This document shows positions 1 to 64,000 of a stretch of DNA of 64,000 nt, in pieces. The position numbers and the translations under genes are program-made. A model generated the notes under the pieces. That model was not told where the DNA came from. It ran no database searches and worked only from the letters and a program-made list of their open reading frames with translations. Location: positions 1 through 64,000 of the IMG/VR virus record IMGVR_UViG_3300022700_000069. One strand, written 5' to 3'. Position 1 is the first letter of the stretch, and every line of letters begins with the position of its first letter. Source of the stretch: a virus.

Positions 1-1
1 A

Positions 2-1381
2 AATTGGACATATGATTTTTCAATGTCAAATGATAATGAAAAGGAATGGAATGAACATCATCAATCATTAATATATAATGGTATAATTACCCACCAAACT
101 CCAAATGGCTTAGATCCAGTGTTTTACAAGACTTTTAATAGTGCTAGAAATGATAAAAACCACCCGTTTAAAGCTGTTGAATTATGGTGGTTTAATGATC
201 CAAGATATAATGAAGGTCTTGAATGGGTTAAAAATAAAGGTAAAGACAATGAGATCAGAATGAAAGATGAAAACTGGTCTAAAGAACATAGAATTAAATT
301 AATGGATGATGGATGGGAAGCAACATCACCTTGGTTTGAGGATGAAATTAGAGCAGCTAATGGTAATATGCGTAAAATTGCACAAGAAATTTTATGTTCA
401 TTTCTTGGTTCTGGTGATAATTTCATTGCTGAAAAATATTTAAAAAGAATTGAAGAAGAGGATGTTAATGTACCAATCAGACAAGAATATAGTGATCATA
501 ATTTTTGGATTTGGGAAGATTATATTGATGGTGAAGATTATATTATGGCAATTGATGCATCACCGGGACATGGAGATGATCATTCGACAATTAATATTTT
601 AAAAGTTAATGAATATGTTGAAGAAAAGATCATTGAAAAAAACGGTGTTTCAAAAAAGAAAAAAATAAAAAAACAAAAAACTGAGCAAGTTGCTGAATAT
701 TATAGTAAAATAACACCACAAATGCTTGCTGAAGTTGCATATCAATTTGGTAAAAGATATGGTGATGCACTTGCAATTGTTGATGTTACTGGTGGATATG
801 GTATACAAACAGTTGAAAAATTATTTGAATATGGGTATCCAGAAGATAGTATATACTATACTGAAGTTAAACATAAACCAACTAGAGATATGTTATTTGG
901 TTATATTAAAAAGGGTCAAAAAATATTACCTGATGGTAATTCAATTACCGTTGATTTAGTTCCCGGTTTCTTTATTGGTGATAATCGTGCTTCAGTGTTA
1001 TTAGAAATGCAACGAGCAATTCATATGAATGATGTGATCATTCGCTCAACTCGTTTATTAAATGAATTAAAAACATTTGTTACTGTTCCGGGTAATCGTG
1101 TAGCTGACCATAAAAGATCATTTCATGACGATTCAATTATTGGTTTAGCATGTGGTTTATATGTTTTAGGATTTGATATGGCTAAGTTTAGGCAAAGTAA
1201 AGGTAACACAAAAAAAATGTTAGATGCAATGATAAATGTTAATGATCGTGATAAAATGAAAAAAAGAATAAAAAATGAAAAAAAACCAGATAAAATAATT
1301 CAAAATAATAGATCATCAAATCCTGATTTACAAAAGTATATAGCAAATGATTGGCTATTTAAAGGATTAAATAATAAATAA
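2..1381 (+). CDS. gp17: Terminase large subunit, T4 gp17-like (5' partial)
   Basis: DNA-packaging motor subunit: ATPase plus headful nuclease. The reading frame is open to the left edge (codons from base 2), so the ATG at 23 is internal and most of the N-terminal ATPase domain lies outside. Visible are the end of the ATPase domain (TPNGLDPVFYKTF, the gp17 coupling-motif region) and the RNase-H-fold nuclease domain. Counting from the ATG at 23, candidate metal ligands are D178 in YIMAIDASPGHGDDHST, D254 in AIVDVTGGYG and D369/D370 in HDDSIIG, the three-acid pattern of the gp17 nuclease. The lysine-rich insert at about residues 205-220 is unusual. The portal gene follows after 68 bases, the usual T4 order. 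Family assignment is secure; nothing can be said about the missing half. Confidence 0.93.
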   Translation, partial: NWTYDFSMSNDNEKEWNEHHQSLIYNGIITHQTPNGLDPVFYKTFNSARNDKNHPFKAVELWWFNDPRYNEGLEWVKNKGKDNEIRMKDENWSKEHRIKLMDDGWEATSPWFEDEIRAANGNMRKIAQEILCSFLGSGDNFIAEKYLKRIEEEDVNVPIRQEYSDHNFWIWEDYIDGEDYIMAIDASPGHGDDHSTINILKVNEYVEEKIIEKNGVSKKKKIKKQKTEQVAEYYSKITPQMLAEVAYQFGKRYGDALAIVDVTGGYGIQTVEKLFEYGYPEDSIYYTEVKHKPTRDMLFGYIKKGQKILPDGNSITVDLVPGFFIGDNRASVLLEMQRAIHMNDVIIRSTRLLNELKTFVTVPGNRVADHKRSFHDDSIIGLACGLYVLGFDMAKFRQSKGNTKKMLDAMINVNDRDKMKKRIKNEKKPDKIIQNNRSSNPDLQKYIANDWLFKGLNNK

Positions 1382-1417
1382 TTGTATTTATTAATATGTT
1401 TTTTTAATAAAAAAAAA

Positions 1418-1425
1418 GTATTTAT
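1418..1425 (+). promoter_or_regulatory. Putative late promoter GTATTTAT (portal)
   Basis: GTATTTAT followed by AAAAAAG, 24 nt before the portal ATG. A second copy lies at 1384-1391. It belongs to the recurrent late motif of this genome (see findings). Confidence 0.6.
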
Positions 1426-1449
1426 AAAAAAGTATAAAAATTTATAAAA

Positions 1450-4400
1450 ATGGCAAATAATAAAGACAAACGAACAGTATATCAAAATTTAAATAGATTT
1501 TTTAATTTAGATGGTTTTGGTTTTGCACCAATTCAACATAATCAAGATAACAATAAAGTTGTTATAAAGGGTAATTCTCCAGAAGATATTAAAAGAAAGG
1601 GACTGGAAATTGAACAACGAAAGAAAATTCAAGATAAATATTTTCGTACAACTGATAGAGGTTTTCAAAAAGCATTGCAATATGAAGCAGCAAGACTTCC
1701 AGCTTATATTGATTATGAAGGAATGGAATATTATCCAATAATTTCATCAGCATTAGATTTATTTATGGAAGAAGCAACTACTATTGGTTCAAATGGTAAA
1801 ATGTTAAATATTTATTCTAATAAAGATAGAATTAAATATTTATTAGAAGAATTTTTTTATGATATTCTAAATGTTAATGTTAATCTACCATTTTGGACAA
1901 GAAATGTTGCCAAATACGGTGATAATTTTGTATTATTATATGGTGAAAGAAAAAAAGGAATTACCCATGTAAAACAAATGGTTAATTATGAAGTAGAAAG
2001 GTTTGAAAGAATACAAAAGGGTAAACCAGTAGTTAAATTTAAAGAAAGAATGACTGGTGATGAATTTAATGTATTTGAAGTAGCACATTTTAGATTATTG
2101 GGTGATGATAAATATCTACCATATGGTTCATCTGTCTTAAATAAAGTTCGTAGAGTATTTCGTCAACTTGTTATGGGTGAAGATGCAATGTTAACATATC
2201 GTATTATACGTGCTGGTGAGAAAAAGGTGTTTAAAATTGATGTTGGTAATATTGATGAAGAAGATATTGAAGATTACATCTATAAGGTTGCAACTAAATT
2301 TAAAAAATCAATGGAAGTATCACCAAATGATGGTCAAATTGATTATAGATTTAATATATTAGGCAATGATGAAGATTATTTTATACCTGTTAGAAATGCT
2401 AATGTTGAAACAGGTATTGATACACTTCCGGGGGCATGTTTATCGCTTGATACAAAAATTAATCTATTAGATGGTAGAAGTTTATCGCTTAATAATATTA
2501 TAAATGAATATGAATCTGGAAAACAATTATGGTCATATTCAATAAATCCTCAATCTGGAAATATTGTACCGGGTAAAATAACATGGGCAGGGGTTACCAG
2601 AAAAAATGCACAAGTATTAAAATTAACTTTAGATAATGGTGAAACTATTACTTGTACCCCTGATCATAAATTTCCAACAAAATATAATGGAATTAAAGAA
2701 GCAAAAGATTTATTAATTGGTGAATCAATGTGGTCATTTAATAAAAAATTTAAAAAAATTAAGGGTCAGGGAAATGATTATGAAATGATATATGACCATT
2801 CTATTAATGATTGGGTTTATACTCATAGAATAGTGAATGATTATATTAATGATAAACCAATAAATAATTTAATTAGACATCATAAAGATTTTAATAGATA
2901 TAATAATAATCCAGAAAATATTGAAAGATTAACAATAAAAGAGTATTTAAAGAAACATAATGAACAAGCACTAGTTGGTGGGTTGGCATTTAAAGAAAAA
3001 TATAACACAAATGAAAAATTTAGAAAAAAAATTAATAATGTGTTAAATGCTGCAAGAACTAAATATCATAATAAATTAAAAATTGATGATAATTTTAGAA
3101 ATAATGTAATAAAAAAACAATCAAAATCAATTAATAATTCAGTAAAATCAAGAGATATAGCAATTGAAACTTTTAATGACAATCCAAATAGAGAATCAAT
3201 TCTTAATGAAAGAGGAAAATCTATATCAAAAACAAAATCATTAAAAGAAAATAGAATAAAACAATCTAAAATTACTAAACAACAATGGAAAAATAGTAAT
3301 TTAAGAGAAATTGTGATAGAAAAGCAATCAATTAAATACTCTAATAAATTACTTGATTTATTAATAAGTTACATTGATGAATATAATAGGATTGATTTAA
3401 TTTTAGAAAATAAAATCAATATCGAAAATTCTGAATGGTTAAATGAATTTAACCGAATTAATGAAAATAATAAACAATTAAAAAAGATGTCTCTTATTAC
3501 TAGAAATAACATTGATAAAATGTTAAAATATTTTGGTTATTCTAATTGGAGAGATTTTAAATCAAAAATTCCCTATTATAATCATAAGATTGTTTCAATC
3601 GAATGGTTAGAAGAAAAACAAGATACAGGTACAATCACTATTGATGGTCAAGAAAATTTACATAATTTTCATAATTTCGCATTAAATTCTGGAATTTTTA
3701 CAAATAATTCTAATCTTGATCAAATACAAGATATTGAATATTTACGTGATAATTTATTTACTGGTCTTGGTATACCAAAACCGTTTTTATCATTTCAAGA
3801 TGCTGCTGGTGGTGGTAAAAATATGGCTCAATATGATATAAGATTTGCTAAAAAGATTAATAGAATTCAACAATCAATGATTCAAGAATTGAATAAAATG
3901 GCAATGATCCATTTATATTTATTGGGTTATGATAAAGAAGATATTGGTAATTTTACTTTAACATTAACCAATCCATCTACACAACAAGAAATGCTTAAAG
4001 CAGAATTGTTTAGAGAAAAATCACAAGTGTATACTGAACTTACACGTGGTGAAAATGGTATCGCTGCTATGTCACATACAAAAGCAAAACGTATTGTTTT
4101 CAATATGAGTGATCGTGAAATTGTTAATGATCTTAAACAACAAAAAATGGAAAAAGTTGTTCAACAAGAACTTGCTGATGCACCAGTTGTTATTAAACAA
4201 TCTGGCATATATTCTGATATTGATAAAAAATATGGTGAACCTGAATTAGCTGGTGCAGCAACTGGTAGTACTGGTAATGAAGAAGGTGAAGGTGGTGGAA
4301 TTCCACCAGAAGGTGGTGCTGCAGAAGGAGGTGAAACTCCTGAAGGTGGTGAAGGGGAAGTACCATTTCAATCACCAACTGATTTACCACCAATCGAAGC

Positions 4401-4701
4401 TGAAGGTGTAAACAGTAAAAAAATTATGAGTAATGATGAATATAATAAACATATTGAAAATATAGTATATGGTGATAATAAAGAATATCAAAAAAATAAA
4501 AATGAAAAGAAATTAATTAAAGAAAATATAGGAAAAAATGATGGTTTAAATAAAAAAGCAAATGAAATGGTAAATGAAATTGATTCAATGTTAGAAGAAT
4601 CGGAAAAACTTAATGAAAATGATTCTGTAAATATTGATAATATTGATCTTGAAAAACTTGATGATATTAATTTAAAAATCGATATTGAAGATACTGAATA
4701 A
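1450..4701 (+). CDS. gp20: Portal vertex protein, T4 gp20-like, interrupted by an intein
   Basis: Dodecameric portal at the packaging vertex, through which gp17 pumps DNA. The 1083-aa precursor contains a 424-aa intein (residues 330-753), so the spliced portal would be about 659 aa against 524 for T4 gp20. The exteins read TLPGA before the intein and SNLDQIQDIEYLRDNLF after it, which is the conserved TLPGASNL...D(I)-Y portal core; the intein sits inside that motif. The N-extein has the gp20 clip/stem features (ALDLFMEEATT near residue 99). The C-extein continues with KPFLSFQDAAGGGKNMAQYD. The C-terminus (after about residue 940) is a Gly/Glu/Pro-rich stretch followed by an acidic, Asn/Lys-rich helical tail not found in T4. 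It starts with ATG 24 nt after a late motif and has no Shine-Dalgarno sequence. Confidence 0.95.
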   Translation: MANNKDKRTVYQNLNRFFNLDGFGFAPIQHNQDNNKVVIKGNSPEDIKRKGLEIEQRKKIQDKYFRTTDRGFQKALQYEAARLPAYIDYEGMEYYPIISSALDLFMEEATTIGSNGKMLNIYSNKDRIKYLLEEFFYDILNVNVNLPFWTRNVAKYGDNFVLLYGERKKGITHVKQMVNYEVERFERIQKGKPVVKFKERMTGDEFNVFEVAHFRLLGDDKYLPYGSSVLNKVRRVFRQLVMGEDAMLTYRIIRAGEKKVFKIDVGNIDEEDIEDYIYKVATKFKKSMEVSPNDGQIDYRFNILGNDEDYFIPVRNANVETGIDTLPGACLSLDTKINLLDGRSLSLNNIINEYESGKQLWSYSINPQSGNIVPGKITWAGVTRKNAQVLKLTLDNGETITCTPDHKFPTKYNGIKEAKDLLIGESMWSFNKKFKKIKGQGNDYEMIYDHSINDWVYTHRIVNDYINDKPINNLIRHHKDFNRYNNNPENIERLTIKEYLKKHNEQALVGGLAFKEKYNTNEKFRKKINNVLNAARTKYHNKLKIDDNFRNNVIKKQSKSINNSVKSRDIAIETFNDNPNRESILNERGKSISKTKSLKENRIKQSKITKQQWKNSNLREIVIEKQSIKYSNKLLDLLISYIDEYNRIDLILENKINIENSEWLNEFNRINENNKQLKKMSLITRNNIDKMLKYFGYSNWRDFKSKIPYYNHKIVSIEWLEEKQDTGTITIDGQENLHNFHNFALNSGIFTNNSNLDQIQDIEYLRDNLFTGLGIPKPFLSFQDAAGGGKNMAQYDIRFAKKINRIQQSMIQELNKMAMIHLYLLGYDKEDIGNFTLTLTNPSTQQEMLKAELFREKSQVYTELTRGENGIAAMSHTKAKRIVFNMSDREIVNDLKQQKMEKVVQQELADAPVVIKQSGIYSDIDKKYGEPELAGAATGSTGNEEGEGGGIPPEGGAAEGGETPEGGEGEVPFQSPTDLPPIEAEGVNSKKIMSNDEYNKHIENIVYGDNKEYQKNKNEKKLIKENIGKNDGLNKKANEMVNEIDSMLEESEKLNENDSVNIDNIDLEKLDDINLKIDIEDTE
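2437..3708 (+). mobile_element. Intein with HNH-type endonuclease region in portal
   Basis: In-frame protein-splicing element of 424 residues. Block A starts at Cys330 (CLSLDTKINLLDG). Block B is TCTPDHKF with Thr403 and His406. Block F/G is NLHNFHNFALNSGIFTNN, and the first C-extein residue is Ser. The central part has an HNH-like segment (His477-His478, Asn482 and Asn485-487, Asn490 in the context PENIERL), followed by long basic helical sequence that probably binds DNA. The residue before the terminal Asn is Asn rather than the usual His, which is atypical but tolerated in some inteins. The boundaries are exact if splicing is standard, because removal restores TLPGA-SNL. Confidence 0.9.
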
Positions 4702-4736
4702 AATTAAGGATAGAAGATAATTTCTAATTTTTTATA

Positions 4737-4744
4737 GTATTTAT
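4737..4744 (+). promoter_or_regulatory. Putative late promoter GTATTTAT
   Basis: GTATTTAT(A), 19 nt before the ATG at 4764, in the only gap between the portal gene and the next gene. Confidence 0.55.
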
Positions 4745-4763
4745 ATTAAATCACATACATTAT

Positions 4764-5546
4764 ATGAAAAATATTAATATTGGTGTTGTTAATTATATGG
4801 TTTCAGAAATGTTAAGGAAAAACTTTTTATCTGAAACTAAATTTGAAAAAAATAAAATTTCAAATACAACAAATAACTTATTAAATATAATAAAAGAATC
4901 ACCTATTCTTCAATTAGAATTTAAAATTTTCAATAATATTGAAAATAAAGAAATTAATGATGATACTTTAGCAATTCGTTATATTGATGATAATATTAAA
5001 TTATTTGAAATATATACATTAAATGAATTTCAAAAAGAACATGAAAAATTAAAAAATTTTATTAATGAAAATAACAATATTATTGAGAATGAAAAAATTA
5101 AATTATATGATGCTATTAACACACTTATTGAAGAATCATTAAAACCAAATGAAAAAACTGATGTTGATATAATACATGAATCATTTAATATTGTTTTAAA
5201 TCATATAAAAAAACCAAAAAAAATTGATAATAAAAATAATTTAAATAATGTTAATGAAGAAGTTATTGAAATTGCGATAAATAAATTTAATGAGAAATAT
5301 AAAAATATGACACTTAATGAAATGTCATTGTTTAAGAAACTTATTAATTCAAATAATGATGAAAAAAAAGAACTTTTTGAGGAATATAAAAAAGATAATA
5401 TAGAAATATTAGAATCATTATTAAAAGAAAATAAAAATGATAAAATTAGTAAATCATTAAAAAAAATAAATGAAATGGATTATAATCCAGAAAAAATTGA
5501 TAATGATATTATTAAACTTTTTGAATTAAAAAAGGGACTAGAATAA
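4764..5546 (+). CDS. Hypothetical helical protein downstream of portal
   Basis: A 260-aa protein of unknown function. It has no signal peptide or membrane segment and is dominated by charged, probably alpha-helical sequence rich in Asn, Lys, Glu and Ile. It lies directly after the portal gene behind its own late motif. In T4 the corresponding position (between genes 20 and 21) holds the small prohead-core genes 67 and 68, so a role in head assembly is possible, but no sequence motif supports it. It converges with the cell-wall hydrolase gene, with only 3 bases between the stops. Confidence 0.6.
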   Translation: MKNINIGVVNYMVSEMLRKNFLSETKFEKNKISNTTNNLLNIIKESPILQLEFKIFNNIENKEINDDTLAIRYIDDNIKLFEIYTLNEFQKEHEKLKNFINENNNIIENEKIKLYDAINTLIEESLKPNEKTDVDIIHESFNIVLNHIKKPKKIDNKNNLNNVNEEVIEIAINKFNEKYKNMTLNEMSLFKKLINSNNDEKKELFEEYKKDNIEILESLLKENKNDKISKSLKKINEMDYNPEKIDNDIIKLFELKKGLE

Positions 5547-5549
5547 CAT

Positions 5550-7277
5550 TTATTTAGATAAATTTCTTAACATTTGAATTAATTCCGGTTGTGGATGACA
5601 ATCGGATTTATCATTTCTATAACTAACATGTGTCCAAATACCAGATATACCATTTAATGCATTTTTTGAAACACCCCATGCACCATTAATTTTTGATGGT
5701 ATTGATAATCCATTATCATCATAATCAATATCCCACATATCTGTTTTATATGTTAAATCAATATCATTAAATTTATTTTTTAATGATAAAATTAATTCTC
5801 TAACAGCATTAATTTGCGCATTAGTATATTTTTCAAATGCTTTAAAACCTCTAAATCCTTTAGGATATAATTGAACATTCTGTATTGGATTTTCATTATC
5901 TTTTGGTTCTGCTGTTTGTTTATCACCATCTCTATCCATAGTAGTTGGATACCAACCACCATTAGGACCTTGAATTAATCCACCCCATGAATCTATTTCA
6001 ATACCAATACTTCTCTGATCTAAAAACACATTACTTTTAGTTGTTCCTTGTTTATTAATAAAATCAGCCGTTATACCTAAATGACTTGCCCAATAATTTG
6101 TATTAAATAATTGGAAAATATTACCTGTTCTTGAAATAATGAATGCTGTTGCTATTCTTTCACCTTTATCTCTCCACCATTTAACATCACCACCAACACC
6201 TTCATTACCCCCACTAACAGTATGATGTAATACAATTTGTGTTTTTTGCTTTTGTGTTTTAACATATTGATCTTCTGGGAAATAAATAAATTTATATCTA
6301 TCATCAGTAACTATAGATAATTTTTCTAAATCTTCAACACTAAAACCATATTGTTCTGATTCTACAACATTTGCTTTATATGGATTAAAATTATCATTTG
6401 GATAATTATTTAAATCACTTTCATTATTAGTAATAAATAAATTATTATATCCAAAACTATAATATTTTGGTTTATATTTTTTATTAAATGATGCTTTTAT
6501 TAGATTAATAGTATCACCTAAAACACCGAATACTTTTAAAACATAATTTAATCCTTCGGTTAATTCTTGTTGGGTATCATTTTTTTTACTTTTTTCAATT
6601 GCTCTTGAATAAGTATTAGCTAAAAAATTGGTTCCACGATTATAACAAAATAAACTAGTACTAACTAATTTTGCAGAATTATTTGAAAGATATCGCATGT
6701 ATCTAGCTTGCGCTTTAATCATCACATCTGGATTATTAATAATATTTTGATGTAATATTGATCTGTTTAATCGAGCAACATTTTTAGTATTCTTATTTCC
6801 TGATGTTGGCTGATATGATGTTGATGATAATGGAAATTTTAAATTATTTATTATTGATGCTTTTTCCATATCAAACATTTTTGGTTCTACATTACTAAAA
6901 TTATCAACAATAACACTATAAATCATAGACATTGTAAAACCATTAATACCAGATTTTGTTGTTTTTTTATCATACCACCAAAGTTTAAAACCTGATTCAA
7001 CATAACATTGTGCTGCTAATACATTTGGGTCTAAACCATAATCTTCACCCGCATCTTCAAACCATTTAATTAATGCATCTTTAAGATTACTTGTTGTTAA
7101 TTCATTACCATTAAATTTACTATTTACTGTCCATTCAGTATCAATTGATTCTCCATTTCCATCATCACTAAAAGGTAATATTCCATTATTACCTTTTAAT
7201 AATGAATTACCGCCATCATCAATAACTTTATCAATAAATTTTTTTCCTTGATCTGTTATTTTTGTTATTTTTGCCAT
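5550..7277 (-). CDS. Two-domain cell-wall hydrolase: lytic-transglycosylase-like plus amidase_2
   Basis: A 575-aa peptidoglycan hydrolase. The N-terminal part (about residues 45-200) looks like a lysozyme/SLT fold: DYGLDPNVLAAQCYVESGF with the expected catalytic Glu, then a GFTMSM segment in the place of the usual substrate loop. The C-terminal part (about 345-575) is an N-acetylmuramoyl-L-alanine amidase of the amidase_2/PGRP type: VLHHTVSGG with His351-His352, IGIEIDSWGG, and a distal SDCHPQPEL supplying the last zinc-ligand region. There is no signal peptide. It is the second gene of a - strand pair behind the giant hub-like protein, so it could be either a tail-associated lysin (replacing the T4 gp5 lysozyme domain) or the endolysin. 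The neighbour favours a tail role (inference). Confidence 0.8.
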   Translation of the reverse strand: MAKITKITDQGKKFIDKVIDDGGNSLLKGNNGILPFSDDGNGESIDTEWTVNSKFNGNELTTSNLKDALIKWFEDAGEDYGLDPNVLAAQCYVESGFKLWWYDKKTTKSGINGFTMSMIYSVIVDNFSNVEPKMFDMEKASIINNLKFPLSSTSYQPTSGNKNTKNVARLNRSILHQNIINNPDVMIKAQARYMRYLSNNSAKLVSTSLFCYNRGTNFLANTYSRAIEKSKKNDTQQELTEGLNYVLKVFGVLGDTINLIKASFNKKYKPKYYSFGYNNLFITNNESDLNNYPNDNFNPYKANVVESEQYGFSVEDLEKLSIVTDDRYKFIYFPEDQYVKTQKQKTQIVLHHTVSGGNEGVGGDVKWWRDKGERIATAFIISRTGNIFQLFNTNYWASHLGITADFINKQGTTKSNVFLDQRSIGIEIDSWGGLIQGPNGGWYPTTMDRDGDKQTAEPKDNENPIQNVQLYPKGFRGFKAFEKYTNAQINAVRELILSLKNKFNDIDLTYKTDMWDIDYDDNGLSIPSKINGAWGVSKNALNGISGIWTHVSYRNDKSDCHPQPELIQMLRNLSK

Positions 7278-7283
7278 TTTTTA

Positions 7284-10200
7284 TTAAAATTTGAATGTAT
7301 ACATTGAATTATATTTTGCTTGATTTGGATTATCAGCAGTTCCAACACCCAATAAAACTTCATCTATAGATGCTGCATTTGCATTTGTTTTTGTTGTACT
7401 ACCACCATCAAATCCTACTATTGATGCAGGATTTTTTACTCTTGGCATTGGATATTTTAATAATTTTGTGCCCGAAAATTTTGTAGTCATTTTATTTGGC
7501 GTAATATTATGTTCTACCGTTAATATGACATAAGCACCATTAAAAAGTGGCACATTTTCCAATTGAAAATATTGTGTTGGTTGAATCATTGCATTACCAA
7601 ATCCTGTCACTGTTGCTTTATATGCTCTATTTTCATAAATATTATACAAATTTTGTCCTTTAGGTACTGGTGCTTGCTCTTTATTATCACCAGCTAATCT
7701 TGATAATATTTGTATTGATTCATTTGTTTCGGGATATTCTTTACTATCAATACCAAAATCAAAAAACATATTTTGATTTTGTTCACCATATCTTACTCTA
7801 AATGCTCGTACTTCATTTAAAAATTCACCATTATTTGTTAATTCATCTACTTGTTGATCTCTATCAGGATCAGGTTCACATTCACTATTTAAAAAATCTC
7901 TAGTATTTGGGTTTTCTAAATCAACAATGCCATCATCTTCAAATGGACTAAATAAATTAATATTGCTTGGATAACTTGCTGCACCACCGATGTACATACA
8001 AACAAAAACAGGATATTCTTTTTGTACACCACTTGTGTTAATTTCAAATGATTTTTCCCATTCATTTTCAGTAAATTTTAAAAAATTTTGAAGTGGGAAG
8101 AATTCAAATCCATTTAATGATAATAATTGTGATAGAACACTAAATACTGATGTATCTGGACTATTTTTAGCATCAATTAATGCTTTAGGATCAATAATTG
8201 TATCACCAATCGGATTCATTGCTCTATCAACAAAAGCAAATTGACTTATTAATCCTTTTGATCGTTCATTTTTAAATGGATATCCATTTGTTGATTTATT
8301 TAAACCAGAAAGCCATTTATCATTTAAATTTTTAAAAGAATAATATGTTTGTGTTAAAATATCTTCATCACCTGTTGATTTTTTAAATGTTTCTACTTGT
8401 TCCTGTAAATATTCTAATCTTTTATTAATTTTTTTTGATATTTCATTAAAAAATGTACTAAAAAAAATATTATTATATTTTTGTTTAATTGATTCTTGAT
8501 TTTGCTTATTTAATGATGTATATGTTTTATTGTTAATATTTTTAATATATCTAAATGTTATTTCATTAAATATTGCAAATCCAACTCTTTTTACTAATTT
8601 ATCTAATATATCTGAAAATTCTGCATCATTTGTTAATAAATCTTCATAATATTCAAGTTTACATTTACGTATATTATTAGCAGTATCATTGGTAATATTA
8701 TTATAAAATACACCGACCAAATCGTATATAGTAGTTGTTGCCCCAATAGTAATTTCTTCATCATCAAGACATTCTTCTTTAATTAAACCATCACTATTTT
8801 CATCACCATTTACTCTTCTATATAAACTATCAACGCTACTTGCTAAACTATTAAAATCATCATTAAACCATGTTTCATATCTTTGTTTTAATATATCTTT
8901 ATCTTCATTGCTTAAATATTTATTAATATCGTGAATATCAGCAAAAATTAACATTCCACCACTTTCAATAAATATTCCTGAACCACTAGTAAAAAAATCA
9001 TATATTTCATTATAAAATTCATCACCCTTTTCTATACCAACTAAAGCACCCATATATAGTTGTACAAAATATGGTAATTCAACAATTGATGGTATTGAAA
9101 AAAAGTCAACATTTAAATTATATGGATAAGAATTAAATGTACTTAAAGTATATCCAAAATTTGATAAATATATTAATGCTGTTAATTTTGGGTTTTTTAC
9201 ATTTCCATTTTCATATTTTATAATACTATCATATATCATATTATCATTAGTTGATAAAACACCAGTCCATGCATCTAAAATACTTGTACTATTTTTATCT
9301 ACATTTGTTATTTTATTTGTAAATTCTAAATTTATTGATTTAAAATATTTATTTCCATATTTTATTAATTTATTAATAAGCGGATAATATTTAAAGGATG
9401 TGCTACCATCTCTAATTTTTAAAGGATTATAATATTGTCCAAAAATATATTCTTTTTTTATTTCTTCAAGATCATAAAGAAGTAATTCATTTGCACCATC
9501 AGTTAAATAATTTCTTTGATAAATTAATGGTGATGCTATAAATTTAGTTTTTAAAACATCATTACCCTCTGATTCTCTATCTTTTCTAAAGATTACATTT
9601 TCTTTTGAAAAAACAAAATTTTCTTCTGGAGTTTCTTTTTGTCCTCTAAATAATTTATCCCAAAAAGTTGTTTCATTTTCTTCAATAAATTGATCAAAAT
9701 CATCATTACTATCATTACTAATTCTTTCTGATAAATCATAAGAATTAATTATTTTAAATCCACGATATAATTCATCTTCTTTATCTCGATACATATCATA
9801 CCCATTACTAATTGTATAAAATTCACTATCTTCAGAATATAAATCAGTTAAGTATTCATTTATATATGTATAAAATCCATTTAATTGATTATTTAATTTA
9901 CTACTTTTATTATTTTGTAAACTAAACTCTTTTAGTAATTTAGCATACTGTTCATTAGTAACTGAATTAACTAAATTAATTGCTTCAGATTTTGCATATA
10001 ATTTAACATATTCAATAGTACTACTATTATCAGTTTCATAAATATTATTACCATTATTATAAAATGAATATGCTAATGCATTTTGAGATAAAATATAAAA
10101 TCTTTTTAAGAATATTTCAAATATTTGTGTTAGTTTATTAGTTTCTAATAAATTAATTGGTTGTTGAATATCACCACCAGTAGAACTATCAGTACCATAA

Positions 10201-12011
10201 TAAGGACTATTAATATTGGTAGAAACCAATGTACTATCAGCAGGTGTAAATGGTATCCATTTATAATTACCTTCTGCCGATCTTTCATCTTTTAATGTTG
10301 CTTGTTTATATATTCGATTATATTTAATAAATGAATCTATAAATTCTTGAACTAATGTTAATTCAGGAAATGGTTGATCTAGTCTTGCACTTATATCAAT
10401 TGGTGCTGTTCTTACTTCTTTAGTTTGGTTACATACTTTTTCTTGTTTAATTATCAGTGGAAATGAATATATCTTAGGATTATCATTATTATTTTTTTTA
10501 ATATCTTTATATGTACCATCATTAACTATTAATTTTTTAAAAGAATTTTTATTATGATGTTCTTCAGCATCTTTTGATGTATTTCTTAATTTATTAAAAA
10601 AAGTATCAACATCATTTAAAATTATTTCAAATATATTATATATTGTTGGCAACATACCAAGTCTGTTTTGAATCATATTATTAATTTTTTGATTCAAATC
10701 ATTCATGGTATTTCTTTTCCTTTCTTGTAATAATAACCTATTTTTAAAAATTTTAGTATAAAACCTAGTTATATCAATACCAATATATTTTACAAAATAA
10801 TCTGCATCACTAATAGCACCCGTTTCTGATAAAATTTCTTCAGCATCTTTGATATCACCAATAGAAATGTCACTATTTATCATTATTTTTTTTGTTGATG
10901 TTATTAAATTTTTTTTATAATTATTTAAATTTTTCTTAAGTGTATTATTTCTTTGGTTAATTGTATCAATATTATTATTATTTGTTTCAACAAAATAACC
11001 AATAAATAATTTTTTTTGTATATTATTTGGTATATCAACTGTTTGAAATGTTTCTAAAAATTCATTATATGTTACAAATGATTCAATTCTATTTATATTA
11101 CCTGTTGTTGGACTATCAGGTGCTTCATTTCTAGTAAATAAAATTGGTTCACCACTATTTTTTTTTAAGTTTTCTCTATTTTTATAATCATATAATATTT
11201 CAAAAACATCATTAAATGATTCTAATTTTTTTTGAGCATTTTCATATTTAATGCTATCAATATCGGATTTTAATTTATCGGGAATTTCAGAATATAAATT
11301 TTCTAATTTAAGAATTAAATCAAAAGTGTTTTTAGGTGGTTCATTTTTTTTAGATGATAATGTTGGTTCACTTGGGAACATAAGTGGTGCTTGTATTATA
11401 TATCTATATAATATGTCTGTTAATGGTGCATAAGTGATTGCAATAAATTGTGCTTTTATGTGATAATTACCTGTTTCTGCTTTAAATTCAGTATTATATT
11501 TTACTAAATGCATTTGATATGTAAGTCCTTTACCATAATAACCCTTAAATGATAAATAAAAAATTGGGGGTGGGAAATCAAATAATATTCTATATGGTGA
11601 ATCCTTTCTATTAAAAAATGCAAGTCCACGAATATCAATAAATTCAATATCAATTTGGGGTATATATGATGAATTTACAACAACATCAATACTTTTTATA
11701 CCAAAACCTTCATATGTTTTTTCAGTATCACTTTCTTGATCGTAATAATTTGTTGTAAATTTATTAAAATGTGCTGAATTATTTTGATCTTGATTTTGAC
11801 CAAGAAAACTAATTGTTTCACCTTCTTGTGATGCATCTTTGTTTATTTTAGTAATATCTGTATTAATATTTGTTGAAAGAACTGTTCTTTGCCTTTTATA
11901 TGCAGTTAAATCAACAGATATATACATATCTTGGTATTGGGGGATACCATTTGTTATATTATTATTTATGTTACTATTATTAGGATCAATAAGATTTACA
12001 TTACCTGCCAT
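7284..12011 (-). CDS. Giant baseplate hub-like structural protein
   Basis: A 1575-aa protein, the longest in the window. Residues about 90-200 are beta-rich (IKSIDVVVNSSYIPQIDIEF, then FKGYYGKGLTYQMHLVKYNTEF) and resemble the tube-like domains of gp27/late-control-D hub proteins. The C-terminal 120 residues (VTGFGNAMIQPTQYFQLEN, then ILTVEHNITPNKMTTKFSG) resemble the closing barrel of the same hub families, whose members are typically 350-450 aa. About 1100 residues of Asn/Ile/Lys-rich sequence lie between, so the protein would be a hub with a very large insertion. It is the first gene of the - strand unit, behind a CTATTTAT motif, and the wall hydrolase follows after 6 bases. The structural role is inferred from these two end regions and the context; no database search was possible. 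Confidence 0.55.
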   Translation of the reverse strand: MAGNVNLIDPNNSNINNNITNGIPQYQDMYISVDLTAYKRQRTVLSTNINTDITKINKDASQEGETISFLGQNQDQNNSAHFNKFTTNYYDQESDTEKTYEGFGIKSIDVVVNSSYIPQIDIEFIDIRGLAFFNRKDSPYRILFDFPPPIFYLSFKGYYGKGLTYQMHLVKYNTEFKAETGNYHIKAQFIAITYAPLTDILYRYIIQAPLMFPSEPTLSSKKNEPPKNTFDLILKLENLYSEIPDKLKSDIDSIKYENAQKKLESFNDVFEILYDYKNRENLKKNSGEPILFTRNEAPDSPTTGNINRIESFVTYNEFLETFQTVDIPNNIQKKLFIGYFVETNNNNIDTINQRNNTLKKNLNNYKKNLITSTKKIMINSDISIGDIKDAEEILSETGAISDADYFVKYIGIDITRFYTKIFKNRLLLQERKRNTMNDLNQKINNMIQNRLGMLPTIYNIFEIILNDVDTFFNKLRNTSKDAEEHHNKNSFKKLIVNDGTYKDIKKNNNDNPKIYSFPLIIKQEKVCNQTKEVRTAPIDISARLDQPFPELTLVQEFIDSFIKYNRIYKQATLKDERSAEGNYKWIPFTPADSTLVSTNINSPYYGTDSSTGGDIQQPINLLETNKLTQIFEIFLKRFYILSQNALAYSFYNNGNNIYETDNSSTIEYVKLYAKSEAINLVNSVTNEQYAKLLKEFSLQNNKSSKLNNQLNGFYTYINEYLTDLYSEDSEFYTISNGYDMYRDKEDELYRGFKIINSYDLSERISNDSNDDFDQFIEENETTFWDKLFRGQKETPEENFVFSKENVIFRKDRESEGNDVLKTKFIASPLIYQRNYLTDGANELLLYDLEEIKKEYIFGQYYNPLKIRDGSTSFKYYPLINKLIKYGNKYFKSINLEFTNKITNVDKNSTSILDAWTGVLSTNDNMIYDSIIKYENGNVKNPKLTALIYLSNFGYTLSTFNSYPYNLNVDFFSIPSIVELPYFVQLYMGALVGIEKGDEFYNEIYDFFTSGSGIFIESGGMLIFADIHDINKYLSNEDKDILKQRYETWFNDDFNSLASSVDSLYRRVNGDENSDGLIKEECLDDEEITIGATTTIYDLVGVFYNNITNDTANNIRKCKLEYYEDLLTNDAEFSDILDKLVKRVGFAIFNEITFRYIKNINNKTYTSLNKQNQESIKQKYNNIFFSTFFNEISKKINKRLEYLQEQVETFKKSTGDEDILTQTYYSFKNLNDKWLSGLNKSTNGYPFKNERSKGLISQFAFVDRAMNPIGDTIIDPKALIDAKNSPDTSVFSVLSQLLSLNGFEFFPLQNFLKFTENEWEKSFEINTSGVQKEYPVFVCMYIGGAASYPSNINLFSPFEDDGIVDLENPNTRDFLNSECEPDPDRDQQVDELTNNGEFLNEVRAFRVRYGEQNQNMFFDFGIDSKEYPETNESIQILSRLAGDNKEQAPVPKGQNLYNIYENRAYKATVTGFGNAMIQPTQYFQLENVPLFNGAYVILTVEHNITPNKMTTKFSGTKLLKYPMPRVKNPASIVGFDGGSTTKTNANAASIDEVLLGVGTADNPNQAKYNSMYTFKF

Positions 12012-12028
12012 TGTATATAAAATTTATA

Positions 12029-12036
12029 ATAAATAG
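12029..12036 (-). promoter_or_regulatory. Putative late promoter CTATTTAT (hub gene)
   Basis: On the - strand this reads CTATTTATTATA, 17 nt before the ATG at 12011. It is a one-base variant of the GTATTTAT motif at the normal distance. Confidence 0.45.
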
Positions 12037-12113
12037 TTAATACTAAAAAATATAAAATTAATATATTCTAATTGAATATACAAGACTATTTATATATAAA
12101 AATAATAAAAATA

Positions 12114-12121
12114 CTATTTAT
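12114..12121 (+). promoter_or_regulatory. Putative late promoter CTATTTAT (protease gene)
   Basis: CTATTTATAG, 17 nt before the ATG at 12139. Another copy of the variant lies at 12086-12093. Together with 12029-12036 it forms a divergent late promoter pair. Confidence 0.45.
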
Positions 12122-12138
12122 AGTAAATAATTATAATT

Positions 12139-12843
12139 ATGGCAAAAATCTTACAAGCAGGTGAATCTGGATTTGGTATTTTAATTGAACAAGATGCTGG
12201 ATATATTAGTCCAGATATGAATAAAAATATTATAGCTGAAAATTTTGAAGTTAAACCAAATGAACCTCTACTAATAAATTGTGTATTACAAAAATGGGGG
12301 GTTGAGAATAAAAATGGGAGAATTTATCCTCAAGAAGTATTAGTGCCCCAAGTAAATGAATATGAAAAACATGTGAATAATAATTCTGCTGGATCAGAGG
12401 CTGATCATCCTGATAGTAGTATTATTTCACTTCACAATTTATCACATATGATTACTAAAATGTGGTGGGGAAAAGGCAACCAAGAACACATATTATTTGG
12501 TCAATTAAAATTATTAGTAACAAGAGGTTATATAAAATATGGTATTTGTTCAGTAATTGGTGATAAAATACTGCTTTATTTAGAAAATGGATATAAATTA
12601 GGTATTTCATCACGTGGTGTTGGTAGCTTAGAAGAAGTTAACGGACAAAATATTGTACAATCTGATTTTGAATTAATAGGTTTTGATCTTGTTGCAACAC
12701 CAAGTACTCCCGGTGCATATTTATTTCCGGGTGTTAAAAATGTTGAACAAGCAATTGGTGAAAATTATATAAAAAAGGACGGTATTTATCTAAAAGAAGA
12801 GAGTAGTAAGATTATCAATACATTAGATAAATTTTTAATATAA
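12139..12843 (+). CDS. gp21: Prohead maturation protease, T4 gp21-like
   Basis: A 234-aa serine protease (T4 gp21 is 212 aa) that would cleave scaffold and capsid precursors inside the prohead. The gp21 landmarks are visible: the N-terminal NGRIYPQEVL, the catalytic His90 in SEADHPDSS, the catalytic Ser157/Ser158 in LGISSRGVGSL, and the following DFELIGFDLVATPSTPGA, which is highly characteristic of the family. Its position directly before scaffold and major capsid genes is the T4 21-22-23 order. It has its own variant late motif. Confidence 0.92.
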   Translation: MAKILQAGESGFGILIEQDAGYISPDMNKNIIAENFEVKPNEPLLINCVLQKWGVENKNGRIYPQEVLVPQVNEYEKHVNNNSAGSEADHPDSSIISLHNLSHMITKMWWGKGNQEHILFGQLKLLVTRGYIKYGICSVIGDKILLYLENGYKLGISSRGVGSLEEVNGQNIVQSDFELIGFDLVATPSTPGAYLFPGVKNVEQAIGENYIKKDGIYLKEESSKIINTLDKFLI

Positions 12844-12932
12844 AAAAACCTAAAATTTAATAAAAAATAATATAAAAATCAAGAAAATCATAATAGATTT
12901 TAATTAAAATGTTACTTTTTCTTAATAATAAT

Positions 12933-12940
12933 GTATTTAT
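12933..12940 (+). promoter_or_regulatory. Putative late promoter GTATTTAT (scaffold-capsid)
   Basis: GTATTTATAATAAAG, 23 nt before the scaffold ATG. It probably also drives the capsid gene, which has no separate motif. Confidence 0.58.
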
Positions 12941-12963
12941 AATAAAGTTAAATTATTTAAACT

Positions 12964-14640
12964 ATGGCAAAAGAGGAAAAAAAATCGATAATTGAAAATG
13001 CTTTAGCCGATTATAAACAAATTCAAGAAGCTGCAGAAAATAATGCTGCTAAAAAATTAGCTAAAGAATTTCCTGAAAAATTTAATGATTTATTAAAAGA
13101 AGAAATAAATAATAAAAATAATAATAATTCAGAAAAAGAGCCATATAAAAAGGTAGAAAATAAAGAATCTAATAATTTAGATGAATCTGAAGATAAAAAC
13201 ACAGAATCAAAAATGAAAAAAGAAAAGAAAAAAGAAACCAAAAAGGTTACTAATGAAGAGCGTGAAAAAAGTTTTATGGCTGATGTTGAAAAAGATACAC
13301 CTAACATGGAAAAAGAAAAAAATGGTGATGGTGTAGCATTTAAAGAAAAAACATCTGGTGATACTGTTGCAAATAAAACTAACGCAAAAAAAGCAGTAAA
13401 AAAAGATAATGAAAATATCAATGAAGAATTTGATATTACTGATCTTGATACTGATAATACTGAAAATGCAATTGATAATGCTGATTCAAATGATGAAATT
13501 GTAACAATGGAAGAAATTGAAAATGAAATTTCTGAAATGGAACAATTAAAAGACAATCTTGAAGATAATGATAATCCAATTGCATCAATGAAAGATAAAC
13601 TTCAAGAAATGTTGAATAGTATTGAACAGATGGAAGAACAAAAACAACAAGGTGGTAAACAAAACTACAAAGGTAGAGAAAATGGTGGTCCAACTGGTAA
13701 AATGATTGATGAATCTAATATGGAGATGTTAAAAAAACAATTAATTGATTTTTATAATCAAGTTAAAAGTGGTGCTGAAGTTCCCAAGAATACTATAATT
13801 AGTCCAGAATTGGTACATAATTCAGAATCATTAAATGATTTTTTAGCAAAATTAGGTGTTTCTCCATCAGAAGAAGATGAAATGTCTGAACAAAAACAAC
13901 AAGGTGGAAAACAAAACTACAAGGGTAGAGAAAATGGTGGTCCAACCACAAAAATGATTGATGAAGAAGAACCTATCACTGATGATGACATTGAAAATGT
14001 ATTAAATGATGATAGTGAAGTTGATGAAGCTATGGGTATTGCACATAGTTCAAGTAAACATGTTGCTGGTGATCATTTACCCGGTGAAGATTCTGCTAAA
14101 CATCGTCATAAAAGATATGGTAGTTTTAATAATCCAACTAATGAATCTGTTAATAAAAAATATTCATCATTACTTAAAGAAAATAAGCAGTTATCTAAGA
14201 AGATTAATGAATCTAAAAAATATAAAGAAACTGTAGATAAGTTACTTGAAAATTATAAAACTGCACTTGAAAAATATCGAACTCAATTAAAAGAAATGGC
14301 TGTGTTTAATACTAATTTAGCACATGTTAACAATATTTTAGTCAATGAATCACTTGCTTTAACTCAAGAAGATAAAATTAATGTTATTAACGATTTTAAA
14401 AAAGTTAATACAATTGGTGAATCTAAAAAGAAATATGATAAAATTCTTTCTGAAATGAAAAAAGAAAAGAAAACAATTTCTGAAAATATTGAAGATAAAG
14501 TAAGTAAAACTGTTGGTAAATCTTCAAAAGAAAAACTTGTTGAAGAAAAAACAGCATATGAAAATGATGAACATATTGGCAAAATGAAAAAAATGATTGA
14601 GCAACTCGAAAAAAATGATAAGAAAAAAATAATAAAATAA
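12964..14640 (+). CDS. gp22: Prohead scaffold/core protein, T4 gp22-like
   Basis: A 558-aa highly charged protein (Lys/Glu/Asn-rich) with long predicted coiled-coil stretches at about residues 1-110, 165-235 and 390-555. It lies between the prohead protease and the major capsid protein, exactly the gene 22 position; T4 gp22 is 269 aa, so this one is about twice as long. The middle contains two copies of a 26-residue sequence (EQKQQGGKQNYKGRENGGPT, then GKMIDE or TKMIDE) at residues 225-250 and 309-334, and a basic patch SSKHVAGDHLPGEDSAKHRHKR. Scaffolds evolve fast, so the call rests on composition and position more than on motifs. The capsid gene follows after 17 bases in the same transcription unit. 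Confidence 0.75.
   Translation: MAKEEKKSIIENALADYKQIQEAAENNAAKKLAKEFPEKFNDLLKEEINNKNNNNSEKEPYKKVENKESNNLDESEDKNTESKMKKEKKKETKKVTNEEREKSFMADVEKDTPNMEKEKNGDGVAFKEKTSGDTVANKTNAKKAVKKDNENINEEFDITDLDTDNTENAIDNADSNDEIVTMEEIENEISEMEQLKDNLEDNDNPIASMKDKLQEMLNSIEQMEEQKQQGGKQNYKGRENGGPTGKMIDESNMEMLKKQLIDFYNQVKSGAEVPKNTIISPELVHNSESLNDFLAKLGVSPSEEDEMSEQKQQGGKQNYKGRENGGPTTKMIDEEEPITDDDIENVLNDDSEVDEAMGIAHSSSKHVAGDHLPGEDSAKHRHKRYGSFNNPTNESVNKKYSSLLKENKQLSKKINESKKYKETVDKLLENYKTALEKYRTQLKEMAVFNTNLAHVNNILVNESLALTQEDKINVINDFKKVNTIGESKKKYDKILSEMKKEKKTISENIEDKVSKTVGKSSKEKLVEEKTAYENDEHIGKMKKMIEQLEKNDKKKIIK
13636..13713 (+). repeat. 26-codon direct repeat in scaffold gene, copy 1
   Basis: Encodes EQKQQGGKQNYKGRENGGPT plus GKMIDE. 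Nearly identical at the DNA level to 13888-13965. Confidence 0.9.
13888..13965 (+). repeat. 26-codon direct repeat in scaffold gene, copy 2
   Basis: Encodes EQKQQGGKQNYKGRENGGPT plus TKMIDE, 252 bases downstream of copy 1. The amino-acid difference (Gly to Thr) and a few silent changes show some divergence. Confidence 0.9.
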
Positions 14641-14657
14641 AAAAAAAAACAAATAAA

Positions 14658-16322
14658 ATGGGATTTTTAACAGAAAGTGCTGAAGTTGGTAATATTGGTT
14701 TAAAACAACTTCGTGAACAAAGAGAAATTACTTCAAATCGTTGGGAAAAAATCGGTTTATTAGAAGGTCTTGACGGAAACGTTAAAGAAAACGTAGCACA
14801 ATTGATGGAAAATCAGCTTTCATATATGATTAATGAAGCGACTGATTCTGCATCAAGTGGTCAATTCGAAACCGTTGCATTCCCTGTGATTCGAAGAGTA
14901 TTTGCTAAATTATTAGCAAACGATATTGTGTCTGTACAGGCATTGAACCTACCTATAGGTAAATTATATTACATTAATCCAAAAGCTAGTGAAAGAGTTG
15001 ATACTACTGTTGGAGAACATACTTCTCCTGACGGTGCTTATTCAAACTCTGCAACAAAAGCACCATCTGCTAGAACGCAATTTGAAGATCGTTCATTATA
15101 TGATGCATTTTATGCTTCAGAATATGATCAAGAAGGAACTTCATTATTTGATCGTTCAAGAGGTTCTGTTGAAGTTGTAACTGGTGTTACTAATCAACCA
15201 GTATCATATTCTAGTGGTGATAAACAATTGAGAATTCAAATTACTGGATTTTCAATAACTAATGAAGGTCAATTAATCGGTCCTGCTGGTGTTCCAATGG
15301 ATACTGAAACATTCCTTTCATCATTAAATATCACTTCAAATGTTAATTTTGACGCACCTAGTGATTATAATAGTGAATCTAAAGCTGCTGGTTCTGCTCT
15401 TCCATTTAATGTAAGAGTACAAAAATATGGTCAAGCAATTGTTGATAAAGACGGTGTTCTTGAACTATATGTTGATCTTACTTATGCTGGACAAGATGGT
15501 TATCAACCATTATCTGCAGCATCAACACCTGATTTTAATTACTCATATAGAGTATATAGCGATCTTGAGGAAGATTCAAGAATGGCTGAAGTTACTTTCC
15601 AATTAGATGAAGTAACAGTTTCAGTTGAGACACGTAAAATGAGAGCACAATGGACTCCTGAATTAGCACAAGATGTTAGTGCATTCCACAACATTGATGC
15701 TGAAGCAGAATTAACTGCTCTTCTTTCAGAACAAATGGCTGCTGAAATTGATCGTGAAATTCTTCGTGATCTTCGTAGAGGTGCTGCATGGACTGTTCGT
15801 TGGGATTATAATGGTCTTCGTAAACAAAGCAACGCTTATTATGGTACACAAAAAGACTGGAATCAAACATTAATTACTAAGATTAATCAGATTTCTGCTC
15901 AAATCCATAAATCTACTCTTCGTGGTGGTGCTTCATGGGTAGTTGTATCTCCTGAAGTAAGTGCTGTATTTGATGATCTTGAATATTTCCACGTATCAAC
16001 TGCTGCTCCAGAACAAGATAAATATAATATGGGTATTGAAAAAATTGGTTCACTTTCAGGTCGTTATCAAGTATATCGTGACCCATATGCACCTGCAAAT
16101 ACTGTATTAATAGGTCATAAGGGAACTAGTATCTTAGAAACCGGTTATATATATGCGCCCTACGTGCCCATGCAATTAACTCCAGTAATGTATAATCCAT
16201 TTGATTTCACACCGATTCGTGGTATCATGACTCGTTATGCTAAGAAAATGGTATTGAATCGTTACTATGGTAGAATTTACTGTGATGGTTTACAAACATT
16301 TGGAATTGGAGAATTAAGATAA
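14658..16322 (+). CDS. gp23: Major capsid protein, T4 gp23-like
   Basis: A 554-aa HK97-fold capsid subunit (T4 gp23 is 521 aa). Family landmarks are the N-terminal region to be removed by gp21, QFETVAFPVIRRVFAKLLAND, LPIGKLYYINPKAS, the E-loop/P-domain region VSVETRKMRAQWTPELAQD, then HNIDAEAELTALLSEQMAAEIDREILRDL, and the C-terminal PFDFTPIRGIMTRYAKKMV. Third codon positions hold visibly more C and G (aac, ttc, gac, cgt) than neighbouring genes, consistent with selection for very high expression. It lacks its own late motif and follows the scaffold gene by 17 bases. A strong hairpin terminator follows the stop. Confidence 0.96.
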   Translation: MGFLTESAEVGNIGLKQLREQREITSNRWEKIGLLEGLDGNVKENVAQLMENQLSYMINEATDSASSGQFETVAFPVIRRVFAKLLANDIVSVQALNLPIGKLYYINPKASERVDTTVGEHTSPDGAYSNSATKAPSARTQFEDRSLYDAFYASEYDQEGTSLFDRSRGSVEVVTGVTNQPVSYSSGDKQLRIQITGFSITNEGQLIGPAGVPMDTETFLSSLNITSNVNFDAPSDYNSESKAAGSALPFNVRVQKYGQAIVDKDGVLELYVDLTYAGQDGYQPLSAASTPDFNYSYRVYSDLEEDSRMAEVTFQLDEVTVSVETRKMRAQWTPELAQDVSAFHNIDAEAELTALLSEQMAAEIDREILRDLRRGAAWTVRWDYNGLRKQSNAYYGTQKDWNQTLITKINQISAQIHKSTLRGGASWVVVSPEVSAVFDDLEYFHVSTAAPEQDKYNMGIEKIGSLSGRYQVYRDPYAPANTVLIGHKGTSILETGYIYAPYVPMQLTPVMYNPFDFTPIRGIMTRYAKKMVLNRYYGRIYCDGLQTFGIGELR

Positions 16323-16341
16323 TATTTTTCAAAAATTATTT

Positions 16342-16373
16342 AAAAAGAGTTGGAATTATCCAACTCTTTTTTT
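16342..16373 (+). terminator. Rho-independent terminator after major capsid gene
   Basis: Stem AAAAAGAGTTGG / CCAACTCTTTTT with loop AATTAT and a T-rich 3' side. It ends the scaffold-capsid unit and partly overlaps the host-type promoter at 16350-16380. Confidence 0.85.
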
Positions 16374-16380
16374 ATATTTG
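16350..16380 (+). promoter_or_regulatory. Putative host-type promoter TTG-N20-TATATTTG
   Basis: TTG at 16350-16352, 20 nt spacer, TATATTTG at 16373-16380. This fits the Bacteroidota -33/-7 pattern and would give a short leader for the gene at 16409. Part of the terminator stem forms the spacer. Confidence 0.5.
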
Positions 16381-16408
16381 TTGTGCATATTAAAATATAA
16401 CCCATAAC

Positions 16409-16771
16409 ATGAAAAAATTAATTAATGATATTTTAAATTCTTTAGATAATTCGTTATTAAAAAAGGAATTTATTAGTAATAGTTCACAAAATTCATATAG
16501 CAATCACTGTTATATTGCTACTGAAGCATTATATCATTTATTAGATGAAAACACTAGAAAATTATATACACCATCAATATTAAAAGTTAATAATATTACA
16601 CATTGGTTTTTAAAAAATAAAAAAGATGGTAGTATCATTGATATAACAAAAGAACAATTTAACTTTGATTTAGATTATAGTAAATCTCAAAATAAATTCT
16701 TTTTAACACCATATCCATCGAAAAGAGCATTAATTTTAATTAATAGAGTATATGAAAAAAATTGTTGTTAA
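16409..16771 (+). CDS. Conserved phage protein with Cys-His-Asp arrangement
   Basis: A 120-aa protein resembling a family of small phage proteins with an N-terminal NHCYIATEALYHLL motif, a middle ITHWFLKN and then DGSIIDITKEQF. The order Cys, His, Asp with small or hydrophobic neighbours resembles the catalytic layout of papain/transglutaminase-fold enzymes, but the catalytic idea is an inference. It is probably expressed early from the host-type promoter at 16350-16380. Its 3' end overlaps the following endonuclease reading frame by 20 bases. Confidence 0.65.
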   Translation: MKKLINDILNSLDNSLLKKEFISNSSQNSYSNHCYIATEALYHLLDENTRKLYTPSILKVNNITHWFLKNKKDGSIIDITKEQFNFDLDYSKSQNKFFLTPYPSKRALILINRVYEKNCC

Positions 16772-18254
16772 TAAAACACTAATACTTTTTTTAAATATCA
16801 ATGATATGATATCATTGGATAAAGGTAATTTAAAAAAAATAAAAGATGAATATTTAAAAATATACGATAATTGTATTATATATAATTATTATAACATATT
16901 AAATCATAAGCAATTAATTAAAGATAAAATAAACAAATTAAAATTTAAAAATCAAAAAAGAATAAATGCAAGAGATTGTATTATAAAAATAATTGAATCA
17001 AAAGAAAAAAATTCGTTCTTAAATGTAAATCACATACAAGGAACTGATAAATCTCAAATTTACTATGGTGCATATCATAACAATGAATTAGTTTCAGTCA
17101 TGACATTTGATAACACTAAAGGTATTAACGGAGGAATGAAGAAGAACGAATATGAATTATCAAGATTTTCAATAAAAATTGGACTTATTATTGTTGGAAT
17201 ATTCAATAAAATACTAAAAAAATTCATAACTAATTATAAACCTAATAGAATAACATCATTTGCAGATTTAAATGTTGTTAATAAATATAATAACATTTAT
17301 TTAAATAATAATTTTAAAGTATCTAAAAATTTATCACTAGATTTTAAATATTTTTTTATTAATGGTGATAATTTATATCATAAATTAACCTATGGTAATA
17401 AGTTTAGAAAAAATCCTAAAATTAATGAAGATAAAAAAAATGAAATTATTGAAAATCTACATAAGTTTTGGGATTGTGGTAAAATTAAATATGAACTTCT
17501 TTTAAATAAAAACGGTACACCTATTTATGGTTTTATTTACATGATAAAAAATAAGATAAATAGTAAAATTTATATTGGACAAACATATAGAAACATTAAT
17601 AAAAGAATATATGAATATAAAGCTGCATGTAAATACAACAAATTCAATAATAAATATTTAGGCAATGCATTCAACAAATATGGGTGGGATAATTTTGAAT
17701 TTTCAATAATTGATACCGCAACATCAATCAATGGATTAAATGATAAAGAAATTTATTACATAAAAAAATATAATTCACACAATAAAAAATATGGTTATAA
17801 TTTACATTTAGGTGGTAGAAATGCAATTCCAAATAGTGAAACACTAAACAAAATGTCAAAAGCACATTTAGGTAAAAAGCAAACTCAAGAATGGGTTAAT
17901 AAAAGAATTGCAAAAGCTGGAACCGAAGATGCAAAAAAATATGGGAAGAAAAAAACTAAAGATGAGAGAGAAGAATTGAGTAAAAAGTCACCTAAATATT
18001 GGTCAGGTAAAAAAAGAAGTGATGAGACTAAAGAAAAAATAAGCAAAACAAAAAAAGAAAAAGGATTATCAGAACAACAAAAAAAGGCAATTTGTAAGAA
18101 AGTTTATAAAAAAAACATTACAACAAATAAAATTGAGGTTTTCAATTCAACTAAACATGCATCAACTAACGAAAATGTTAATCAATCCACAGTTTCAAGA
18201 TGGTGTAAAAATAATAAGATCGTTAATAATTTTCAATGGTTCTATAATAAATAA
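16752..18254 (+). CDS. GIY-YIG homing endonuclease with N-terminal GNAT/Mom-like module
   Basis: A 500-aa chimeric protein. Residues about 65-250 (ARDCIIKIIESKEKNSFLNV, NHIQG, NNELVSVMTFDN, YELSRFSI, ITSFADLNV) match the C-terminal module found in the Vsr-type endonucleases of this window. Residues about 258-350 are a GIY-YIG nuclease domain (YGFIYMIKNKINSKIYIGQT, then KYLGNAFNKYGWDNFEF and NDKEIYYIKKYNS). The C-terminus has NUMOD3-like segments (SETLNKMSKAHLGKKQT; SDETKEKISKTKKEKG) and a NUMOD1/helix-turn-helix-like end that probably bind DNA. ATG 16752 overlaps the preceding gene; M19 at 16806 is an alternative start. Inserted directly after the capsid unit, it looks like a free-standing mobile gene. 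Confidence 0.85.
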   Translation: MKKIVVNKTLILFLNINDMISLDKGNLKKIKDEYLKIYDNCIIYNYYNILNHKQLIKDKINKLKFKNQKRINARDCIIKIIESKEKNSFLNVNHIQGTDKSQIYYGAYHNNELVSVMTFDNTKGINGGMKKNEYELSRFSIKIGLIIVGIFNKILKKFITNYKPNRITSFADLNVVNKYNNIYLNNNFKVSKNLSLDFKYFFINGDNLYHKLTYGNKFRKNPKINEDKKNEIIENLHKFWDCGKIKYELLLNKNGTPIYGFIYMIKNKINSKIYIGQTYRNINKRIYEYKAACKYNKFNNKYLGNAFNKYGWDNFEFSIIDTATSINGLNDKEIYYIKKYNSHNKKYGYNLHLGGRNAIPNSETLNKMSKAHLGKKQTQEWVNKRIAKAGTEDAKKYGKKKTKDEREELSKKSPKYWSGKKRSDETKEKISKTKKEKGLSEQQKKAICKKVYKKNITTNKIEVFNSTKHASTNENVNQSTVSRWCKNNKIVNNFQWFYNK

Positions 18255-18310
18255 TAATAAAAAATTTTCAATATTTTTAAAATAATTTCCATTCTTATTA
18301 TCTAAAATAA

Positions 18311-18318
18311 GTATTTAT
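18311..18318 (+). promoter_or_regulatory. Putative late promoter GTATTTAT
   Basis: GTATTTATTA, 19 nt before the ATG at 18338. Confidence 0.55.
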
Positions 18319-18337
18319 TAATGTAATTTAATATACC

Positions 18338-18847
18338 ATGAAAAAAATTATATTGATGATATTATTCATCATTTCATTCATCTTTGTTTTTTCACAAAAT
18401 GGTGATATTCACGGTTTTATATTTAAAGACTTTGGTGAATGGTCAATAGATGTTGACAATAATAAAATTTCTGTATCAGCTTTTATTACTATTGAACAAA
18501 AAACAAAAAAATTAACATTTAATGAAATTGAATTAAAAAAACATTTTATAAAAAAAAGAAAATATGATACAATTAATAATTATAATATTATCTATATATA
18601 TAGATTATATTTAAAAAGTAATTCAATTTATAATGGTGAAAAAACAAATACTTGGATATATGGTGGTAGAGTTTATATTAATGGCATTGAAATAACAAAA
18701 GAAAAATTTCCAGAAGGTTTCTTAATTGCTGTTAAAACAACACCAACATTAATATATAAATATGAAACAAAATCAACAAAAAAAATAAATTTTTATATAA
18801 AATGGGATAAAGCCATTTATGAAAATAGAGAAATTAATAAAAATTGA
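18338..18847 (+). CDS. Secreted protein of unknown function
   Basis: A 169-aa protein with a clear N-terminal signal peptide: basic start MKK, about 15 hydrophobic residues, then a likely signal-peptidase I site after FVFS, leaving an N-terminal Gln. This FSQ-type site is common in Bacteroidota exported proteins. No lipobox Cys is present. The mature part has alternating short beta-like segments and no recognised domain. The following gene encodes a membrane-anchored coiled coil 9 bases downstream, so the two could form an envelope complex such as a spanin pair, but the absence of a lipobox weakens that idea. Confidence 0.65.
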   Translation: MKKIILMILFIISFIFVFSQNGDIHGFIFKDFGEWSIDVDNNKISVSAFITIEQKTKKLTFNEIELKKHFIKKRKYDTINNYNIIYIYRLYLKSNSIYNGEKTNTWIYGGRVYINGIEITKEKFPEGFLIAVKTTPTLIYKYETKSTKKINFYIKWDKAIYENREINKN

Positions 18848-18856
18848 ATATAAATT

Positions 18857-19261
18857 ATGTCAAATAACATTAATCAAAAAAATAATAAAATACTTGGCGG
18901 AAATACAATAATACAATTCACATTAAGGGGTTTTATAACAACTATATTTACGATTTTAGGTATATTTTTTGGTTTTTATAAATTAGTTATTCAACCAAGT
19001 ATAAATCAAACAGCAAAACATCAAAAAGAATTATATATTGAACAAAAAGAATATATTAATAATGAATTTGAAGAAGTAAAAAATGCAATTCAATTAAATA
19101 CTCAAGCAATAAATGCAGTTAATAATAGATTTAGGGATTTAAATGAATCTGTTAGAAAAATTGAAAATAGTAATGGTTCTTTTGGTTCTTTGACAGAACC
19201 TGAACAGTCATCAATAGATAATAATAATAATGATGATGACTTAGCTGATAAAAATAGTTAA
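18857..19261 (+). CDS. Single-span membrane protein with coiled coil
   Basis: A 134-aa protein. Residues about 20-45 (FTLRGFITTIFTILGIFFGF) form one transmembrane helix; residues about 55-105 are a likely coiled coil (QKEYINNEFEEVKNAIQLNT; NNRFRDLNESVRKIENS), followed by an acidic Asn-rich tail. This topology fits an inner-membrane spanin-like or holin-associated protein, or a membrane anchor, but nothing decides between them. It is transcribed with the secreted protein upstream and converges with the - strand early block, with 4 bases between stops. Confidence 0.6.
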   Translation: MSNNINQKNNKILGGNTIIQFTLRGFITTIFTILGIFFGFYKLVIQPSINQTAKHQKELYIEQKEYINNEFEEVKNAIQLNTQAINAVNNRFRDLNESVRKIENSNGSFGSLTEPEQSSIDNNNNDDDLADKNS

Positions 19262-19265
19262 AATA

Positions 19266-19580
19266 TTAATTATTATTTATTTCAATTTCTGTAACTTCAT
19301 GCATAAATGCTTTAATTATATCAAGTAATTCAATTTTTCGTATCATTGTATCATATAAATCTTTTGTTATTTTTTCAAAATTAATGTTATCAGTTTTTTC
19401 ATTCATTTTATAATACATTGTAGTTAATAATCTCCAATTATTTAAATTATTAATTTTAAATTTACAATGACCTTCAAATATTAATTTTTCATTAATAAGA
19501 TCAAATTTAACAACAATTTTCTTATTATTTTCATTATCTTTAATTTTAATATTTGCTATTTCAGCTATTGTATTTTCCAT
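19266..19580 (-). CDS. Hypothetical protein, last gene of helicase block
   Basis: A 104-aa soluble protein of unknown function, with no motif recognised. It follows the helicase gene by 10 bases in the same direction and is probably co-transcribed from the host-type promoter near 22845-22875. Confidence 0.55.
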   Translation of the reverse strand: MENTIAEIANIKIKDNENNKKIVVKFDLINEKLIFEGHCKFKINNLNNWRLLTTMYYKMNEKTDNINFEKITKDLYDTMIRKIELLDIIKAFMHEVTEIEINNN

Positions 19581-19590
19581 ATTTTAAATA

Positions 19591-22098
19591 TTATTGTTCT
19601 TCATCATTCCAATTATGATCATATATTAAATCAGTTTTTGCTCTTGTAATTGCAACATATTCAAGATTTTTTTCTTGTTTATATTGCCATTTTTTAGAAT
19701 TTGGAAATGGAATTAAATCTGGTCTTATAATAAAAACACGATTTGCTTCTAATCCCTTTGCCTTATGAATTGTACTTAGTACAATTCCAGTTAATTTATC
19801 AGTAAATATTGTTTTAATATTATGTTTGAGACTTTCAATAGTATCAGAAACTCTTGATAAAAATAATAATGTATTAACTTTATCTTGTAGTGCTACATAT
19901 CCTGTGTGTTCTTGAGGGTTAAGAATACCATTATTGTATAATTCTTTTTTAAATTTTTCAAGTTCATCTTCCCAATAATTAATTAATTGAGAAATTGTTT
20001 CAAAATTTTTTGTTAATTCTATTAATTTAATGCCAATATCACTTCCTTTAATAATGGCTTTTTTTTGTTGTGATAATAATTCAAAAAATAGTTTAATTAA
20101 TGGTGCTGTTGTTCTACAAAGAATAAAATCACCATTTTTAGCTTCATTAAGTACATCACCATCTCTAACAATACCTTCTGGTGCTTCTGGTAATGCTTTA
20201 ATATTTGGTACAATATTTTGAGCATGTTCAATTACTTTTTTTGAACATCTAAAAGAATATGAAAGTGGTAATATTTTGGTATTTTGAAAATTTTTGAACC
20301 AATTAAATGATCTTTCATCCGCACCCGAAAATCCATAAATTGTTTGAAAAAAATCTCCAACTCCAATTAATCTACCTTTATATTTTTTAGTATTTTTATC
20401 TCTTCTAAGCATTTTTTCAATCAATCTAATTTGACACCTATTTAAATCTTGTATTTCATCTACAAAAACATAATTTTGTGGAAATAACCATAATGAATTA
20501 TCCACTGCAGGAAGATATATCATATCAGTATAATCAAAAGTTTTCCTATCTTGAGTCATTGAATCAAGGATTTTTAAAATTCTTTTAATATCTTGGTCTT
20601 TTGTTAATGTAACTTCATATCTTTCAGCAATGAATGGTATATATTTTTTATCAGTTGTTAGCGATAATCTACACAAATTAACCATTTTTTTTATATCTTG
20701 AAAATATCTATATTTTTCTTCTTTGGATTTTAATTCTAAGTCTAAATTCCATTTTTTTGCTTTTTTTTGAATATGTTTATCTGCTTTAAATTCATCAAAT
20801 TGAATTTTATCACCATATTTTCTTTTGATTGCTGACATACCAAGACCATGTGATGTATAACATCTAACATATTCTGGTAATTTAGTTTTTAATTCTTCCT
20901 GAATATGTTTATTAAATGCCATAAACATAATATTTTTATCTTTAGGAATTAATTTAACCGCTTCTACTACAGTCGTGGTATTATGTGTTATGGTAAAATC
21001 ACCTAATAAAAATCTACCATTACCATCTAATGTAAAACCATAATAATTACCAGTACCAATATATTCAACTTTGAAACCAGTTCTTAATACTGATTTTTTT
21101 TGTTTTCTTGGTTTACATTTTTTTCTTGATAATAAAACTGGAACATTCTCAAACGATCCACTAATCGTAATATGCCAATATTTACCAGAAAATTTTAATG
21201 ATTTAATTTTTTTAGTAATTCCCTTTTTATATGCTGAAAATCCTAAACTTCTTGCAAGAAAAAGAATATCATCAGCAAATGATTTATATTTTGTAGCAAT
21301 CTCATAATATTTATGGTATTGATATCCATCTGAATCAATTATACCTGCAAATAATTTTAATCTATTATTATATGAATTAATTTTATATTCATTAGGTATG
21401 ATTAAATCACTATTATTATTAAAACATTTCTTAAATTCATCTCTTATTATATTATTAACCTTACGACCATTAAAATTAGGGGTTGTTAATGATACAGTTA
21501 TCAAATTTTTTTGATATTCGTTGAATTTAGGTGTAATATTATCATATTTAACATTTTTTAAATAATTTAAAATAGGTTTTTCATTAATATTAACCGATAT
21601 TCTAGGACTTCCATTAAATTTTGTACCATCACCTAACCAAAGACCTAATAAATAGGGGTCAATAATTACATCTTTTTTAGGAAAAGAAACCTCTTTTCTT
21701 TGAAGTCTTGCATACCTATAATTACCATTTCTATATTTAGGATAATTTATTTTATTTAATGGTATATCTAATAATTTTTTCTTTTGTTCATGATGATGAG
21801 TTAATATGTGTACATCATTACAAATCCAAGAATCACCCTTAACTGGAATTACTTTATATAACTTACCATTACCAATATTTGTATTTAATACCTTTCTTGG
21901 CATTGAATCATCACCCATAATCAAATCACCAATTTTTATATTTTGTACTTTTTTTATTGTACCATCATACATTAATATTGGTGTGTTTATACCTAAACAT
22001 TTTCCTGCTCCTGCATATGCTTCAATAAGAATATTCTCAGGTCTTTTTTTTATAAATTTAAAAATTTTTTCTTGTTCAGTTGTAGGTTTTAAATTCAT
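19591..22098 (-). CDS. UvrD/Dda-like superfamily 1 DNA helicase, interrupted by an intein
   Basis: ATP-dependent DNA helicase for replication or recombination. The 835-aa precursor contains a 340-aa intein (residues 34-373), leaving a 495-aa helicase. After splicing, Walker A reads AYAGAGK-TTTVVEAV. Other SF1 motifs are Ia (FMAFNKHIQEEL), Walker B (FVDEIQDLNRCQI), motif III (GVGDFFQTIYGFSGAD), motif IV (LSYSFRC), motif V (LSTIHKAKGLEANRVFI) and motif VI (YVAITRAK). This set is typical of UvrD/Rep/Dda-type enzymes. It is the third gene of a - strand early unit. The protein is inactive unless spliced, because the intein splits the P-loop. Confidence 0.92.
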   Translation of the reverse strand: MNLKPTTEQEKIFKFIKKRPENILIEAYAGAGKCLGINTPILMYDGTIKKVQNIKIGDLIMGDDSMPRKVLNTNIGNGKLYKVIPVKGDSWICNDVHILTHHHEQKKKLLDIPLNKINYPKYRNGNYRYARLQRKEVSFPKKDVIIDPYLLGLWLGDGTKFNGSPRISVNINEKPILNYLKNVKYDNITPKFNEYQKNLITVSLTTPNFNGRKVNNIIRDEFKKCFNNNSDLIIPNEYKINSYNNRLKLFAGIIDSDGYQYHKYYEIATKYKSFADDILFLARSLGFSAYKKGITKKIKSLKFSGKYWHITISGSFENVPVLLSRKKCKPRKQKKSVLRTGFKVEYIGTGNYYGFTLDGNGRFLLGDFTITHNTTTVVEAVKLIPKDKNIMFMAFNKHIQEELKTKLPEYVRCYTSHGLGMSAIKRKYGDKIQFDEFKADKHIQKKAKKWNLDLELKSKEEKYRYFQDIKKMVNLCRLSLTTDKKYIPFIAERYEVTLTKDQDIKRILKILDSMTQDRKTFDYTDMIYLPAVDNSLWLFPQNYVFVDEIQDLNRCQIRLIEKMLRRDKNTKKYKGRLIGVGDFFQTIYGFSGADERSFNWFKNFQNTKILPLSYSFRCSKKVIEHAQNIVPNIKALPEAPEGIVRDGDVLNEAKNGDFILCRTTAPLIKLFFELLSQQKKAIIKGSDIGIKLIELTKNFETISQLINYWEDELEKFKKELYNNGILNPQEHTGYVALQDKVNTLLFLSRVSDTIESLKHNIKTIFTDKLTGIVLSTIHKAKGLEANRVFIIRPDLIPFPNSKKWQYKQEKNLEYVAITRAKTDLIYDHNWNDEEQ
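20980..21999 (-). mobile_element. Intein with LAGLIDADG endonuclease in helicase Walker A
   Basis: A 340-residue element from Cys34 (CLGINTPILMYDGTIKKVQN) to Asn373 (GDFTITHN), with Thr as first C-extein residue. Splicing blocks are canonical, including the terminal His-Asn. Two LAGLIDADG-type motifs are present, LLGLWLGDGT at about residues 148-157 and LFAGIIDSDG about 100 residues later, so homing activity is plausible. Insertion is between the Lys and Thr of GAGKT, a classic intein site. Both catalytic acidic residues of the LAGLIDADG helices are kept. Confidence 0.93.
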
Positions 22099-22100
22099 AT

Positions 22101-22352
22101 TTATCCTTTTATTTCAATTTTTGTTTCTTTGGGAATTAATTTACTATCATTACTATGATCCATTTCAGGATATTCAATTGATGTTGTTAAATATTTTCTT
22201 CCATCTAATGATAGTGTTTTAATAAGATCATTAAATGATGTTTTTTCTTTTTCTACAATTTGTTGTACAAATCCATTTATTAATTCAATATATTTTTCTT
22301 GTGAAAGATTGATAAAATTAACTGTTAGTGTTACTTCTACATTGTGTATCAT
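22101..22352 (-). CDS. Small hypothetical protein
   Basis: An 83-aa protein of unknown function (MIHNVEVTLTVNFINLSQEK). The ATG at 22352 is preferred over an upstream in-frame ATG at 22394, because it starts 4 bases after the stop of the preceding gene, whereas the longer version would overlap that gene by 38 bases. It ends 2 bases before the helicase ATG. Confidence 0.6.
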   Translation of the reverse strand: MIHNVEVTLTVNFINLSQEKYIELINGFVQQIVEKEKTSFNDLIKTLSLDGRKYLTTSIEYPEMDHSNDSKLIPKETKIEIKG

Positions 22353-22356
22353 ATTA

Positions 22357-22818
22357 TTATTTTTTTTGCCAATTTTCGTTATCAATACCATCAACTAATT
22401 CATAAACATTCATATCTTCAAGTACTAATACTTTAAGACCAACTATTCTTTTAAAAATTTTTCCTTTATGAATAATTCCCTCGTAGTTTAACTTATCACG
22501 ATCTTTTATTGTATCAACAGTTATATGGTAATTTCTATGTATTGTTATTTCAGCTTCACCCATCACTTCCATTTGTTGTTTTAATAAAATAGCTAATTCA
22601 TCTGAAATAACTTCAAGAGTTTCAAATGTTGATTCTAATGCTTTTATTTGATTTTCTGGTAAATCATTTTTTCTTAATTCAATAAGATTATTTATAACAT
22701 ATCGAGATAATTCTAATGCCATAAATTTATCTTCTGGTTTGTCTTCATATGATTCAGGAATATTTATATATGGTCTTCCTTCATCATTTAATTTAATTTC
22801 ATATTCAAATTTCAACAT
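22357..22818 (-). CDS. Hypothetical protein, first gene of helicase block
   Basis: A 153-aa soluble protein with an alternating helix/strand pattern. Residues about 40-90 look like a helical hairpin and residues about 90-150 are beta-rich (EAEITIHRNYHITVDTI). No family was recognised. It is the first gene of the - strand unit leading to the helicase, with a host-type promoter at 22845-22875. Confidence 0.6.
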   Translation of the reverse strand: MLKFEYEIKLNDEGRPYINIPESYEDKPEDKFMALELSRYVINNLIELRKNDLPENQIKALESTFETLEVISDELAILLKQQMEVMGEAEITIHRNYHITVDTIKDRDKLNYEGIIHKGKIFKRIVGLKVLVLEDMNVYELVDGIDNENWQKK

Positions 22819-22824
22819 AATAAA

Positions 22825-22832
22825 GTATTTAT
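22825..22832 (+). promoter_or_regulatory. Putative late promoter GTATTTAT (neck gene)
   Basis: GTATTTATAATAAATAAAG, 27 nt before the ATG at 22860. It lies inside the leader of the oppositely directed early transcript. Confidence 0.58.
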
Positions 22833-22844
22833 AATAAATAAAGA

Positions 22845-22875
22845 CAAATATAATATATTATGACGTTAATTACAA
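22845..22875 (-). promoter_or_regulatory. Putative host-type promoter TTG-N20-TATATTTG (helicase block)
   Basis: On the - strand, TTG (22875-22873), 20-nt spacer, TATATTTG (22852-22845), then TC. It matches the Bacteroidota housekeeping pattern with the same spacing as the other copies. Its upstream half lies inside the start of the + strand neck gene. Confidence 0.55.
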
Positions 22876-23978
22876 CAGTTGAGAAAAATAAATTATTTAC
22901 AAAAGTAAAACATGAATTAGGTTACCCTTTAAGACCTTTTGAAATTAAGGATGACATGATGATGTCATATCTGGAAATGGTAATTGAAGATTATTCATCA
23001 TTATTGAATAATTGGTTAATACATCAACAATGGGTTAGTGTTGAAGGTTTAAGTAAAGAAAATTCTGATTTTTTATCGGCATTTACAACTAAATCAACCA
23101 ATTATATGGAATCATTTACATATGCATATTCAAAACAAATTGGGTATGGTACAAATGCTCCTGCAAAAAATAATTGGGAATTGAAACGTGATTATATTAT
23201 CACATCTGCTAATACTCAACACTATATTATTCCTGCAAACAGAGAAGTAAATGAAGTTTTATGGGAAACACCACCTGAAATTGATCAGGGTTTAGTTGAT
23301 CCATTTTCATTAAATGCATGGAGTCCCGGTATGCATGGTTGGTCATATTTAGGTCGTCCTGCTATGTACGTTCAACCAACATTTTCAACACTATTAACAG
23401 CACAAGATCGTAGAATGAAACAAAGAGTCTTACAATCATTATTAACATATAGAATTACTGGTCTTGGTGATGGTCGTAAATTATTACATTTATACCCTGT
23501 ACCGGGAAGCAGACAAGAAATAAATAATCGTTGGGGTAAGCATTATGCTGGTAGAAAAGTTTGGTATTGGTATTATGATACAAACAATGTAGGTAGAGAT
23601 AAATGTTTAGAAGAAAATGATGATACTGTTAAATTACCTTCTGATCCACCTGTAAATGTATTAAAATGGGAGAAAATGAATGAATCAGCACGTAGACAAA
23701 TTCGTGATCTTCTTATTGCTAAAGTGAAAATGGTAATTGGTGGAATTCGTGGTTTTTATTCTGGTGAATTAGGTGTTACTGAAAAACAATTATCAATGGA
23801 TTATCGTCATTTACTTGATGAGGGGAAAGATTTAAAAGAAGCAACAGAAAAGGATATTACCGATTTATTAGATAAAATATCACAAGCTAATTTAACTGAA
23901 GAAAGAGCGAAAATTGCTGAAAATGTAAATAATGAACGTAGGTATCAACCACCTATGTTCCCTATAATTGCAATTTAA
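22860..23978 (+). CDS. gp13: Neck / head-completion protein, T4 gp13-like
   Basis: A 372-aa structural protein (T4 gp13 is 309 aa). The N-terminus LFTKVKHELGYPLRPFEIKDDMMMSYLEMVIEDYSSLLNNWL (residues 12-53), the aromatic-rich central region (HGWSYLGRPAMYVQP), LLHLYPVPGS, and the C-terminal helical region with RQIRDLLIAKVKMVIGGIRG fit the gp13 neck family, which caps the packaged head and recruits the tail. It has a late motif. In T4, gene 14 follows directly; here a homing endonuclease on the other strand separates it from the gp14-like gene, overlapping its last 17 bases. The assignment rests on motif impressions plus order. Confidence 0.65.
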   Translation: MTLITTVEKNKLFTKVKHELGYPLRPFEIKDDMMMSYLEMVIEDYSSLLNNWLIHQQWVSVEGLSKENSDFLSAFTTKSTNYMESFTYAYSKQIGYGTNAPAKNNWELKRDYIITSANTQHYIIPANREVNEVLWETPPEIDQGLVDPFSLNAWSPGMHGWSYLGRPAMYVQPTFSTLLTAQDRRMKQRVLQSLLTYRITGLGDGRKLLHLYPVPGSRQEINNRWGKHYAGRKVWYWYYDTNNVGRDKCLEENDDTVKLPSDPPVNVLKWEKMNESARRQIRDLLIAKVKMVIGGIRGFYSGELGVTEKQLSMDYRHLLDEGKDLKEATEKDITDLLDKISQANLTEERAKIAENVNNERRYQPPMFPIIAI

Positions 23979-25758
23979 GGATAAACTTCATATTACCAGA
24001 ATCATATATTCTATAATACCCCCTCTCGCTCATGATTTGATGTTCTGTTTTTTGAGAATCAAATCCTTCTTTAATTAGAACATCTTTTCTAAATTTAAAT
24101 CGATGATGTAAAATATATTCATGTGGTTTAAAATACCAATAGTTGGGTTTTGTATATTTAACAAAATCAAAACCCAATTTTCTATATAATTCCCCATTTG
24201 AATATCTTCTATCTGCATAAGATATTATAAATTTAGGTTCATATGTTTTTATAAAATGTTTTAATAATTTACTAGCACCACCAATAACTTGTGTATTTAA
24301 TTTATTACAAAATCTAAGCATTTCGTATCCATCGTTAACATTTTTTGATCCTAATGATTTTCTTAAATTCCCGAATGTCATAATGGAAACTAATTCATTA
24401 TTATAGATTAATCCAAGTTTAATTTTAGAGTTAACATTACCCTGAATATGATTTTCATTTAAAAATTTTTTACTTGTTTGGGGATTAATATTAATTATTG
24501 TACATTTTCTTGCATAGATTTTATTTTCAATTATATTTAACTTACTTTTTATTATTGATTTAACAATTTTCTTTTTATTTTTCCATTCATTTTCAAAAAT
24601 ATGTAATAATTGAATATTATTTTTTTCACATAGCTCTGTTTTATTTAAATGATAATTTTTATTAACATTAATAGTAGAATGCCAATATAAACCATTATAT
24701 TCAATACCCACATTATTATTAGTGATAAAAATATCAATTTCTTTATTATTAATTTTTATTTTATTACCCTCATATTGAAGTTCATTTGTAATAAAATTCA
24801 ATATTTCTTTTTCGGATATTGAATTGTTTGATGAAACAGGATTACATATAGTACAAATATCTTTTATACCATACATTAATCTATTTTTTAATACATAATA
24901 ATTAATATCAAATTCATCATGATTATCACAAAAATTTTTTATTTTAAATGTTTTTTTATTTAAATCATATTCAATTTGATTTAAATTAATATTTAATTTT
25001 TTTGTATAATCATTTAATCGTTTTTTTATTATATTATTTTTAAATTCTTGAGATTGTGAAAAATGTTCAACACCATATTTATTAAGTATTGTTTGTTTCC
25101 GTTTATTGTTAATTTTACTAATTTCATCAGGTGTTTTATTATTATATGTTTCATTAACTTTTTTAGAGAAATATGTGGATTTTGAGTATACATCAACACC
25201 ATATTTATTAAGCATTGTTTGTTTTGCTTTTTCCCTATTATTAATATTTTTTTCCCCAAAATTTGTTATACTTGTTTTAATTGCTTTTTTTCTATTATTA
25301 TAATATTCATTCCCATATTTTTCTCTTTTTGTTTTTTTTATTTTATCAATATTAATGAAATTTTCATTATTATATTTTTCCTTTTTAGTTTTTTTCGATT
25401 TTTTTTTAACCTCACTAATTTTCATGGGATTATCAACCCCATATTTTTTAATTAATAATTTTTTATTTTCTTCAATTAAATTTTTATCAGTGTTTCTACA
25501 CTTTATTGAACAATATTGATAATAACCCCTCGAATAGCTAATAAAATTTACTCTATTATTACAATTTTTATTTTTACACATAGGTTTCATATTAAATTCA
25601 TTAATATACCAATACAATTTTTCATACCAATTATCAACTTCTCTAATATTAATTATTTTGTGATAATCATCCGGGTAATGTTTTTTTATATATAATTTTC
25701 TAGTTTTAACACCAGATTTATTATTAGTTTTTAAATTTTTCTCTAATTCTCTTTTCAT
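23962..25758 (-). CDS. Vsr-type homing endonuclease with C-terminal GNAT/Mom-like module
   Basis: A 598-aa protein. N-terminal Cys pairs (CKNKNC and YCSIKC, about residues 61-90) suggest a zinc ribbon. They are followed by several KxxxxxKYGV-type repeats (about 105-250; KYGVDNPMKI, KYGVDVYSKS, KYGVEHFSQS) that probably read DNA. The nuclease region, about 325-420, has EIDIFITNNNVGIEYNGLYWHS, then HLNKTELCEKNNIQLLHIFENEW, the EDxHD/Vsr pattern. The last 180 residues carry the shared module (FLNENHIQG, ELVSIMTFG, YEMLRFCNKLNTQVIGGASK, SYADRRYSNGELYRKLGF). It is inserted between the gp13-like and gp14-like genes in antisense orientation. Confidence 0.85.
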   Translation of the reverse strand: MKRELEKNLKTNNKSGVKTRKLYIKKHYPDDYHKIINIREVDNWYEKLYWYINEFNMKPMCKNKNCNNRVNFISYSRGYYQYCSIKCRNTDKNLIEENKKLLIKKYGVDNPMKISEVKKKSKKTKKEKYNNENFINIDKIKKTKREKYGNEYYNNRKKAIKTSITNFGEKNINNREKAKQTMLNKYGVDVYSKSTYFSKKVNETYNNKTPDEISKINNKRKQTILNKYGVEHFSQSQEFKNNIIKKRLNDYTKKLNINLNQIEYDLNKKTFKIKNFCDNHDEFDINYYVLKNRLMYGIKDICTICNPVSSNNSISEKEILNFITNELQYEGNKIKINNKEIDIFITNNNVGIEYNGLYWHSTINVNKNYHLNKTELCEKNNIQLLHIFENEWKNKKKIVKSIIKSKLNIIENKIYARKCTIININPQTSKKFLNENHIQGNVNSKIKLGLIYNNELVSIMTFGNLRKSLGSKNVNDGYEMLRFCNKLNTQVIGGASKLLKHFIKTYEPKFIISYADRRYSNGELYRKLGFDFVKYTKPNYWYFKPHEYILHHRFKFRKDVLIKEGFDSQKTEHQIMSERGYYRIYDSGNMKFILKLQL

Positions 25759-25806
25759 AGATTTTATTTTTATATAAATATACTATTAATTATTATTTAA
25801 TAACAC

Positions 25807-25833
25807 CAAATATACCAAAAAAATATTAAACAA
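25807..25833 (-). promoter_or_regulatory. Weak host-type promoter candidate (endonuclease)
   Basis: On the - strand, TTG (25833-25831) then TATATTTG (25814-25807). The spacer is only 16 nt, shorter than the 19-20 of the other copies, so confidence is low. Confidence 0.25.
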
Positions 25834-25837
25834 TAAA

Positions 25838-25845
25838 GTATTTAT
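25838..25845 (+). promoter_or_regulatory. Putative late promoter GTATTTAT (gp14-like gene)
   Basis: GTATTTATAAATG, 39 nt before the ATG at 25885, in a 126-base gap between divergent genes. Confidence 0.5.
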
Positions 25846-25884
25846 AAATGTAATTCTAATTTAATAAACTGATAGAATTAAAAT

Positions 25885-26439
25885 ATGTCAAAAAATAATA
25901 AAAATATTGATCTTAAAAATGAACGTTATGGTCTTTTTATGACAGAAAATTCATTTGATTTAGATATTGAATATGGTAGAAATTACCTTCAAACAGATAA
26001 TGTTCAAAAAGTTAAAATATATAAAGTTAATTTAACTAAGACTAAATCACATTCATTATATGGTCAAACTAAAACTAATGATAAAATACTTTTTACACCC
26101 ATTGAAATAGATGCAATGGTAACAGTAAATCCTAATGAGCAATCTTTTTATGGTGATGGAAGTGGTGGTATTACACGTGAAGATACTGGTAAATTAGAAT
26201 TTGGTGTTTATTTAAAGGAATTAAAAGAAAAAAAACTTGAAATTAATCGTGGTGATTATGTTGAATATAATTTAAGTGGAACAAAATATAGATATTACGA
26301 AATAGAAAATGCTGAAAATGTTATTGACACAACAGATAAAACAATTGGTGGATTTAAACCATATTGGAAAAAAATTACTGCAGTTCCTGTAAAAGAAGAT
26401 GTTATTCAATTATTTGACAGTAACACTAAAGGTAAATAA
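25885..26439 (+). CDS. Neck protein, possibly T4 gp14-like
   Basis: A 184-aa beta-rich structural protein (T4 gp14 is 256 aa). The segment LEINRGDYVEYNLSGTKYRY, then YEIENAENV resembles the gp14 pattern in which a barrel domain ends with a GD-V-Y...-EI strand pair. FLMTENSFDLDIEYGRNYLQ could be the connector-binding N-terminus. Position supports the call: it is the first + strand gene after the gp13-like gene once the intervening endonuclease is ignored, and it has a late motif. Sequence evidence alone is modest. Confidence 0.5.
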   Translation: MSKNNKNIDLKNERYGLFMTENSFDLDIEYGRNYLQTDNVQKVKIYKVNLTKTKSHSLYGQTKTNDKILFTPIEIDAMVTVNPNEQSFYGDGSGGITREDTGKLEFGVYLKELKEKKLEINRGDYVEYNLSGTKYRYYEIENAENVIDTTDKTIGGFKPYWKKITAVPVKEDVIQLFDSNTKGK

Positions 26440-26454
26440 AAAATTTAAATATAA

Positions 26455-26955
26455 ATGAAAAAAATAAGACTAATTGAAGTAATGGAAAAAGTAAACCCTG
26501 ATATGAAAATATCACATGAAGATATGCATGATTTAATGATGAGGGATACTAAATATATAAAAAAATATTATGATAGAATAAATGAATTAAATGCTGATGA
26601 AGTATATGATATATTAAGATACAATCCCGAATCATATGATTTATTAAAGGATTATGCTAAAAAAATATTAAGTGGTGATCAACTTGCTAATATTAAAGCA
26701 TATGTACCTGAATTGTCTGAAAAATTCACAGATTTAAACCACATAATCGACCCAATGCATATTGAAAATATCATAAAACATGATTTAAATAAAATAACAG
26801 CATTTTCTGATATATTAAATGATGATGAGTGGTTAAAAGAAAAATTTAAAGGATTAAAAACTATACTGGAAAAATATCCTAAATTAAAAAATCATTCAAT
26901 TTTTAATAGAGCAAAAATTTTAAATCGAAAAGGAATGATAGATTTAAATTTATAA
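26455..26955 (+). CDS. Hypothetical helical protein
   Basis: A 166-aa alpha-helical protein of unknown function, rich in Asp, Lys, Leu and Tyr, with no membrane segment. It starts 15 bases after the gp14-like stop without its own promoter, so it is probably late and co-transcribed. It converges with the MmcB-like gene, 8 bases apart. Confidence 0.55.
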   Translation: MKKIRLIEVMEKVNPDMKISHEDMHDLMMRDTKYIKKYYDRINELNADEVYDILRYNPESYDLLKDYAKKILSGDQLANIKAYVPELSEKFTDLNHIIDPMHIENIIKHDLNKITAFSDILNDDEWLKEKFKGLKTILEKYPKLKNHSIFNRAKILNRKGMIDLNL

Positions 26956-26963
26956 GAATTAAT

Positions 26964-27617
26964 TTAATATAGATATGAATATTTTTCCCATTTTTTTATA
27001 AATTCTTCTCTTTCTTTTTCATCATTAAAAGGTATTTTTTCACTGGCTTCATATAATAAATTATTAAATTTTAATTCAAGATTATTATAGTTAAGTATTA
27101 TTTTCTTTATATCTTTTCCAAATCCTTTTAATCTTTTTTTATCTATGGTTTTAATACCATATGATGTGTTACTTAAATCATATCTTTTTTGTTGATATAT
27201 TCTACCATTTGAAAATGCTAATGCCATTAACATTTGTTCCATGTATTTGATTTCACGTTTTTTTGGTGCTTTAATAGTATGCCAACCATTTTTACTAAAT
27301 TTAATGAGTCCAACACCTTCAGGAATTTCATCTTTAGTTGCAATTCCATCTAATATTGCAAAATATAATCTATTACAATAAGGGAGATATTTTTTATATT
27401 TACCTTTTTTTATGTCACTAAGAAAATCAGAACGTGTTACCTTAACTTCAAATATGTCAAGGTTAAAACGAGTATATGATGGTTTAACTGTTATTACATC
27501 TGCTTGTCCTGAAGTTCTATTAAACCATACTTGACCTAATGGAACTTCAATAAATTTTGTTCCCTTGGCTTCTGCAAGACTAAAACATGCTTCTCTATGA
27601 GTTAATTTAATTTCCAT
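26964..27617 (-). CDS. MmcB-like PD-(D/E)XK nuclease-fold protein
   Basis: A 217-aa protein. Residues about 38-90 (GQADVITVKPS, LDIFEVKVTRSDFLSDIK, KKYLPYCNRLYFAI) carry the Asp...Glu-x-Lys core of the restriction-endonuclease fold and closely resemble the MmcB family of DNA-repair-associated proteins, which has the same EVK-x-SRSDFL-D-K-W-Y sequence feature. The C-terminal 80 residues are helical and Lys-rich. It is the last gene of the large - strand early block with nucleotide-metabolism genes, so a role in DNA repair or degradation is likely. Whether it cuts DNA cannot be told from sequence. Confidence 0.65.
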   Translation of the reverse strand: MEIKLTHREACFSLAEAKGTKFIEVPLGQVWFNRTSGQADVITVKPSYTRFNLDIFEVKVTRSDFLSDIKKGKYKKYLPYCNRLYFAILDGIATKDEIPEGVGLIKFSKNGWHTIKAPKKREIKYMEQMLMALAFSNGRIYQQKRYDLSNTSYGIKTIDKKRLKGFGKDIKKIILNYNNLELKFNNLLYEASEKIPFNDEKEREEFIKKWEKYSYLY

Positions 27618-27640
27618 TATTTTAACTTTAATTAAATTCT

Positions 27641-27841
27641 TTAGTAACTTTTATATAAATTATCTTTATTTTCAAAAAGTTTTGTTAATAATGAATCTAT
27701 GGTAGTACTAAGTTTAATCATTTTATTTTCTTTGGAAAATTCACAATTATAATCTTTAAAATTAATTTGTCCTAAATTAAATACATCTAAATCATTTTCA
27801 GGAATAAACTCAATATTATCACTATTATTAATTACTTTCAT
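27641..27841 (-). CDS. Small hypothetical protein
   Basis: A 66-aa acidic protein of unknown function, lying between the DGFDDAIIG-family gene and the MmcB-like gene in the same operon. Its start codon is 2 bases from the stop of the gene upstream, a spacing typical of this block. Confidence 0.5.
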   Translation of the reverse strand: MKVINNSDNIEFIPENDLDVFNLGQINFKDYNCEFSKENKMIKLSTTIDSLLTKLFENKDNLYKSY

Positions 27842-27843
27842 AT

Positions 27844-28086
27844 TTATATCATTAAATCATCAACCCAAATAGGGGTTTTATTACCAACATATGCACCACT
27901 AACATTAAAAATGAAATATTCATATGCATCTTCTTTTGTCATTTTATCTCTACTAATTAGAATATCGAGACATTTTGTTACTGAATAAACTAATTTTTTA
28001 TCGTCATAAACCCCTATTATTGCATCATCAAAACCATCAGCAATTAAAAAATCTTGTTCGGGGTATAGATTAACTATTTTATCTAT
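27844..28086 (-). CDS. Conserved small phage protein (DGFDDAIIG family) without a standard start codon
   Basis: An 80-aa frame reading DKIVNLYPEQDFLIADGFDD, then AIIGVYDDKKLVY, LDILISRDKMTKEDAYEYFI and FNVSGAYVGNKTPIWVDDL. This is a widespread small phage protein family of unknown role, whose members typically begin just before the (I)DK-V-x-YP segment. No ATG, GTG or TTG lies in frame between the upstream stop codons and this segment. The best start is ATA at 28086, overlapping the stop of the upstream gene as ATAGATAA; ATT further upstream is also possible. Alternatively it is fused to the upstream 50-aa frame by a +1 shift or a sequencing error. The conservation makes it a real gene. Confidence 0.7.
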   Translation of the reverse strand: MDKIVNLYPEQDFLIADGFDDAIIGVYDDKKLVYSVTKCLDILISRDKMTKEDAYEYFIFNVSGAYVGNKTPIWVDDLMI

Positions 28087-28231
28087 TTTGAATATAATTT
28101 TTAAAAAATTCTTTAATTATTAAATGTTTTTTATTATATAATTCTGTTCCACATTGTAAATTTAAAATTTCTTGTGGTAGATGTTCTTCAATATTATCAT
28201 ATACTTGTAATATCTTTCTTACTGTAATCAT
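28079..28231 (-). CDS. Small protein upstream of the DGFDDAIIG-family gene
   Basis: A 50-aa frame (MITVRKILQVYDNIEEHLPQ, then EILNLQCGTELYNKKHLIIK and EFFKNYIQNR) with a proper ATG 5 bases after the preceding gene. It overlaps the next frame by 8 bases in the +1 frame. It may be an independent small gene or the N-terminal half of a single broken gene. No family was recognised. Confidence 0.55.
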   Translation of the reverse strand: MITVRKILQVYDNIEEHLPQEILNLQCGTELYNKKHLIIKEFFKNYIQNR

Positions 28232-28236
28232 TTTTT

Positions 28237-28488
28237 TTACCCCTCTTTTTGTTTAAAATATTTATTTCTAATTTTTGTTAGTTGCTCAACAATTTTCTCA
28301 TGTTGTTTAGGTGAATGAATATCTAAATCTTTAGCATATTGAATATACATTTCAATTGTGAAATCAATAAATTCCTTATCTTTATCGGGAATGAATGTAC
28401 TTTTTTTTATATATAATAAAAAAGCAATTGCAATTACTACAATTGCCACACATAGTAATAAAAGTGCAATTATTAAATAAATATCCAT
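28237..28488 (-). CDS. Small membrane protein
   Basis: An 83-aa protein with one strongly hydrophobic N-terminal helix (IIALLLLCVAIVVIAIAFLL, about residues 6-26), then a basic turn and an amphipathic cytoplasmic or periplasmic helix-rich tail ending in Lys-rich sequence. There is no lipobox. Function unknown; it sits among early metabolic genes, so an inner-membrane accessory role is as likely as a lysis role. Confidence 0.6.
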   Translation of the reverse strand: MDIYLIIALLLLCVAIVVIAIAFLLYIKKSTFIPDKDKEFIDFTIEMYIQYAKDLDIHSPKQHEKIVEQLTKIRNKYFKQKEG

Positions 28489-28501
28489 TCACAATAACTC
28501 C

Positions 28502-28786
28502 CTATCTTATTTTTTTTTTATTTGCTTTTTCTCTTACAAAAGCAATATGTGCTTCGCCAATAACTTTAGTCCAAGGAATTGGTTCACCCCATTCTTTATA
28601 TTGCTCAAAATACTCTTTCATTTTTTCAATCCAACGTGTCTCTTGATCATTACCATTATATACCAAACCACGCTCTTTCCATGTGTCACCCCAACGTTTT
28701 TCATCTTCAATTAATTGATTTTTCACATCAGTAAAGGTCGCATCAAGTTCATTAATTAAATTTATGTTTCTAAGTTTTTCATTCAT
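28502..28786 (-). CDS. Conserved phage hypothetical protein (RWGDTW family)
   Basis: A 94-aa soluble protein with KRWGDTWKERGLVY, then EYFEQYKEWGEPIPWTKVIG and EAHIAFVRE. This pattern (R-GDTW ... PIPW-KV-G-A-IA-VRE) recurs in small phage and bacterial hypothetical proteins of unknown function. It follows thymidylate synthase by 14 bases in the same early operon. Confidence 0.6.
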   Translation of the reverse strand: MNEKLRNINLINELDATFTDVKNQLIEDEKRWGDTWKERGLVYNGNDQETRWIEKMKEYFEQYKEWGEPIPWTKVIGEAHIAFVREKANKKKIR

Positions 28787-28800
28787 AATTAATTGTTATT

Positions 28801-29631
28801 TTAAATTGCTAATTCTAATACAGAATTTATTTTTTTTATTTCATCAACATTTTCAATATCAAAATCATTAACACTAAAATCATAAAAATTTCTATTATTT
28901 TTTAATTTAATTAGTGGTTGGATATATAACGGTGTTCTATTTAAAATTTCATTCATGGCATTTTCATGTCTGTCATAAACATGTAAATTTTGAATAAAAT
29001 GACAAAATACACCTACTTTATAATTTAAATGAGATGCAATCATCATTTGAAGTGCAACATATTGTATTTTATTAATATATCCAGCCATGATATAATCATT
29101 ACTTCTTTGTATTAATGTTAAATCTAAATAAATTTCATTATTAATTTTTCTCACCGACCAGATTGTTTCATATGCACAAGGAAATAAGCCATCACTTTTA
29201 AATAAATCATGTTCTTGATATAAATTCATTATATGTCTTCTTGAATATGGGTTATTTTTTAAAGAATTTAATAAATTATCAACCATATTGTATTTATTCA
29301 CGGTTGCACCATATCTTATACCTATAGTACCATCACCAATATCCCAATCATCCCACCATTTAATACCCATATTATGTGCAATATCTAAATTTGATGTTTG
29401 TTTTTGATATATCCATAAAATTTCCTTAATTCCTGTTTTTATTGCAGTATTTCTTAAAGTGGTTATTGGAAATTCATTTTTTGATATATCGTAATGTTCA
29501 ACAACTTGAGTAATAAATTTAGTATATGCAGGAGTTCCATCTTTATATTTCGGTCTTGGGTTTTTATCCCAAAAACCCTCATTAATAATCTTTTTTAAAT
29601 TATTAATATAATATTTATCTGCTTTTATCAT
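28801..29631 (-). CDS. thyA: Thymidylate synthase (ThyA type)
   Basis: A 276-aa enzyme converting dUMP to dTMP with methylene-tetrahydrofolate. Catalytic Cys lies in GLFPCAYETIW. LTLIQRSNDYIMAGYINKIQ provides the phosphate-binding Arg-Ser and the Asn (of GYIN) that in ThyA selects dUMP; the dCMP hydroxymethylases have Asp there. LHVYDRHENAM corresponds to the H-x-Y-x-x-H nucleotide-binding motif. The ATG at 29631 (MIKADKYYINNLKKI) is chosen over an upstream frame extension to 29751, which would run deep into the preceding endonuclease gene. The sequence is divergent from cellular ThyA. Together with the dUTPase two genes away it supplies dTMP while lowering dUTP. Confidence 0.88.
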   Translation of the reverse strand: MIKADKYYINNLKKIINEGFWDKNPRPKYKDGTPAYTKFITQVVEHYDISKNEFPITTLRNTAIKTGIKEILWIYQKQTSNLDIAHNMGIKWWDDWDIGDGTIGIRYGATVNKYNMVDNLLNSLKNNPYSRRHIMNLYQEHDLFKSDGLFPCAYETIWSVRKINNEIYLDLTLIQRSNDYIMAGYINKIQYVALQMMIASHLNYKVGVFCHFIQNLHVYDRHENAMNEILNRTPLYIQPLIKLKNNRNFYDFSVNDFDIENVDEIKKINSVLELAI

Positions 29632-30322
29632 AATATTTATTTTTATATTCCCATTTATACCCAAATGCTGTTTTATTTCTTTTTCGTAAACATTGCATAA
29701 TTCCAGAACGACCAACATTAAGCATTTTTGATGCATTAGAAATTGATTCAAATTCAGAAATTATGTTCCCATTTAAATCAAGTTGTAATATCGCTTTTTT
29801 ATTTACAACATTTCTACGCATATTTACATAATCAATTTTCCTTTTTTTTATGGATTCTTTCCACTTATCCCAATCAGTATTTTCTCTAATTTTTCTTAAT
29901 CTTTCTGGATCATAATAATCAATTTTTGAAGTACGTTTAGCTATATTTCTTTTTTTATCTTCTTCAGAATTAAATGTATTTAAATGTTTTGCTCTACTTT
30001 GTTGATGAAAATTAGGTTTTGTATAATCAATAAAATTTGAGGTATCACCACCATCACTATTTTCTATTCGTAAATTTGCCCATTCATTTGATTTAACAAC
30101 ATTATATTTTATGCTTAATTCATTTCCAATTTTAATTAATTCTGATACATCATTAGTTTCAAAAACAATTTCTGTTTTTATATCAATATAGGATAAATTA
30201 TATTTTTTTAAATGTCTTTTCCATATTTTTCCGCTACCATTATAAATGTAAGGATTTTTTGTTGTTTTACCTAAATATTTCAAACCAAATGGACTTGTTT
30301 TTATATATAGATAGTATTTCAT
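29615..30322 (-). CDS. Free-standing GIY-YIG homing endonuclease with NUMOD1 domain
   Basis: A 235-aa protein. The N-terminal nuclease domain reads MKYYLYIKTSPFGLKYLGKT, a GIY-YIG variant with YLY and KYLG, followed by the usual YNGSGKIWKRHLKKY. The C-terminal 55 residues (AILQLDLNGNIISEFESISN, then ASKMLNVGRSGIMQCLR and GYKWEY) form a NUMOD1 helix-turn-helix DNA-binding module. Its 3' end overlaps the thymidylate synthase start by 17 bases, recalling the association of GIY-YIG enzymes (I-TevI) with the T4 td gene, although no intron is visible here. Confidence 0.88.
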   Translation of the reverse strand: MKYYLYIKTSPFGLKYLGKTTKNPYIYNGSGKIWKRHLKKYNLSYIDIKTEIVFETNDVSELIKIGNELSIKYNVVKSNEWANLRIENSDGGDTSNFIDYTKPNFHQQSRAKHLNTFNSEEDKKRNIAKRTSKIDYYDPERLRKIRENTDWDKWKESIKKRKIDYVNMRRNVVNKKAILQLDLNGNIISEFESISNASKMLNVGRSGIMQCLRKRNKTAFGYKWEYKNKYYDKSR

Positions 30323-30326
30323 TTTA

Positions 30327-30542
30327 TTAAATTTTATTACTAAATGCTATAATATCCTTAATATCTAATGTATCGAAAATATTTTTAATAAAAACATCAT
30401 CTAATTCAAGATCAATATTATCTTTACTATTATATATAAAATCTTTATATACATGAATTACTACACCATTTTCTTTTAAATGTTTACCTTCTAAAGTGTC
30501 ATCAGTATATAAATTGCCTTTAATATAAATATTACCTTCCAT
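30327..30542 (-). CDS. Small hypothetical protein
   Basis: A 71-aa acidic protein (MEGNIYIKGNLYTDDTLEGK) with beta-rich N-terminal and helical C-terminal parts. No family was recognised. It lies between dUTPase and the GIY-YIG gene with 4-5 base gaps. Confidence 0.5.
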   Translation of the reverse strand: MEGNIYIKGNLYTDDTLEGKHLKENGVVIHVYKDFIYNSKDNIDLELDDVFIKNIFDTLDIKDIIAFSNKI

Positions 30543-30547
30543 ATTAT

Positions 30548-31045
30548 CTACTTTTTTCCTGATGCCCCATAACCATCAATGCCTCTTTCAGTATTTGATA
30601 ATTCTTTTACTTGTTTAAGATTAATTTTAGGAATTTCCATAAATACAATTTGACCACATCTATCACCAATTTCATAATAATCTAAATGTCTGTTTATTAA
30701 ATTTAAATCAATTTTTTCATTTATCATATAATCATCATATTGTACATATTGTTGTACAAGATCATGTACAGCATTAATATATCTAAATCTAATTTCTCCT
30801 CTATATGAAGCATCGACAACACCTACAGCATTTTTTAACATTAAATCTTCTTTAGTAACAGAACTTCTTGGAAAAAGAAATCCTGCATATCCCTCTGGTA
30901 TTTCAAATGCTAAACCAGTACCATATTCAATATATTTATTTGTTTTATTTATTGATGTTGCATATAAATCAAACCCAGCATCAATATCATATTTTTTATA
31001 TGGTTCTTTTGCTTTATCATTTAATTTTTTATATTTTATTTCCAT
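30548..31045 (-). CDS. dut: dUTP diphosphatase (trimeric type)
   Basis: A 165-aa enzyme hydrolysing dUTP to dUMP and PPi. All five trimeric dUTPase motifs are visible in order: I (DAGFDLYAT), II (FLFPRSSVTKED), III (GVVDASYRGEIR), IV (GDRCGQIVFMEI) and V (TERGIDGYGASGK). An insertion of about 25 residues between motifs III and IV (LVQQYVQYDDYMINEKIDL) is longer than in cellular enzymes. It provides dUMP for the neighbouring thymidylate synthase. Confidence 0.93.
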   Translation of the reverse strand: MEIKYKKLNDKAKEPYKKYDIDAGFDLYATSINKTNKYIEYGTGLAFEIPEGYAGFLFPRSSVTKEDLMLKNAVGVVDASYRGEIRFRYINAVHDLVQQYVQYDDYMINEKIDLNLINRHLDYYEIGDRCGQIVFMEIPKINLKQVKELSNTERGIDGYGASGKK

Positions 31046-31335
31046 TTATTCAAATTTTTTAATTTGTTTAATATTTTATTAGTTTGATCATTAACATTCA
31101 AATCAGTTTGCTCATTATTTACATATTTTTCATAATCATTTTCAAATGATTTATTAGATTTTTCTAAATCATTTATAATTTTAAGAATATTTCTAGCATA
31201 TTCACCTTTATCCTTAAAAATCTTAATAATTGATTCTTTTTCTGATTCTGACTGTGTATAAGTGTTTTCATCACCATAAAACTCTAATGTCTGTTTTAAT
31301 AGTGCAATTATGTTTTCATAATGTTCTTTTTCCAT
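31036..31335 (-). CDS. Hypothetical coiled-coil protein
   Basis: A 99-aa charged helical protein (MEKEHYENIIALLKQTLEFY) of unknown function. The start overlaps the stop of the KTSC gene by one base and its end overlaps the dUTPase start by 10 bases, so translational coupling is likely. Confidence 0.55.
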   Translation of the reverse strand: MEKEHYENIIALLKQTLEFYGDENTYTQSESEKESIIKIFKDKGEYARNILKIINDLEKSNKSFENDYEKYVNNEQTDLNVNDQTNKILNKLKNLNKWK

Positions 31336-31688
31336 TATTCTTGATTTTCATTATCGTTTAATAAATTCTTTTTTTCATCTCTTTTTTCTTTTAAAATCTT
31401 TATTTCATCTGGATATAGAGTAAATTCTTTTCTATAGGGATGTTCATCTGATTTATTTTTTATTTCATGTATAAAATATTTTCCTTGACTTTCAGCATTT
31501 TTAAAATCTTCATATATTTTTTCAGTAATATTATTATATGAATAAACACCACCACGATTGAACGATATATATAATCTATTTTGTTTAGGAAAATAAGTGG
31601 TTTTTAAAATATTAGATGAATCATAAATCGTTTCATAATAACCAAGACTACCATCTTCTTCAAAATGTTTCTTTTCTGTAACTAACAT
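31335..31688 (-). CDS. KTSC-domain protein
   Basis: A 117-aa protein whose residues about 20-80 match the KTSC domain: YDSSNILKTTYFPKQNRLYI, then FNRGGVYSYNNI and FKNAESQGKYFIHEIK. KTSC proteins are small, common in phages and linked by context to nucleic-acid metabolism; their biochemical function is not established. It is the first gene of the nucleotide-metabolism block, 20 bases downstream of the host-type -7 element. Confidence 0.75.
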   Translation of the reverse strand: MLVTEKKHFEEDGSLGYYETIYDSSNILKTTYFPKQNRLYISFNRGGVYSYNNITEKIYEDFKNAESQGKYFIHEIKNKSDEHPYRKEFTLYPDEIKILKEKRDEKKNLLNDNENQE

Positions 31689-31707
31689 AGTTTATTAATT
31701 TTAATGA

Positions 31708-31738
31708 CAAATATATAACAATTCCAAACAAATTACAA
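31708..31738 (-). promoter_or_regulatory. Putative host-type promoter TTG-N20-TATATTTG (nucleotide-metabolism block)
   Basis: On the - strand, TTG (31738-31736), 20-nt spacer, TATATTTG (31715-31708), then TC. It sits directly upstream of the KTSC/dut/thyA operon and abuts a late motif on the other strand. Confidence 0.6.
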
Positions 31739-31740
31739 GA

Positions 31741-31748
31741 GTATTTAT
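31741..31748 (+). promoter_or_regulatory. Putative late promoter GTATTTAT (gp15-like gene)
   Basis: GTATTTATATATAAAAC, 15 nt before the ATG at 31764. Confidence 0.6.
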
Positions 31749-31763
31749 ATATAAAACTAAAAT

Positions 31764-32537
31764 ATGTCATTACCAAAGAAAAAGCAGGTAAAATATTCAA
31801 TGGATGTTAATCCACCAAAAATTGGTACAAAATATTTAAAATATGGTATGGATCGTATTGAAGAATTAATGAATAAAACAGATGAAAAAACAAAATATCT
31901 TCCACGAACAATTAATTTTGAAGATATGGATCAAGCTGTTTATAATTATATTAATGAGGGTGATATGAAATTATATCTTGATGGTAAAGAAGTACCAACA
32001 TTTTATTTAGATAATGATCGTTGGGGAGAATTTTCAAAAACATGGAAATTCATGGATGATGATAAAAATGTTCCAACACCATATATAACAGTAAGGAGAA
32101 TTGATAAGAAACCGGGTACTCGTATTGGTAATAAAGCACGAATACCACAACCAAGAAAATTTAGATATATGGATGTACCAATACTTGATGAAGGTGAAAT
32201 AATATATTTACGATTTAAAATGCCAGAACCAACAAATGTAGATATGGTATATGAAATTTCATTATTTACAAAATATCGTGTTGATGTTAATTTATATGAT
32301 GAAATTGTTTTAAAAAATTTTGCATCTAAACAAGACTATGTTTTTACTAATGGCACACCCTTTCCATTAGAATTAGATGGTATTGAAGAAGCAAATTCTA
32401 TTGAAAATGTTGATGGTGATAGATTTTTTGTTTCTAAATATACTTTAAAACTTAAGGGATTTATTCAAAATGAAGATGAATTTGAAATAACAAAAACATT
32501 TAGAAAAACAAAATTGGGTTTTACTGTTGAACGTTAA
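31764..32537 (+). CDS. Tail completion/terminator protein, possibly T4 gp15-like
   Basis: A 257-aa structural protein (T4 gp15 is 272 aa). It shows PTPYITVRRIDKKPGTR, a basic loop, then FRYMDVPILDEGEIIYLRFK, MVYEISLFTKYRVDVNLYDE and PFPLELDGI. A central VP...Y-ISL-TKY segment and a terminal beta strand set are the features I associate with gp15-type proteins that cap the tail sheath and tube. It has a late motif and its stop overlaps the opposing gene by 4 bases. The assignment is tentative. Confidence 0.45.
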   Translation: MSLPKKKQVKYSMDVNPPKIGTKYLKYGMDRIEELMNKTDEKTKYLPRTINFEDMDQAVYNYINEGDMKLYLDGKEVPTFYLDNDRWGEFSKTWKFMDDDKNVPTPYITVRRIDKKPGTRIGNKARIPQPRKFRYMDVPILDEGEIIYLRFKMPEPTNVDMVYEISLFTKYRVDVNLYDEIVLKNFASKQDYVFTNGTPFPLELDGIEEANSIENVDGDRFFVSKYTLKLKGFIQNEDEFEITKTFRKTKLGFTVER

Positions 32538-33367
32538 CTGGTTGTTTCATATTTACCAGTTTCAAAATTAAAAGTATTTCCATCAGGATAATTTTGTTGT
32601 AAATTATTAAAATTTTCAAAAGTATTATTATATCTTTCAAGATAATTATCAGAATTTACTAATTCTTTTGCATATAATGTTGATATATTATCATCTAAAA
32701 AAGATGGTGTTAAAAATTTCCATGTTTTATTAACTAAATCAATTTCAGTTTTAAAGTGTAATTTTTCGGCAGTTGTGATATCTTCATTATCTTCATTATA
32801 AAAAACAACAGTATTACCAGATTTTGCATTATAAAAACTAATTCTAGTATATCCAGTATATTTATCAACATTTGATTTAGTTCCTAAATAATTAATTGGT
32901 ATATATTGATTATATAATTGAAATTGTGGATCAAATTTATATTTACTACTTGGTAGTGGTCCATCATCAATATTAAATGATTTTAAATTGGTTAAATATG
33001 TTGAAAATATTTTTATCTGATTTGCTGGTTCATATGAATCAAAAAAATCAAAAATAAAAAAGCTATTTAAAAATTTTAAATCTGTAGGAATTTCATTTGA
33101 AGCAAATCCAGCATATATAAAATTTGATTGCCAAATTTGATCATTAAATGAATAAAATTTAATAGCTAAATATTTAGTAATATTATTATCATTTAATTTA
33201 AATTTAAATACTTCACCATCAGTAGCATCATTAATTGAATCTGCTGATTTAATATTTGTATATTCTTCAATTTCTTGTTGATAACCACTAAATTCACTAT
33301 CATTACTAAGTGGAATTTGAATATTTATATTATTACCAGTATATTTTATATTTTTTTTAATTAGCAT
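32534..33367 (-). CDS. Hypothetical virion protein (baseplate or fibre)
   Basis: A 277-aa beta-rich protein of unknown function, with many aromatic and Asn residues and no signal peptide. It is the second gene of a - strand pair (overlapping the upstream gene by 7 bases) behind a late motif, between tail genes, so a virion role is inferred. Confidence 0.5.
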   Translation of the reverse strand: MLIKKNIKYTGNNINIQIPLSNDSEFSGYQQEIEEYTNIKSADSINDATDGEVFKFKLNDNNITKYLAIKFYSFNDQIWQSNFIYAGFASNEIPTDLKFLNSFFIFDFFDSYEPANQIKIFSTYLTNLKSFNIDDGPLPSSKYKFDPQFQLYNQYIPINYLGTKSNVDKYTGYTRISFYNAKSGNTVVFYNEDNEDITTAEKLHFKTEIDLVNKTWKFLTPSFLDDNISTLYAKELVNSDNYLERYNNTFENFNNLQQNYPDGNTFNFETGKYETTS

Positions 33368-34578
33368 GGTCTACCTATTTTATTGAGATCGTCTGATGGA
33401 TTATAATTTAATGATGTTGGTTTACCAAATTTAATTTCATTAAATACTTCTGCTGTATTTGGATGATCCATATTAGGTGTAACATTTAATAAAACATTTG
33501 AAAATAAATATCTCCTTTTATTTACAAAAGGATAATCAACACCATCACCAGTAAGAGGATCAATATATCCTTGTTCTAATATATCTCTCCAAATCATATT
33601 ACCATCTCCTAAATCTGTTGCATAATATGGGATATCTGATATTTCATCATATGCTGTTCCACCCGTATTTGCTCTACTTATTTGATTACTAAAATATCTC
33701 AATTTAAATGGAATAAATGGATTATATTTCCATTGTAATTCTTTTTTTTCTGAATCTTGCGATTGTGAACCTTGTGTTGATATTGGGTTAGTTATGTATG
33801 GTGTTGATATATAATATATTTGTGGTTTAATATTTGTTTGTAAAAATTCATTTTTTTGATAACTAATTTTATTACCATAAATAATATCACCAATATTATA
33901 ATTTGTAGGTGAAAAAGGAATAATATTTGTATCACCACTAATTGACCATGTTGTAGCACTCATTGTTTCAATAAATGGATCAAAATTTTCAATATTTATT
34001 AAATGATTTGATCTATTATATACTGGATAAAGATATAAATCAGTTATTGGAAAACCAAAATCATCAATCCAATCAGTAATATCAAAATCTTTATTAAAAA
34101 TAAAACTATATGTTGGTTCATTAAATATATTTAATGAATATCCTGCATTAAATAATTCAAAATCATTCGGTGTTGCAATAACTTCATATTTTGTTACATA
34201 TTCATTTTCGGTTTCTGTTAACTTTTCATGTTCAATGGGTTTTACCAAATAAAATTTAAATGAATTTATTACATTTTTATAATCATTGGTATTTACTAAT
34301 TCTTCATATCTTGGTTTTCTAAAAAAATCTTTTAAATATACATATTCTTTATATAAACCATTTAATGTAGATAAATAATTTAGACTACCATATATTCTAT
34401 ATATTTGTGTATTTTGTCTTTCTGCTTCAAAAACTTCAGTAGTACTTAAAACATTTCTAATGTTATATTCTAATATTTCATTACGTTGATTATTTAATAT
34501 AATTTTATCATATGTATCAACATTTGTAGAATTAACATTTTTTTCACTACCTAATTGTATTTGTATGTTCTTATCCAC
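33361..34578 (-). CDS. Hypothetical virion protein with GTG start
   Basis: A 405-aa beta-rich, Asn/Tyr-rich protein of unknown function. The open frame extends to a TTG at 34605, but that extension runs straight through the GTATTTAT motif. The GTG at 34578, encoding (M)DKNIQIQLGSEKN, lies 16 nt after the motif, which is the normal spacing in this genome, and it gives an N-terminus similar in style to its neighbours. It is co-transcribed with the 277-aa gene. A baseplate or fibre role is inferred from late expression and context only. Confidence 0.55.
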   Translation of the reverse strand: MDKNIQIQLGSEKNVNSTNVDTYDKIILNNQRNEILEYNIRNVLSTTEVFEAERQNTQIYRIYGSLNYLSTLNGLYKEYVYLKDFFRKPRYEELVNTNDYKNVINSFKFYLVKPIEHEKLTETENEYVTKYEVIATPNDFELFNAGYSLNIFNEPTYSFIFNKDFDITDWIDDFGFPITDLYLYPVYNRSNHLINIENFDPFIETMSATTWSISGDTNIIPFSPTNYNIGDIIYGNKISYQKNEFLQTNIKPQIYYISTPYITNPISTQGSQSQDSEKKELQWKYNPFIPFKLRYFSNQISRANTGGTAYDEISDIPYYATDLGDGNMIWRDILEQGYIDPLTGDGVDYPFVNKRRYLFSNVLLNVTPNMDHPNTAEVFNEIKFGKPTSLNYNPSDDLNKIGRPC

Positions 34579-34594
34579 TTTCCTATATTTTATT

Positions 34595-34602
34595 ATAAAT
34601 AC
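34595..34602 (-). promoter_or_regulatory. Putative late promoter GTATTTAT
   Basis: On the - strand, GTATTTATAATAAAA, 16 nt before the GTG start at 34578. Confidence 0.5.
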
Positions 34603-34687
34603 CAAAAAAAATATTTGTAAATATTTGTAACAAAATTTATAAAATATCGTATTATTAATTAATTATAAACTATAAAATAAAAAAATT

Positions 34688-35167
34688 ATGAAAAATTTAG
34701 TATTATTATTTGGACTTTTATTAATGTTAATTATTTCTTCATGTGATGAAAGTATTGTTCCATCCCCTGAAGAAGACAACAACAATGAAGAAACAGAAAA
34801 CAAAATTAAACCAGAGGATTTAGTTGGTAATTGGGATTTTATTTCTCTTCTGTTTAATGGAATTACTACTTATAGTTGTGGTAATTATTTGACTGATGAT
34901 TATAATCTTGTTACACTTGATCTTCATAATGTAACCGAATCAGAAATGACACTTCATGACAAATGTGAAAATGGGGATAATACTTTTGAATATACTATTG
35001 AAGAAGATTTAATTATAAATTATGATTCATTTGGTGATGAATATGTTGAATTTCAAATTATGAATTATGACTCATTTGAGGGAGATACTTTAAAATTAAA
35101 ACTTATAGAACCTTCAGATTATGATATACTCCCTATAGGTGGTATATATACAGTGGCAAAACAGTAA
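34688..35167 (+). CDS. Lipoprotein, lipocalin-like
   Basis: A 159-aa lipoprotein: MKN start, hydrophobic core LVLLFGLLLMLI, lipobox ISSC with Cys19, then DESIVPSPEEDNNNEE. The acidic stretch just after the Cys resembles the Bacteroidota signal that sends lipoproteins to the outer surface. The mature domain (EDLVGNWDFISLLFNGITT, then LVTLDLHN, KCENGDNTFEY, and DTLKLKLIEP) resembles small lipocalin-like domains common in Bacteroidota lipoproteins. It stands alone between - strand structural genes with its own terminator and no late motif, so it is probably a host-derived accessory gene (possible roles: receptor blocking or exclusion of other phages; both inferences). Confidence 0.8.
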   Translation: MKNLVLLFGLLLMLIISSCDESIVPSPEEDNNNEETENKIKPEDLVGNWDFISLLFNGITTYSCGNYLTDDYNLVTLDLHNVTESEMTLHDKCENGDNTFEYTIEEDLIINYDSFGDEYVEFQIMNYDSFEGDTLKLKLIEPSDYDILPIGGIYTVAKQ

Positions 35168-35175
35168 TAAAACAT

Positions 35176-35204
35176 AAACCCATCGAATTCGATGGGTTTT
35201 TTTT
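35176..35204 (+). terminator. Rho-independent terminator after lipoprotein gene
   Basis: Perfect 12-base inverted repeat AAACCCATCGAA / TTCGATGGGTTT followed by further T. It overlaps the very end of the opposing fibre-like gene region. Confidence 0.9.
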
Positions 35205-37311
35205 ATTGTTCTATAAGACCCAATTCAAAAAGATATGAAATACAATCAGAATCATCAAATCCTTTATAAAAATAGTATTTTGTATCAACTTCTGAACTAT
35301 TGGGGTCACCATCTTCTTTCCCTCCATTATATGGGCATGGTTTATCTAATCCCCAATCTAGTGGGATTTTTTCAGGGTCTCCATTGCGATAATAATTATT
35401 TTGTATGCCTTCTAATGTATTACCCCAAATTTCATTATTTGTAAATCCCTTTTCATTTATATCAAACATTTCCCTAATATCATTCTCAGGGACTTCAATA
35501 ATATCTGTCCAGTGAAGATCATTACGAGCAAAATATATTGTATTTTTTTTATTATCTGCAATTATTTGTTCATTATCTCTTAAATAATAATAATTTTCTT
35601 GGGGTTTATCATTTTCTTGATTATGAAAAAAATCAGTTGTAAAAATATTATTTAATATGGTTGTCTGAATATGTGTTAATTGTGGAAAATGGATACTTAA
35701 ATTCATCCAATTTGCTCCAAATAGTTTTGTGCCACCATTTGTTTCACTATTTGATGGAAAATCATACTGTTCATTACCAGTAACTTCAAACCCATTATTA
35801 GTGTAATTATTAGTTGCAATTACACCAACATTATTATACGGTGATTGATTTAATGGATCATTAATTATATCTTCACTAAAAAATCCATTACCATTTTGAT
35901 CTACAATTGTACCACTATTATCATTATAGACAGTACCGTGAAATTTAGAAACACTATAAAATTTACCAGCTTCAAATATTTTATGTTGTTTTCTCCAAAT
36001 TCTATTTTGAGTACCACGATTAAGACTAAAATATTTACCATCATCCCCATATTGAGGAAATTTTAATCTAACTCTGTATGGTTTATTATAGCCAATATTA
36101 GTATAATAATTTCTTGGTGGTAAGGGTGCTTCATTATTTGTTATTTCTAATGTAATAAACCCTCTAAATGTTGTAAAAGCACCAGTAAATTCATTTCCAA
36201 ATTCATCTGTTGTTATTCTTCCTCTATTACATTTTATAATAAAAACAAAATCACCACCTCTTTTATATGAAATATATTCTGATGGATCAAGTAATTTCAT
36301 ATTTTTCTCTAAAAAATCTTCATCATTTGGGTCAGCATTTTCAATTTCCTCATCTGTAATTTCGGGTGGGTAATAATATATTCTTTCTTTAACGTTTCCT
36401 GCTCTTTTAGAATACATTCCTAATATTTCATCATTACCCGTATAAAAATCTTTAATTCCATTAATAGCACTATCTCTCCCCCATGTAGTTGCTTCACTAT
36501 CAGTAAAAACACTTCCAAAAACATAAAATACATTTTCAAGTGCTGCTCTAATTCTAAAATCAACTTTTGTTATACCAATATCAAAGTTTTCATTATCCCC
36601 CCAAAAAGGTATAACATCAACAGATATATCTTGTGTTTCAATATGAGGAAGATCATCCAAATCATCACTTTCTTTAATTCTTGAATTATTATTGATAAAT
36701 AAATTAGGTGAATAACCTAAATCATTAACCATTGCTTCTGGTGTCATTGAATTTTTACCAATATCAGTAATATCAACACTCATATGTACTGTTTGTGTAC
36801 CAACCGGAACACCAAATATCATATAATCACCAGCACTATTAGTAACAGTAGTATATTTATAATATTTTTCAAAAACTTCAAGATATGTTGGATTTGTTAT
36901 AATTTCTTCTTTTGTTGGAAATGAACCAAATGGTTGTTTGGGTTTGATATCGTTGGCTATTGGGTTAAATTCACCAACTCTTGGAAGTAAATTATATCTT
37001 TTACCTTCATTATTTTTATCACTTGGTTTTTTAAATGGGTAAATACTAATAATATCATCATTATTTTCATCTTCTTCATTTAATGGTATAAAAATGGAAA
37101 TTTTAGCATTGGGAACACTAATACCATTATTTGCATTGACTCTACCAACTAAAACACCATAATTTGCATTAAAATCTTGATATGCATCCTTTGTATTAAT
37201 ATTTAATGACATTATTTCAAGAGTATCTACATCTTGTTCTAATTTAACATATAAATATTTATCATCTTTTAATGTTTCTGGACTTATTCTAATTTTTTGT
37301 GATTTATTCAT
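35203..37311 (-). CDS. Large virion protein with transthyretin/carboxypeptidase-regulatory-like domain
   Basis: A 702-aa protein. Residues about 48-190 look like a prealbumin-type beta sandwich: YGVLVGRVNANNGISVPNAK, ISIFIPL and, after an insertion, TTVTNSAGDYMIFGVPVGTQ, the usual G-V...P-A-I and T-D-G-Y-F-P-G signature. The rest is beta-rich without a recognised domain. It has a late motif and stands directly opposite the sheath gene, so a baseplate or fibre component is likely. Such Ig-like domains are common in phage surface proteins that bind carbohydrate. Confidence 0.6.
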   Translation of the reverse strand: MNKSQKIRISPETLKDDKYLYVKLEQDVDTLEIMSLNINTKDAYQDFNANYGVLVGRVNANNGISVPNAKISIFIPLNEEDENNDDIISIYPFKKPSDKNNEGKRYNLLPRVGEFNPIANDIKPKQPFGSFPTKEEIITNPTYLEVFEKYYKYTTVTNSAGDYMIFGVPVGTQTVHMSVDITDIGKNSMTPEAMVNDLGYSPNLFINNNSRIKESDDLDDLPHIETQDISVDVIPFWGDNENFDIGITKVDFRIRAALENVFYVFGSVFTDSEATTWGRDSAINGIKDFYTGNDEILGMYSKRAGNVKERIYYYPPEITDEEIENADPNDEDFLEKNMKLLDPSEYISYKRGGDFVFIIKCNRGRITTDEFGNEFTGAFTTFRGFITLEITNNEAPLPPRNYYTNIGYNKPYRVRLKFPQYGDDGKYFSLNRGTQNRIWRKQHKIFEAGKFYSVSKFHGTVYNDNSGTIVDQNGNGFFSEDIINDPLNQSPYNNVGVIATNNYTNNGFEVTGNEQYDFPSNSETNGGTKLFGANWMNLSIHFPQLTHIQTTILNNIFTTDFFHNQENDKPQENYYYLRDNEQIIADNKKNTIYFARNDLHWTDIIEVPENDIREMFDINEKGFTNNEIWGNTLEGIQNNYYRNGDPEKIPLDWGLDKPCPYNGGKEDGDPNSSEVDTKYYFYKGFDDSDCISYLFELGLIEQ

Positions 37312-37329
37312 TTTAATGAATTTTTTTTT

Positions 37330-37337
37330 ATAAATAC
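37330..37337 (-). promoter_or_regulatory. Putative late promoter GTATTTAT (transthyretin-like gene)
   Basis: On the - strand, GTATTTATAAAAAAA, 18 nt before the ATG at 37311. Confidence 0.58.
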
Positions 37338-37501
37338 TAAAATAAAGAAAATCATAAATTTATCAAAAAAATATAAAAAATGAAATTTTTTTAGAAAAAA
37401 AATAAAAATTTTAAATAAAAAAATTTAAAAAATATGAAATTCCAAAAAATTATACTAATGTTATAATAATTACGATAAAACACCTTTTCGATTATTTTTT
37501 A

Positions 37502-37509
37502 GTATTTAT
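37502..37509 (+). promoter_or_regulatory. Putative late promoter GTATTTAT (sheath gene)
   Basis: GTATTTATTAAAA, 48 nt before the sheath ATG, the longest leader in the set. Confidence 0.5.
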
Positions 37510-37557
37510 TAAAAAATGTAATAAAAAAATAAATTAAATAAATAAACATTAATTAAC

Positions 37558-40332
37558 ATGGCAGAATTTGTATTTACTTCACCCGGAGTGAAATTTAAAG
37601 AACGTGATTTAACATTCGTAACACGTAATGTGGGTATAACAACATTAGGTCTTGTAGGTGAAACTATAAAAGGACCTGCATTTGAACCTGTTTTTATACA
37701 AGATGCAGGACAATTCAGAGATAGATTTGGCACTCAAAGAATAAAAAAGTTTCCAAATGGAAAACTTAAATATGAATTACCTTATGTAGCTAATGCATAT
37801 TTAGAAGAATCTAGTCAATTATGGGTAACTAGAGTATTAGGTCTTTCTGGATATGATGCTGGTAAAGCATGGGCAATAACATTGAGTGCTGGTGTCGATC
37901 CATCTACAACTGGTGAAACTACTTCAACAACAGGCACAACTGGATTTACTAATAATGTATTTTTAGGTAATACTATATATGAAACTGGTGATACTGGTTC
38001 AACATTTACTGGATTCACAAAAATAAATGATACTGAATTTGAAGGTGATTTAATTGAATTTACAGCAACCACATACAGTGCTAGTACTGGTAGTGGTACT
38101 GTCTTAACTAGAACAACTACATTAACAGGTACTTCATATTCTGATTATGAAGGAATGGTATTAGCTAAAATAAGAAGTAGAGGATATGTACAAGATATTG
38201 TAAATGAATCATCAGATACAATATTTGACACTGATCTTTTAACAATATCTGGTAATACTACTAATTCAGGTGTGGGTAATTTATTTGGTAAATTTACATT
38301 AAATGCATCTAAACCAACCGATCCTGATGATATTTCTGAAAATTATTTAGTAACATTAGACCCAAATGCTAGTTCATTTATATCGAATGTTGTTGGTGAT
38401 GAACCAAAAGATAAAAATACTAAAATCTGGATAGAAGCAATTTTTCCTGATTTAATTAAAAAATTAGATGCTGATGGAATTGGTTATGGTATTAATACTG
38501 AATTAATTGAAGCAACATCTAATATATATACTGATTATAAAACTGGTTTTAAAACACCTGAAACACCTTGGGTTGTATCACAACTTATGGGTAGTGAAAT
38601 TAACAGATTATTTAAATTTATATCAATATCTGATGGTGACTCAGCTAATGAAGAAATTAAAATAAGTATAACTAATATTAGACCAGATACATTAGAATTT
38701 GATGTAATTATTCGAGATTTTTATGATACTGATTCAGAACAAACAATACTTGAATCATTTTCAAGATGTTCATTAATTGAGGGTAGAACTAATTTTATTG
38801 GACAAAGAATTGGTACATCAGATGGTGAATATGATTTACAAAGTAATTATATAATGATTGAATTAGCTGATGAAATACCACAAACAGCATTTCCTGCTGG
38901 TTTTGAAGGATATCATTTAAATAAATGGTCATCTAATATCACAGGTGATGAAAGTAATGAAGGTGTTACTCCTAAATTATTTTATAAAACACAATATAAT
39001 CAAAATGAAAGATTAAATAGAGTATATTTAGGTATTTCAGAAAATGGTTATGACGGTGATGGTCTTGTTGGAAATGGTATAAATCAAAATATTTTTAATT
39101 TTAATGGTTGGGAAAATGGCGGTGATAATGTTATTAGTGCTTATACTAAAACTAAAGGTTTCCATATGGATTCTGGTGCAACTGGTAATTATAAAGATGG
39201 TAATACTATTATTGGTGAATTTGAAACTGGTGCTGGTCCATTTGGTAATATAAATGATGTTATTGATCCAACTGATACATATAATGACATACAATCAAGA
39301 AAATTTACATTAGCACCTTCAGGTGGTTTTGATGGATGGGATGTTAATAGAAATACAAGATCAAATATTGATGGATTTCAACAAACAGGTATTTTTGATG
39401 GTGTTGATCCTAATATCACACCTAAAAATGATCTTCAAGCATGGGAAACTGCTGTTAATACTTTTGCAAATCCTGAAGAAGTAACTATTAACTTATTTGC
39501 AACACCGGGACTAAATTGGAGTGATAATAATATATTAGTTCAAAATACATTAAATATGATTGAAAATGAAAGAACTGATACATTATATATTATTGATACT
39601 CCTGATGTTGATATTCCAAGAACAATTGGTGAAACTAAAAAAGATGTTCTTGCAGCAGAAGATATTACTGATCTTATTAATGTTGCTGCACTTGATTCAA
39701 GTTATGGTGCAACATATTTTCCATATATTCAAATTAGGGATACTGAAAATAATGTTAATGTATATCTTCCACCAACAGGTGAAGTTGTAAAAGCAATGGC
39801 ATATACTGATAACGTTAAATTTCCTTGGTTTGCACCTGCTGGTTTACAACGTGGTGTTACTGATGCAAGAAAATCAAAATATAAATTATCTCTTGATGCC
39901 CGTGATATCTTATATGAAGGTAGAATTAATCCAATGGCTGATTTTGCTGATTCTGGTACTGCAATATTTGGTCAAAAGACACTTCAAGTAAGAGAAAGTG
40001 CACTTGATAGAATTAATGTTCGTAGATTATTACTTCAAATTAAAGTATTAATTTCTAATATTGCAACAAGACTTGTTTTTGAACAAAATGATCAGGCAAC
40101 TATTGATCAGTTTTTATCAAAAGCAACACCAGTTCTTGATACAATTAAAAGAGAACGTGGTTTACAAGAATTTAGAATTAAAATGGATGATAGTAATAAT
40201 ACACCTGAAACAAGGGATAGAAATGAACTTTATGGTGAAATATTCCTTAAACCTACTCGTGCTGTAGAGTTTATCGGCATTACCTTTACCATTACACCGT
40301 CAGGTGCATCTTTTGATGAGGCTGGTGCGTAA
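37558..40332 (+). CDS. gp18: Contractile tail sheath protein, T4 gp18-like
   Basis: A 924-aa sheath subunit (T4 gp18 is 659 aa). The N-terminus SPGVKFKERDLTFVTRNVGI, then TTLGLVGETIKGPAFEPVFI is the classic sheath start. The C-terminal domain carries WFAPAGLQRGVTDARKSKY, then LSLDARDILYEGRINPMADF and NVRRLLLQIKVLISNIATRL, the conserved interlocking core, ending with FIGITFTITPSGASFDEAGA. The extra 250 residues lie in the middle (Thr/Gly/Ser-rich surface domains at about 115-640). Tube and sheath genes are normally adjacent; here an endonuclease and a small charged gene separate them. Confidence 0.95.
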   Translation: MAEFVFTSPGVKFKERDLTFVTRNVGITTLGLVGETIKGPAFEPVFIQDAGQFRDRFGTQRIKKFPNGKLKYELPYVANAYLEESSQLWVTRVLGLSGYDAGKAWAITLSAGVDPSTTGETTSTTGTTGFTNNVFLGNTIYETGDTGSTFTGFTKINDTEFEGDLIEFTATTYSASTGSGTVLTRTTTLTGTSYSDYEGMVLAKIRSRGYVQDIVNESSDTIFDTDLLTISGNTTNSGVGNLFGKFTLNASKPTDPDDISENYLVTLDPNASSFISNVVGDEPKDKNTKIWIEAIFPDLIKKLDADGIGYGINTELIEATSNIYTDYKTGFKTPETPWVVSQLMGSEINRLFKFISISDGDSANEEIKISITNIRPDTLEFDVIIRDFYDTDSEQTILESFSRCSLIEGRTNFIGQRIGTSDGEYDLQSNYIMIELADEIPQTAFPAGFEGYHLNKWSSNITGDESNEGVTPKLFYKTQYNQNERLNRVYLGISENGYDGDGLVGNGINQNIFNFNGWENGGDNVISAYTKTKGFHMDSGATGNYKDGNTIIGEFETGAGPFGNINDVIDPTDTYNDIQSRKFTLAPSGGFDGWDVNRNTRSNIDGFQQTGIFDGVDPNITPKNDLQAWETAVNTFANPEEVTINLFATPGLNWSDNNILVQNTLNMIENERTDTLYIIDTPDVDIPRTIGETKKDVLAAEDITDLINVAALDSSYGATYFPYIQIRDTENNVNVYLPPTGEVVKAMAYTDNVKFPWFAPAGLQRGVTDARKSKYKLSLDARDILYEGRINPMADFADSGTAIFGQKTLQVRESALDRINVRRLLLQIKVLISNIATRLVFEQNDQATIDQFLSKATPVLDTIKRERGLQEFRIKMDDSNNTPETRDRNELYGEIFLKPTRAVEFIGITFTITPSGASFDEAGA

Positions 40333-40340
40333 AAATAAAT

Positions 40341-40372
40341 AAAAAAAGGGGTCGATATCGACCCCTTTTTTT
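40341..40372. terminator. Bidirectional terminator, perfect palindrome
   Basis: A7-GGGGTCGATATCGACCCC-T7, a perfect 32-base palindrome between the convergent sheath and endonuclease genes. It has a T tract on both strands and can stop transcription in both directions. Confidence 0.93.
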
Positions 40373-40373
40373 A

Positions 40374-42011
40374 TTATGGTATTAATTCATATTTCTTCAA
40401 TCCACAATCATATATTCTAGGCAGATTATTATCTAACATTTCTTTATGTTCTGTTTTATTTGTAATACCCAATTTATTTTTTCTAAAATTAAATTTATGA
40501 TATTTTGTTATATTTCTATAATCGCAATACCAATAACTTGGTTTAATATCACCCTTAAACTCAAACCCAATTTTTTGATATAAATTACCATTACTATATC
40601 TTCTATCTGCAAATGTTATGATTTTTAATGGTTTATATTTTTTAATAAAAAAATTCAAAAGTTTACTAGCACCACCAATAACATTAGTATTTTTTTTATT
40701 TGAAAATCTATTTAATGTATAATTATTTTTATATTTTTTAAACCCCATAACTGAAACCAATGTATTATTATAATATAGTCCAATTTTTACACTACTATTA
40801 GTTTCACCAAGAATGTGATTTTCATTTAAAAACGACTTATATTCATTAACATTAATTTTATAAATTTTACACTTTCTACCATATATTTTATTTGGCGTTA
40901 AATTTAATTTATTCAATAATATCGATTTTACAATCTCATTTTTGTATACCCATTCATCTTCAAATATTTGAATTAATTGAATACCCTGTTTATTACAAAA
41001 ATTCAATTTATTTAAATGATATTTATTATCCTTAAAATATTCAGAATGCCAATATAAACCATTAAATTCAATAGCAATTTTATAATCTGGTAAATAAAAA
41101 TCTAATTCATAGGGTTTTATTATTTTTTTATCGTTTCTCTGATATTTAATATTTTGTTCATCTAAAAATTTTGATATCTCTAATTCATAATTAGAAATAT
41201 TTGGTGAATATGGTAAATATTTAACTGATAATTCTCTATTTTCGTTTAATCTTATAATTAATAATGATCTTGGAATATCAAATATATGACCATCCGGATG
41301 TTTTATTGTTAATACATTATCATGGTTAATACTAATTAATTCATATTTCTTTTTTTCTAATCTATTTTTTAATTTATCATTTAATGTATCATAGAATTTA
41401 ATTCTATTATTATAATTCTCGTCTTTATAAATTTCTTTTTTTGTTTGTTTTATTTTATTATAGTTATTATAATTTTCATTATTATATTTTTCTTTTTTTG
41501 TCTTTTTAACTTTATTATTAATAATTTCCCAATTATTCCAATATTTATTATTTCTATTTTCCTGTATTTTTTTTTGAAAATTTGTTAATTTAAATAGGCT
41601 ATCAACACCATATTTATTCTTTAATACTTTTTTACTTTTATTAATTCGTTTTTCTTTATTTTCTGGTCTACTATTCCATTTTTTTCTACATTTTTCAGAA
41701 CAAAAATTACGTTTATATTTTTTACGTTCTTCAAATTCATTACCACATTCTAAACAATATCTTTTTTCTATTGCTTTTTTATGTTTAGCATTTGCAGAAC
41801 ACTTATATGAACAATATTTTTTATTTTCTTTAATTTTTGAAGTAAATTCATTACCACAATTTTCACATGGTTTAGTAATATAATATTTCAAGTCTTGTTT
41901 TTTTCTTAATTCCCGTTTACAATCAGATGAACAAGTCTTTTTTTCTTTACCCTTTCTTACTTCAAATTCATTACCACAATTTTTACATATTAATTTTATA
42001 AATGTTGCCAT
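40374..42011 (-). CDS. Vsr-type homing endonuclease with zinc fingers and GNAT/Mom-like module
   Basis: A 545-aa protein. Three Cys4 zinc-finger-like units lie at about residues 8-110 (CKNCGNEFEV...CSSDC; CENCGNEF...YCSYKC; CLECGNEF...FCSEKC). Next come basic KYGVDSLF/KYNNENYNN-type repeats, then the nuclease core at about 300-350 (YELDFYLPDYKIAIEFNGLY, then WHSE, HLNKLNFCNKQG and IQLIQIFEDEW). The C-terminal shared module has FLNENHILGETNSSVKIGLY, LVSVMGFKK, NVIGGASKLL and TFADRRYSNGNLYQKIGFEF. It is inserted antisense between the sheath and tube genes, sharing the sheath terminator. Both a host-type and a late motif lie upstream. Confidence 0.87.
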   Translation of the reverse strand: MATFIKLICKNCGNEFEVRKGKEKKTCSSDCKRELRKKQDLKYYITKPCENCGNEFTSKIKENKKYCSYKCSANAKHKKAIEKRYCLECGNEFEERKKYKRNFCSEKCRKKWNSRPENKEKRINKSKKVLKNKYGVDSLFKLTNFQKKIQENRNNKYWNNWEIINNKVKKTKKEKYNNENYNNYNKIKQTKKEIYKDENYNNRIKFYDTLNDKLKNRLEKKKYELISINHDNVLTIKHPDGHIFDIPRSLLIIRLNENRELSVKYLPYSPNISNYELEISKFLDEQNIKYQRNDKKIIKPYELDFYLPDYKIAIEFNGLYWHSEYFKDNKYHLNKLNFCNKQGIQLIQIFEDEWVYKNEIVKSILLNKLNLTPNKIYGRKCKIYKINVNEYKSFLNENHILGETNSSVKIGLYYNNTLVSVMGFKKYKNNYTLNRFSNKKNTNVIGGASKLLNFFIKKYKPLKIITFADRRYSNGNLYQKIGFEFKGDIKPSYWYCDYRNITKYHKFNFRKNKLGITNKTEHKEMLDNNLPRIYDCGLKKYELIP

Positions 42012-42042
42012 AATACTGAAATTTAATTGAAACCAACTAATA

Positions 42043-42050
42043 ATAAATAC
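42043..42050 (-). promoter_or_regulatory. Late motif GTATTTAT upstream of endonuclease
   Basis: On the - strand, GTATTTATTATTAG, 31 nt before the ATG at 42011. Its first base is the last G of the host-type TATATTTG element, so the two motifs are fused. Confidence 0.4.
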
Positions 42051-42079
42051 AAATATAATAGAAAAAATAAAAAAATCAA
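42050..42079 (-). promoter_or_regulatory. Putative host-type promoter TTG-N19-TATATTTG (endonuclease)
   Basis: On the - strand, TTG (42079-42077), 19-nt spacer, TATATTTG (42057-42050). Confidence 0.45.
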
Positions 42080-42087
42080 GTATTTAT
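42080..42087 (+). promoter_or_regulatory. Putative late promoter GTATTTAT
   Basis: GTATTTATAAAAA, 34 nt before the ATG at 42122. It is immediately adjacent to the -33 element of the opposing host-type promoter. Confidence 0.5.
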
Positions 42088-42121
42088 AAAAAAATAATAA
42101 AATTAATTAAAATTCAATATT

Positions 42122-42427
42122 ATGGCGAAAAAAAAGAAAAAAGATATTCTTGATCAAAATTATAACACTAACGAAGATAGTTTTAGAAATGAAGAAATTA
42201 TTGAAAACCCAATTAATGAAGAAAATTTTTCAATAACTTCTAATAATATCAATGAAGAAAAAAAGATTGAAAATGAAGAAAAACCAAAAGAGAAAATAGT
42301 AGAAAAAGAAAAAAATTTAAAAGAGAAGACAGTTAAAAAAAAGGAAAAACCAAAAGAAAAAACAATTAATGATTTAAGCAAAGATGAATTAAGAAAATAT
42401 CAACGTACTGGTAGATTACCAAAATAA
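42122..42427 (+). CDS. Small Lys/Glu-rich protein between sheath and tube
   Basis: A 101-aa protein of very biased composition, with KPKEK/EKTVKKKEKPKEK-like tracts in the middle and a conserved-looking end DLSKDELRKYQRTGRLPK. It is likely disordered with a short terminal helix. Function unknown. It has a late motif of its own, and its place between sheath and tube suggests a tail-assembly accessory (inference). Confidence 0.55.
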   Translation: MAKKKKKDILDQNYNTNEDSFRNEEIIENPINEENFSITSNNINEEKKIENEEKPKEKIVEKEKNLKEKTVKKKEKPKEKTINDLSKDELRKYQRTGRLPK

Positions 42428-42452
42428 TATTTAATATATTTTAATATAACAA

Positions 42453-42460
42453 GTATTTAT
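42453..42460 (+). promoter_or_regulatory. Putative late promoter GTATTTAT (tube gene)
   Basis: GTATTTATAATAAAATAAATG, 35 nt before the tube ATG. Confidence 0.55.
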
Positions 42461-42495
42461 AATAAAATAAATGAATATAATAAATAATATATAAT

Positions 42496-42984
42496 ATGGC
42501 AGAACTAATTAGAGGAATACCTTTTGAATATGAACCGAAACGAACTAATAGATTCTTTGCAGAATTTTCAGATGAATTAGGTATTGAAGTTTGGAAGGTA
42601 CAAAAATTTAAAAGACCAACAATGAAAATAAATTCAATTGAAATTCCATTTGTCAACCAACAAAATTATGTTGCTGGTAGATATACTTGGGATACAATGG
42701 ATATTACATTTCTTGATCCAATAGGTCCTTCAACATCTCAACAATTAATGGAATGGGTTCGATTACATGCAGAATCTCTTACTGGTAGAATGGGATATGC
42801 TGCTGGATATAAGAAAAATATTCTACTTAAAGCATTAGACCCAACCGGAATTGAAGTTGAAAAATGGTTTATTGAACAAGCAATGATTACAAATATTGAC
42901 TTTGGTGATAATGATTATACTACTGATGATTTAACGAATATTACATTAACAATACAACCTTGGAGATGTATACTCAATCTCTAA
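42496..42984 (+). CDS. gp19: Tail tube protein, T4 gp19-like
   Basis: A 162-aa tube subunit, essentially the same length as T4 gp19 (163 aa). Family features are RTNRFFAEFSDELGIEVWKV, then PTMKINSIEIPFVN, YTWDTMDITFLDPIG, QQLMEWVRLHAESLTGRMGY and the final TDDLTNITLTIQPWRCILNL. Forms the hexameric-ring inner tube of the contractile tail. Confidence 0.95.
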   Translation: MAELIRGIPFEYEPKRTNRFFAEFSDELGIEVWKVQKFKRPTMKINSIEIPFVNQQNYVAGRYTWDTMDITFLDPIGPSTSQQLMEWVRLHAESLTGRMGYAAGYKKNILLKALDPTGIEVEKWFIEQAMITNIDFGDNDYTTDDLTNITLTIQPWRCILNL

Positions 42985-43008
42985 TAATTGTAATTTTAAA
43001 TTAAAATA

Positions 43009-43046
43009 TAATAAGCCATTCATTTATTTGAATGGCTTATTTATTT
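43009..43046. terminator. Hairpin terminator between tube and opposing gene
   Basis: 12-base stem ATAAGCCATTCA / TGAATGGCTTAT (43011-43022, 43029-43040) with loop TTTATT, in the gap between convergent genes. The tract after it is T-rich but interrupted. Confidence 0.75.
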
Positions 43047-43241
43047 AAATTTACAACCATCTTGAGTTATAATAAAATCAATATTAATTTTTTTGATTGT
43101 TTTTTGGGGTATAATAGTTTTATCAATTATTAATTTACGATCATTAATATTAATTTCAAAATCATCAATAATTTTTAGTTTTTTTAAATTTAATAATCTA
43201 TTATTTAAATTAATGTAAAAATTTGCATCATCATTTGTCAT
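43041..43241 (-). CDS. Small hypothetical protein
   Basis: A 66-aa basic protein of unknown function at the end of the - strand baseplate block. Its ATG overlaps the stop of the RecB-like nuclease by one base or more, implying coupled translation. Confidence 0.5.
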   Translation of the reverse strand: MTNDDANFYINLNNRLLNLKKLKIIDDFEININDRKLIIDKTIIPQKTIKKINIDFIITQDGCKFK

Positions 43242-44020
43242 TAGTTTAAAGTATTTATTCTTTCCCTAATAATTTGTTCAACAAAAAATTTTCTATCCTG
43301 TCCTTCAATAATTTTAAAATTATCATTATTGTGTGACACCCAAATTAAATATGATTTACCTAATTTTAATGAAGTATTTTTTTCAATTATATATTTATAC
43401 ATATCCATTTGAAGTGAATATAATTCTAAATCACAATCCTCTAACATATTAAGATTTCCCAATAAATTTTGATGAGGATTATTTTTATAAAATGCTTTAT
43501 TTGTTTTCCAATCCCAAATTTGAAATTCGTTTTCTTTTACATTATAAAAGAGAAGATCAACCATTCCAGCAATTTTTGATTCTTTATCATATATAACAAG
43601 TTCTGTTTTAACCGGAATTAATTTATCTTTTGATATTTGTAAAAATTTATCAACGTGTTTTTTTGTTTTTAAATATTCAAAATATATAGGATCAAATCCA
43701 AATTCATTATAAATTTCTTGTTGTGGATATTCAAAAACTTTATTTAATAACGCATTTTCAGCATAATCATGTATTATTGATCCTTTCATTGTACCCTTTT
43801 TATTAATGAAATCCCATGCTCTTTTTATTTTCCATTGTGGTACATTAAATTCATTTGCTTTATAATCAGACCAATAATTTTTATCAAATTCTTCTTGATA
43901 TTTATGAATTAATGTTGTAACTGAAATATATTCATTGCCATCTAAATAATATTTATGAGGTTCATCATAATATTTTATATCATTAAATTTTTGAAAAATT
44001 TCAAATGGTATGTTATTCAT
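43241..44020 (-). CDS. RecB-family PD-(D/E)XK nuclease
   Basis: A 259-aa protein with RecB-type exonuclease motifs: TTLIHKYQEEFD at the start, KGTMKGSIIHDYAENALL (motif with the conserved His), KTELVIYDKESKIAGMVDLL (Asp), FQIWDWKTNKAFY (Asp-x-Lys) and LYSLQMDMYKYIIEKN (Gln-x-x-x-Tyr). It resembles stand-alone phage nucleases of the Cas4/RecB clan. Function could be recombination, host-DNA degradation or end processing. It is odd to find it embedded between baseplate genes. Confidence 0.82.
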   Translation of the reverse strand: MNNIPFEIFQKFNDIKYYDEPHKYYLDGNEYISVTTLIHKYQEEFDKNYWSDYKANEFNVPQWKIKRAWDFINKKGTMKGSIIHDYAENALLNKVFEYPQQEIYNEFGFDPIYFEYLKTKKHVDKFLQISKDKLIPVKTELVIYDKESKIAGMVDLLFYNVKENEFQIWDWKTNKAFYKNNPHQNLLGNLNMLEDCDLELYSLQMDMYKYIIEKNTSLKLGKSYLIWVSHNNDNFKIIEGQDRKFFVEQIIRERINTLN

Positions 44021-44040
44021 ATAGCAAAATTAATAAAAAA

Positions 44041-44934
44041 TTAATTAATTACAATATTATTTTGAACAATATTTTCAAGATTAATATTTTCTAAATCATT
44101 AATAATTGAATTTTTATCAGCAGAAATACCTGAATATCCATGAATATGAGCGATAATTGCTTCTCTAAATATATTTAATGCTTCAATTAAAACATCTGCT
44201 CTTGCTAAAGGATGTCCATCATCAAAAATTCGAGTACGATCATCTATATTTAATCTTGCTGCTTTAAATTTTGGGTTACCGGAGTGTGATATTAATGCAA
44301 TTTTATCACTTAATACAACAGTATTACTATAATATTCATCTTCGTCTTCTTTTTGATCAAATGATAAAGTAATAGCTGCTGGATTTTTAATATTTAATTT
44401 AAGAGGGTTATCATTTTCATGTTTACCAGCACGAAATTCAAGTTGATTATTTCTTAAAATTACATCAGTATTTACTCGACCAACAATACCAATTTCATCT
44501 TTTTGAGGAAATACACCTTGGGCATCAGGATATGTAGACGGTGCTGTTTCAGGTGCTGTTAAACCCATATTAGTTGTTGAAAGTGCTGTATATATTGAAT
44601 CATATTCAACCTTATGTGGTTGTGAAATAATACTACCCATCCAAAATCGACTTCTTTGTGGATATTTAATATCTTCTATAAAAATTCTAACCATTTCACC
44701 AACTTTGGGAAATACATGAAAAAATTTGGGTAATAGGGGGTAACAATATGGTAAATCATTTACATCAGTTATTTTATTATCAAAACCTAATATTTTTACT
44801 TTTATTCTACCACCATCTGTTGGGTCATCAATTGACAACACTTCACCATAATAAATATTACGTGTATTAGTAACATCATCAGTAGTTTTTTCATATAATT
44901 TACTTGTTTGTAAATATTTTTTATTTAATGACAT
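44041..44934 (-). CDS. Baseplate central spike, T4 gp5 OB-fold-like without lysozyme
   Basis: A 297-aa protein. Residues about 25-115 form a gp5-type OB fold: RNIYYGEVLSIDDPTDGGRI, then KVKILGFDNKI, PYCYPLLPKFFHVFPKVGEM and SRFWMGSIIS. T4 gp5 (575 aa) has a lysozyme domain and a long beta-helix. Here there is no lysozyme motif and the C-terminal part (about 150-297: GRVNTDVILRNNQLEFRAGK, TVVLSDKIALISHSG, HPLARADVLIEALNIFREAI) is short. The missing lytic activity may be supplied by the hydrolase at 5550-7277 (inference). Confidence 0.75.
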   Translation of the reverse strand: MSLNKKYLQTSKLYEKTTDDVTNTRNIYYGEVLSIDDPTDGGRIKVKILGFDNKITDVNDLPYCYPLLPKFFHVFPKVGEMVRIFIEDIKYPQRSRFWMGSIISQPHKVEYDSIYTALSTTNMGLTAPETAPSTYPDAQGVFPQKDEIGIVGRVNTDVILRNNQLEFRAGKHENDNPLKLNIKNPAAITLSFDQKEDEDEYYSNTVVLSDKIALISHSGNPKFKAARLNIDDRTRIFDDGHPLARADVLIEALNIFREAIIAHIHGYSGISADKNSIINDLENINLENIVQNNIVIN

Positions 44935-44936
44935 TT

Positions 44937-45146
44937 TTATTGTCTTTTATCGATTTCTTCAACTATATTGACATATTTTTTTTCAAGTTCTTCTAATTTC
45001 AAAAGATTTTTATTAATTTTATCTTTTAATTTATCAGCTTCATGTGTATCATCAATAATAGTTTTTTTTATTTTTTCATGCTCTGATTTAATATCATTAG
45101 CAATTTTTAATAAATCAGTTGGTGTATATTTGCTATAATATTCCAT
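44937..45146 (-). CDS. Small coiled-coil protein
   Basis: A 69-aa Lys/Glu-rich helical protein with near-continuous heptads (DKINKNLLKLEELEKKYVNI). Unknown function; it lies 2 bases upstream of the gp5-like spike gene in the same unit. Confidence 0.55.
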   Translation of the reverse strand: MEYYSKYTPTDLLKIANDIKSEHEKIKKTIIDDTHEADKLKDKINKNLLKLEELEKKYVNIVEEIDKRQ

Positions 45147-45150
45147 AATA

Positions 45151-45558
45151 TTATTGTATTACTCCATATCCTTTAAATGGTAATATTGATGAACCAACAA
45201 CAGTAACTGGTCCACTTGGACCAATACCACTTGCTTGAACTGTTATTCCCGGTGGTAAACCAACAGTAATAACAGCATCTTGTTGTAATGCGTTTATAAT
45301 TTCTTCAATTCTAATTCTTTCCATTATTTCATCAGGATTCACACTACCAGAAGGTAATGCACCAACAGGTAAACCAGCTTCTGATTTTCTAGCAATAATT
45401 TTTGATGCAATTTTAGTTGGTGATAATCCAATTCTACGTGGTACACCCACTAAAATAAGTGGTGTTGGTATTGTTGGTGGACCACCAATACTTGATAAAT
45501 TTAGTACTTTATCAAAACCTTGTATTACTGAATCAATATTTGTATAATCTATTGCCAT
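45151..45558 (-). CDS. Hypothetical baseplate-associated protein
   Basis: A 135-aa Gly/Pro/Ile-rich protein, compositionally unlike its neighbours (IGGPPTIPTPLILVGVPRRI; VTVGLPPGITVQASGIGPSG). It has no membrane helix or known motif. Position between baseplate genes suggests a virion part, perhaps spike-associated, but this is inference. Confidence 0.55.
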   Translation of the reverse strand: MAIDYTNIDSVIQGFDKVLNLSSIGGPPTIPTPLILVGVPRRIGLSPTKIASKIIARKSEAGLPVGALPSGSVNPDEIMERIRIEEIINALQQDAVITVGLPPGITVQASGIGPSGPVTVVGSSILPFKGYGVIQ

Positions 45559-45564
45559 TAATTA

Positions 45565-45735
45565 TTATTTTTTTAGTTTTTTTAATGAAACCCATTTCCA
45601 TCCCAAAAATAAAAATATAAATATTTTTCTAAAAAAATTTGGTTTTTTTGTTGTTCCTAATTGTGTGCCATTTAGTTTTCCATCAATTAAATAAACACCC
45701 ACAATATTTTTATTTACTTTTTGATCTGTTATCAT
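45565..45735 (-). CDS. Short protein coupled to the 438-aa baseplate-type gene
   Basis: A 56-aa frame (MITDQKVNKNIVGVYLIDGK, then LNGTQLGTTKKPNFFRKIFI and FLFLGWKWVSLKKLKK). Its ATG overlaps the TGA of the upstream gene as ATGA, a typical translational-coupling junction. The end GWKWVSLKKLKK is a basic/aromatic tail that I associate with small conserved phage proteins. Too short for most automatic gene callers, but it fills the only gap in this block. Confidence 0.6.
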   Translation of the reverse strand: MITDQKVNKNIVGVYLIDGKLNGTQLGTTKKPNFFRKIFIFLFLGWKWVSLKKLKK

Positions 45736-47048
45736 ATCTCTGAACTAATTAAACTTTTTATTATATTAATAAATTGGTTTATTTTTTCTTGTATTATATC
45801 TTTAATTATTGGTGTTATTAATTTAACCAAAAAAGCAACTATTAAATTAAAAATAAATTCATATAATAATGATAATGCTTCCTTAATTAAACATTTAATA
45901 TATGTTTTAAATCTTTCTAAGTCTTTTTTGGGATTACCAATTTGTGGTATACCACCATTTTGAAATGAACTAGAAAGAGCCAATAACATTCTACTTTGTG
46001 GAGAAAATGCTAATAATTTCCCTAATTGAAGTTTAATAAAATTAATAATTCTAGCAAAAAAACCATTTTTTACACTTTCCATATTTTCAGCACCAACATT
46101 TTCATTATCAGTCTCATCAAAACTTTTGCTAATACTATCACTAATTTTATTACCAACATTATTGGGGTCTGAAGAACCCGATATATTTGAAATTAAATTA
46201 TCAAAATCATCAATTGGTAATTTAGTTTGCACTAAACCACAACCCATATCATAATTTACAACACCATCTTTTAATTCTTGTGCTTTTTTTATTATATCTT
46301 GAAATTCATCTTCGGGTATAACAAATGTATCATCACCATCAATTACTTGTTGTATTAATCTATTTAATTCCTCTTCTTCTGTTATTTCTTCAATTGATTT
46401 ATCTTGGTTTGATGTTGCACTACCGAATACATTATCTAATGTTTTTGTTGTAAATTCTTTTTTATTTATAAATTCTGTATTATCAACAAAACCATTCATA
46501 AAATCACCAATATTTTGGTTTTCAGAACCACTACTTGGTTTAAAATTAAATGAATCAGAATTAGAATCATAATTAATTAACACATTATTATATTGTATAT
46601 CAGTACCTTCATTTGTTATAGCTTCACGAGCTTTTTGATCAAAATTTGGTTTACTATTATCATATAATAACTTACCACTTGCTGAATTTGGATTAGTTTT
46701 TAATTTTCCAGACACATCAATATCTTTAGCTGAAACAGATGTACCATTTTTAAAACTTTCTGGTAATGGATCACCAGAATTAAAATTTGTTAATTGTTTT
46801 TTTGTTGCTTCTTTTAATTTAGGTTCAGCAGATTCTGCAAAATTAGTAAAAAGTTCACCAGTTAAATTTTGAAGTGCTGTTGTACCAACTGTAACACCTA
46901 ATACATCAATTAAAAAACCACCAACATCATTTTTATTATTAACTGAATCTAATGTATTATTTGTTTCGGGCAAATTAGGTTCTTCATTCATTGAAGTATA
47001 TGCACCAATTGTATTAAATACATTTTTTTTATCGTCAGCCAAACTCAT
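45732..47048 (-). CDS. Hypothetical virion/baseplate protein with hydrophobic C-terminus
   Basis: A 438-aa protein. The first 270 residues are Asn/Asp/Ser-rich and likely extended. Near residue 270 there is DMGCGLVQTKLPIDDFDNLI. The C-terminal 120 residues form hydrophobic amphipathic helices (FKTYIKCLIKEALSLLYEFI, then FNLIVAFLVKLITPIIKD and INQFINIIKSLI). A loading mode through membranes or a trimeric coiled base is conceivable. Function unknown. It is the second gene of the late unit starting at 47432. Confidence 0.55.
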   Translation of the reverse strand: MSLADDKKNVFNTIGAYTSMNEEPNLPETNNTLDSVNNKNDVGGFLIDVLGVTVGTTALQNLTGELFTNFAESAEPKLKEATKKQLTNFNSGDPLPESFKNGTSVSAKDIDVSGKLKTNPNSASGKLLYDNSKPNFDQKAREAITNEGTDIQYNNVLINYDSNSDSFNFKPSSGSENQNIGDFMNGFVDNTEFINKKEFTTKTLDNVFGSATSNQDKSIEEITEEEELNRLIQQVIDGDDTFVIPEDEFQDIIKKAQELKDGVVNYDMGCGLVQTKLPIDDFDNLISNISGSSDPNNVGNKISDSISKSFDETDNENVGAENMESVKNGFFARIINFIKLQLGKLLAFSPQSRMLLALSSSFQNGGIPQIGNPKKDLERFKTYIKCLIKEALSLLYEFIFNLIVAFLVKLITPIIKDIIQEKINQFINIIKSLISSEI

Positions 47049-47057
47049 TATTAATCA

Positions 47058-47432
47058 TTATTTTTTTATATTTTTATCATTTTTTAATGTATGTTGATGA
47101 ACCATTTCAATTAGTTGATTTCTATCTTCAGTTGAAACTTCTTTTTCATTCTCTTTAGAATTATTTGTATTTTCTTTATTAAATACAACTTCTTTTAAAT
47201 ATTTAAGAAGCATTATTTTTTGATCTTGATTTTTAGCTTCAGCACTAATTAATTTAACAATTTGATCACCAATTGCTGCTATTTCACCACCTTCTTTGGC
47301 ATTTTTTTCCCATTTTGTAAATAAACGAGTAATTTTTGCCTTAATATTGTGGCTTTCGTTATAAATTTCTTGAAGAAGGTCATTAACACTTTCTTCATTA
47401 AATTTTATTTTTTTTCTTTTTGGTCGTGCCAT
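47058..47432 (-). CDS. Small helical protein, first gene of baseplate unit
   Basis: A 124-aa protein with a basic N-terminus (MARPKRKKIKFNEESVNDLL) and helical, charged remainder. It is directly downstream of the gp55-like sigma gene but separated from it by a late motif. In T4 the late co-activator gp33 (112 aa) is similarly small and helical, and such a role would fit the neighbourhood, but no sequence motif supports it. Confidence 0.55.
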   Translation of the reverse strand: MARPKRKKIKFNEESVNDLLQEIYNESHNIKAKITRLFTKWEKNAKEGGEIAAIGDQIVKLISAEAKNQDQKIMLLKYLKEVVFNKENTNNSKENEKEVSTEDRNQLIEMVHQHTLKNDKNIKK

Positions 47433-47450
47433 AATTATATTTATTTTATA

Positions 47451-47458
47451 ATAAATAC
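47451..47458 (-). promoter_or_regulatory. Putative late promoter GTATTTAT (baseplate unit)
   Basis: On the - strand, GTATTTATTATAAAATAAA, 18 nt before the ATG at 47432 and just after the sigma-factor stop. Confidence 0.58.
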
Positions 47459-47470
47459 ATTTGACATTAA

Positions 47471-48352
47471 TTATTCATCCATGTATTTTATTTTTTCCAA
47501 AAAATATAATTCTTTAAATGGTTTAAGTGCGGTTCTTATTTCTTTAGTTGACAAATCTGTTTGTTCTTTTAAATATAATAATATTTTATTTTTTGCAAAT
47601 TTATTTGTTACTTTTTTATCATATTTTCCACTTGGACTATCTTCTAAAAAGAGATATTCCCAATTTTTTAATATATTAATAACAGCTTCACCTACAATTA
47701 TTTCATTTTTTTTCATTCCCTGTGTATCAACAATCATTTGTTGAATTTTTACTACAACATCATTTATTAATTTATCTAATAAATAATAATCTTTTTCTTC
47801 TATTTCATATTGATATTCATTTTTTTCATTAATTTCTTCTAAATAATCATCATATGATAAATTAATTTTTTTATCCCCATAACTTTTTTTACTATGATCT
47901 ATAAAATAATTACGAACAATTGTTTGACAATAACTATATGCTTTTGAACAGAATAATCTATAATGATATTCATCATCATTTTTATTTAATGATTCTAATT
48001 TTTTATTAGCATCATCAATATTCATAAATCTTCCTCTATCACCCAATTTATACCATTTTCTTTTTTCATTACCAGCATGAATTATTTTTCTACGTTCAAT
48101 AATAAATGGTTTATATTTAATCATATGTTCAATTAAATGAGTTAAAGCATTTTGTTCAATTTCTTCTATTTCATAATTACCAATATGAATAGGATATTTT
48201 CTAAGTATTGATTGAATCATTTTTTTAAATGGTTCTTTTAATACTTTATTATAAATTAAATTTTTTTCTTCACGTGAATTTGATTTAATATAATCAAGTA
48301 CTGCTTGTTCTTCTTTTTCTGCAAAGTAATAGTCTTTTTCTTTTTTTTTCAT
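47471..48352 (-). CDS. gp55: Late-transcription sigma factor, T4 gp55-like
   Basis: A 293-aa protein (T4 gp55 is 185 aa). The segment KKMIQSILRKYPIHIGNYEI, then EEIEQNALTHLIEHMIKYKP followed by KAYSYCQTIVRNYFIDHSKK resembles sigma-70 region 2 (core binding, then aromatic/basic DNA-melting residues), as in gp55 and related phage sigma factors. An insertion of about 45 residues separates the two halves. The C-terminal 110 residues are helical and could hold a region-4-like or clamp-binding part. It lies in a - strand unit with PhoH and glycosyltransferases, ahead of the late units. It would direct host RNA polymerase to the GTATTTAT promoters (inference). Confidence 0.65.
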   Translation of the reverse strand: MKKKEKDYYFAEKEEQAVLDYIKSNSREEKNLIYNKVLKEPFKKMIQSILRKYPIHIGNYEIEEIEQNALTHLIEHMIKYKPFIIERRKIIHAGNEKRKWYKLGDRGRFMNIDDANKKLESLNKNDDEYHYRLFCSKAYSYCQTIVRNYFIDHSKKSYGDKKINLSYDDYLEEINEKNEYQYEIEEKDYYLLDKLINDVVVKIQQMIVDTQGMKKNEIIVGEAVINILKNWEYLFLEDSPSGKYDKKVTNKFAKNKILLYLKEQTDLSTKEIRTALKPFKELYFLEKIKYMDE

Positions 48353-48392
48353 TAATAATATTCATTAATATATATTTCCTCCAATATTATTT

Positions 48393-49214
48393 TTATTCAA
48401 CATTTTTTTGATTTAAATTTGATGTATCAATAATTCTATCATTTGTAAAATTAGATTCTTTATTAGCCGTTTCAAACCAAAATTTTCTCTCTTCCATTGA
48501 CATTGTTTTACTATATTTGTCAAATAAACTATCTTTTCTAGTTATAAGGTGTTTATAACCAATTTTAGGGATTGTATATATTTTACATGCATTATTAAGA
48601 GCACGAAGTAAAAATTCATAATTAAATGTTAATTTAATATTCTTTTTTAATCCACCAAGATTTTCAAATTCCTCTTTATTAATAACAGCACCGGAAATTT
48701 TAAAATCAGTATTTTGTTTAATTGCATTTAAATTTAAAAAACCCATTTCACCATTTTCACCAACAAATTGTTGTGCCCAAACAATTTCATTAGTAATTTT
48801 CATAGCTTGATCTTTTTCATTAACTTCAATTATCATTGAAAGAAAAATATCAATATTAGGATATGATTTAATATATTTTTCAACATTATAAAAATATGTT
48901 GTACTATATTCATCATCTAATTCAAGAATTGAAAAATAATCAGTATCAACTTTTGAAACACCTAAATTAACCTGCGATTGAAAATCTGTTTCACCATTAT
49001 TAATAACACATTCTATTTCAGGTTTATATTCATTTTCATTGGGAGATTTTAAAAATTCTTCAATTTCATTTTTTATTGATTTAGCATATACCAAATAAAT
49101 TTTTGGTAACTTATTAATTTTTTCTTGTTTAGATATTGAATAAATTGCATTTTTTAAATATTTTTCAATGCTTTCATTATATTCATGTATTGGTATAATT
49201 ACACTTGTATTCAT
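48393..49214 (-). CDS. GT-A fold glycosyltransferase (family 2-like)
   Basis: A 273-aa enzyme. It starts MNTSVIIPIHEYNESIEKYL, the usual nucleotide-sugar-binding strand, followed by GVSKVDTDYFSILELDDEYS with a D-D pair at the metal-binding DxD place, and AVINKEEFENLGGLKKNIKL, typical of GT2 acceptor-side loops. Likely adds a sugar to phage DNA, a virion protein or a host envelope component; the acceptor is not predictable. It is adjacent to a GT-B enzyme, so the two may act in sequence. Confidence 0.75.
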   Translation of the reverse strand: MNTSVIIPIHEYNESIEKYLKNAIYSISKQEKINKLPKIYLVYAKSIKNEIEEFLKSPNENEYKPEIECVINNGETDFQSQVNLGVSKVDTDYFSILELDDEYSTTYFYNVEKYIKSYPNIDIFLSMIIEVNEKDQAMKITNEIVWAQQFVGENGEMGFLNLNAIKQNTDFKISGAVINKEEFENLGGLKKNIKLTFNYEFLLRALNNACKIYTIPKIGYKHLITRKDSLFDKYSKTMSMEERKFWFETANKESNFTNDRIIDTSNLNQKNVE

Positions 49215-49235
49215 TATTTTATATTTTTTTATTTA

Positions 49236-50396
49236 TTATTTATTTTTTTCTGTATTATTTTTTGATGGTTCAATTGCTGAATTAAAAACTTTTTTTCTTT
49301 CATTAATTAAATTATTATACACACTAACTATTTGTTCTTCTGATTTTTCTGGTGTATAATTTAAAGCAATGTTTTCCATATTTTTATAAAGATCATCACC
49401 AATACTATCATCAAGAAATTTAATTAATGCTTCCCCTAAAAATGTTGGAAGGTCATAAAAATTATTACTCCAAATACCAACATTTTCTTTCATTTTACTA
49501 ATTTCACCATTTTCATCTCTTTCTAAAAGATATTCAGGTGTTATATCTGGAATTAAACCAACTGGAATAACACCACTTTTCATACACTCTAATGGAAATG
49601 TACCCCATGATGCAATTCTATCAATCCAAACAGCAGCAAAATTACCTTTCAATCTTTCAGCAAAGTCTTTTCTTCTCATTGATTTTGCTGGTTTACTTTT
49701 TGTAAGCATTGGATCAAAGGTAACCCAACTATATTGTGGATATTTTGAATAAAATAATTTTACAAATTTTGAAATTTCATTAGGGTTTCTACCAATTACT
49801 GAAATAACAGGTTTTTGTGGTTTATCATTTTTTTCAAAATAGTTTGGAATACTTGGATTATATATAGAAACATTGAATTTGTTTTTACCATAAAATGTTT
49901 CAATAAAATCTTTTAATGTTTGAGAAGTTGTTATAATATTTTTAATACCAAATGCTGACCAATCAGTACCCGGTACTAATGCATTTAACATATAATCAAC
50001 TGATTGTAATAATCCTACTCTCATACATGGAAGATTTTTTGTTTGTTCCATTACATTTGAAAATACTTCTGGTATAATCATAATATCTTCAGGTCCAACA
50101 TTTAATTTATTATTGGACATTGGTACATGTTCATGATCTAATAATTCATTTTCAATCCATTTGGGTTTTTCATAATTTTCTTTTTCAGTTAAAATAATTA
50201 CATTATAACCCATTTTTTTTGCAACAGTTGCATGAAAATATACTTCATATACCGAAGCAGATGGATTTTCTGTTTCAGGAATGGTATAAATAAATTTTAA
50301 ATCTTTATTTTCTATTTTTTTTAAAGATTCTTTTACTTTGTTAATCTTTTCTAATTCAGCATTTTGTGCTTCATTATTTAATTTTTCTTCACTCAT
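49236..50396 (-). CDS. GT-B fold glycosyltransferase
   Basis: A 386-aa protein with two Rossmann-like halves. The N-terminal half reads KFIYTIPETENPSASVYEVY, then FHATVAKKMGYNVIILTEKE. The C-terminal half has PVISVIGRNPNEISKFVKLF, then SWVTFDPML and DRIASWGTFPLECMKSGVIP, the place where GT4-type enzymes bind the nucleotide sugar (usually E-x7-E; here only part is visible). Followed by the GT-A gene after 21 bases and preceded by the HAD-like gene with an 8-base overlap. Confidence 0.72.
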   Translation of the reverse strand: MSEEKLNNEAQNAELEKINKVKESLKKIENKDLKFIYTIPETENPSASVYEVYFHATVAKKMGYNVIILTEKENYEKPKWIENELLDHEHVPMSNNKLNVGPEDIMIIPEVFSNVMEQTKNLPCMRVGLLQSVDYMLNALVPGTDWSAFGIKNIITTSQTLKDFIETFYGKNKFNVSIYNPSIPNYFEKNDKPQKPVISVIGRNPNEISKFVKLFYSKYPQYSWVTFDPMLTKSKPAKSMRRKDFAERLKGNFAAVWIDRIASWGTFPLECMKSGVIPVGLIPDITPEYLLERDENGEISKMKENVGIWSNNFYDLPTFLGEALIKFLDDSIGDDLYKNMENIALNYTPEKSEEQIVSVYNNLINERKKVFNSAIEPSKNNTEKNK

Positions 50397-51159
50397 CTTT
50401 TTCTTTTTTTAATTTATAATTAATTATTTTTTCAAATTTTTTATTACCGTTTAAATCGTTTATTTGAAGAATCTTATCATCAATTTCACCTGTTTTACCA
50501 TTTTTATTATAAGGTCTTTCAAGTTTAATTAATTTTTTTCCTTCAGGAATATCATTATTAATTATATCTGGATCAGTGGTTATTAAAATATCTATATCAT
50601 CCCACATTTCCTTATTATTTAAAACAAAATGATATTTTTTAAATCTACTAAATATTTTACTTAAGAAAAATAGTGTCGGTGGTACACTAAACCAATTTTC
50701 TTTTGATTTTAAAATAAAATCAACATGTTCTGAATATTTTAAATAAAATTTTTCAACATGTAAATCCATTTGTTTATACATAATTGGTGCTGAACCATGT
50801 ATTTCAAATACATAGTCTTCATACATAAATCTATTATATGTTTCTTTTGCAGTTAATTTTTCTTTTTCTTTTTTAAAAGCAAGATGATCAACAGGTGCTT
50901 CACCCGTTTTTTCATCAATTTGATAATCAAGTGGATTTATATCATCAGGGAGGTCTTCTTTAAGATATTTTATTTCTTCTACTTTATCTTCCCATTTATA
51001 TCCCTTAAAAAAATCATAAACATATGGTTCTTTTTCAGGTACACCATCTTCACCAAATTCTTCTACATAAAATTTATCAAATTGAAGCCATCTTGCTCTT
51101 AAAATTTCATTGATGTCTATACCAATTTTAAGTTTTTTATTTTTTTTCTGTTGTTTCAT
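50389..51159 (-). CDS. HAD-superfamily-like protein
   Basis: A 256-aa protein. It begins with a HAD-like first motif, KLKIGIDINEILRARWLQFD, but the residue two after the nucleophile Asp is Asn rather than Asp (D-I-N), so phosphatase activity is uncertain. A possible late motif is DDIDILITTDPDII. It may be a nucleotidase-like or sugar-phosphate-binding partner of the two glycosyltransferases with which it is coupled. Start overlaps the preceding gene by 23 bases. Confidence 0.6.
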   Translation of the reverse strand: MKQQKKNKKLKIGIDINEILRARWLQFDKFYVEEFGEDGVPEKEPYVYDFFKGYKWEDKVEEIKYLKEDLPDDINPLDYQIDEKTGEAPVDHLAFKKEKEKLTAKETYNRFMYEDYVFEIHGSAPIMYKQMDLHVEKFYLKYSEHVDFILKSKENWFSVPPTLFFLSKIFSRFKKYHFVLNNKEMWDDIDILITTDPDIINNDIPEGKKLIKLERPYNKNGKTGEIDDKILQINDLNGNKKFEKIINYKLKKEKDE

Positions 51160-51439
51160 TATTTTCCTTTATTTGTTTTATTTGATGTTCTAATTCTATA
51201 TGTAATTCGTTCATTAATTTAGTATGTTGTTTTATTAATTTATCATTTGTAATATATTTGGGGTTAATACATTCAATACGAGTATCATATGAATTAACTG
51301 GAATTGTAATAATTTCACTTTCAATTGTTAATGGTGATATTTGATTTGTAATTTTATGTACATAATCAGCAATATCTTCTGATCTAATACCAGCAACTCC
51401 GATATAAATTACTAATAATTTACTTTTCGTTTGACTCAT
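51137..51439 (-). CDS. Conserved phage hypothetical protein
   Basis: A 100-aa protein: SKLLVIYIGVAGIRSEDIAD, then YVHKITNQISP, ITIPVNSYDTRIECINPKYI. The pattern of a buried N-terminal strand and SYDTRIECINPKYIT is one I associate with T4-like phage proteins next to PhoH; function not known. It overlaps PhoH by 20 bases at its start. Confidence 0.6.
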   Translation of the reverse strand: MSQTKSKLLVIYIGVAGIRSEDIADYVHKITNQISPLTIESEIITIPVNSYDTRIECINPKYITNDKLIKQHTKLMNELHIELEHQIKQIKENNETTEKK

Positions 51440-52199
51440 AATATTCTAAAAATTTTTCTTCAATCATTGATACTAATGGGTTTCTAACATTAGTGTCTTC
51501 CATATTCATGTTAATAACACCAATTTTAGTTTCATTTTGAAATATATTTAATAATTTTTCAAGAGAACTTTCTTCTTTATTTTTCATATCAATTTGATTA
51601 ATATCACCAAGTAATATTAATTTACTATTATTTCCAATACGTGTAAGTAATGTTCGAGCATTATCCATAGTAATATTTTGTGTTTCATCAGCTATGATAA
51701 TACTATTATCTAAACTTACACCTCTCATATATGCAAGTGGAAATGGTTTTATAATATCAGTCTCAAGTAATTGATTTATTAAATTCTTTTTTATAATTTT
51801 TTCCATGTTAATAAAATAACTCCACATAAAAGGTTCCATCTTTTCTTTTAAATCACCCCTCAAAAATCCAAGTTCTTCACCTTTTAATGTTGTTACTGAT
51901 TTAACTAAATAAATTTTACTAAATTTATTTTTTAATTTTCTTAAAAGTGCTAATGCATATGCAACAGAAACAAAAGTTTTTCCAGTTCCAGCCGGACCAG
52001 CACATATTGTTATTTCATTATTACGAATTGAATTTATTAATTTTATTTGTTTATCATTTTTAGCTTTTACTGTTATATTATTAGGTATTATTTTTTCTAT
52101 TTCTTTTTTTATTGATTGAATATTTAAATCATTATTATATGATAAAATATTGTTAAAATCTTTTTCTTCAGTAAATTTTTTATTTTTATTTTTTCCCAT
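51420..52199 (-). CDS. phoH: PhoH-like ATPase
   Basis: A 259-aa P-loop ATPase. Walker A ICAGPAGTGKTFVSVAYALA, motif VKSVTTLKGEELGFLRGDLK, then YMRGVSLDNSIIIADETQNI (Walker B with DE), RIGNNSKLILLGDINQID. Common in large phages; exact function unknown, with links to phosphate stress and RNA processing in bacteria. It is the first gene of the unit ending with the sigma factor. I see no host-type promoter in the 96 bases upstream. Confidence 0.93.
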   Translation of the reverse strand: MGKNKNKKFTEEKDFNNILSYNNDLNIQSIKKEIEKIIPNNITVKAKNDKQIKLINSIRNNEITICAGPAGTGKTFVSVAYALALLRKLKNKFSKIYLVKSVTTLKGEELGFLRGDLKEKMEPFMWSYFINMEKIIKKNLINQLLETDIIKPFPLAYMRGVSLDNSIIIADETQNITMDNARTLLTRIGNNSKLILLGDINQIDMKNKEESSLEKLLNIFQNETKIGVINMNMEDTNVRNPLVSMIEEKFLEYYESNEK

Positions 52200-52270
52200 A
52201 TTAAATAATTAATTAACTATTTACTTATACGATTTTTAAATAAAAATCTTGAATAAAAAATAAATTTTAA

Positions 52271-52278
52271 GTATTTAT
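52271..52278 (+). promoter_or_regulatory. Putative late promoter GTATTTAT (gp26-like gene)
   Basis: GTATTTATTATAAAA, 17 nt before the ATG at 52296. Confidence 0.6.
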
Positions 52279-52295
52279 TATAAAAAATTATAATT

Positions 52296-53225
52296 ATGGA
52301 AAATAATGAAAATACAAATCAACCACAAAAAAAATCAATAAATGATGTGGTTAATGAATATAAACAAAATTCTAATAATAATAGTAGTAATACTGAAGAT
52401 AAAAACACTGCTAAATCAACATCAATACCAGATGCTGGATCATATAATCCAAATAATTATCAATCAGCAATGGAAAAAGAAACTGATCCGGATTTAATTA
52501 CAACACATGAAATTGTCCCACTTCCATCAAAAGGTTTATTATATGAACATAAAATTGATAAAGTTGAAGTTGAATATATGACAGCTAAAGATGAAGATTT
52601 ATTAACAACACCTTCATTAATTGAAAATGGGACTGTTTTAGATATTTTATTAAAAAGAAAAATAAAAACTAAAGGTATTAAAGTTAAAGAACTTTTACCC
52701 GGTGATAAAAATGCAATATTACTTTTTTTAAGAACATCATCATATGGTCTTGAATATCCTGTTGAAGTGCCTGATCCAAGAACTGGTACACCATTTAAAA
52801 CAACTGCTGATTTAAGTAAATTAAAATATAAAGAAATAAGTGAAAGTCCTGATGAAAATGGTCATTTTAATGTTTATATTCCAATGAGGAAAAAGAATGT
52901 TAAATTTAGATTATTAAGTTCGGGAGAAGATATTGAAATATTCAATAAAGCAGAAGAAATTAAAAAAGCATATAATAGAGAATTTAGTGAATATAATACA
53001 ATGAAATTAAAAGCATCAATAATTTCTATTGATGGTAATAGTGATAGAAATTATATTGAACGATTTATTAATGCTATACCAGCTAGAGATTCATTAACAA
53101 TTAGAAGAAAAATAAAAGATGTTTCACCTGATATTGATATGTCATATCCATTTATTGCTAAAGATGGTTTTAAATTTGAAGCTAATTTAACAATTGGTAT
53201 AGATTTTTTTTTCCCCGAAAGTTAG
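52296..53225 (+). CDS. Baseplate hub assembly protein, T4 gp26-like
   Basis: A 309-aa protein. After an 85-residue Asn-rich N-terminus comes HEIVPLPSKGLLYEHKIDKV, then VEYMTAKDEDLLTTPSLIEN, GTVLDILLKRKI, LLPGDKNAILLFLRTSSYGL and a terminal KFEANLTIGIDFFFP. The LPSKG-Y ... MTAKDEDLLT...GT-LD-LL...LLPGD--AIL...R--SYG arrangement is that of gp26-type baseplate hub/tail assembly chaperones (T4 gp26 is 208 aa). The next small gene and the tape measure gene fit the chaperone-chaperone-tape measure order of tailed phages. Confidence 0.65.
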   Translation: MENNENTNQPQKKSINDVVNEYKQNSNNNSSNTEDKNTAKSTSIPDAGSYNPNNYQSAMEKETDPDLITTHEIVPLPSKGLLYEHKIDKVEVEYMTAKDEDLLTTPSLIENGTVLDILLKRKIKTKGIKVKELLPGDKNAILLFLRTSSYGLEYPVEVPDPRTGTPFKTTADLSKLKYKEISESPDENGHFNVYIPMRKKNVKFRLLSSGEDIEIFNKAEEIKKAYNREFSEYNTMKLKASIISIDGNSDRNYIERFINAIPARDSLTIRRKIKDVSPDIDMSYPFIAKDGFKFEANLTIGIDFFFPES

Positions 53226-53242
53226 CGGGTGATTACAAAAAA

Positions 53243-53431
53243 ATGGTTGATGAAGAAATTTATTATTTAACAAGACACGGTAAATTTGAAGCAACATATA
53301 TTGAAATAATTCCAATTTATAAAAGAAGATATTATTTACATTTATTAGAGAAAGAAGCCGAAAAACTAGAAGAAGAAGCAAATAAAAACAATAGTAATAC
53401 ATCAACACAACCATATAATATTCCACAATAA
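53243..53431 (+). CDS. Small tail assembly protein, gp51-like position
   Basis: A 62-aa protein: MVDEEIYYLTRHGKFEATYI, then EIIPIYKRRYYLHLLEKEAE. It follows the gp26-like gene by 17 bases and precedes the tape measure. The EIYYL...F....-EI-P-YKRRYYL-LL pattern resembles the second reading frame of tail assembly chaperones. T4 gp51 has this role; identity beyond that is uncertain. The tail is Asn/Ser/Gln-rich. Confidence 0.6.
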   Translation: MVDEEIYYLTRHGKFEATYIEIIPIYKRRYYLHLLEKEAEKLEEEANKNNSNTSTQPYNIPQ

Positions 53432-53454
53432 CCAAGATAAAATCTTGGTTATTT
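53427..53454 (+). terminator. Hairpin terminator overlapping stop region
   Basis: Stem AATAACCAAGAT / ATCTTGGTTATT with loop AAA, then T. It begins just before the stop of the 62-aa gene and runs to one base before the next late motif. Confidence 0.65.
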
Positions 53455-53462
53455 GTATTTAT
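53455..53462 (+). promoter_or_regulatory. Putative late promoter GTATTTAT (tape measure)
   Basis: GTATTTATATAAAAG, 18 nt before the ATG at 53481 and directly after the hairpin. Confidence 0.6.
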
Positions 53463-53480
53463 ATAAAAGATTAAAATAAA

Positions 53481-56039
53481 ATGGCTGAAGATAGAAGAAA
53501 AAAAATTAAAGATATTAATGATTTAAACTCTGAAAGAATTGAAGAACTAAGAGAAATTAGTGCTCAATTAGAAAGAGAAATAAATAGTGGTGAAGCATTA
53601 TTTGATATTAGATTAAAAACATTAAAACAAGAAAAATATCTTCAAAAACAATATGAACTTCTTCAAGCATATCAAGAAGAAATTAATAATTTAAAACAAG
53701 AAGGTTATGAAGTAGATGAAAGTATCACCAATGATATTGAAAAACGAAATAAAATTTATAGTGATATTAATAGAAAACAAAATATATTTAATAAATCATT
53801 AAAAACATTAGATCGTTCAGTAAAAGAGGTTGCTGGTGGATTTGAATTGATTTGGGATTATTTAATGGAATCTGATAAAGCAATTCGTAATACTATTTTA
53901 AATCTTGGTTTAAGTGGTCAAAAAGCTGAATTAATGAGAGCATCTTTTGAAGGTTCTGCTCAATATGTGGCACGTTTAGGTGGTAATTTAGGTGATGTAC
54001 AAACAATAATGGAAACATATGCAAATGAAACTGGTCGTGCACGTATATTATCAGCAGAAATGGTTGAAGATGTATATAAAATTGGAAAGGGAACTGGTTT
54101 AGGTGTTGAACAAGGTGCTAAATTAGCTGCACAATTTGAATTTATGGGATTAAATGCTAAAGCAGCAATGGATTATACACAAGGAGTTGTTGAAACATCA
54201 GAATTGATGGGTGTAAATACAACAAAAGTAATGAATAACATTACTGATAATTTTAAAAGATTACAAACATATACATTTAAATCTGGTGTTAAAGGATTTG
54301 CAAAAATGGCTCAATATGCTGAAAAATTTAGAATTGATATGGGTTCAGCATTAGATGTTGCTGAAAGAGCAAGAAATCTTGAAAATGTTGTTGACATGAC
54401 TGCCCAATTACAAGTTATGGGAGGTGAATTTGCAAAAACAGACCCATTTCAAATGTTATATCAAGCACGTAATGCGCCAGAAGAATTTAGTAAAAATATT
54501 GCTAATATGACTAAAGGTCTTATTCAATTTAGAGAAACATCTGATGGTACATTTCAAAAATTTATATCACCAGCAGATCGTGATCGTGTTGCTCAAGTTG
54601 CTAAATCATTAGGTATGTCAACAGAAGAATTAACAGAACAAGCATATCGTATGGCTGATTTACAAAAAATGCGCCAACAAATGATTGGAATGGGATTATC
54701 TGATGCTGAAAAGGATTTAATAGAAGGAATGGCAGAATTTAATACACAAACAGGTAAATTTACAGTTCATATAGGAAATGCAACAAAAGATATAAATAAA
54801 TTAACAAAAAATGAATTAGAAATATTAAAAACAGAAAAATCATCATTAGATAAGAGAGCAAAACAAGCACAAACATTTGATGATGTATATAAAGCAACTA
54901 TTCAAGAATTTAAAGCAATATTATTACCAATGTTAAGAGGTGTAAATGATGTTCTTAAAACAATCAGACCATTTATTACTAAATTAGGTGATGTTATTAA
55001 AGAATGGGATATGAGTAGTTTTTTAAAAGGTGCTGGAATATTAGCGAGTAGTGCTTTATTATGGAAAGGAGTAAGTGCTGGTTTAAATCGTGCATCACAA
55101 GGTTTAATAAATGCTGGTAAAAATATTTTTGGTAAAAAAGGTGGTGGTGTTGGATCAACTGCTACCCAAACACTAGCTAAAGGTAAAGCTGCTGGTGCAC
55201 GTGCTGCAGGTAGAGGTACGGGTATGCTTAAGGGTGGTGTTGGTGTTGGTGCTGCTGGTCTTGGTATCGGTGCTGGTGTTGGGCTTGCTGCAGAAGGAAT
55301 TAGTTCACTTGCTGATGCTATGAGTAAACTAACTCCCGAACAAGGAGAAACATTAAAAAAAATTGTAAATTCATTAATGATATTTTCAGGTATTGCTGTT
55401 GCTTTAAGTGTTGGTGTAGCTGCTTTAGGTAGTACAGCAACTGCTGCAGCACCCGGTTTATTAGCATTTGGTGGTGCTGCTTTAATGGTTGGTGGTGCTG
55501 TTAATTTAGCAGCAAGAGGTATTGGAAAAATGGCAGAAGGTACTGGAAAAATGGCAGAAGGTTTTGCTACATTAATTGGTAGTGCTAAAGGTGCTGGTGA
55601 TTCATTATTTAAAATTGCTGGTGGTATTTCTGCAATTGCTGGTTCTGTTGCTTTAATGGGTGCTGGTGGTGTATTTGGATTACCAATGTTTGCAGCAACA
55701 CTTGGATTAATAACAAAAAAATCTGATGATCTTGAAAGAATTGGTGCTGCTTTTGGTAATATTAATGCTGTACTTAGAGGTAGTAAAGAAGATTTTGAAA
55801 GTGTAAAAAATGCTATAACAACAATATCAAAAGCTGATTTATCAAATTTAAAACAATTTAAAAATTTAAATAAAGTATTAAGTGGACCAATTAAAGTAGA
55901 ATTTGCTGATAAAGAAGTTGCATTAGTTAGTAATATTACATTAAATATGGACGGATATGAAATGACTCAAAGAATAGCAGAAAGAGTACCAATTGTACAA
56001 AAAGAAATGGCTAATGGTAAAGAATCTGGTAGATATTAA
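53481..56039 (+). CDS. Tape measure protein
   Basis: An 852-aa protein. The first 125 residues are a coiled coil. A long helical middle (NLGLSGQKAELMRASFEGSA, then VYKIGKGTGLGVEQGAKLAA) resembles tape measure proteins. The C-terminal third has alanine/glycine-rich hydrophobic helices (LGIGAGVGLAAEGISSLADA, then LMIFSGIAVALSVGVAALGS and AGSVALMGAGGVFGLP) that could form membrane-active segments released at infection. A direct repeat GKMAEGTGKMAEGF lies near residue 680. The length would correspond to a tail of ordinary myovirus dimensions. It follows the two chaperone-like genes. Confidence 0.8.
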   Translation: MAEDRRKKIKDINDLNSERIEELREISAQLEREINSGEALFDIRLKTLKQEKYLQKQYELLQAYQEEINNLKQEGYEVDESITNDIEKRNKIYSDINRKQNIFNKSLKTLDRSVKEVAGGFELIWDYLMESDKAIRNTILNLGLSGQKAELMRASFEGSAQYVARLGGNLGDVQTIMETYANETGRARILSAEMVEDVYKIGKGTGLGVEQGAKLAAQFEFMGLNAKAAMDYTQGVVETSELMGVNTTKVMNNITDNFKRLQTYTFKSGVKGFAKMAQYAEKFRIDMGSALDVAERARNLENVVDMTAQLQVMGGEFAKTDPFQMLYQARNAPEEFSKNIANMTKGLIQFRETSDGTFQKFISPADRDRVAQVAKSLGMSTEELTEQAYRMADLQKMRQQMIGMGLSDAEKDLIEGMAEFNTQTGKFTVHIGNATKDINKLTKNELEILKTEKSSLDKRAKQAQTFDDVYKATIQEFKAILLPMLRGVNDVLKTIRPFITKLGDVIKEWDMSSFLKGAGILASSALLWKGVSAGLNRASQGLINAGKNIFGKKGGGVGSTATQTLAKGKAAGARAAGRGTGMLKGGVGVGAAGLGIGAGVGLAAEGISSLADAMSKLTPEQGETLKKIVNSLMIFSGIAVALSVGVAALGSTATAAAPGLLAFGGAALMVGGAVNLAARGIGKMAEGTGKMAEGFATLIGSAKGAGDSLFKIAGGISAIAGSVALMGAGGVFGLPMFAATLGLITKKSDDLERIGAAFGNINAVLRGSKEDFESVKNAITTISKADLSNLKQFKNLNKVLSGPIKVEFADKEVALVSNITLNMDGYEMTQRIAERVPIVQKEMANGKESGRY

Positions 56040-56068
56040 AAAAAACAATTATTTTTTTTAAAAAAATA

Positions 56069-56100
56069 TTGATATTCTAAAAAATTTTTTGTAACTTTGC
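56069..56100 (+). promoter_or_regulatory. Putative host-type promoter TTG-N20-TAACTTTG
   Basis: TTG at 56069-56071, 20-nt spacer, TAACTTTGC at 56092-56100. It is an excellent match to the Bacteroidota -7 consensus TAnnTTTGY. Confidence 0.6.
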
Positions 56101-56467
56101 ACACAGCAATTTTAGCTTTGCATAAAACAAAGTAAATATATATAAAAAAAAGTTTTTTTAAAAAAAAAGTTTTTTCAATTGCAAAAATTCCTGTTTTTTT
56201 ATCATTCTGATAAAAATCAAAGTCACAAATAATTTGTATTTAACTTGTACCAATTTAAATAAAATCATTTGATATTAAAGGGGCATATTATATCTAATTT
56301 TTTCTCCAAAAAAATTTTATACAAAAATAAAAATTTTTTAATGATTATTATTAATTTAAAATAATTTACCTTCAACAAGAATGATATGATATTTTTTTTT
56401 ATTCCCCCGTTAAAATTAAGACAGTTTATCCCAATGTAAAAGTACAATATTTAAAATTAATGTGCAA

Positions 56468-56475
56468 GTATTTAT
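56468..56475 (+). promoter_or_regulatory. Putative late promoter GTATTTAT
   Basis: GTATTTATATAAAAA, 13 nt before the ATG at 56489, the shortest leader in the set. Confidence 0.58.
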
Positions 56476-56488
56476 ATAAAAAATATAA

Positions 56489-59400
56489 ATGGGAAGATTA
56501 AAAGATGCATTAAAACCGAGTAATATTTGGTCTGGAACTCAATTTTCAGGATTAAATGAAGATTTAAATGAAAATGATACACCACCTTCTCGTTTACTTA
56601 ATAATTCAAATGAATTAAGAAATTCATTAAAATCAAGAAATTTATATACTGAATTTACTCAATATCCATTACAACCTAATGATAGAGAAAGAATTGTAAA
56701 TGCTGTATCTGGAATTTTAAATGGTATTACACCATTTAATAGTACAAATTTAAATAATACTGCAATTGGTAGATTAATATCAACACCAACAACACCGTTA
56801 ACAGATATTGGTTTGCTCATGTTAGGTAAACAATTTACGCAAAATTTTAAATCAAATGCATTACAGCAACTTATTCCCAATATTAATTTAAAAAATGCAT
56901 TTGATGGAAATTCAGATACAAAATTATTTCAAGAAAATATAAATTTTAGTATAACAGAAAGAGAAGATGCTGGAAATTTTCAAAATTTTCTTGAAGATTT
57001 TTTTGGTTATAATCCAAATAGAGAAAACCCATTTAGAAAAAATGCATCAAATGCAGAATATATATTAAATACAGGTGTTGGTCAATTAGACTTTCTTTTT
57101 GGAAATAGTGCTAAAGATGATAGTGGTGGTTTAAATAAAAATATTTATAAACCATATAAAATAGAATATTTTAATGGTGCAGAACGTAGTGGAAATAATA
57201 TAGGAAGTAGAGAAAGTTCATTATCTGGTAAAGAATGGTTTAATTTTACTAATTATGATTTTTATAAATATTTACCAATAAATGTTGATTTTAATTCTGA
57301 ATCTCGTGCTAATTCAGAAATGAAAGATGGATATATTACAAGTACACCTGCTGAAGTTGAAGATTTAAGAAATCAAGAATATGCACCAGATTTAGATTAT
57401 ATTAATTCATATTTTGGGAGAACAAAAAATGCAAGATTATTTAATTTAGTTAATGATTTAGAAGAAAGACCTGAAACAGAATTTGATGATAATATAAAAA
57501 ATAGACTTGTTTGGGGTCGTGATGGTATATCAGCTAAAGCAAATGAAAGAATATCAAAATTAAGAGGTGTAAATGTCCCATCATTTGATTTACAAGATAC
57601 TAAATTTAATTATAATATATATACTGGTTTATTAGAATATACACGTAATTTATTAAATGTAAGTGAAGGTCAATTAGTTGATCAAACTAAAAAAATATAT
57701 AAAAATGGTGATAGTATTGATAGTGCTAATGGGTCTAAATTATGGAAAGCACCTGAATCATCATTAAATCGATTTGCAGGTAAGAAGGGTATTAGACAAC
57801 ATTCAATTTTAGATCAATATGATAGATTTGCAAAAGCAATTAGATTTGATGGTAATGAAGTATATGGTGGTAATGAAAATTCTGTTATACATAAATCAGT
57901 TTTACCTAAAATTCATCCAATATTAGATAATGAAGGTAATGTTGATAACACAAATTTGATGTTTTCACTTGAGAATCTTGCTGTTGTTGCAATTGATGGT
58001 GATGGTGAGTATGGTATTATTGATGATGAATATGGTACTCAAATACCAAGTTGTGAGGTCGGTCCGTTTAATGGTCGTATGATGTGGTTTCCACCATATG
58101 CAATTTCATTAAATGAAACAGCAAGTGCTAATTTTGAATCAACTGTAATGGTAGGTCGTAATGAACCAATATATACATATATGCATTCTGAAAGATCAGC
58201 AGTATTAACATTTACCATGCTTGCTGATTATCCAGAACAATTAAAAAATTATATAAAAAATGGTGAATATAAAGATATTGGTGAATTTTTTGCATTTGGT
58301 GGTCCTGAATTTGAACAACCAACATTTTTAAATAATTCAGAAGAAAAACAAAGAAAAAATGAAGAAGAAATAACAAAAATAGAAGGACCAAATAAGAAAA
58401 AGAAAACACCATTAAATTTAACATCATTTAATATATCATTTCCTAATGATATACCAGCAAAAAATAATATTAATTCTAGTGTTATTGATAAGTTATATCT
58501 TGATTATAGATATGAAATTATAGAAGATTTAAATAGTACTATTGGTACTTCAAATGGTTTAAATAGTGATATTTACATATTAAAAGGTGTTGATTTAGCT
58601 TCTGTACCACTAACATTTAATCCACCTGAAGGGTTTAGTCAATCAAACGCTGAATATGATGAAACAGAGAGACCCTTAGATGATACATTAAAAGATGCAT
58701 TTAGTGATCCTGAAAATGTTAATTTTTATGAAATTGATATTGTTGGAAGTGCAACAGCATTATATACACCAAGTATAAAAGATGATGAAGATGATGCTGA
58801 AGCATATAATAAATCAATTGGTTTAAGAAGAGCAAAAGTTGCAGAATCATTTATTAAAGCAAGAATAAAGAAAATATTTCCAGATACTGCTAGTGAAATA
58901 TTAGATGGTTTAAATTTTAATTTAAGATCAGAAGGTGCACCTAATCAAGAATATAATACTGTTGAATCCAAAAATGATTTGGGTGCAAAATTACAAAGAT
59001 CAGCAAAAATAGAAATTGTTGAACGTGAAACAACACCTGATCCTAAACAACAAAATACAACGTCAGATGAACAAAGAGACATAAATGAATTAAAAAAGGA
59101 AAATCAAGGGTTACAAAATGCAAAAAATGTTCAGGGAAAAAATTCAAAATCTGATTGCATAATGAATGAAAGAGAATCAAGTGATATTTCTGATAATGAT
59201 GATGGAATTATGGGGAATGGTAGATCACTATTAAAAAATAAATTTTATCCGGCATTTCATTCACAAACACCTGAAGATTTACATAAAAGATTAACATTTT
59301 TACAACAATGTGTGAGACAAGGTTCTGCTATTAGATCAACACCGGAAGTTGATGAAAATGGTATAAGACGTGTAAAAAATTCAGCATTTGGTCGTCAACC

Positions 59401-59818
59401 AGTTTGTATTTTAAGAATTGCAGATTTTTTTAATACAAAAGTGATTATTGAATCAGTTAATATTGATTATGATGATACTGTTTGGGATACAAATCCAGAA
59501 GGTTTTGGTATGCAACCGATGATTGCATATGTAACATTAAATATGAAAATTTTAGGTGGTCAATCACTTAAAGGACCAATTGATGCACTTCAGAATGCTG
59601 TATCATTTAATTATTATGCAAATTCAACATATACAAAGAATGGTTTATATAAAACACCAACAAAAGAAGCAGAAAAACAAGAAACATATATAAATGGTGT
59701 TTTAGATAAAAAATCACAAGATGCACAAGATGAATTTAATAATAAAACAACAGAGAGCTTTCTTGAAGATAAAACAAATAGAAATATATATAATTATAAT
59801 GAAGATGATAGATTTTAA
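56489..59818 (+). CDS. Large baseplate protein, tube-cap-like with OmpA-like insertion
   Basis: A 1109-aa protein. Middle segment MMWFPPYAISLNETASANFE, then TYMHSERSAVLTFTMLADYP, and C-terminal ILRIADFFNTKVIIESVNID, YDDTVWDTNPEGFGMQPMIA and ILGGQSLKGPIDALQNAVSF have the beta-barrel and NPEG features of tail tube initiator/cap proteins (T4 gp48/gp54-like). At about residues 745-850 lies an OmpA-C-like peptidoglycan-binding segment (YEIDIVGSATALYTPS, then NKSIGLRRAKVAESFIKARI). Such a fusion could anchor the baseplate centre to the cell wall. It overlaps none of its neighbours; the gp53-like gene starts 2 bases after it. Confidence 0.6.
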   Translation: MGRLKDALKPSNIWSGTQFSGLNEDLNENDTPPSRLLNNSNELRNSLKSRNLYTEFTQYPLQPNDRERIVNAVSGILNGITPFNSTNLNNTAIGRLISTPTTPLTDIGLLMLGKQFTQNFKSNALQQLIPNINLKNAFDGNSDTKLFQENINFSITEREDAGNFQNFLEDFFGYNPNRENPFRKNASNAEYILNTGVGQLDFLFGNSAKDDSGGLNKNIYKPYKIEYFNGAERSGNNIGSRESSLSGKEWFNFTNYDFYKYLPINVDFNSESRANSEMKDGYITSTPAEVEDLRNQEYAPDLDYINSYFGRTKNARLFNLVNDLEERPETEFDDNIKNRLVWGRDGISAKANERISKLRGVNVPSFDLQDTKFNYNIYTGLLEYTRNLLNVSEGQLVDQTKKIYKNGDSIDSANGSKLWKAPESSLNRFAGKKGIRQHSILDQYDRFAKAIRFDGNEVYGGNENSVIHKSVLPKIHPILDNEGNVDNTNLMFSLENLAVVAIDGDGEYGIIDDEYGTQIPSCEVGPFNGRMMWFPPYAISLNETASANFESTVMVGRNEPIYTYMHSERSAVLTFTMLADYPEQLKNYIKNGEYKDIGEFFAFGGPEFEQPTFLNNSEEKQRKNEEEITKIEGPNKKKKTPLNLTSFNISFPNDIPAKNNINSSVIDKLYLDYRYEIIEDLNSTIGTSNGLNSDIYILKGVDLASVPLTFNPPEGFSQSNAEYDETERPLDDTLKDAFSDPENVNFYEIDIVGSATALYTPSIKDDEDDAEAYNKSIGLRRAKVAESFIKARIKKIFPDTASEILDGLNFNLRSEGAPNQEYNTVESKNDLGAKLQRSAKIEIVERETTPDPKQQNTTSDEQRDINELKKENQGLQNAKNVQGKNSKSDCIMNERESSDISDNDDGIMGNGRSLLKNKFYPAFHSQTPEDLHKRLTFLQQCVRQGSAIRSTPEVDENGIRRVKNSAFGRQPVCILRIADFFNTKVIIESVNIDYDDTVWDTNPEGFGMQPMIAYVTLNMKILGGQSLKGPIDALQNAVSFNYYANSTYTKNGLYKTPTKEAEKQETYINGVLDKKSQDAQDEFNNKTTESFLEDKTNRNIYNYNEDDRF

Positions 59819-59820
59819 TT

Positions 59821-60135
59821 ATGCCAAGAGAAGATTATAATAGATATGCAATATTAGAAAATGATGATGGTTCAGTGGATAGAATGCCATTTGTTAATAT
59901 TTCTGAGCGTGCTAGTGATAAATATGAATATTGGAATATAACTTTTAGTCGTATGGATAAATTAGCACAAAAATATTATGGAAATCCTTTTTATGATTTT
60001 ATTATATTATATGCAAATCCTGAATTTATTTCACAATTTGATATACCTGATGGTTCATTAATAAGAATACCATTCCCTCTTTCACAAGTAAAATCAGAGT
60101 ACGAGGCGAAATTGGAACAAATAAAAAATCAATAA
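59821..60135 (+). CDS. gp53: Baseplate wedge protein, T4 gp53-like (LysM-type)
   Basis: A 104-aa protein (T4 gp53 is 196 aa). DKYEYWNITFSRMDKLAQKY, then YGNPFYDFIILYANPEFISQ, and FDIPDGSLIRIPFPLSQ have the gp53/LysM arrangement: a helix containing D-LA-K-YG-P--D-II, then N, and a closing I-DG--IRIP strand. It is translationally linked to the upstream baseplate gene. Confidence 0.75.
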   Translation: MPREDYNRYAILENDDGSVDRMPFVNISERASDKYEYWNITFSRMDKLAQKYYGNPFYDFIILYANPEFISQFDIPDGSLIRIPFPLSQVKSEYEAKLEQIKNQ

Positions 60136-60160
60136 TATTATTGTTTTTTTCAAAAATTTA

Positions 60161-60168
60161 GTATTTAT
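60161..60168 (+). promoter_or_regulatory. Putative late promoter GTATTTAT (endonuclease)
   Basis: GTATTTATTTGTAG, 26 nt before the ATG at 60195, so this mobile gene appears to be under late control. Confidence 0.5.
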
Positions 60169-60194
60169 TTGTAGTTCACAATTAATGTTTTATT

Positions 60195-62075
60195 ATGGAA
60201 AAAGCAATAAAAAAAATATTAAATAATAAGAAATATATTGAATCACATATAAAAAAAACATATCCAGAATTATATAATAAAATTATTTTATTTAACAAAA
60301 ATTTGGATATATCATGGTTAAATAAATTATATAATTATATATATAAAATTAAAAGTAAAAATTGTGAATATTGTGGTAAATCATTAAAATTTAAAGAAAA
60401 TTTTTCTATTGGTTATGGAAAATACTGTTCAAAAAAATGCACTTCTAGGGCAACAAGAGATAAAGTAAAACAAACTAATTTAAATAAATATGGGGTTGAA
60501 TTTCCATTACAAAATGAAAAAATATTAAATAAAGTAAAACAAACTAATTTAAATAAATATGGGGTTGAATCAACATTATTAAATAAAAACGTAAAAAATA
60601 AAATAAAACAAACTAATATAGAAAAATACGGTGTTGAAAATCCATTTCAATCAAAATTAATAAGAAATAAAATAAAACAAACTAATTTAAATAAGTATGG
60701 GGTTGAAAATATATTTGAAAATGAAGAAGTGAGAAAAAAAATTAATGTAAAGTATTGGAATAAAACAAATGACGAAAGAAAAAAAATTGTTCAAAAAGCA
60801 AAACAAACTAATATAAATAAATATGGTGTTTCAACAGTTTTATTATTGGAAGAAAATAGAAATAAACAAAAAAAGATTATTAAAAAAAAGTATGGAGTTG
60901 AATTTGCATTACAAAATCCTGAAATTTATAAAAAGAGTCGAGAAAAAATAAGAAAAAAATATGAAGTAGATAATATATCACAATCTTTAATAATTAAAAA
61001 AAATAAAAAAAATAAATTTTTAATTAATTGGGCAAAAAAATTAAATATTTCCATAAATAATATAAAATATGATAATGGGATTTTCATTATTAAACAATAT
61101 TGTAAAAATCATAATAGTTTTAAAATTAATTATGATGATTTATATAATAGGTTTAATATGGGGGTTATTAATATTTGTACTAAATGTAATCCCATTAATA
61201 AACAATCGAAAATTAAGGAAAGGGAAATTGCTGATTTCATTGATAATGATTTAAATTTGAAATATGATAGAAATAATCGAAAAATATTAAATGGAAAAGA
61301 AATTGATTTTTATTTTCCTGAATATAAATTAGGTATTGAATTTAATGGTTTATATTATCACTCAAATAAATTCATTACAAAAAAATATCATCTGAATAAA
61401 ACAGAGTTTGCTGAAAAACAAAATATACAATTATTACATATTTTTGAAGATGAGTGGATATTTAAAAAAGATTTAATTAAATCAATAATTAAAAGTAAAT
61501 TAAATATTTTTGATAAAAAAATATATGCTCGTAAATGTGAAATTAGAGAAATTAATGATAATCAATTGGTTCGTGAATTTCTTGAAAGAAATCATTTACA
61601 GGGGTTTGTTGGTTCTAAATATAAAATTGGATTATTTCATAATGATGAATTAATTTCATTAATGATTTTTAGTAGAAAAAGAATTGCTTTGGGAAGTAAA
61701 AATAATAACAATAATGAATTTGAATTATTACGTTTTTGTAATAAATTAAATACACAGGTAATTGGTGGAGCAAGTAAATTATTAAATTATTTTGTAAAAA
61801 TTTATAAACCAAAATCAATTTTAACTTTTGCTGATAGAAGATATAGTAATGGTAAATTATATCAAAGATTAGGGTTTAAATTCATAAAAAAAACTAAACC
61901 AAATTATTGGTATTTTAAGAAAAATAAATTGATCAGATATCATAGATTTAATTTTAGGAAAGATATTCTTGTTAAAAAGGGGTATGATTCTAACAAAACC
62001 GAAAAACAAATAATGACTGAAAATGGATATTATTACATATATGATTGTGGTAATAAAAAATATGTGTTAAATTAA
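60195..62075 (+). CDS. Vsr-type homing endonuclease with tandem KYGVE repeats and GNAT/Mom-like module
   Basis: A 626-aa protein. A zinc-ribbon-like CEYCGKSL...YCSKKC lies at about residues 57-83, then four near-perfect 23-residue repeats (K-KQTNLNKYGVE...; about 90-181) and two or more weaker ones. The nuclease core at about 360-430 has EIDFYFPEYKLGIEFNGLYY, then HSNK, HLNKTEFAEKQNIQLLHIFE and DEW. The C-terminal 180 residues hold the shared module (FLERNHLQGFVGSKYKIGLF, then FELLRFCNKLNTQVIGGASK, LTFADRRYSNGKLYQRLGF). It closely resembles the 598-aa endonuclease at 23962-25758 and is inserted after gp53. Confidence 0.88.
   Translation: MEKAIKKILNNKKYIESHIKKTYPELYNKIILFNKNLDISWLNKLYNYIYKIKSKNCEYCGKSLKFKENFSIGYGKYCSKKCTSRATRDKVKQTNLNKYGVEFPLQNEKILNKVKQTNLNKYGVESTLLNKNVKNKIKQTNIEKYGVENPFQSKLIRNKIKQTNLNKYGVENIFENEEVRKKINVKYWNKTNDERKKIVQKAKQTNINKYGVSTVLLLEENRNKQKKIIKKKYGVEFALQNPEIYKKSREKIRKKYEVDNISQSLIIKKNKKNKFLINWAKKLNISINNIKYDNGIFIIKQYCKNHNSFKINYDDLYNRFNMGVINICTKCNPINKQSKIKEREIADFIDNDLNLKYDRNNRKILNGKEIDFYFPEYKLGIEFNGLYYHSNKFITKKYHLNKTEFAEKQNIQLLHIFEDEWIFKKDLIKSIIKSKLNIFDKKIYARKCEIREINDNQLVREFLERNHLQGFVGSKYKIGLFHNDELISLMIFSRKRIALGSKNNNNNEFELLRFCNKLNTQVIGGASKLLNYFVKIYKPKSILTFADRRYSNGKLYQRLGFKFIKKTKPNYWYFKKNKLIRYHRFNFRKDILVKKGYDSNKTEKQIMTENGYYYIYDCGNKKYVLN
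60462..60737 (+). repeat. Four tandem 69-base repeats in endonuclease gene
   Basis: Period exactly 69 bases (23 codons), starts at 60462, 60531, 60600 and 60669. Each copy begins AAA(G/A)TAAAACAAACTAAT and encodes K(V/I)KQTN(L/I)-KYGVE. A fifth degenerate copy begins near 60798. Confidence 0.9.
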
Positions 62076-62133
62076 TAAAGTCTTGATATTAATTATTTTT
62101 TTATATAAGTTTGTAAAAAAATTTATATTTTTT

Positions 62134-62835
62134 ATGAAAAAAAATAAAATTATTGTAGTGTATTCTACACATTTAAGTGAACAAGAAAATATAGAATTTA
62201 ATCATCATATTGAAGATACAATAGGTGATGTTGATTTTAGTATTTTAGTGTATCCAAATTTTAATCAATACTCTCTCCCCCAAATATATAATCAGGCATT
62301 AAAGGACTATTATGATGATAATTTAATATTTGTGTTTTGTCATAATGATATTATTTTTAAAACTAAAGATTGGGGAAAAATATTACTTGCCAGATTTAAT
62401 GCTAATAATAATTTTGATATTATTGGTGTTGCTGGATCAACATATTTACCAGAATCTGGAAGATGGTGGGAAGACCCATCAAAAATGGTGGGAATTGTTG
62501 AACATACTAATAGTCTTAGAACTTGGGTAAGTAATTATTCTGAAAAATTTTATGGAATTAGAGAAACTGTTTTAATTGACGGTCTGTTTATGGCAGTTAA
62601 TCCAACAACAATTGAACATCAATTTGATGAAGATTTTAAGGGTTTTCATTTTTATGACCTAAGTTTTTGTTTACCAAATTATTTAGATGGTAATAATATT
62701 GGTGTTTTAACAGATATTAGAATTTTACATAAATCAATTGGAATGACAAATCAACAATGGGAAGAAAATAGACAAAAATTTATAAATAAATATAAAGATG
62801 ATTTACCAATAAAATTAGAACCACATGCCAATTAA
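62134..62835 (+). CDS. Glycosyltransferase-like protein
   Basis: A 233-aa protein: KIIVVYSTHLSEQENIEF, then LPQIYNQALKDYYDDNLIFV, FCHNDIIFKTKDWGKILLAR and DIIGVAGSTYLPESGRWWED. The HND within the predicted metal site and the G-AG-T-LP-SG-WW pattern resemble the GT2-related family of glycosyltransferases with a V-CHND-- motif (StrF-type domains). The ATG at 62134 is chosen because the upstream extension (from 62083) encodes only hydrophobic leader-like sequence (MILIIFLYKFVKKFIFF); the longer form cannot be excluded. Its stop overlaps the next start by 11 bases. Confidence 0.7.
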   Translation: MKKNKIIVVYSTHLSEQENIEFNHHIEDTIGDVDFSILVYPNFNQYSLPQIYNQALKDYYDDNLIFVFCHNDIIFKTKDWGKILLARFNANNNFDIIGVAGSTYLPESGRWWEDPSKMVGIVEHTNSLRTWVSNYSEKFYGIRETVLIDGLFMAVNPTTIEHQFDEDFKGFHFYDLSFCLPNYLDGNNIGVLTDIRILHKSIGMTNQQWEENRQKFINKYKDDLPIKLEPHAN

Positions 62836-63478
62836 AATAGATCAAATTGATGATGGATTACCAATATCGGTTATTGTACCATTAGATAAAAAAAGAAAAA
62901 ATTTTTTTGAAAATTTTGTTCTACCACTTATTGAAGCAAATGAGCCAAATGAAATCATAATTAATGATAATATTGGTTCTGCACCTAAAAAAAGAAATGC
63001 TGGATTTAAAAAATCAACACAACCATATGTATTTTTTTGTGATGATGATATTATACTTCCAGCAAATTATTTACAGACTTTATATAAAACTTTAAAGAAA
63101 AATGAATCATTAAAAAATATAAAAATTGGATATACATATACTGGATATCATGGTATTGTATTACATCCACAATCACATCCAATGAGAGGTAATTTTCAAA
63201 TACCTTCAATACCTTTTAATGGTAATCAGCTTCTTAAAAGTAATTTTATTTCAACAATGACATTGATTAATAGAAAATATTTTCCAATGTTTGATGAAAA
63301 TTTAAAAAGATTTCAGGATTGGGATATTTTCTTAACAATGTATCGAAATGGAATTCAAGGAGTATTTATTAATAACTTAAAGTTTTTTGCATATTATCTT
63401 GATGAGGGAATTACAGCAAATGGAAACAATCAGCATGAAGCGTATACAATTGTTGCTAGAAAACATGGTCTATTATAA
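62825..63478 (+). CDS. GT2-type glycosyltransferase
   Basis: A 217-aa protein: PISVIVPLDKKRKNFFENFV, then NEIIINDNIGSAPKKRNAGF, KKSTQPYVFFCDDDIILPAN (DDD at the metal-binding site) and FQDWDIFLTMYRNGIQ, a typical GT2 core with E/D-W-D-LW-like acceptor helix. Coupled to the preceding gene by overlap, and to the next by a TAATG junction. Confidence 0.8.
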   Translation: MPIKIDQIDDGLPISVIVPLDKKRKNFFENFVLPLIEANEPNEIIINDNIGSAPKKRNAGFKKSTQPYVFFCDDDIILPANYLQTLYKTLKKNESLKNIKIGYTYTGYHGIVLHPQSHPMRGNFQIPSIPFNGNQLLKSNFISTMTLINRKYFPMFDENLKRFQDWDIFLTMYRNGIQGVFINNLKFFAYYLDEGITANGNNQHEAYTIVARKHGLL

Positions 63479-64000
63479 TGAAAAGAGTAAGAAAGAATAT
63501 AAAAAAAACAATTAAAAAGAAAATTGAATTTACTAATAGGGATTTAAATAATAGACAATTAAGAAAAAATAATGGAGTAGTTTTAAATAATGTGATTGTG
63601 GGATTACCAAAACCGAAAAATGAAAAAGGAAATTTAAAAACTGTTGAACAAATAAGAAAAAGTGAATCATATACTGATGAAAGATTAAATAAAAGAATTG
63701 GTAATCAAAAAAAAACTAATAAAAAACATTTAATAGATAATAAAAATAAAATAGAATATAATTTTTTTAATGAAAAATATAAAAAAAGAGAATATGTTGA
63801 TTATGATTGTATTATAATCATTTCATCATATCAAAGATATAATAAATTATATTCAATATTAAATCAATTATATACACAAAGAACTGAATATACGTTTAAG
63901 GTTATTGTTATAAATGATGGATCAGATGATAGAAGATATAAATTATTAATAAATTTGTTTAATAATATTGATTATTTTGAAAATGATATAAATAATGGTA
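63478..64000 (+). CDS. Glycosyltransferase family 2 protein (3' partial)
   Basis: Starts with ATG at 63478, overlapping the previous stop as TAATG, and runs off the right edge (174 codons visible). The first 100 residues are basic and probably disordered (KRVRKNIKKTIKKKIEFTNR). Then comes a GT2 start: DYDCIIIISSYQRYNKLYSI, then YTFKVIVINDGSDDRRYKLL, with the classic VINDGSDD nucleotide-binding motif. It is the third consecutive glycosyltransferase gene. The remainder is outside the window. Confidence 0.8.
   Translation, partial: MKRVRKNIKKTIKKKIEFTNRDLNNRQLRKNNGVVLNNVIVGLPKPKNEKGNLKTVEQIRKSESYTDERLNKRIGNQKKTNKKHLIDNKNKIEYNFFNEKYKKREYVDYDCIIIISSYQRYNKLYSILNQLYTQRTEYTFKVIVINDGSDDRRYKLLINLFNNIDYFENDINNG

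What the first reader, a model, noticed from the sequence alone, without database searches (positions are those of the whole stretch)
5550..12011. Giant hub-like protein paired with a two-domain wall hydrolase, while the gp5-like spike lacks lysozyme
The 1575-aa protein has hub-like ends and about 1100 extra residues. Its operon partner carries SLT-like and amidase_2 domains. The gp5-type OB-fold protein at 44041-44934 has no lysozyme domain. Together this suggests that cell-wall piercing has been moved from the spike to a separate two-activity enzyme, perhaps loaded onto the enlarged hub.
Basis: partly seen in the sequence, partly recalled or inferred. Interest (0 to 1): 0.6.

Follow-up and report, generated by a model that had tools for sequence, protein, structure and literature searches.

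The report
Giant phage hub with exchangeable wall-cutting enzymes
In a group of large uncultured phages (probably of Bacteroidota), the enzyme that should cut the bacterial wall during infection sits at the end of an oversized tail-hub protein rather than on the tail spike, and related phages have repeatedly swapped it for other wall-cutting enzymes, either fused to the hub or encoded by the next gene.

Summary
The window has a 1575-aa protein (7284-12011, -) followed 6 nt downstream by a 575-aa protein with an SLT-like domain and a significant Amidase_2 domain. The gp5-type OB protein (44041-44934) has no lysozyme, and neither do its 44 complete relatives (293-306 aa).

Among 74 distinct relatives found by hub queries, 43 of 43 unfused hubs are followed directly by the SLT gene. 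The other 31 hubs carry a C-terminal hydrolase: GH25 in 25, M23 in 2, and M15_3, VanY, a weak lysozyme-like domain and the same SLT domain in one each. Only one fused hub also has the separate SLT gene. On the hub tree the state changes at least 15 times, and sister genomes show clean cassette replacement at the hub's end. The partner's second domain also swaps.

The N-terminal fold match to tail-tube/gp27-type proteins is consistent but individually weak; the C-terminal barrel is unproven. Virion incorporation and enzyme activity are untested. Hub-borne wall enzymes are known (A-1(L) gp15; Tal proteins). New here are the insert's size, the unfused two-domain partner, and the recurrent exchange at one slot.

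The parts
7284..12011 (-). Giant hub-like protein, 1575 aa
   Evidence: ORF; more than 200 relatives in uncultured phage contigs and one contig of a Bacteroidota MAG
11376..11924 (-). N-terminal conserved region (residues about 30-212), tail-tube/gp27-type beta-barrel
   Evidence: AF2 model; Foldseek hits dominated by baseplate hubs and tube proteins, including T4 gp27; individually weak E-values
8385..11324 (-). Middle insert (residues about 230-1209), mostly helical, variable in sequence
   Evidence: Conservation profile, AF2 model, near full-length fold match to a 1083-aa viral protein named 'Lysozyme' and to a 1008-aa viral protein
7437..8384 (-). C-terminal conserved block (residues 1210-1525), most conserved part; gp27-like barrel suspected
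   Evidence: Conservation; hhalign to gp27 C-terminal barrel collinear but not significant, P=0.18; low pLDDT
7287..7310 (-). C-terminal tag NSMYTFKF of the unfused hub (consensus NSMYxFKI), candidate docking peptide
   Evidence: Pattern in 50 of 66 unfused hubs and 1 of 31 fused hubs, that one being the SLT fusion L100
5550..7277 (-). Two-domain cell-wall hydrolase, 575 aa, directly downstream of the hub
6408..7277 (-). SLT (lytic transglycosylase-like) domain, residues 1-290; motif Glu94-Ser95
   Evidence: homologous domain fused to the hub in L100-L103
5553..6272 (-). Amidase_2 domain, residues 336-575; likely zinc ligands His351/His352, His550, Cys560
   Evidence: Pfam above cut-off; the LHHTVS and DKSDCHPQ motifs present in all five amidase-bearing homologues aligned; residue positions; ligand roles by analogy with the family
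44041..44934 (-). gp5-type OB-fold spike without lysozyme domain, 297 aa
4764..5546 (+). Conserved flanking gene next to the hydrolase slot
   Evidence: Next to the slot in the relatives examined
1450..4701 (+). T4-like portal (gp20) with intein, flanking context
   Evidence: Portal_T4 E=1.2e-48
12139..12843 (+). Prohead protease, flanking context
   Evidence: PHROG 207 E=7.8e-38

Best explanation
The 1575-aa protein is the central baseplate hub of a contractile-tail jumbo phage, and its C-terminus is an attachment slot for the virion's cell-wall hydrolase. In this phage the slot is filled non-covalently: the 575-aa SLT+Amidase_2 enzyme, encoded immediately after the hub, binds the hub (perhaps through its conserved N-terminus and the hub's C-terminal NSMYxFKI tag) and is carried into the baseplate. 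After tail contraction the lysozyme-less OB/needle spike pierces the outer membrane, and the hub-borne enzyme cuts the peptidoglycan (glycan strand by SLT, stem-peptide amide by the amidase) so that the tube can pass. In relatives the slot is filled by other hydrolases, often as direct C-terminal fusions, and the content is exchanged often by recombination at the hub's 3' end. Shown: gene pair, domains, lysozyme-less spike, near-strict fused/separate complementarity, repeated swaps. Inferred: hub identity of the C-terminal half, docking, virion location, activity, order of events.
For: 43/43 unfused hubs found by hub queries are followed by the SLT gene, against 1/31 fused hubs (P=7e-20 by Fisher's test, lineages not independent). 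Fused C-terminal domains: GH25 E=3e-35, M23 2e-27 and 1e-23, M15_3 6e-7, M15_4/VanY 2e-11; 25 GH25 fusions in all. L100: hub ending ...KSMYEHKI runs on into the SLT protein's N-terminal motif, i.e. the two genes fused. Hub tree: at least 15 fused/separate changes and 17 changes over all states. L058 vs L062: DNA 84% alike to 56 nt before L058's hub stop, then the SLT gene stands in place of GH25, and similarity resumes just after it; six further fused/separate pairs, and one pair with two different fused enzymes, have breakpoints near the same place. Gene order terL-portal-g4764-[slot-hub]-protease-scaffold conserved. Spike lysozyme-less in all relatives. N-terminal tube/hub fold. Nine large relatives (322-366 kb) each have a stand-alone Amidase_2 ORF elsewhere, 8 of 9 above cut-off, so the slot enzyme need not be the endolysin.
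Against: No virion proteomics, structure of a complex, or enzyme assay. No Foldseek PDB hit below E=0.001 and no significant profile match to T4 gp27. The C-terminal block modelled poorly. In the window's own 102-kb record, much shorter than its relatives, the slot enzyme is the only Amidase_2 match. The amidase part is related to a stand-alone amidase in a non-structural region of Tenacibaculum phage PTm1, so that domain may come from an endolysin.
Confidence: 0.8

Rival explanations
1. The 575-aa protein is the endolysin (late-lysis enzyme), only co-transcribed with the hub.
For: Amidase domain related to a stand-alone amidase of phage PTm1 outside the structural genes; no other Amidase_2 match in the short own record; several PHROGs that match the fused hubs are named 'endolysin'.
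Against: The same slot is filled by hydrolases covalently fused to the hub, including the SLT domain itself; separate SLT gene and fused hydrolase are nearly mutually exclusive; the slot lies inside the portal-protease-scaffold block on the hub's strand; large relatives carry other stand-alone hydrolases elsewhere.
Confidence: 0.1
2. The hydrolase is a head-internal (ejected) virion protein like T7 gp16, not attached to the hub.
For: Best PHROG match of the SLT part is 'internal virion protein with endolysin domain', E=2.2e-4; neighbours include head genes.
Against: Fusions are to the hub-like protein; the PHROG match covers only the shared SLT region (residues 177-260). A head location of the giant protein would be needed, against its tube/hub-type N-terminal fold.
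Confidence: 0.05
3. The giant protein is a tail fibre, tape measure or other structural protein carrying the hydrolase, not the gp27-position hub.
For: No significant sequence or profile similarity to gp27; C-terminal model poor.
Against: N-terminal barrel matches tube/hub proteins (AFP baseplate 6rbk_C prob 0.98, T4 chains prob 0.91 and 0.77), and viral gp27-type hub subunits match with prob 1.00 (E about 0.12). A tape-measure-like ORF exists at 53481-56039 (by inspection). The middle part lacks fibre-like repeats by inspection.
Confidence: 0.15

Closest known systems
Anabaena myophage A-1(L) hub gp15 (PMC10966104)
   Same: Contractile-tail phage in which the hub carries cell-wall enzymes, with a peptidase domain in the C-terminal half (residues 736-899); activity of the endoglucanase and peptidase domains shown in vitro.
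   Different: There all enzymes are domains of one hub polypeptide, two of them near the N-terminus. Here the hub has about 1100 extra, apparently non-enzymatic residues, and the enzyme is a separate gene or a C-terminal fusion, with many enzyme families at one slot.
Siphophage Tal proteins, e.g. 80alpha gp59 (PMC7048315)
   Same: gp27-like N-terminal domain with a C-terminal hydrolase domain; a separate cell-wall hydrolase (Hyd, gp67) is also assigned to the baseplate.
   Different: Non-contractile tail, Gram-positive host, small hub; no fused/separate exchange at the same slot described in the passages read.
T4 gp27-gp5 cell-puncturing device (PMC3004832)
   Same: Hub plus OB-fold spike, wall enzyme delivered by the tail tip.
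   Different: In T4 the lysozyme lies in gp5; here the spike lacks it and the hub is about four times longer.
T7 gp16 and other SLT-bearing virion proteins
   Same: SLT-type enzyme used at entry.
   Different: Head-internal protein in T7; here the enzyme is tied to the hub gene.
'Lysozyme' of Myoviridae sp. ctPuP5, A0A8S5LAH1 (predicted fold only)
   Same: Near full-length fold match to the hub model, E=5.7e-17; its name suggests a fused lysozyme.
   Different: No sequence match to the hub found in the phage collection; the annotated domain was not checked.

Membership tests
gp27-type baseplate hub | N-terminal tail-tube-like beta-barrel | tested here: inconclusive
   AF2 + Foldseek: hub and tube proteins dominate the hits, prob up to 0.98-1.00, but PDB E-values 0.14-3
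gp27-type baseplate hub | Second homologous C-terminal barrel | tested here: inconclusive
   pLDDT 35-55; hhalign collinear, P=0.18
gp27-type baseplate hub | Trimer on tail axis binding the spike OB domain | not testable with these tools
   Needs cryo-EM or complex prediction
SLT lytic transglycosylase-like | Pfam SLT match and catalytic Glu | tested here: met
   Window protein sub-threshold (E=0.0054); family members up to 4.3e-6; Glu94 invariant in 17/17
Amidase_2 (zinc amidase) | Pfam match above cut-off and His/His/Cys motif | tested here: met
   31.1 bits against cut-off 26; motifs conserved in 5/5
gp5-type spike | N-terminal OB fold | tested here: met
   PHROG 430 N-terminal match, best E=2e-7 among relatives; fold not modelled
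gp5 tail lysozyme | Lysozyme domain in the spike | tested here: not met
   No Pfam domain, 293-306 aa in 44 complete relatives
Hub with attached cell-wall hydrolase (Tal / A-1(L) type) | Hydrolase in the same polypeptide as the hub | tested here: not met
   Separate gene in the window; met in 31 relatives
Endolysin | Required for late lysis, not in virion | not testable with these tools
   Only indirect evidence against

The most novel reading that the evidence does not exclude
The hub's C-terminus is a general docking port for cell-wall hydrolases. About eight enzyme families have been plugged in at one place, covalently or through a short C-terminal tag (NSMYxFKI) recognised by a dedicated SLT carrier domain that in turn accepts exchangeable second domains, letting these phages re-tool wall penetration without touching spike or hub core.
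Probability: 0.45. Interest if true: 0.7.

Novelty: new variant of a known kind. Interest (0 to 1): 0.55.

Why it matters
How contractile-tail phages get through peptidoglycan is usually told from T4, where the spike carries lysozyme. Here a large uncultured clade appears to carry the function on the hub and exchanges the enzyme repeatedly, with natural fused and separate versions of the same pair. That gives a direct test of how a tail loads an unfused enzyme, and a catalogue of entry enzymes from several families.

Tried and rejected
Sequence searches of the hub against Pfam, PHROGs, PDB and the phage collection gave nothing for the hub itself. Foldseek of the 376-1575 model gave no meaningful hit. 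Profile-profile comparison with a gp27 family alignment was not significant, so gp27 homology is not claimed from sequence. The hub profile was not found in PTm1 or two 635-735 kb phages (no positive control in that call). Ribosomal protein S21, suggested by the gene order described in PMC9723584, was not found in the window's record or nine large relatives. Counts that included loci found through the SLT query (66/66) were set aside as biased in favour of the hub-query set. Two SLT loci without a hub (L036, L037) begin at contig edges.

Full report
What is there. The window is 64 kb of a 102,428-bp virus record, 24.5% GC, with T4-like structural genes. The giant ORF (7284-12011, -, 1575 aa) and the hydrolase ORF (5550-7277, -, 575 aa) are real and 6 nt apart. 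They form a two-gene island on the minus strand inside a plus-strand block of terminase, portal, protease and scaffold genes. The hydrolase has a Pfam Amidase_2 domain above cut-off and an SLT-like domain that is below cut-off in this member but clear in relatives. The OB-fold protein at 44041-44934 matches only the N-terminal part of the gp5 family and has no lysozyme; its 44 complete relatives are 293-306 aa.

Relatives. A hub query found 32 loci, and an alignment query found 224 confirmed places in viral contigs, of which 80 were kept. In the species-genome collection only one locus, from a Bacteroidota MAG, was confirmed. Together with the low GC and an amidase related to that of Tenacibaculum phage PTm1, this points to Bacteroidota hosts; that is inference. 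Several relatives lie on contigs of 322-366 kb, so these are jumbo phages.

The slot at the hub's C-terminus. The length of hub sequence beyond the conserved core is bimodal: 42-73 aa or 199-334 aa. Short-tailed hubs are followed at once by a homologue of the window hydrolase's SLT part. Long-tailed hubs carry a fused hydrolase, and no SLT gene follows them except in L114. In most fused loci examined for gene order the hub is followed directly by g4764. Using only loci first found by hub queries, with distinct C-termini, 43 of 43 unfused hubs have the SLT gene next, against 1 of 31 fused hubs. The Fisher value of 7e-20 ignores relatedness, so the tree is the better evidence. Fused domains are GH25 (25 loci), M23 (2), M15_3, M15_4/VanY, the SLT domain itself, and one weak lysozyme-like case. 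The separate SLT protein also varies: alone, or followed by Amidase_2, Amidase_3, M15 types or glucosaminidase.

Swaps. On a tree of 70 hub cores built without the tail, the fused/separate state changes at least 15 times, and 17 times over all states. This is the best tree of a quick search with many weak branches; however, six disjoint clades with support of 95 or more each contain more than one state. L058 (separate SLT) sits inside a GH25-fused clade. Compared with L062 its DNA is 84% alike until 56 nt before its hub stop, then the SLT gene stands where L062 has GH25, and similarity resumes immediately after. Six further fused/separate pairs, and the pair L098/L095 with two different fused enzymes, show breakpoints near the same place. 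In L100-L103 the hub's terminal KSMYEHKI runs straight into the SLT protein's N-terminal motif, a fusion of the same two genes. The pattern [x][SA]MY near the C-terminus occurs in 50 of 66 unfused hubs and in 1 of 31 fused ones, that one being L100. A docking role for this tag is inference.

Is it a hub? AF2 of residues 1-1200 gave mean pLDDT 77.6. Its PDB neighbours are mostly tail-tube, hub and baseplate proteins, including AFP, PhiTE, VgrG and T4 gp27, but with E-values of 0.14 or worse. Against viral models two long proteins match along nearly the whole length (E about 5e-17), one of them named 'Lysozyme', and gp27-type hub subunits match with probability 1.00 at E about 0.12. The C-terminal block is the most conserved part but modelled poorly when the N-terminal quarter was left out. 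Profile comparison puts it in register with the gp27 C-terminal barrel, without significance. I therefore treat 'hub' as likely but not proven.

Mechanism. The most likely reading is that the hub carries the entry enzyme. In the window's phage it would do so non-covalently, with two activities on one partner; in relatives covalently. The endolysin reading is weakened by the fusions, by the slot's near-exclusive use, and by stand-alone Amidase_2 ORFs elsewhere in nine large relatives. It is not excluded for this phage, whose record is much shorter than those of its relatives and probably incomplete.

Known background. Hub-borne wall enzymes are known from A-1(L) (PMC10966104) and from Tal proteins such as that of 80alpha (PMC7048315); in T4 the enzyme is in gp5 (PMC3004832). 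The passages read here do not describe exchange between fused and separate enzymes at one hub slot, but the library is partial and no exhaustive literature check was possible.

Noticed in passing
1450-4701 (+): T4-like portal protein interrupted by an intein (residues about 345-736).
   Followed up: partly
19591-22098 (-): UvrD-like helicase with an intein carrying a homing endonuclease near the Walker A motif.
   Followed up: partly
16752-18254, 23962-25758, 29615-30322, 40374-42011, 60195-62075: Several likely homing-endonuclease or nuclease genes (GIY-YIG, NUMOD, DUF7487, Vsr-like) scattered through the structural region; 23962-25758 judged by eye only.
   Followed up: no
45151-45558 (-): 135-aa protein near the spike that looks PAAR-like by eye; no significant HMM match, so unproven.
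   Followed up: no
56489-59818 (+): 1109-aa protein beside a LysM-like gp53-type ORF (59821-60135, by eye) with an OmpA-like stretch by eye; Pfam finds nothing in the 1109-aa protein.
   Followed up: no
L005:9995-14962 and the ORF 51 nt downstream: Hub with a fused M15 peptidase followed by a second, stand-alone M15 ORF of 176 aa.
   Followed up: no
L114:2395-8384: The only locus with both a fused (VanY-type) hydrolase and a separate SLT gene.
   Followed up: partly
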